NCBI GenBank assembly: GCA_008330645.1
Contig: VLTN01000127.1
Location: 1 to 23,455 of the forward strand
Direction: 5' to 3'
Length of the DNA: 23,455 bases
From: Cafeteria roenbergensis
Taxonomy: Eukaryota > Sar > Bigyra > Bicosoecida > Cafeteriaceae
Positions 1-23,455 of the stretch are shown here, one piece after another; the first letter of the stretch is position 1; each line of letters opens with the position of its first letter. Both the position numbers and the translations under genes were made by a program. The notes beneath the pieces were generated by a model that worked only from the letters and a program-made list of their open reading frames with translations, had not been told where the DNA came from and searched no databases.

Positions 1-3000
1 TCGCCGACAGCGTGGCCGTGGACGTCGTGGAGGGCGAGGGCGTCGCCGACAGCGTGGCCGTGGACGTCGTGGAGGGCGAGGGCGTCGCCGACAGCGTGGC
101 CGTGGACGTCGTGGAGGGCGAGGGCGTCGCCGACAGCGTGGCCGTGGACGTCGTGGAGGGCGAGGGCGTCGCCGACAGCGTGGCCGTGGACGTCGTGGAG
201 GGCGAGGGCGTCGCCGACAGCGTGGCCGTGGACGTCGTGGAGGGCGAGGGCGTCGCCGACAGCGTGGCCGTGGACGTCGTGGAGGGCGAGGGCGTCGCCG
301 ACAGCGTGGCCGTGGACGTCGTGGAGGGCGAGGGCGTCGCCGACAGCGTGGCCGTGGACGTCGTGGAGGGCGAGGGCGTCGCCGACAGCGTGGCCGTGGA
401 CGTCGTGGAGGGCGAGGGCGTCGCCGACAGCGTGGCCGTGGACGTCGTGGAGGGCGAGGGCGTCGCCGACAGCGTGGCCGTGGACGTCGTGGAGGGCGAG
501 GGCGTCGCCGACAGCGTGGCCGTGGACGTCGTGGAGGGCGAGGGCGTCGCCGACAGCGTGGCCGTGGACGTCGTGGAGGGCGAGGGCGTCGCCGACAGCG
601 TGGCCGTGGACGTCGTGGAGGGCGAGGGCGTCGCCGACAGCGTGGCCGTGGACGTCGTGGAGAGCGAGGGCGTCGCCGACAGCGTGGCCGTGGACGTCGT
701 GGAGGGCGAGGGCGTCGCCGACAGCGTGGCCGTGGACGTCGTGGAGGGCGAGGGCGTCGCCGACAGCGTGGCCGTGGACGTCGTGGAGGGCGAGGGCGTC
801 GCCGACAGCGTGGCCGTGGACGTCGTGGAGGGCGAGGGCGTCGCCGACAGCGTGGCCGTGGACGTCGTGGAGGGCGAGGGCGTCGCCGACAGCGTGGCCG
901 TGGACGTCGGAGGGCGAGGGCGTCGCCGACAGCGTGGCCGTGGACGTCGTGGAGGGCGAGGGCGTCGCCGACAGCGTGGCCGTGGACGTCGTGGAGGGCG
1001 AGGGCGTCGCCGACAGCGTGGCCGTGGACGTCGTGGAGGGCGAGGGCGTCGCCGACAGCGTGGCCGTGGACGTCGTGGAGGGCGAGGGCGTCGCCGACAG
1101 CGTGGCCGTGGACGTCGTGGAGGGCGAGGGCGTCGCCGACAGCGTGGCCGTGGACGTCGTGGAGGGCGAGGGCGTCGCCGACAGCGTGGCCGTGGACGTC
1201 GTGGAGGGCGAGGGCGTCGCCGACAGCGTGGCCGTGGACGTCGTGGAGGGCGAGGGCGTCGCCGACAGCGTGGCCGTGGACGTCGTGGAGGGCGAGGGCG
1301 TCGCCGACAGCGTGGCCGTGGACGTCGTGGAGGGCGAGGGCGTCGCCGACAGCGTGGCCGTGGACGTCGTGGAGGGCGAGGGCGTCGCCGACAGCGTGGC
1401 CGTGGACGTCGTGGAGGGCGAGGGCGTCGCCGACAGCGTGGCCGTGGACGTCGTGGAGGGCGAGGGCGTCGCCGACAGCGTGGCCGTGGACGTCGTGGAG
1501 GGCGAGGGCGTCGCCGACAGCGTGGCCGTGGACGTCGTGGAGGGCGAGGGCGTCGCCGACAGCGTGGCCGTGGACGTCGTGGAGGGCGAGGGCGTCGCCG
1601 ACAGCGTGGCCGTGGACGTCGTGGAGGGCGAGGGCGTCGCCGACAGCGTGGCCGTGGACGTCGTGGAGGGCGAGGGCGTCGCCGACAGCGTGGCCGTGGA
1701 CGTCGTGGAGGGCGAGGGCGTCGCCGACAGCGTGGCCGTGGACGTCGTGGAGGGCGAGGGCGTCGCCGACAGCGTGGCCGTGGACGTCGTGGAGGGCGAG
1801 GGCGTCGCCGACAGCGTGGCCGTGGACGTCGTGGAGGGCGAGGGCGTCGCCGACAGCGTGGCCGTGGACGTCGTGGAGGGCGAGGGCGTCGCCGACAGCG
1901 TGGCCGTGGACGTCGTGGAGGGCGAGGGCGTCGCCGACAGCGTGGCCGTGGACGTCGTGGAGGGCGAGGGCGTCGCCGACAGCGTGGCCGTGGACGTCGT
2001 GGAGGGCGAGGGCGTCGCCGACAGCGTGGCCGTGGACGTCGTGGAGGGCGAGGGCGTCGCCGACAGCGTGGCCGTGGACGTCGTGGAGGGCGAGGGCGTC
2101 GCCGACAGCGTGGCCGTGGACGTCGTGGAGGGCGAGGGCGTCGCCGACAGCGTGGCCGTGGACGTCGTGGAGGGCGAGGGCGTCGCCGACAGCGTGGCCG
2201 TGGACGTCGTGGAGGGCGAGGGCGTCGCCGACAGCGTGGCCGTGGACGTCGTGGAGGGCGAGGGCGTCGCCGACAGCGTGGCCGTGGACGTCGTGGAGGG
2301 CGAGGGCGTCGCCGACAGCGTGGCCGTGGACGTCGTGGAGGGCGAGGGCGTCGCCGACAGCGTGGCCGTGGACGTCGTGGAGGGCGAGGGCGTCGCCGAC
2401 AGCGTGGCCGTGGACGTCGTGGAGGGCGAGGGCGTCGCCGACAGCGTGGCCGTGGACGTCGTGGAGGGCGAGGGCGTCGCCGACAGCGTGGCCGTGGACG
2501 TCGTGGAGGGCGAGGGCGTCGCCGACAGCGTGGCCGTGGACGTCGTGGAGGGCGAGGGCGTCGCCGACAGCGTGGCCGTGGACGTCGTGGAGGGCGAGGG
2601 CGTCGCCGACAGCGTGGCCGTGGACGTCGTGGAGGGCGAGGGCGTCGCCGACAGCGTGGCCGTGGACGTCGTGGAGGGCGAGGGCGTCGCCGACAGCGTG
2701 GCCGTGGACGTCGTGGAGGGCGAGGGCGTCGCCGACAGCGTGGCCGTGGACGTCGTGGAGGGCGAGGGCGTCGCCGACAGCGTGGCCGTGGACGTCGTGG
2801 AGGGCGAGGGCGTCGCCGACAGCGTGGCCGTGGACGTCGTGGAGGGCGAGGGCGTCGCCGACAGCGTGGCCGTGGACGTCGTGGAGGGCGAGGGCGTCGC
2901 CGACAGCGTGGCCGTGGACGTCGTGGAGGGCGAGGGCGTCGCCGACAGCGTGGCCGTGGACGTCGTGGAGGGCGAGGGCGTCGCCGACAGCGTGGCCGTG

Positions 3001-6000
3001 GACGTCGTGGAGGGCGAGGGCGTCGCCGACAGCGTGGCCGTGGACGTCGTGGAGGGCGAGGGCGTCGCCGACAGCGTGGCCGTGGACGTCGTGGAGGGCG
3101 AGGGCGTCGCCGACAGCGTGGCCGTGGACGTCGTGGAGGGCGAGGGCGTCGCCGACAGCGTGGCCGTGGACGTCGTGGAGGGCGAGGGCGTCGCCGACAG
3201 CGTGGCCGTGGACGTCGTGGAGGGCGAGGGCGTCGCCGACAGCGTGGCCGTGGACGTCGTGGAGGGCGAGGGCGTCGCCGACAGCGTGGCCGTGGACGTC
3301 GTGGAGGGCGAGGGCGTCGCCGACAGCGTGGCCGTGGACGTCGTGGAGGGCGAGGGCGTCGCCGACAGCGTGGCCGTGGACGTCGTGGAGGGCGAGGGCG
3401 TCGCCGACAGCGTGGCCGTGGACGTCGTGGAGGGCGAGGGCGTCGCCGACAGCGTGGCCGTGGACGTCGTGGAGGGCGAGGGCGTCGCCGACAGCGTGGC
3501 CGTGGACGTCGTGGAGGGCGAGGGCGTCGCCGACAGCGTGGCCGTGGACGTCGTGGAGGGCGAGGGCGTCGCCGACAGCGTGGCCGTGGACGTCGTGGAG
3601 GGCGAGGGCGTCGCCGACAGCGTGGCCGTGGACGTCGTGGAGGGCGAGGGCGTCGCCGACAGCGTGGCCGTGGACGTCGTGGAGGGCGAGGGCGTCGCCG
3701 ACAGCGTGGCCGTGGACGTCGTGGAGGGCGAGGGCGTCGCCGACAGCGTGGCCGTGGACGTCGTGGAGGGCGAGGGCGTCGCCGACAGCGTGGCCGTGGA
3801 CGTCGTGGAGGGCGAGGGCGTCGCCGACAGCGTGGCCGTGGACGTCGTGGAGGGCGAGGGCGTCGCCGACAGCGTGGCCGTGGACGTCGTGGAGGGCGAG
3901 GGCGTCGCCGACAGCGTGGCCGTGGACGTCGTGGAGGGCGAGGGCGTCGCCGACAGCGTGGCCGTGGACGTCGTGGAGGGCGAGGGCGTCGCCGACAGCG
4001 TGGCCGTGGACGTCGTGGAGGGCGAGGGCGTCGCCGACAGCGTGGCCGTGGACGTCGTGGAGGGCGAGGGCGTCGCCGACAGCGTGGCCGTGGACGTCGT
4101 GGAGGGCGAGGGCGTCGCCGACAGCGTGGCCGTGGACGTCGTGGAGGGCGAGGGCGTCGCCGACAGCGTGGCCGTGGACGTCGTGGAGGGCGAGGGCGTC
4201 GCCGACAGCGTGGCCGTGGACGTCGTGGAGGGCGAGGGCGTCGCCGACAGCGTGGCCGTGGACGTCGTGGAGGGCGAGGGCGTCGCCGACAGCGTGGCCG
4301 TGGACGTCGTGGAGGGCGAGGGCGTCGCCGACAGCGTGGCCGTGGACGTCGTGGAGGGCGAGGGCGTCGCCGACAGCGTGGCCGTGGACGTCGTGGAGGG
4401 CGAGGGCGTCGCCGACAGCGTGGCCGTGGACGTCGTGGAGGGCGAGGGCGTCGCCGACAGCGTGGCCGTGGACGTCGTGGAGGGCGAGGGCGTCGCCGAC
4501 AGCGTGGCCGTGGACGTCGTGGAGGGCGAGGGCGTCGCCGACAGCGTGGCCGTGGGCGTCGGGGAGGGCGAGGGCGTCGCCGACAGCGTGGCCGTGGACG
4601 TCGTGGAGGGCGAGGGCGTCGCCGACAGCGTGGCCGTGGACGTCGTGGAGGGCGAGGGCGTCGCCGACAGCGTGGCCGTGGACGTCGTGGAGGGCGAGGG
4701 CGTCGCCGACAGCGTGGCCGTGGACGTCGTGGAGGGCGAGGGCGTCGCCGACAGCGTGGCCGTGGACGTCGTGGAGGGCGAGGGCGTCGCCGACAGCGTG
4801 GCCGTGGACGTCGTGGAGGGCGAGGGCGTCGCCGACAGCGTGGCCGTGGACGTCGTGGAGGGCGAGGGCGTCGCCGACAGCGTGGCCGTGGACGTCGTGG
4901 AGGGCGAGGGCGTCGCCGACAGCGTGGCCGTGGACGTCGTGGAGGGCGAGGGCGTCGCCGACAGCGTGGCCGTGGACGTCGTGGAGGGCGAGGGCGTCGC
5001 CGACAGCGTGGCCGTGGACGTCGTGGAGGGCGAGGGCGTCGCCGACAGCGTGGCCGTGGACGTCGTGGAGGGCGAGGGCGTCGCCGACAGCGTGGCCGTG
5101 GACGTCGTGGAGGGCGAGGGCGTCGCCGACAGCGTGGCCGTGGACGTCGTGGAGGGCGAGGGCGTCGCCGACAGCGTGGCCGTGGACGTCGTGGAGGGCG
5201 AGGGCGTCGCCGACAGCGTGGCCGTGGACGTCGTGGAGGGCGAGGGCGTCGCCGACAGCGTGGCCGTGGACGTCGTGGAGGGCGAGGGCGTCGCCGACAG
5301 CGTGGCCGTGGACGTCGTGGAGGGCGAGGGCGTCGCCGACAGCGTGGCCGTGGACGTCGTGGAGGGCGAGGGCGTCGCCGACAGCGTGGCCGTGGACGTC
5401 GTGGAGGGCGAGGGCGTCGCCGACAGCGTGGCCGTGGACGTCGTGGAGGGCGAGGGCGTCGCCGACAGCGTGGCCGTGGACGTCGTGGAGGGCGAGGGCG
5501 TCGCCGACAGCGTGGCCGTGGACGTCGTGGAGGGCGAGGGCGTCGCCGAGAGCGTGGCCGCGGACGTCGTGGAGGGCGAGGGCGTCGCCGACAGCGTGGC
5601 CGTGGACGTCGTGGAGGGCGAGGGCGTCGCCGACAGCGTGGCCGTGGACGTCGTGGAGGGCGTGGGCGTCGCCGACAGCGTGGCCGTGGACGTCGTGGAG
5701 GGCGAGGGCGTCGCCGACAGCGTGGCCGTGGACGTCGTGGAGGGCGAGGGCGTCGCCGACAGAGTGGCCGTGGACGTCGTGGAGGGCGAGGGCGTCGCCG
5801 ACAGCGTGGCCGTGGACGTCGTGGAGGGCGAGGGCGTCGCCGACAGCGTGGCCGTGGACGTCGTGGAGGGCGAGGGCGTCGCCGACAGCGTGGCCGTGGA
5901 CGTCGTGGAGGGCGAGGGCGTCGCCGACAGCGTGGCCGTGGACGTCGTGGAGGGCGAGGGCGTCGCCGACAGCGTGGCCGTGGACGTCGTGGAGGGCGAG

Positions 6001-8986
6001 GGCGTCGCCGACAGCGTGGCCGTGGACGTCGTGGAGGGCGAGGGCGTCGCCGACAGCGTGGCCGTGGACGTCGTGGAGGGCGAGGGCGTCGCCGACAGCG
6101 TGGCCGTGGACGTCGTGGAGGGCGAGGGCGTCGCCGACAGCGTGGCCGTGGACGTCGTGGAGGGCGAGGGCGTCGCCGACAGCGTGGCCGTGGACGTCGT
6201 GGAGGGCGAGGGCGTCGCCGACAGCGTGGCCGTGGACGTCGTGGAGGGCGAGGGCGTCGCCGACAGCGTGGCCGTGGACGTCGTGGAGGGCGAGGGCGTC
6301 GCCGACAGCGTGGCCGTGGACGTCGTGGAGGGCGAGGGCGTCGCCGACAGCGTGGCCGTGGACGTCGTGGAGGGCGAGGGCGTCGCCGACAGCGTGGCCG
6401 TGGACGTCGTGGAGGGCGAGGGCGTCGCCGACAGCGTGGCCGTGGACGTCGTGGAGGGCGAGGGCGTCGCCGACAGCGTGGCCGTGGACGTCGTGGAGGG
6501 CGAGGGCGTCGCCGACAGCGTGGCCGTGGACGTCGTGGAGGGCGAGGGCGTCGCCGACAGCGTGGCCGTGGACGTCGTGGAGGGCGAGGGCGTCGCCGAC
6601 AGCGTGGCCGTGGACGTCGTGGAGGGCGAGGGCGTCGCCGACAGCGTGGCCGTGGACGTCGTGGAGGGCGAGGGCGTCGCCGACAGCGTGGCCGTGGACG
6701 TCGTGGAGGGCGAGGGCGTCGCCGACAGCGTGGCCGTGGACGTCGTGGAGGGCGAGGGCGTCGCCGACAGCGTGGCCGTGGACGTCGTGGAGGGCGAGGG
6801 CGTCGCCGACAGCGTGGCCGTGGACGTCGTGGAGGGCGAGGGCGTCGCCGACAGCGTGGCCGTGGACGTCGTGGAGGGCGAGGGCGTCGCCGACAGCGTG
6901 GCCGTGGACGTCGTGGAGGGCGAGGGCGTCGCCGACAGCGTGGCCGTGGACGTCGTGGAGGGCGAGGGCGTCGCCGACAGCGTGGCCGTGGACGTCGTGG
7001 AGGGCGAGGGCGTCGCCGACAGCGTGGCCGTGGACGTCGTGGAGGGCGAGGGCGTCGCCGACAGCGTGGCCGTGGACGTCGTGGAGGGCGAGGGCGTCGC
7101 CGACAGCGTGGCCGTGGACGTCGTGGAGGGCGAGGGCGTCGCCGACAGCGTGGCCGTGGACGTCGTGGAGGGCGAGGGCGTCGCCGACAGCGTGGCCGTG
7201 GACGTCGTGGAGGGCGAGGGCGTCGCCGACAGCGTGGCCGTGGACGTCGTGGAGGGCGAGGGCGTCGCCGACAGCGTGGCCGTGGACGTCGTGGAGGGCG
7301 AGGGCGTCGCCGACAGCGTGGCCGTGGACGTCGTGGAGGGCGAGGGCGTCGCCGACAGCGTGGCCGTGGACGTCGTGGAGGGCGAGGGCGTCGCCGACAG
7401 CGTGGCCGTGGACGTCGTGGAGGGCGAGGGCGTCGCCGACAGCGTGGCCGTGGACGTCGTGGAGGGCGAGGGCGTCGCCGACAGCGTGGCCGTGGACGTC
7501 GTGGAGGGCGAGGGCGTCGCCGACAGCGTGGCCGTGGACGTCGTGGAGGGCGAGGGCGTCGCCGACAGCGTGGCCGTGGACGTCGTGGAGGGCGAGGGCG
7601 TCGCCGACAGCGTGGCCGTGGACGTCGTGGAGGGCGAGGGCGTCGCCGACAGCGTGGCCGTGGACGTCGTGGAGGGCGAGGGCGTCGCCGACAGCGTGGC
7701 CGTGGACGTCGTGGAGGGCGAGGGCGTCGCCGACAGCGTGGCCGTGGACGTCGTGGAGGGCGAGGGAGTCGCCGACAGCGTGGCCGTGGACGTCGTGGAG
7801 GGCGAGGGCGTCGCCGACAGCGTGGCCGTGGACGTCGTGGAGGGCGAGGGCGTCGCCGACAGCGTGGCCGTGGACGTCGTGGAGGGCGAGGGCGTCGCCG
7901 ACAGCGTGGCCGTGGACGTCGTGGAGGGCGAGGGCGTCGCCGACAGCGTGGCCGTGGACGTCGTGGAGGGCGAGGGCGTCGCCGACAGCGTGGCCGTGGA
8001 CGTCGTGGAGGGCGAGGGCGTCGCCGACAGCGTGGCCGTGGACGTCGTGGAGGGCGAGGGCGTCGCCGACAGCGTGGCCGTGGACGTCGTGGAGGGCGAG
8101 GGCGTCGCCGACAGCGTGGCCGTGGACGTCGTGGAGGGCGAGGGCGTCGCCGACAGCGTGGCCGTGGACGTCGTGGAGGGCGAGGGCGTCGCCGACAGCG
8201 TGGCCGTGGACGTCGTGGAGGGCGAGGGCGTCGCCGACAGCGTGGCCGTGGACGTCGTGGAGGGCGAGGGCGTCGCCGACAGCGTGGCCGTGGACGTCGT
8301 GGAGGGCGAGGGCGTCGCCGACAGCGTGGCCGTGGACGTCGTGGAGGGCGAGGGCGTCGCCGACAGCGTGGCCGTGGACGTCGTGGAGGGCGAGGGCGTC
8401 GCCGACAGCGTGGCCGTGGACGTCGTGGAGGGCGAGGGCGTCGCCGACAGCGTGGCCGTGGACGTCGTGGAGGGCGAGGGCGTCGCCGACAGCGTGGCCG
8501 TGGACGTCGTGGAGGGCGAGGGCGTCGCCGACAGCGTGGCCGTGGACGTCGTGGAGGGCGAGGGCGTCGCCGACAGCGTGGCCGTGGACGTCGTGGAGGG
8601 CGAGGGCGTCGCCGACAGCGTGGCCGTGGACGTCGTGGAGGGCGAGGGCGTCGCCGACAGCGTGGCCGTGGACGTCGTGGAGGGCGAGGGCGTCGCCGAC
8701 AGCGTGGCCGTGGACGTCGTGGATGGCGAGGGCGTCGCCGACAGCGTGGCCGTGGACGTCGTGGAGGGCGAGGGCGTCGCCGACAGCGTGGCCGTGGACG
8801 TCGTGGAGGGCGAGGGCGTCGCCGACAGCGTGGCCGTGGACGTCGTGGAGGGCGAGGGCGTCGCCGACAGCGTGGCCGTGGACGTCGTGGAGGGCGAGGG
8901 CGTCGCCGACAGCGTGGCCGTGGACGTCGTGGAGGGCGAGGGCGTCGCCGACAGCGTGGCCGTGGACGTCGTGGAGGGCGAGGGCG
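1..8986. repeat. Homogeneous core of the 42-bp array (about 214 units)
   Basis: There are 21 full units, one 40-bp unit that lost 2 bp near 910, then 192 consecutive units (923-8986) without an indel. I count nine substitutions in this stretch: near 663, 4556, 4562, 5550, 5561, 5663, 5763, 7767 and 8724. Copies this alike point to recent expansion or strong homogenisation by unequal exchange. An assembler collapsing reads into a consensus could give the same look, so the copy number is not reliable from this sequence alone. Confidence 0.95.
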
Positions 8987-11900
8987 TCGCCGACAGCGTG
9001 TGGCCGTTGGACGTCGTGGAGGGCGAAGGGCGTCGCGACAGCGTGCCGTGACGTCGTTAGTGGCCAGAGCGTCGCCGACAGCGTGGCCGTGGACGTCGTG
9101 GAGGGCGAGGGCGTCGCCGACAGCGTGGCCGTGGACGTCGAGAGGGCGAGGGCGTCGGCCGACAGCGTGGCCGTGGACGTCGTGGAGGGCGAGGGCGTCG
9201 CCGACAGCGTGGCCCGCGGACTCGTGGAGGGCGAGGGCGTCGCCGACAGCGTGGCCGTGGACGTCGTGGAGGGCGAGGGCGTCGCCGACAGCGTGGCCGT
9301 GGACGTCGTGGAGGGCGACAGCGTGGCCGTGGACGTCGTGGAAGGCGAGGGCGTGGCCGACAGCGTGGCCGTGGACGTCGTGGAGGGCGAGGGCGTCGCC
9401 GACAGCGTGGCCGTGGACGTCGTGGAGGGCGAGGGCGTCGCCGACAGCGTGGCCGTGGACGTCGTGGAGGCGAGGGCGTGGCCGACAGCGTGGCCGTGGA
9501 CGTCGTGGAGGGCGAGGGCGTCGCCGACAGCGTGGCCGTGGACGTCGTGGAGGGCGAGGGGCGTCGCCGACAGCGTGGCCGTGGACGTCGTGGAGGGCGA
9601 GGGCGTCGCCGACAGCGTGCCGTGGACGTCGTGGAGGGCGAGGGCGTCGCCGACAGCGTGGCCGTGGACGTCGTGGAGGGCGAGGCGTCGCCGACAGCGT
9701 GGCCGTGGACGTCGTGGAGGGCGAGGGCGTCGCGACAGCGTGGCGGTGGACGTCGTGGAGGGCGAGGGCGTCGCCGACAGCGTGGCCGTGGACGTCGTGG
9801 AGGGCGAGGGCGTCGCCGACAGCGTGGCCGTGGACGTCGTGGAGGCAGAGGGCGTCGCCGACAGCGTGGCCGTGGACGTCGTGGAGGGCGAGGGCGTCGC
9901 CGACAGCGTGGCCGTGGACGTCGTGGAGGGCGAGGGCGTCGCCGACAGCGTGGCCGTGGACGTCGTGGAGGGCGAGGGCGTCGCCGACAGCGTGGCCGTG
10001 GACGTCCGTGGAGGGCGAGGGCGTCCCGCCGACAGCGTGGCCGTGGACGTCGTGGAGGGCGAGGGCGTCGCCGACAGCGTGGCCGTGGACGTCGTGGAGG
10101 GCGAGGGCGTCGCGACAGCGTGGCCGTGACGTCGTGGAGGGCGAGGGCGTCGCCGACAGCGTGGCCGTGGACGTCTGGAGGGCGACAGCGTCGCCGACAG
10201 CGTGGCCGTGGACGTCGTGAGGGCGAGGGCGTCGCCGACAGCGTGGCCGTGAACGTCGTGGAGGGCGAGGGCGTCGCCGACAGCGTGGCCGTGGACGTCG
10301 TGGAGGGCGAGGGCGTCGCCGACAGCGTGGCCGTGGACGTCGTGGAGGGCGAGGGCGTCGCCGACAGCGTGGCCGTGGACGTCGTGGAGGGCGAGGGCGT
10401 CGCCGACAGCGTGGCCGTGGACGTCGTGGAGGGCGAGGGCGTGGCCGTGGACGTCGTGGAGGGCGAGGGCGTCGCCGACAGCGTGGCCGTGGACGTCGTG
10501 GAGAGCGAGGGCGTCGCCGACAGCGTGGCCGTGGACGTCGTGGAGAGCGAGGGCGTCGCTGACAGCGTGGCCGCAGACGTCGTGGAGGGCGAGGGCGTCG
10601 CCGACAGCGTGGCCGTGGACGTCGTGGAGGGCGAGGGCGTCGCCGACAGCGTGGCCGTGGACGTCGTGGAGGGCGAGGGCGTCGCCGACAGCGTGGCCGT
10701 GGACGTCGTGGAGGGCGAGGGCGTCGCCGACAGCGTGGCCGTGGACGTCGTGGAGGGCGAGGGCGTCGCCGACAGCGTGGCCGCGGACGTCGTGGAGGGC
10801 GAGGGCGTCGCCGACAGCGTGGCCGTGGACGTCGTGGAGGGCGAGGGCGTCGCCGACAGCGTGGCCGTGGACGTCGTGGATGCCGTGGGCGTGGCCGACA
10901 GCGTGGCCGTGGACGTCGTGGAGGGCGAGGGCGTCGCCGACAGCGTGGCCGTGGACGTCGTGGAGGGCGAGGGCGTCGCCGACAGCGTGGCCGTGGACGT
11001 CGTGGAGGGCGACAGCGTCGCCGACAGCGTGGCCGTGGACGTCGTGGAGGGCGAGGGCGTCGCCGACAGCGTGGCCGTGGACGTCGTGGAGGGCGAGGGC
11101 GTCGCCGACAGCGTGCCGTGGACGTCGTGGCGGGCGAGGGCGTCGCCGACAGCGTGGCCGTGGACGTCGTGGATGCAGTGGGCGTCGCCGACAGCGTGGC
11201 CGTGGACGTCGTGGAGGCAGTGGGCGTCGCCGACAGCGTGGCCGTGGACGTCGTGGAGGGCGAGGGCGTCGCCGACAGCGTGGCCGTGGACGTCGTGGAT
11301 GCAGTGGGCGTCGCCGACAGCGTGGCGTGGACGTCGTGGATGCAGTGGGCGTCGCCGACAGCGTGGCCGTGGACGTCGTGGAGGGCGAGGGCGTCGCCGA
11401 CAGCGTGGCCGTGGACGTCGTGGAGGGCGAGGGCGTCGCCGACAGCGTGGCCGTGGACGTCGTGGAGGGCGAGGGCGTCGCCGACAGCGTGGCCGTGGAC
11501 GTCGTGGAGGGCGAGGGCGTGGCCGTGGACGTCGTGGAGGGCGAGGGCGTCGCCGACAGCGTGGCCGTGGACGTCGTGGAGGGCGAGGGCGTCGCCGACA
11601 GCGTGGCCGTGGACGTCGTGGAGGGCGAGGGCGTCGCCGACAGCGTGGCCGTGGACGTCGTGGAGGGCGCGGGCGTCGCCGACAGCGTGGCCGTGGACGT
11701 CGTGGAGGGCGAGGGGCGTCGCCGACAGCGTGGCCACGGACGTCGTGGAGGGCGACAGCGTCGCCGACAGCGTGGCCGCGGACGTCGTGGAGGGCGAGGG
11801 CGTCGCCGACAGCGTGGCCGTGGACGTCGTGGAGGGCGAGGGCGTCGCCGACAGCGTGGCCGTGGACGTCGTGGAGGGCGAGGGCGTGACCGACAGCGTG

Positions 11901-13704
11901 GCCGTGGACGTCGTGGAGGGCGAGGGCGTCGCCGACAGCGTGGCCGCGGACGTCGTGGAGGGCGAGGGCGTCGCCGACAGCGTGGCCGTGGACGTCGTGG
12001 AGAGAGCGAGGGCGTCGCCGACAGCGTGGCCGTGGACGTCGTGGAGGGCGAGGGCGTCGCCGACAGCGTGGCCGTGGACGTCGTGGAGGGCGAGGGCGTC
12101 GCCGACAGCGTGGCCGTGGACGTCGTAGAGAGCGAGGGCGTGACCGACAGCGTGGCCGTGGACGTCGTGGAGGGCGAGGGCGTCGCCGACAGCGTGGCTG
12201 CGGACGTCGTGGAGGGCAACAGCGTGGCCGTGGACGTCGTGGAGGGCGAGGGCGTCGCCGACAGCGTGGCCGCGGACGTCGTGGAGGGCGAGGGCGTCGC
12301 CGACAGCGTGGCCACGGACGTCGTGGAGGGCGAGGGCGTCGCCGACAGCGTGGCCGCGGACGTCGTGGAGGGCGAGGGCGTCGCCGACAGCGTGGCCGTG
12401 GACGTCGTGGAGGGCGAGGGCGTCGCCGACAGCGTGGCCGTGGACGTCGTGGAGGGCGAGGGCGTCGCCGACAGCGTGGCCGTGGACGTCGTGGAGGGCG
12501 AGGGCGTCGCCGACAGCGTGGCCGCGGACGTCGTGGAGGGCGAGGGCGTCGCCGACAGCGTGGCCGTGGACGTCGTGGAGGGCGAGGGCGTCGCCGACAG
12601 CGTGGCCGTGGACGTCGTGGAGGGCGAGGGCGTCGCCGACAGCGTGGCCGTGGACGTCGTGGAGGGCGAGGGCGTCGCCGACAGCGTGGCCGTGGACGTC
12701 GTGGAGGGCGAGGGCGTCGCCGACAGCGTGGCCGTGGACGTCGTGGAGGGCGAGGGCGTGGCCGACAGCGTGGCCGTGGACGTCGTGGAGGGCGAGGGCG
12801 TCGCCGACAGCGTGGCCGTGGACGTCGTGGAGGGCGAGGGCGTGGCCGACAGCGTGGCCGTGGACGTCGTGGAGGGCGAGGGCGTCGCCGACAGCGTGGC
12901 CGTGGACGTCGTGGAGGGCGAGGGCGTGGCCGACAGCGTGGCCGTGGACGTCGTGGAGAGCGAGGGCGTCGCCGACAGCGTGGCCGCGGACGTCGTGGAG
13001 GGCGAGGGCGTCGCCGACAGCGTGGCCGTGGACGTCGTGGAGGGCGAGGGCGTCGCCGACAGCGTGGCCGTGGACGTCGTGGAGGGCGACAGCGTGGCCG
13101 TGGACGTCGTGGAGGGCGAGGGCGTCGCCGACAGCGTGGCCGTGGACGTCGTGGAGGGCGAGGGCGTCGCCGACAGCGTGGCCGTGGACGTCGTGGAGGG
13201 CGAGGGCGTCGCCGACAGCGTGGCCGTGGACGTCGTGGAGGGCGAGGGCGTGGCCGACAGCGTGGCCGTGGACGTCGTGGAGGGCGAGGGCGTCGCCGAC
13301 AGCGTGGCCGTGGACGTCGTGGAGGGCGAGGGCGTCGCCGACAGCGTGGCCGTGGACGTCGTTGACGGCGCCGGCGTGGCAACCTGTGCTGACCTTGCGC
13401 GGCTTGTCATACTTTCCTGCTTCTGGCTGGTGTTTCTCTGTCTGCCCGTCCTTGGGTTTTGAGCCAGCTTTCCTTCGCCTTTGCGGTCGCTTTTTGTCCA
13501 ACGATTGTTCGTTCCTCTCTGCCTTTCCGTGCCTGTCATGGTTTTCGATTGAATCGACAACCAGCCCGCGACTCGGTTTTTCGGGACCCCCTGGCTCATT
13601 GCTGCTTGGCACCACTTGTCTTTCCGAGGGTTCACCTCCGTTCTGTCGCTGCCACGTACTGTCCACATTGTCCCCTTGATCATTGTCGCCCTTCGTGCTT
13701 GCAT
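1..13704 (-). CDS. Possible mucin-like Ser/Thr/Pro repeat protein, running off the left edge
   Basis: On the minus strand an ATG at 13704-13702 follows an in-frame TGA (13719-13717). It opens 108 codons of non-repeat sequence, rich in Lys, Arg, Gly and Thr (starts MQARRATMIKGTMW), with further in-frame ATGs at 13668, 13599, 13539 and 13410. The frame enters the array in register: the boundary reads VATPAPSTTSTATLS and then repeats TPSPSTTSTATLSA. It stays in that frame to 12007. Past the indels the reading changes frame but meets no stop before base 1. Ser/Thr/Pro/Ala repeats with all codons ending in G or C are typical of O-glycosylated surface or wall proteins. Against a gene: no signal peptide is visible, every frame in the array is open, and the leader may be chance. 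Variant units keep Ser/Thr (TPSPST to TPTAST), a mild point in favour. The real 5' end could be an upstream exon. Confidence 0.3.
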   Translation of the reverse strand, partial: MQARRATMIKGTMWTVRGSDRTEVNPRKDKWCQAAMSQGVPKNRVAGWLSIQSKTMTGTERQRGTNNRWTKSDRKGEGKLAQNPRTGRQRNTSQKQESMTSRARSAQVATPAPSTTSTATLSATPSPSTTSTATLSATPSPSTTSTATLSATPSPSTTSTATLSATPSPSTTSTATLSATPSPSTTSTATLSATPSPSTTSTATLSPSTTSTATLSATPSPSTTSTATLSATPSPSTTSAATLSATPSLSTTSTATLSATPSPSTTSTATLSATPSPSTTSTATLSATPSPSTTSTATLSATPSPSTTSTATLSATPSPSTTSTATLSATPSPSTTSTATLSATPSPSTTSTATLSATPSPSTTSTATLSATPSPSTTSTATLSATPSPSTTSAATLSATPSPSTTSTATLSATPSPSTTSTATLSATPSPSTTSTATLSATPSPSTTSAATLSATPSPSTTSVATLSATPSPSTTSAATLSATPSPSTTSTATLLPSTTSAATLSATPSPSTTSTATLSVTPSLSTTSTATLSATPSPSTTSTATLSATPSPSTTSTATLSATPSLSPRRPRPRCRRRPRPPRRPRPRCRRRPRPPRRPRPRCRSRPRPPRRPRPRCRRRPRPPRRPRPRCRRRPRPPRRPRPRCRRRCRPPRRPWPRCRRRPSPSTTSTATLSATPAPSTTSTATLSATPSPSTTSTATLSATPSPSTTSTATLSATPSPSTTSTATPSPSTTSTATLSATPSPSTTSTATLSATPSPSTTSTATLSATPSPSTTSTATLSATPTASTTSTPRCRRRPLHPRRPRPRCRRRPRPPRRPRPRCRRRPLPPRRPRPRCRRRPLHPRRPRPRCRRRPRPPRRPRHAVGDALALHDVHGHAVGDALALHDVHGHAVGDAVALHDVHGHAVGDALALHDVHGHAVGDALALHDVHGHAVGHAHGIHDVHGHAVGDALALHDVHGHAVGDALALHDVRGHAVGDALALHDVHGHAVGDALALHDVHGHAVGDALALHDVHGHAVGDALALHDVHGHAVGDALALHDVCGHAVSDALALHDVHGHAVGDALALHDVHGHAVGDALALHDVHGHALALHDVHGHAVGDALALHDVHGHAVGDALALHDVHGHAVGDALALHDVHGHAVGDALALHDVHGHAVGDALALTTSTATLSATLSPSRRPRPRCRRRPRPPRRHGHAVATPSPSTTSTATLSATPSPSTTSTATLSAGRPRPPRTSTATLSATPSPSTTSTATLSATPSPSTTSTATLSATPSPSTTSTATLSATPSASTTSTATLSATPSPSTTSTATLSATPSPSTTSTATLSRRPRPPRRPRPRCRRRLALHDVHGHAVGDALALHDVHGTLSATPSPSTTSTATLSATPLALHDVHGHAVGDALALHDVHGHAVGHALASTTSTATLSATPSPSTTSTATLSATPSPSTTSTATLSATPSPSTTSTATLSPSTTSTATLSATPSPSTTSTATLSATPSPSTSPRATLSATPSPSTTSTATLSADALALSTSTATLSATPSPSTTSTATLSATLWPLTTSRHAVATPFALHDVQRPHAVGDALALHDVHGHAVGDALALHDVHGHAVGDALALHDVHGHAVGDALALHDVHGHAVGDALALHDVHGHAVGDALALHDVHGHAVGDALAIHDVHGHAVGDALALHDVHGHAVGDALALHDVHGHAVGDALALHDVHGHAVGDALALHDVHGHAVGDALALHDVHGHAVGDALALHDVHGHAVGDALALHDVHGHAVGDALALHDVHGHAVGDALALHDVHGHAVGDALALHDVHGHAVGDALALHDVHGHAVGDALALHDVHGHAVGDALALHDVHGHAVGDALALHDVHGHAVGDALALHDVHGHAVGDALALHDVHGHAVGDALALHDVHGHAVGDALALHDVHGHAVGDALALHDVHGHAVGDALALHDVHGHAVGDALALHDVHGHAVGDALALHDVHGHAVGDSLALHDVHGHAVGDALALHDVHGHAVGDALALHDVHGHAVGDALALHDVHGHAVGDALALHDVHGHAVGDALALHDVHGHAVGDALALHDVHGHAVGDALALHDVHGHAVGDALALHDVHGHAVGDALALHDVHGHAVGDALALHDVHGHAVGDALALHDVHGHAVGDALALHDVHGHAVGDALALHDVHGHAVGDALALHDVHGHAVGDALALHDVHGHAVGDALALHDVHGHAVGDALALHDVHGHAVGDALALHDVHGHAVGDALALHDVHGHAVGDALALHDVHGHAVGDALALHDVHGHAVGDALALHDVHGHAVGDALALHDVHGHAVGDALALHDVHGHAVGDALALHDVHGHAVGDALALHDVHGHAVGDALALHDVHGHAVGDALALHDVHGHAVGDALALHDVHGHAVGDALALHDVHGHAVGDALALHDVHGHAVGDALALHDVHGHAVGDALALHDVHGHAVGDALALHDVHGHAVGDALALHDVHGHAVGDALALHDVHGHAVGDALALHDVHGHAVGDALALHDVHGHAVGDALALHDVHGHAVGDALALHDVHGHAVGDALALHDVHGHAVGDALALHDVHGHAVGDALALHDVHGHAVGDALALHDVHGHAVGDALALHDVHGHAVGDALALHDVHGHAVGDALALHDVHGHSVGDALALHDVHGHAVGDALALHDVHGHAVGDAHALHDVHGHAVGDALALHDVHGHAVGDALALHDVRGHALGDALALHDVHGHAVGDALALHDVHGHAVGDALALHDVHGHAVGDALALHDVHGHAVGDALALHDVHGHAVGDALALHDVHGHAVGDALALHDVHGHAVGDALALHDVHGHAVGDALALHDVHGHAVGDALALHDVHGHAVGDALALHDVHGHAVGDALALHDVHGHAVGDALALHDVHGHAVGDALALHDVHGHAVGDALALHDVHGHAVGDALALHDVHGHAVGDALALHDVHGHAVGDALALHDVHGHAVGDALALHDVHGHAVGDALALHDVHGHAVGDALALHDVHGHAVGDALALHDVHGHAVGDALALHDVHGHAVGDALALPDAHGHAVGDALALHDVHGHAVGDALALHDVHGHAVGDALALHDVHGHAVGDALALHDVHGHAVGDALALHDVHGHAVGDALALHDVHGHAVGDALALHDVHGHAVGDALALHDVHGHAVGDALALHDVHGHAVGDALALHDVHGHAVGDALALHDVHGHAVGDALALHDVHGHAVGDALALHDVHGHAVGDALALHDVHGHAVGDALALHDVHGHAVGDALALHDVHGHAVGDALALHDVHGHAVGDALALHDVHGHAVGDALALHDVHGHAVGDALALHDVHGHAVGDALALHDVHGHAVGDALALHDVHGHAVGDALALHDVHGHAVGDALALHDVHGHAVGDALALHDVHGHAVGDALALHDVHGHAVGDALALHDVHGHAVGDALALHDVHGHAVGDALALHDVHGHAVGDALALHDVHGHAVGDALALHDVHGHAVGDALALHDVHGHAVGDALALHDVHGHAVGDALALHDVHGHAVGDALALHDVHGHAVGDALALHDVHGHAVGDALALHDVHGHAVGDALALHDVHGHAVGDALALHDVHGHAVGDALALHDVHGHAVGDALALHDVHGHAVGDALALHDVHGHAVGDALALHDVHGHAVGDALALHDVHGHAVGDALALHDVHGHAVGDALALHDVHGHAVGDALALHDVHGHAVGDALALHDVHGHAVGDALALHDVHGHAVGDALALHDVHGHAVGDALALHDVHGHAVGDALALHDVHGHAVGDALALHDVHGHAVGDALALHDVHGHAVGDALALHDVHGHAVGDALALHDVHGHAVGDALALHDVHGHAVGDALALHDVHGHAVGDALALHDVHGHAVGDALALHDVHGHAVGDALALHDVHGHAVGDALALHDVHGHAVGDALALHDVHGHAVGDALALHDVHGHAVGDALALHDVHGHAVGDALALHDVHGHAVGDALALHDVHGHAVGDALALHDVHGHAVGDALALHDVHGHAVGDALALHDVHGHAVGDALALHDVHGHAVGDALALHDVHGHAVGDALALHDVHGHAVGDALALHDVHGHAVGDALALHDVHGHAVGDALALHDVHGHAVGDALALHDVHGHAVGDALALHDVHGHAVGDALALHDVHGHAVGDALALHDVHGHAVGDALALHDVHGHAVGDALALHDVHGHAVGDALALHDVHGHAVGDALALHDVHGHAVGDALALHDVHGHAVGDALALHDVHGHAVGDALALRRPRPRCRRRPRPPRRPRPRCRRRPRPPRRPRPRCRRRPRPPRRPRPRCRRRPRPPRRPRPRCRRRPRPPRRPRPRCRRRPRSPRRPRPRCRRRPRPPRRPRPRCRRRPRPPRRPRPRCRRRPRPPRRPRPRCRRRPRPPRRPRPRCRRRPRPPRRPRPRCRRRPRPPRRPRPRCRRRPRPPRRPRPRCRRRPRPPRRPRPRCRRRPRPPRRPRPRCRRRPRPPRRPRPRCRRRPRPPRRPRPRCRRRPRPPRRPRPRCRRRPRPPRRPRPRCRRRPRPPRRPRPRCRRRPRPPRRPRPRCRR
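8987..10230. repeat. Indel-rich patch of the 42-bp array
   Basis: Starting at 9001 the units suddenly carry many 1-2 bp gains and losses, for example around 9001-9060, 9140-9165, 9215-9225, 9470, 9560, 9620, 9685, 9733, 10007, 10025, 10112-10130, 10175 and 10218. The preceding 9 kb holds a single indel. One change creates the only plus-strand TTA (9057-9059) in the array. Most are homopolymer or near-homopolymer length changes. This looks like raw long-read error at an assembly join rather than biology. Confidence 0.85.
10231..13379. repeat. Diversified right flank of the 42-bp array
   Basis: Units keep the 42-bp length but carry recurrent sequence variants. These are GTG to GCG (plus-frame V to A), GTC to GTG, GGC to AGC, a GATGCAGTGGGC block (near 11171, 11297, 11339, with relatives near 10878 and 11213), and GACAGC replacing GAGGGC. 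Several units are exactly 12 bp short (near 10440, 11519, 12217, 13087). A few indels shift the frame (near 11115, 11325, 11714 and a 2-bp gain at 12001-12006). From 12007 to 13379 there is no frame-shifting indel. Greater divergence at an array edge is expected when exchange homogenises mainly the interior. Confidence 0.9.
12007..13462 (+). CDS. Alternative plus-strand reading: acidic 14-residue repeat with hydrophobic C-terminal tail
   Basis: In the plus frame reading VADSVAVDVVEGEG, the last 33 or so units are uninterrupted. They lead into DGAGVATCADLAR, then LVILSCFWLVFLCLPVLGF and TGA at 13460-13462. The tail is long enough for one membrane span or a GPI-type signal. No start codon or N-terminal domain can be assigned because the array leaves the window and shifts frame at 12001. 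The sequence right of the array is pyrimidine-rich on this strand, and T-rich DNA tends to encode Leu, Phe, Val and Cys, so the tail may be chance. This frame and the minus-strand Ser/Thr frame share their third codon positions, so synonymous changes cannot tell them apart. At most one of the two is likely to be a gene. Confidence 0.2.
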
Positions 13705-14610
13705 GCTCCAGCCCGCTCAGCATGCCTGGCTCCGAAGCCTTCAAACTTTTTTTATGGACAGGAGGCTGCGCGTGGCTGCCCGGGCCGCTCGGCCCATGCA
13801 CAAGTTCGTGGGGGGGAGTCATGGTTCCAGCCTCTGGCATCTCGCCCTGCCGGTTTCTGGTCGCCAAGGCAATCGCCTCCTTCCTGCCAGATTTTGGCGC
13901 CTGCGATTCATGGCGCGGGATGGCACAGCCCACGGGGATTGCAGCATCACAGCTTGCGTACGTGAACCGCGTTCATCGGCTGGAGCCCACGCAGCCATGG
14001 CTCACCGAGTTTTCGTGGCCACGTGCGCTGGCAGAAATCGACATTGCCACGCAAAGGCCCAGCACGAGAGGCACCCGAAAACAGACTCCACATGCTGAGG
14101 GGCCAACTCCTCCCGTCAGGCGTGTGCCCCGTTGCAACGGAGCTCGGCTTCGGCCGACTCGGTGTGCCCTCGGACAGCCCCCCAACATGCACGAGCCCTT
14201 GTGCTTGCCTTGCTGCGGCCCCACTTCGAGCGCCACGAGCATGGCTCCGGCGGCGGTGGCCTCGCGCTGGACAGACGCACCACGGTCCGGGCTCCGGGCC
14301 GGGCGGGCCCCGAACCGGCCGCGCTCGAAGGCGTTCAGCTGCGTGCGCGGCAACGCCTGCGTGCAGTGGAAATTACGTTGCCGATCGCCTATGCTGCCCG
14401 TCCCGGTTACCAGAGACGACCGAGAGAGGCAGTTCGCGAACCCTGCGCGATGGGGTTGCTGGTGTCGCGCTGTTCGGTCTTGCAAGCGAGCGGGTGGAGT
14501 GTTTGAAGAGGCTGGGGTAGTGCCTTGAGGGTTCGCCTTGCTCTGTTGGCGCAACGATGCCGGGCTGATTCCCACTCCAGCCCATCAAGAACACGAGCAG
14601 AGCGCTGACC
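13463..14610. other. Spacer with no recognisable gene
   Basis: The first 250 bases are pyrimidine-rich on the plus strand and less GC-rich than the rest. Several overlapping open frames exist on both strands, the longest about 280 codons on plus at 13683-14528. None shows a family motif, a regular domain pattern or a convincing start. I see no tRNA, rRNA or terminator-like structure. It may hold untranslated regions or exons that I cannot identify. Confidence 0.6.
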
Positions 14611-15015
14611 TCAAAAAAGACCTCCTTGCGACTCCCCCGAGAGAGCTGCCGTGACGTTAAAGTGGACCCGCGGGAGGGTTGAGCCGGCGTACTGCGGGGT
14701 CACCTCGCCAGCAGCGGTGATCACGCAAGTTTGCCCGGTGGCCAGCTTTACCGCACAAGGGGCAAACGCAGGCGCGGTCCGCTGGCTCATCGTCACGTTG
14801 AATCTGACCACCGTGCTAGATCGCGGCATCAGATTCGTCTCCCCGGGCAAATTCACGTTGCCCAGGTACCCACCCGACGCAGCATCCGTCAGGTTAACTG
14901 CGAGCTCGTTGAAGCCCATGTCGAGGTAGCTGAAGCTCTGAAACTTGATAAACAAGTGTAGGTACACCTCAAAATCGCCGGTCGACGGATTGTAGCCCGC
15001 GGAGTTCGCGGTCAT
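14611..15015 (-). CDS. Putative LEA-2/WHy-like domain protein, 5' part unresolved
   Basis: The frame from ATG 15015-15013 to TGA 14613-14611 gives 134 residues. Alternating hydrophobic strands such as DFEVYLHLFIKFQSFSYLDM, ELAVNLTDAASGGYLGNVNL and SSTVVRFNVTMS, separated by turns and preceded by YNPSTGD, resemble the beta-sandwich of LEA-2/WHy proteins. In that family an NP motif precedes a strand and a small-G loop is common. Three N-glycosylation sequons (NLT, NVT, NVT) suggest a lumenal or extracellular location. Just upstream on the same strand another frame encodes a hydrophobic stretch, QILVVLGSFAAAFFP (about 15093-15049). It could be the missing membrane anchor, joined by an intron or displaced by an indel. 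The family call is by eye only, and the protein may belong elsewhere. It is transcribed away from NAF1. Confidence 0.45.
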   Translation of the reverse strand: MTANSAGYNPSTGDFEVYLHLFIKFQSFSYLDMGFNELAVNLTDAASGGYLGNVNLPGETNLMPRSSTVVRFNVTMSQRTAPAFAPCAVKLATGQTCVITAAGEVTPQYAGSTLPRVHFNVTAALSGESQGGLF

Positions 15016-15973
15016 GCGTTCAGTTGCGACGCAAGGCTCTCGTGGTATCAGGGAAGAAGGCCGCCGCGAACGAGCCCAGCACCACAAGTATCTGCGAGGC
15101 CAAAGCGGGCAAGCGTCTCAGCCGCCGCCCCCCCCCGGTAAACTGGATTTGGACGGCTGCCTTGGGCGCGCGCCATTGCAGGCCGCCGCTCGGCGCTCCG
15201 GTGCGCGAGCATGGCAGCCGCTCTCACAATGCCGAGCATGGAAAAGAAGATGCACAGCACCGTCCGCGTGCATGCGCAGCAGCAGGACGCCGACGTTTTT
15301 GCCGAGCCTCCATCTTCCGCACTGGTATGAACTGCTCGCCCTGGCATTTCAGACGCTTCCGGGCTTTGCTTCTGGGGCAGGGGAGTGCGTGAACGATGCA
15401 ACGGCTGCTGCCAGAAACGGCTTGCTCTGTTCCGGTGGGCACGCGCCAACTGCCCAGGCCTGCGCTGCCACGAGCGGGCCGACGGCTGTTGCTGTGACTC
15501 TGTGTTGCAATGAAAGGTCGGTTCCGGCCACCCGCGCGTGTCCAACGCTTGCGTCATCCTGAGCGGACGGTTGCCAGAGACACAAGGAATTGAAGCGCTG
15601 AAGCTGTGCTCCTGTGTCCCTCTGAGCCGGCCGGAATTCCGAGACCTGCCGTTGAGCAAAGCCTCTGCGAGCTCTTGGGAAGGCGATCCCGACCCCCTTA
15701 GCGCCCGCCACCTCCCAAGCTTGGGTCCTGGGCTCCGGGCGCTCGGGCGGCGACGCGCTGGTCTGCACGAACGGAGCGCTCGGCTCAGCGGAGCGGCCCT
15801 GGATGACGTCATGCGGTGCTCTGCGGGCTTGCACCCTTTTCGGCGACTTGTGCGCCAGCAGCCCACGCCCTGGCCAGCCCGGTGCGACGCACAGGGCGCC
15901 TTTCACGTTTCGGAGCTCTCTTTCCGATACCTGCAAGTTGGTCCACGCAAGTAGAATTTCGCGGGCCGCGGAA
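15016..15973. other. Divergent spacer between the LEA-2-like gene and NAF1
   Basis: About 950 bases lie upstream of both flanking genes. A minus-strand open frame (15866-15048) carries a Cys-rich hydrophobic run, CCCACTRTVLCIFFSMLGIV (about 15290-15230). That could be a 5' exon of the minus-strand gene, but it lacks clear splice signals or family motifs. A run of nine C lies at 15128-15136. The promoters of both genes probably sit here; I see no TATA box. Confidence 0.5.
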
Positions 15974-18074
15974 ATGGCGGCGGCCGATGCTTCGGCGTTC
16001 GCTGACTACGCCTCCTCGGACAGCGAGGACGAGCGCGTCGGAGTGCGGGACGTCAATGCAGCGCATCTTGCCGCATCCCATTGCCCTTCCACTTTTGGCG
16101 CTGGGGCGGAAGGCGAGGACCTCCCTTCCCACGCCGGCGACGACCTGGCCATTGCTGCAGCCGCCGCAGCCGCTGATCGCTCGACCTTCGCTCCCCTGCG
16201 TGGGGGTCTGCCGGCCGCACATGAAGCGGGCCTCTGCGACAAGCAGGCTGCGGAGCCCAGAGCCGGGGGGCGGCCTTTCTTTGTGCAGGTCGAGCGCTCC
16301 GAGAGCGGCGAAAGCGACGGCGGCTCGACTTCCGACGCTGGCAGCAGCGATGGCGATGACGACAGCGATGGGGACGGCGACAGCGAAGGAGATGGCGAAC
16401 ATGGAGCCACAAGCCCAGGCGCCGCGCGTGGACGAGTCTCCGCCTCGGGGGGACGGAGCGGCTGCTCCCGGCCGGTTGCGGCCGAAGACGACGACGACGA
16501 GGCGCTCGGTGGGGCCGCAGGCCGCCTGCTGGCCACCCCGGCGCTGGCTCGGACCAAGAACGAAGCCAGCCCAGCCAGCGCGCTCGTGGGGGCGTCACCA
16601 GCTTCTGGCGGTGGATCTGCAGTTGGCGAAGGCGCTCCGCTCCTCGACCCAGCGGACTTGCAGGGCGCTCAACTCTGTCCGGCCGGCTCGGTCCTCCACG
16701 TGTCCACTGCCGAGGGCGTGGCCGTGGTCCAGGGCGAGCACGTGGCAGAGCGGCGCGCGGTGCCCAGCGGGTCGCACTTGGTGTCGGGGCTTGCCCCGCT
16801 TGCTGCACGTGCGCTGGACGAGGGGTCAGTCCTCTTGTCCAGGGATGGGCGCCTTGTTGGGAGAGTGGCCGAGGTGTTTGGCCCGGTGGACGCCCCAATG
16901 TATGTGGTGGCGCTCGCTGTAGCGGCGGGGATCGATTGCCGCCGCGAGTCGACACCGCTGCGGACAGCGGCAGCACTGGCGTTCCCGATGACGCGCCCGG
17001 TGCGGCCAGCAGCAGCAGCGACGGTGTCCGTGTGCACGCTGAGGCGAGCGAGCCGGGTTCGGGTGCCGCAGCTTCTTCGGAGGTCGGACCCATGCCTTGC
17101 CCTGAGGCTGGCGAGCACAGCTATGGGGTGGGCCAGGCGGCTGCAGACGTACACTCGGGCTCGGCTTCGGCAGTCCTGCCGGCTCGCGGGGAAGTGTTGT
17201 TTTTCGCGCTGGGAGCCCCAGTCGCTGCTGCCCGATTCGTTCGCCCGGAGCTGTGCATGGTCCGAGGCTCAGACGCCTCCAATGTGCACGACGAGGAGCC
17301 GCTTGCGGACGACGACGAAGACTTCTCCGATGACGAAAAGGAGGCGGCGGCCAAGAGAGCGCGTCGCCGCCGGCCGGGTGGCGCCGTGCCCAGCGACCTA
17401 GCCGCCGCCGCCGGAGCAGCGGGGGCCGCCCCCCCAGCTGAGCAGCGCTCGCAGCGGGGCGCAGGCCGGGCCGAGCGCGGCGACCGAGGGGCGGCCCACG
17501 CCGCCGGGCCGGCCGCTGGCAGGGGCCGAGGCCGCGGCCAGCCTGCAGGCGGGCAGTATCAGCGCTCGCAAGCCCGTCCAGGCGGCCCTCATGGACCGCG
17601 CGCCGTGGCGGCTGGCGGCTGGGCCCCGGCGCCGTGGCACCCTGGCGTCACCGGGTTTGCGCCCCCGCGGCCGTGGCAGGCGCCGCCGCCCGGGTGGCAC
17701 GCAGGCCATCCCGGCCAGCACCACGCAGGCCATCCCGGCCAGCACCACGCAGGCCATCCCGGCCAGCACCACGCAGGCCATCCCGGCCAGCACCACGCAG
17801 GCCATCCCGGCCAGCACACGCAGGCCATCCCGGCCAGCACCACGCAGGCCATCCCGGCCAGCACCACGCAGGCCATCCCGGCCAGCACCATGGCCCCGCT
17901 CACCTGCAGGGCTTCGGGGGGCCGCCCGCGCACGGGTTCGGCGCGCCCGCGCGCGGGTTCGGCGCAGCCCCCCCGCCGGGCCCAGGCTTCGGCGGCCCTC
18001 CGCCTGTGCCTGGGTCCACGTGGACGTTCACGCCTTCGGGGTGGGTGCAGGTTCCGCCGCCGTCGGCCAAGTAG
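15974..18074 (+). CDS. NAF1: H/ACA ribonucleoprotein assembly factor NAF1, with two frame breaks
   Basis: NAF1 is a nuclear factor that binds dyskerin/Cbf5 during assembly of box H/ACA snoRNPs and is later replaced by GAR1. The start ATG (15974, context GGAAATGG) opens an N-terminal part with an acidic Asp/Ser/Gly run (about residues 109-146). The core domain shows LDEGSVLLSRDGRLVGRV followed by EVFGPVDAPMYVV (about residues 279-312), the hallmark of the GAR1/NAF1 beta-barrel. A later frame gives GEVLFFALGAP and then RGSDASNVHDEEP and DFSDDEKEAAAKRARR (17190-17370), the conserved NAF1 C-terminal block. The tail is Gly/Pro/Arg-rich with an eight-copy HAGHPGQH repeat and ends SGWVQVPPPSAK, TAG at 18072. 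The frame changes between about 16912 and 16945 (missing base or an intron), and again at 17818 where one C is missing. The intact product would be about 700 residues. Unknown: whether 16936-17170 is coding or intron. Confidence 0.85.
17698..17888 (+). repeat. Eight-copy 24-bp repeat (HAGHPGQH) inside NAF1
   Basis: Eight head-to-tail copies of a 24-bp unit encode HAGHPGQH, a His/Gly/Pro low-complexity stretch in the NAF1 tail. The sixth copy (from 17818) is 23 bp because one C of a CACCAC junction is missing. This throws the reading frame into TQAIPAST. Adding one base to that copy keeps the frame open into the Gly/Pro-rich end and the stop at 18072. Short identical copies favour slippage in vivo and base-calling error in vitro. 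Confidence 0.95.
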
Positions 18075-18324
18075 GGCGCGGCATAGCTTGGCCGACGGAG
18101 GCCTGCTCGCGCACGCATCTGGAAATGGCCGGTGCGTGGACGTGCGGCGCGAGTGTTGCGAGGTTTGAGCGGCGCGATGAGTGTGAGCATCGGCTCGAAG
18201 CGAGCGAGGGTTCGGGGCCCGGGCAAGGCAGCCTCGCGCGCACACAGCCGCCCCTGACGCGCACGGACACGACGTTTGCCCGCGAGCTCGACGCAGCGGG
18301 CAACCCTGCTCGGCGTGCACGCGC

Positions 18325-19144
18325 CTACTCCTCGAACTCGGCAAAGGCCAGGAGGGCGGTCAGGCCGGCGCTGCCATAAAGGATGCCCCACGCGGACGAG
18401 GTGATGGTGGGCTGGTCGAAGCCCCAAAGGCTGTCCCAAGCAAGGTGCCTGATGCCGCCGAGGAAGTGGAAGGTCAGCGGGAACGCGATGGCGGCCTTCA
18501 CCAGGGGCTTGAGGAGCATGGACTCCTGCACCACCATGAATGCAGACTCGGCCTGTGCGCCGGTGGCCATGAGCGCGATGGCGCCAGCCGCCGTACCTGC
18601 GGAAACAGCAAACACGTCGAACGAACGGTACAGAGGGCTCGCCACCATGCGGCCACGAGGGCCAAGCAGGGTGCTGCTGGCTGGCTGGCACCACGCCAAC
18701 TGCGGTGACGCCAGGCAATATGCGCACCGGGCCTCGCTCAGGCGCCCGGGCGAGCCGCCCGAGACGTGGCCGGCTCGCTCGCAGAGGGAACTGTGCTGCC
18801 CTATCGCGAGGAAGCCACGCGCGCGGCTGGAGCAGGGGCGCTTGGCCACGCGGAAGGCGTCGATCGCTTCCTGCTTCGCCTCGCAAGTGCTTCGCCGCCG
18901 GCCGGTCCCAGCCTGCTCACCGAACGGTCATGGCGATGCCGGTGCCGCGGAAGGTGGTGGAGCTGATCATGTTCGGCGTGAACTTGTAAATGGTGAGGTG
19001 GGGGGACAGGGGGCGCTTGGAGGCGGCCGAGGAGGCCTCCCGCAGGGGCTGGGCAGCGGCCGCGGCGCGAGCCAAGACGCCACCCTGAGCAGCGGCTGCC
19101 TGGGCAGCCGCGCGGGCGACGGACGAGCCACGAGCGAGCGCCAT
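18325..19144 (-). CDS. SDHC: Succinate dehydrogenase cytochrome b large subunit (SDHC), two exons
   Basis: This is a mitochondrial complex II membrane anchor that helps bind heme b and ubiquinone. Exon 1 (19144-18921) starts MALARGSSVARAAAQ, an Ala/Arg presequence, then RPLSPHLTIYKFTPNMISS and TTFRGTGIAM, the family's N-terminal signature with the quinone-site Ser and Arg. The intron (18920-18597) begins GTGAGC and ends TTTCCGCAG. Exon 2 (18596-18325) carries the helices and FHFLGGIRHLAWD, which holds the heme-ligand His, and ends LLAFAEFEE, TAG. Spliced length is about 164 residues, near the family norm. The junction as written is one base too long (496 nt). If one T near 18924 in exon 1 is extra, the protein reads GIAMTVGTAAGAIAL, which aligns well with the family. 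It shares a short upstream region with SDHD and converges with NAF1. Confidence 0.9.
18597..18920 (-). other. SDHC intron
   Basis: The donor GTGAGC (18920-18915) and the acceptor TTTGCTGTTTCCGCAG (ending 18597) are textbook GT-AG sites with a pyrimidine tract. The 8-mer ACCGTTCG occurs both just before the donor and about 30 bases before the acceptor. It is probably chance, but worth comparing with other introns of this genome because some protist introns are bounded by short direct repeats. Confidence 0.85.
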
Positions 19145-19349
19145 CGTTCTCGGAGCCTGGTCCTGCGAAAGTGGGCCAGCAAGGCGGGCCGCACGCACGC
19201 GCGAGCACGCTGGGGCCAGCCGCGCAGATTCGTCGCTCTGCAAGGCCGCGGCTGATCGACGCGAGCATCGATTGCGGCGAGGTCCCGCGTCCCCGCCCCA
19301 GCCTGGCCCCGCGGCGGCCCACACCAGCCTGCGGCCGGACCGGGAAACC
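19145..19349. promoter_or_regulatory. Bidirectional promoter region between SDHC and SDHD
   Basis: Only 205 bases separate the ATG of SDHC (minus) from that of SDHD (plus), so the two membrane anchors of one complex probably share control elements. The region is GC-rich, has no TATA box, contains a GC-box-like CCCCGCCCC (about 19290-19300) and an ATCGAT palindrome near 19267. Transcription start sites cannot be placed from sequence. Confidence 0.6.
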
Positions 19350-20277
19350 ATGGCCTTTTCGCGCACGTCCGCTGTCGCCAAGCGTGCTTCGGCCGTTGCG
19401 GCCACGGGTGAGTCGGCGCGGCGAGAGCGAGAGCGTCCGACTGTGGGAGCAAGTGCATGCGCGCGCGCGCGCGCGCTCCCCCCACCGCGCCTCCTCCTGG
19501 CGCGGCAGTCCCGCGAGGCGCCCCGGCCAAGTTTGACGCCAGCCATGCGCGCCAAGCGGCGCGACTTGGGCGTGCCGGCCATTTTGGAGGACGCTCTTGC
19601 GCGCGTGAGCACGCCGCTTCGCAAGCGCTCGCTATCCGCCGCGCACTGTGCCTTCCACTCCCCGCAACGGGTGCCGCCCGCAGTGTCCTACCGCGCGGCT
19701 GTGCGCGACTTCGGCACCTCGGCTGCCAAGGCGGCCTCCAGCAAGTACGGCGACCGTGAGCACGTTCGCAGGCGGCCGTGGTCAGGCGCCGCCCCAGCAG
19801 GGCAGCCCAGGCCCTCGCCGAAGCAGCGGCGGGCCTTGCCGCTCGCGCTCTCGCGCCGCACGCCCACCATCGCAAGTTTCTGAGGTGCTGTCGTGACCCT
19901 GGGCCGCAGTGATCCTTGACGTGCTCCCCCGGGCGTCGTCGGTGCGCAACGTGCACCACATCACCGCTTACGGCCTGGCCATCGGAGTGCCCATGGCCCT
20001 GGCCAGCAGCGGCTCCATGACCACCGCCTTGGACCTTGCCATGGGCATTGTTGTGCCCCTCCACTTCCACATCGGCATGCGCTCGGTGATGGTGGACTAC
20101 CTCGTGCACTTGGGGATCACGGACCGCTCGTTCCAGCAGATGGCCATCTACGGCCTCGGCGCCATGACGCTGGTCACGGCCATCGCCCTGACCCGCTTCA
20201 ACATCGAGGACATGGGCATCACCGCAGCCGTGCGTCGCCCCTGGATCAAGAAGCGCGTGGTGAAGGAGGAGGAGTGA
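19350..20277 (+). CDS. SDHD: Succinate dehydrogenase cytochrome b small subunit (SDHD), three exons
   Basis: This is the second membrane anchor of mitochondrial complex II. The exons are 19350-19407, 19684-19755 and 19910-20277. Both donors read GTGAGY, acceptors are CCGCCCGCAG and GGGCCGCAG, and all junctions keep frame, giving 165 residues. The N-terminus MAFSRTSAVAKRASAV is a mitochondrial presequence. Three hydrophobic helices follow (about residues 61-76, 84-108 and 118-139). HFHIGMRSVMVDY (95-107) matches the family motif with the heme-ligand His and the quinone-site Asp-Tyr pair, and FNIEDMGITAAV (140-151) aligns with the family's FNxxDxGI ending. A charged tail, KKRVVKEEE, ends the protein. 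No frame break is seen. It lies head to head with SDHC and 282 bases upstream of SDHB on the same strand. Confidence 0.92.
19453..19476. repeat. Alternating purine-pyrimidine tract in SDHD intron 1
   Basis: Twenty-four bases alternate perfectly between purine and pyrimidine, nine of the steps being consecutive GC pairs. Such tracts can adopt Z-DNA under negative supercoiling. It lies 45 bases inside the first intron of SDHD, close to the divergent promoter. Confidence 0.9.
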
Positions 20278-20559
20278 TTCTCATGCGTGCACTGCGCTGC
20301 CGCGTTTGCAGCCGCCAAAGTCCTTGCGGCTGCGCCCCCGCCGCGCCCCACACCTTGCACCGCCGCCTCCTGCGCACGCAACAGGCGCCTTAGTTCGCGC
20401 CCCGGGGCCATCCGCCCGCTCGGCTTGCGGCCGCCCGCGCGACGCGGCCAGCAGGGCGCTCGTCGAGCCAAAGCCCAAGGCGAGCCTGGCAAAGCTCTGA
20501 CCTAACCCGCTCTCGCCGCGCCTCGTCGGATTCGTGGTTTGCACCCGCCCGCGCGAGAA
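20278..20559. other. SDHD-SDHB spacer
   Basis: This 282-base GC-rich spacer separates two genes on the same strand. It should hold the SDHD polyadenylation region and the SDHB promoter. I see no TATA box, clear poly(A) signal or RNA gene. It is too short to contain SDHA, which sits between sdhD and sdhB in bacterial operons. Confidence 0.6.
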
Positions 20560-22084
20560 ATGGCAGTGGCAGCTCGCTTCGCAGGAGTGACGGCCCGCGC
20601 CGCGGCTGCGGCTTCGCGCGCCCACGCCTGTGCGCGCCCTCGCGTCGGCGGCAGTGGACCAGAAGTTGGACGCCAAGGACTCGGTGAGCGAATGGCTGGC
20701 GTTCGACATCGCCGAGCCCCCTCGCCTTGCCGGCCCGCCTGACGTACGCGCCCTCGCCCCGCGCCCGCCGCGCGCGCCTGCCCCGCCTTACATGAGGAGG
20801 GGGGCCCCCGGGCGCTCGCTGCCACGCGGAGCCGCCCCGGCCCGCCCGCCTTGGCATCTGGCTGCGGCCCGGCGACGCCTCGCGGGCACGGGGCGGCAGA
20901 GGCCAGCCTTCGCGGGCCTCGCGGTGGCTCCGCGCCGCGGCTCCTTGGCCACGGATGCGTGAAAGCCGTCGCGAGGATCGATGCTGCTGGTGCTTTGGGA
21001 GTGGGGCTCGGCGGAGCGCTTGCGCGCGCGGCAAGGCACGGGCTCCGCCTTCCTCGCGCTGGGTTGCGAGGCTGCGTGTCCCGGCAGTCCACGGCCGCTG
21101 CGAGGACCAAGGATTCCACGGGCAGCCGCGCGTGCGCTGCGACGCAGCGCTGCCCTGCGGCAGGGATTCTGGGGCCGATGCGGCGCCGTGTTTTTGTTCG
21201 GTGGGCGTAGGGGGGGGGGGAGAATGGGAGAGTCGGTCTCGCCTGTGCCAGATGAGATGCGATCGCTGCCTCCTCACCCTTTTTGTGCCCCCGTCCCAAC
21301 TGCGCGCGCTTTGGCCGCCCCCGCATGGGTGCACGCAGTCGATCACCTACTTCAAGATCTACCGCTGGGACCCGGACACCCCGGAGCAGCCCCGCACCTG
21401 ATGACCTACCCATCGACCGCTCCGAGTGCGGGCCGATGGTGCTGGACGCCCTCATTCAAGATCAAGACGAGCAGGACCCGACCCTCACCTTCCGCCGCTC
21501 GTGCCGCGAAGGCATCTGCGGCTCTTGCGCCATGAACCTGAACGGCACCAACGGCCGCTGCCTGCCCTCTCCTCATCCCGGACGGACACCAACACCGTGA
21601 CGTCCACCCCCTGCCCCTACCGCATGAGGCGTCATCAAGGACTTCGTGCTCGGACATGACCAACTTCCTACAAGGCAGAAGTACTCCTTCCAGATCAGCC
21701 CTGGCCCTGCAGCGCTTTTGCGACGACGCCGCGAGCGCCAACACGGAGCACCTCCAGTCGTGGAAGGCGACCGACCGCAAGCTCAGATGGCATTGTACGA
21801 GTGCATCCTCTGCGCCTGCTGACTCCCACCTGCGTGCCGTCCGTACTGGTGTGGGAAAGGCGAGAAGTAACCTCGCGGGCCCCGGCTGTCTCATGCCAGG
21901 CCTACGCTGGGTGTCGGACAGGCCGCGACCACATGAAGAAGGAGCGCCTCGCCGCCCTCGACGACGAGTTCTCCCTCTACCGCTGCCATCAGATCATGAA
22001 CTGCTCCCGCGTGTGCCCCAAGGGCCTCAACCCCGCCCGCGCCATCGCGAAGCTCATGAAGGAGATGACCAGGCGTACGCCTGA
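20560..22084 (+). CDS. SDHB: Succinate dehydrogenase iron-sulfur subunit (SDHB), broken by many small indels
   Basis: SDHB carries electrons from SDHA to ubiquinone through three iron-sulfur clusters. Exon 1 (ATG 20560, presequence [18 protein letters not shown]) ends DQKLDAKDS at 20683, before donor GTGAGC. The intron reaches 21338 and contains an 11-G run. Exon 2 starts [17 protein letters not shown]. Then come [33 protein letters not shown] (2Fe-2S ligands), YECILCACC (about 21796-21821) and [20 protein letters not shown] (about 21975-22033, ligands of the later clusters). These blocks lie in different frames. I infer indels near 20630, 21388, 21411, 21455/21466 (compensating +1/-1), 21565, 21630 and 21652, with dense damage at 21825-21935 where the family's PSYWW and LMQAYRW region should be. 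The stop is at 22084 or, in another frame, 22142. It is either poorly polished sequence or a young pseudogene; conserved residues between breaks favour the first. Confidence 0.85.
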
Positions 22085-22496
22085 GCGCGTTCACCGCCCC
22101 CCCCCCCCTCCCCCCTCGCACAGTTCGCACCTTGCCGGGTGAGGGCGCGCGCTGCCGTCGACGCCGTCCGAGGAGCAGCCCTTCCACGCCAGCGCGCTCT
22201 TCGCCCCCGTGCGCTGTCTCTGGTGCCGGTGCCCTGTGCGAGAGTGTCCCGGCCTCGGCCCGGCCGCGCGACGCGCGAGCCGAATGTGCACTCCCTTGCA
22301 CCGGACGCCGCCGCACTGCGTTTGCACACACGCACACTCGCGCACGCCCGCTCGCACGCGCGCGCGGCGCGGTATCGCGGGCCACTGGAGGGCGCAGCCT
22401 CGGAACAGCAGCAGGGAGGGGGGGCCGCTGCCCCTCCCGCTTCCGGTCGGACCGCTGGCCAGCGGGCTCGCACGAGCCCCTGCCCGCCGGCGGGCC
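22085..22496. other. Convergent spacer between SDHB and dapB
   Basis: The 3' ends of SDHB and dapB face each other here. A run of 12 C at 22097-22108, then T and 6 C, is followed by TCGCACAG. That would make a strong acceptor if SDHB had a further exon, though none is evident. A stretch near 22323-22370 is rich in CA and CG dinucleotides. I recognise no gene or terminator. Confidence 0.55.
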
Positions 22497-23363
22497 TCAG
22501 ACCGACGCGCGGCCGCCGAAGAGCACGTCGTCCATGGTGTACCACCCGCCTCCCTTCTCGCCAGCCACTTGGCCGCTCTGAGCGCCCCCGCTGCGAACAC
22601 ATCGCGGCTCTGTGCCCGGTGGGTCAGCTCGATGCGCTCAAAGTCAGAGGAAAAGTGCGCCGTGTGGTCGCCAACCACGCTCCCCATGCGCAGCGAGTGC
22701 ATGCCGATCTCCCGGGGCGTTCGCTTGCACGAGGGTCCCTCGCGGCCGCACCGCAGGTCCTTGGCCACGTCGCGATCCAGCGCCCCCGCGATGGCCCGCG
22801 CCAGGCCAAGCGCGGTGCCGGACGGGGCGTCAACCTTGCGGTTGTGGTGCGCCTCCACCACCTCGATGTCAAAGCCCTCCCCCAGCGCAGTTGCCACCTC
22901 GCCCGCGATGCGGCACAGCAGGTTCACGCCCAGGCTGAAGTTGCGCCACCAGCACGGGGACCTTGTCAGAGAGCTTGCGAAGCACGCCCATGTCAGCATC
23001 GGTCAGACCTGTGGTGCCGATGACCAGGCCGATGCCGAGCTCGGCGGCCGCGGTTGCCTGTTCGACGCACGCTGCCGGCGTGGAAAAGTCCACCAACACG
23101 GTCGGCCCCGAACCCAGGCCCCTTGACGTCGCGCGCACGTCCAAGCTTGAAGCCTCTGGCGCGAGTTTCCCGACGGGCTCGCCGTCCGAGGAGCTGCCGC
23201 GGGACACAAGCGCGTGGGTCACTCGCAGCCCGCTGTCCGCAGCCGACAACGCCAGGAGGCGCCGACCCACGCGCCCGGAAGCCCCGCTGATCGCGATCGC
23301 CACCGGGGTTGGCGCAGGCTCGCCAGCTCCCGATTTCGCAGCAGCCGCTCCCGAGTCCGCCAT
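22497..23363 (-). CDS. dapB: 4-hydroxy-tetrahydrodipicolinate reductase (DapB), two frame breaks
   Basis: DapB reduces the dihydrodipicolinate precursor with NAD(P)H, the second step of the diaminopimelate route to lysine. ATG 23363 is the first after an in-frame stop (23417-23415). The nucleotide-binding motif GASGRVGR is at residues 27-34, DFSTP at 92-96 and GTTGL at 116-120. EAHHNRKVDAPSGTA (about residue 171) holds the catalytic His and Lys, then IGMHSLRMGSVVGDHT and RAQSRDVFAAGALRAAKWL. The end WYTMDDVLFGG matches family C-termini, TGA at 22497. The frame breaks near 22952 (after VLVA, where NFSLGVNLL continues in another frame) and near 22557 (after KWLA). Together they amount to about three missing bases, giving 289 residues against roughly 270 for bacterial enzymes. 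There is a 20-residue Ala/Gly/Pro N-terminal extension and no clear plastid transit peptide. No intron is seen. This is the bacterial-type family. Confidence 0.92.
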
Positions 23364-23455
23364 CCTCGCAGTCCCGCGCCAGTGGTGCCGCTGGCCACGG
23401 TCTTGCCCTCCAACTATGGTTGAACCTGACAGAGCCCATCGGCCAATTCCTGCAG

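Follow-up and report, generated by a model that had tools for sequence, protein, structure and literature searches.

Genes for complex II subunits are known outside the nucleus from the bacterial sdhCDAB operon and, as sdh2, sdh3 and sdh4, from some mitochondrial genomes. Eukaryotic nuclear genomes have divergent (head-to-head) gene pairs, and GAL and DAL of yeasts are functional clusters of non-homologous genes. To our knowledge, nuclear genomes usually keep the subunit genes of any one respiratory complex apart from one another, and a three-gene complex II cluster is thus a natural test case. Such a cluster bears on whether respiratory genes reach the nucleus in blocks and on whether neighbours stay together to balance subunit supply; for specialists it is curious rather than upsetting. 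No report of a nuclear SDH gene cluster was found among the titles and abstract openings listed from open-licence papers, and the available parts of five papers (PMC10749196, PMC4256733, PMC4772810, PMC10809612, and PMC7700475) hold nothing on nuclear SDH linkage.

The gene trio and its two copies

The window, i.e., the whole stretch of DNA analysed, is an entire contig of 23,455 bp (C127) from the assembly of Cafeteria roenbergensis. It is redundant, repeating the start of a 168.6 kb contig (C73), and its positions 1–13377 are filled by a 42-bp minisatellite. SDHC (18325–19144, minus strand), SDHD (19350–20277, plus strand) and SDHB (20560–22084, plus strand) are neighbours on C127, with nothing between them but spacers of 205 and 282 bp. 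The sequence and the gene models agree in placing the trio within 18325–22084, as the sequence-only reading had it, and the 205-bp gap given there for SDHC and SDHD was confirmed as the length from ATG to ATG. The features of the window are listed below, with C73 coordinates in brackets.

15656–18072 (limits by eye, more than one ORF), plus strand: neighbour outside the cluster, Gar1/Naf1-like protein; Pfam Gar1, 7e-8, on ORF 15656–17401
18325–18596 (C73:10883–11154), minus strand: SDHC exon 2, holding the HFLGGIRHLAWD segment; gene model, with Pfam Sdh_cyt, 1e-9, on window ORF 18325–18597
18921–19144 (C73:11480–11702), minus strand: SDHC exon 1, N-terminus resembling a presequence; compared with C73, a single base is added close to the end of the exon
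19145–19349, no strand: divergent SDHC/SDHD spacer, 205 bp from start codon to start codon; candidate bidirectional promoter
19350–19407 (C73:11908–11965), plus strand: SDHD exon 1; gene model
19684–19755 (C73:12240–12311), plus strand: SDHD exon 2; gene model
19910–20277 (C73:12466–12833), plus strand: SDHD exon 3, CybS domain (the LHFHIGMRSVMVDY segment); Pfam CybS, 5.6e-15
20278–20559, no strand: 282-bp spacer, of equal length in the two copies, from SDHD stop to SDHB start
20560–20683 (C73:13116–13238), plus strand: SDHB exon 1, N-terminus resembling a presequence; the window is one base longer here than C73
21339–22084 (C73:13889–14605), plus strand: SDHB exon 2, 2Fe-2S and 4Fe-4S families; frame intact in C73, disrupted by numerous indels in the window
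22521–23362 (limits by eye), minus strand: neighbour outside the cluster, dihydrodipicolinate reductase (DapB); Pfam DapB_C, 8.3e-40, on ORF 22091–23002

SDHC has two exons, SDHD three and SDHB two, and all introns are GT-AG. The RPLSPH segment of SDHC exon 1 aligns with vertebrate-type SDHC chains, and the best SDHD chain in a comparison of SDHD with PDB was found at 6.6e-5. The GC content of the cluster genes is high. ORF 16360–18072, which overlaps the Gar1 ORF, had no Pfam match, and DAP3-like and ELO genes lie further along C73.

When the assembly (36.3 Mb) was searched with profiles, a second, near-identical locus for the trio came up at C73:10883–14605, and SDHB, SDHC, and SDHD had no matches beyond these two loci. 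The same searches yielded a single SDHA match, on contig C39, where the four ORFs examined as its neighbours gave no match to a complex II family. All three genes are intact on C73, with complete frames; the SDHD exons differ by a single substitution between the contigs, and the 205-bp spacer is identical. The window's own copy of SDHB has a broken frame. Its exon 2 region (21334–22085, 752 bp) differs from C73 by 32 indels and 16 substitutions, compared with three indels in 1,370 bp of the downstream flank, and this excess of indels is probably sequencing error. C73 and C127 were probably built from the same reads, and thus the two copies are not fully independent. The identity, order, spacing and introns of the three complex II genes are all borne out, and judging from the assembly the cluster is single-copy.

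Identity of the subunits and source of the DNA

The C73 proteins matched PF01127 (SDHC, 2.1e-20), PF05328 (full SDHD model, 9.7e-15), and PF13085 together with 4Fe-4S families (SDHB, 1.3e-32 for PF13085). Among NCBIfam models, TIGR02970 for SDHC and both NF004616 and TIGR00384 for SDHB scored above cut-off; none matched SDHD. By eye, the first 25 residues of the SDHB, SDHC, and SDHD proteins contain no D or E, and the N-termini are presequence-like, which suggests mitochondrial targeting.

For the SDHB tree, 80 of the 126 loci found were kept and one was then dropped. The Cafeteria protein fell together with a pair of mitochondrial SDHBs from PDB at 0.994 support, apart from 79 bacterial sequences. 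The bacterial SDHB nearest the mitochondrial ones (0.899) came from L063, a locus labelled as a Legionellales MAG. We considered whether L063 was stray mitochondrial DNA with an ancestral sdh order and rejected this, since inspection by eye showed bacterial DNA carrying sdhC-D-A-B. The GT-AG introns, the N-termini free of D and E and the position in the tree bear out the earlier view that the Cafeteria locus is nuclear and neither a mitochondrial nor a bacterial fragment. Bacterial contamination or a recent bacterial transfer was likewise rejected, given the introns, the GC content and the SDHB tree.

The sequence-only reading had proposed comparison with related algal genomes, which is doubtful: no match to the light-harvesting protein family (PF00504) was found in the assembly, and an algal source is thought unlikely. 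Most likely the source is a plastid-less heterotrophic bicosoecid flagellate, Cafeteria roenbergensis (now also called C. burkhardae).

Adjacency, subunit supply and origin of the cluster

If four genes are given, the chance that some three of them lie in a row is 3.9e-7 to 3.3e-7 for 7,857–8,483 genes, the range over four strains (PMC6972860). This probability was calculated after the fact; supposing 1,000 comparable gene sets, one would expect about 4e-4 such cases. Both control sets of bacterial-operon partners (n = 2 sets only) had their members on different contigs. Adjacency of the three genes by chance is unlikely.

SDHC and SDHD diverge from start codons 205 bp apart, an arrangement suggesting that they might share a promoter and that their supply might be coordinated. 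A single putative bidirectional promoter within the 205 bp would probably drive both genes, and SDHB would be transcribed from a promoter of its own inside the 282-bp spacer; no sense transcript can join SDHC, on the opposite strand, to SDHD and SDHB. The 205- and 282-bp spacers share 12, two and one 8-, 9- and 10-mers, against resampled means of 10.1, 3.7 and 1.3; these values were reached in 175, 373 and 280 of 500 resamplings, respectively. With words in common not exceeding those of resampled sequence, no common regulatory word was found. Each protein presumably carries its own targeting sequence and would be imported separately, then assembled with SDHA. The most likely effect would be that SDHC and SDHD, the membrane anchors, are made in matched amounts, while SDHB would probably share their chromatin neighbourhood, and the cluster most likely arose by nuclear rearrangement and was retained since the genes work together. 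We regard this explanation as a whole (a spliced nuclear trio, its promoters, matched supply and origin by rearrangement) as reasonably likely, with one point against it being that SDHA, which coordinated supply would want in the cluster, lies outside.

One cluster in one species, noticed after the fact, could also reflect drift. On that account, which we hold to be unlikely but worth serious attention, rearrangement joined the genes and drift or short distance kept them, with no regulatory meaning. The spacers without shared words fit it, as do the location of SDHA on another contig and the neighbours identified, none of which belongs to complex II (DapB, Gar1/Naf1-like, DAP3-like, and ELO); the low probability of such adjacency in this system (about 3e-7) and the separation of the two other sets of bacterial-operon partners argue against it. 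That the adjacency is an assembly chimera is very improbable. The SDHB region of C127 is badly damaged and the contig starts in a long tandem array, but C73 shows the same arrangement with intact genes over 168.6 kb, and the assembly authors, in the available part of their paper, describe splitting contigs where coverage drops (PMC6972860). Neither a chimeric contig nor intact unlinked copies, which the sequence-only reading had named as findings that would undo the cluster, was seen; for the latter, the profile searches of the assembly are the evidence.

Two further accounts have the genes arriving together. As the trio is the sdh2-3-4 set of some mitochondrial genomes, it is possible that a single transfer carried a block of sdh2-sdh3-sdh4 out of mitochondrial DNA into the nucleus, and that the block gained introns and presequences later and had SDHC inverted; we give this a small chance. 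In the available parts of the papers concerned, the gene-rich mitochondrial genome of Andalucia has retained exactly this set, sdh1 (SDHA) being in the nucleus (PMC7050145), sdh2 and sdh3 adjoin in the mitochondrial genome of a red alga (PMC12189398), cryptophyte mitochondrial genomes have an sdh3-sdh4 block (PMC5910586), and one comparison finds all sdh genes lost from stramenopile mitochondrial genomes (PMC9551565). However, the adjacency must then have persisted since that loss, the orientation of SDHC is not conserved, the same red alga has sdh4 apart (PMC12189398) and one cryptophyte lineage has the block disrupted (PMC5910586), again in the parts available. The more specific idea of a fossil of a single stramenopile transfer, kept by expression of the divergent SDHC/SDHD promoter and SDHB as a unit, is slightly more doubtful still. 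Least probable of all is that a giant virus or bacteria supplied the trio in one piece. Cafeteria is host to a giant virus (PMC6972860), the full set of four SDH subunits occurs in Prymnesium kappa virus RF01 according to the available part of PMC9270025, the bacterial L063 has the order sdhC-D-A-B (by eye), and one IMG/VR contig, L105, has a eukaryote-like SDHB. Three IMG/VR loci were considered, with L105 opened and L106 and L107 used in the tree only. By eye, L105 is a virus-like contig with ubiquitin and helicase-like ORFs and no second sdh ORF within 10.7 kb; its interpretation as stray mitochondrial DNA was rejected on this appearance. The L105 SDHB falls just outside Cafeteria, 1yq3 and 9kpt, and with an inner-branch support of only 0.036 the tree does not separate the Cafeteria SDHB from that of the viral contig. 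Against a viral or bacterial block stand the introns, presequences and high GC, the grouping of SDHB with two mitochondrial SDHBs (0.994) and not among the 79 bacterial sequences, and the lack of any other SDHB, SDHC, or SDHD in the assembly as an original mitochondrial-type gene. The introns and neighbouring genes of the Cafeteria cluster look nuclear.

Comparison with known systems

The bacterial sdhCDAB operon contains the SDHC, SDHD, and SDHB families, and the Cafeteria cluster has the same order and orientation of SDHD followed by SDHB. The sequence-only reading had likened the order to that of the operon, with SDHC flipped and SDHA absent; the SDHD-then-SDHB part holds, but with SDHC inverted and SDHA on C39 the one-strand C-D-A-B order is lost, leaving a weak likeness. 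Furthermore, the Cafeteria genes are separate nuclear genes with introns, 205- and 282-bp spacers and presequence-like N-termini. Mitochondrial sdh2, sdh3 and sdh4 of jakobids, red algae and cryptophytes encode the same three subunits (two in cryptophytes), with SDHA encoded apart and some pairs adjoining, whereas the Cafeteria trio is nuclear, spliced, GC-rich and differently oriented. Like head-to-head nuclear pairs, SDHC and SDHD diverge from about 200 bp; bidirectional promoter pairs are defined by start sites under 1 kb apart, and the 205 bp measured here separates start codons. The bidirectional promoter of SDHC and SDHD is a candidate one, both partners encode parts of a single complex, and another gene of that complex lies next to them. 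Like GAL and DAL of yeasts, the cluster brings together neighbouring genes that share a function without being homologous, but it encodes a housekeeping respiratory complex and not a catabolic or secondary pathway.

The SDH locus and its second contig

The clustering of SDHC, SDHD and SDHB in Cafeteria roenbergensis is real and unusual, although it is a single case in a little-studied protist and its function is putative. Literature searches turned up no report of a nuclear SDH gene cluster among the papers listed. The positions that the sequence-only reading had given for the three genes were correct on both the sequence and the gene models. The window is itself a complete contig, C127 (23,455 bp). 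Complete frames for all three were recovered on C73, a second contig with the same locus.

Features of the window in order, with gene models from C73 (GT-AG introns)
1-13377: 42-bp minisatellite, ~320 copies, 97% matches; also the first ~6 kb of C73
after the minisatellite: Gar1/Naf1-like gene
17698-17890: 24-bp repeat, 8 copies, C-terminal part of the Gar1/Naf1-like region
18325-19144 (-): SDHC, 2 exons, 164 aa
205-bp spacer
19350-20277 (+): SDHD, 3 exons, 165 aa
282-bp spacer
20560-22084 (+): SDHB, 2 exons, 279 aa
after SDHB (-): dihydrodipicolinate reductase

All three SDH genes were identified by Pfam. SDHC and SDHB also scored above the NCBIfam cut-off; SDHD had no NCBIfam match. The RPLSPH and GIRHLxWD segments of SDHC align with PDB SDHC chains, and SDHD aligns weakly with PDB SDHD chains, DY pair included (best E 6.6e-5). 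Judged by eye, the N-termini of all three look like presequences.

The first 15,978 bases of C73 (168,566 bp) match window positions 7381-23455 in the best alignment. Over 13300-23455, 59 indels and 28 substitutions separate the contigs, and their distribution is uneven. The SDHB exon 2 region accounts for 32 of the indels and 16 of the substitutions in its 752 bp; the next 1,370 bp downstream have three indels and no substitutions, and the 205-bp SDHC-SDHD spacer is identical. Most indels in the exon 2 region involve one or two bases (27 of 32), and 23 of the 32 are extra bases in the window. Because the C73 frames are complete for all three genes, we infer that the window contig is redundant and that the differences are long-read errors left uncorrected in it. 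Two places in the Gar1/Naf1-like gene (16350 and 16399, upstream of the 24-bp repeat) differ in length between the contigs, by 18 and 48 bases; these differences could be allelic.

The minisatellite (GC ~76%, strong GC skew, several frames open) probably caused the assembly break here. GC in 1-kb steps over 13001-23000 was 63-76%. The assembly totals 36,303,456 bp in 167 contigs; the strain BVI genome is described as 170 contigs, 36,327,047 bp and 70.1% GC, built from PacBio reads with Canu and an allelic-contig removal step, and the cells as lacking plastids (Hackl et al. 2020, PMC6972860). The light-harvesting family PF00504 had no match anywhere in the assembly.

Copy number, linkage and predicted expression

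Six-frame, exon-by-exon profile searches of the whole assembly, which may be incomplete (83.2% of BUSCOs reported for strain BVI, PMC6972860), matched the three subunits of the cluster nowhere but on C73 and the window contig; the intact unlinked copies that the sequence-only reading had named as counter-evidence were thus not found within it. SDHA had one match, on contig C39. The chance of any three of four given genes being consecutive is 3.9e-7 to 3.3e-7 for 7,857-8,483 genes.

Two control sets were compared at contig level, where linkage across contig ends is possible. Cytochrome c1 lies on C3, which has none of the five Rieske-domain matches; one of the five is at 91 kb on C73, and any of them may be the complex III member. 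The NADH_4Fe-4S family, which we take to be NDUFV1, is on C19, and 2Fe-2S_thioredx, presumably NDUFV2, on C90. On these two tests, other operon partners are not kept adjacent in this genome.

From the anatomy, the 205-bp region would most likely serve SDHC and SDHD together, in divergent directions, and SDHB would have a region of its own, so that the subunits would be supplied in approximately matched amounts. The sole sequence test of this mechanism, for words shared between the two spacers, found nothing.

Origin of the cluster

A FastTree phylogeny was built from 82 SDHB sequences: 79 loci (126 found, 80 kept, one of these dropped), two PDB chains and C73. The C73 SDHB formed a clade with the two mitochondrial PDB chains (support 0.994). 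Its identity reaches 68% to bacterial sequences and 66-67% to the two mitochondrial chains, which would make identity alone a misleading guide.

The nearest bacterial SDHB belongs to L063 (PBJS01000023.1, 1350-4969), from a Legionellales-labelled MAG. By eye, its gene order is sdhC-D-A-B, followed by a short sdhE-like ORF. Since this SDHB groups with alphaproteobacterial and mitochondrial ones (0.899 with the three mitochondrial SDHBs of the tree), the label may be wrong.

Giant viruses with SDH are known (PMC9270025), and one virus-like contig, L105 (IMGVR_UViG_3300035703_001958), carries SDHB, but the introns and composition of the Cafeteria cluster speak for ordinary host genes rather than a giant-virus origin. 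With L105 added to the tree, the order within eukaryotes had a support of only 0.036. The L105 contig has ~18-24% GC. Its SDHB (5001-5752) is eukaryote-like and was matched as two pieces in different frames; no other sdh ORFs were seen in the 10.7 kb examined.

None of the stramenopile mitochondrial genomes in the comparison of PMC9551565 has sdh genes, cryptophyte mitochondrial genomes are described with an sdh3-sdh4 block that is broken in one lineage (PMC5910586), and in the mitochondrial DNA of a red alga sdh2 adjoins sdh3, with sdh4 apart (PMC12189398). That the trio moved to the nucleus as one block from mitochondrial DNA seems to us improbable, because gene orientation counts against it. 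Such a transfer is thinkable because the nuclear SDHB/SDHC/SDHD trio of Cafeteria is the same set as the mitochondrial sdh2-4 of other lineages, reported for Andalucia, where sdh1 is nuclear (PMC7050145), and for Moramonas (PMC4772810).
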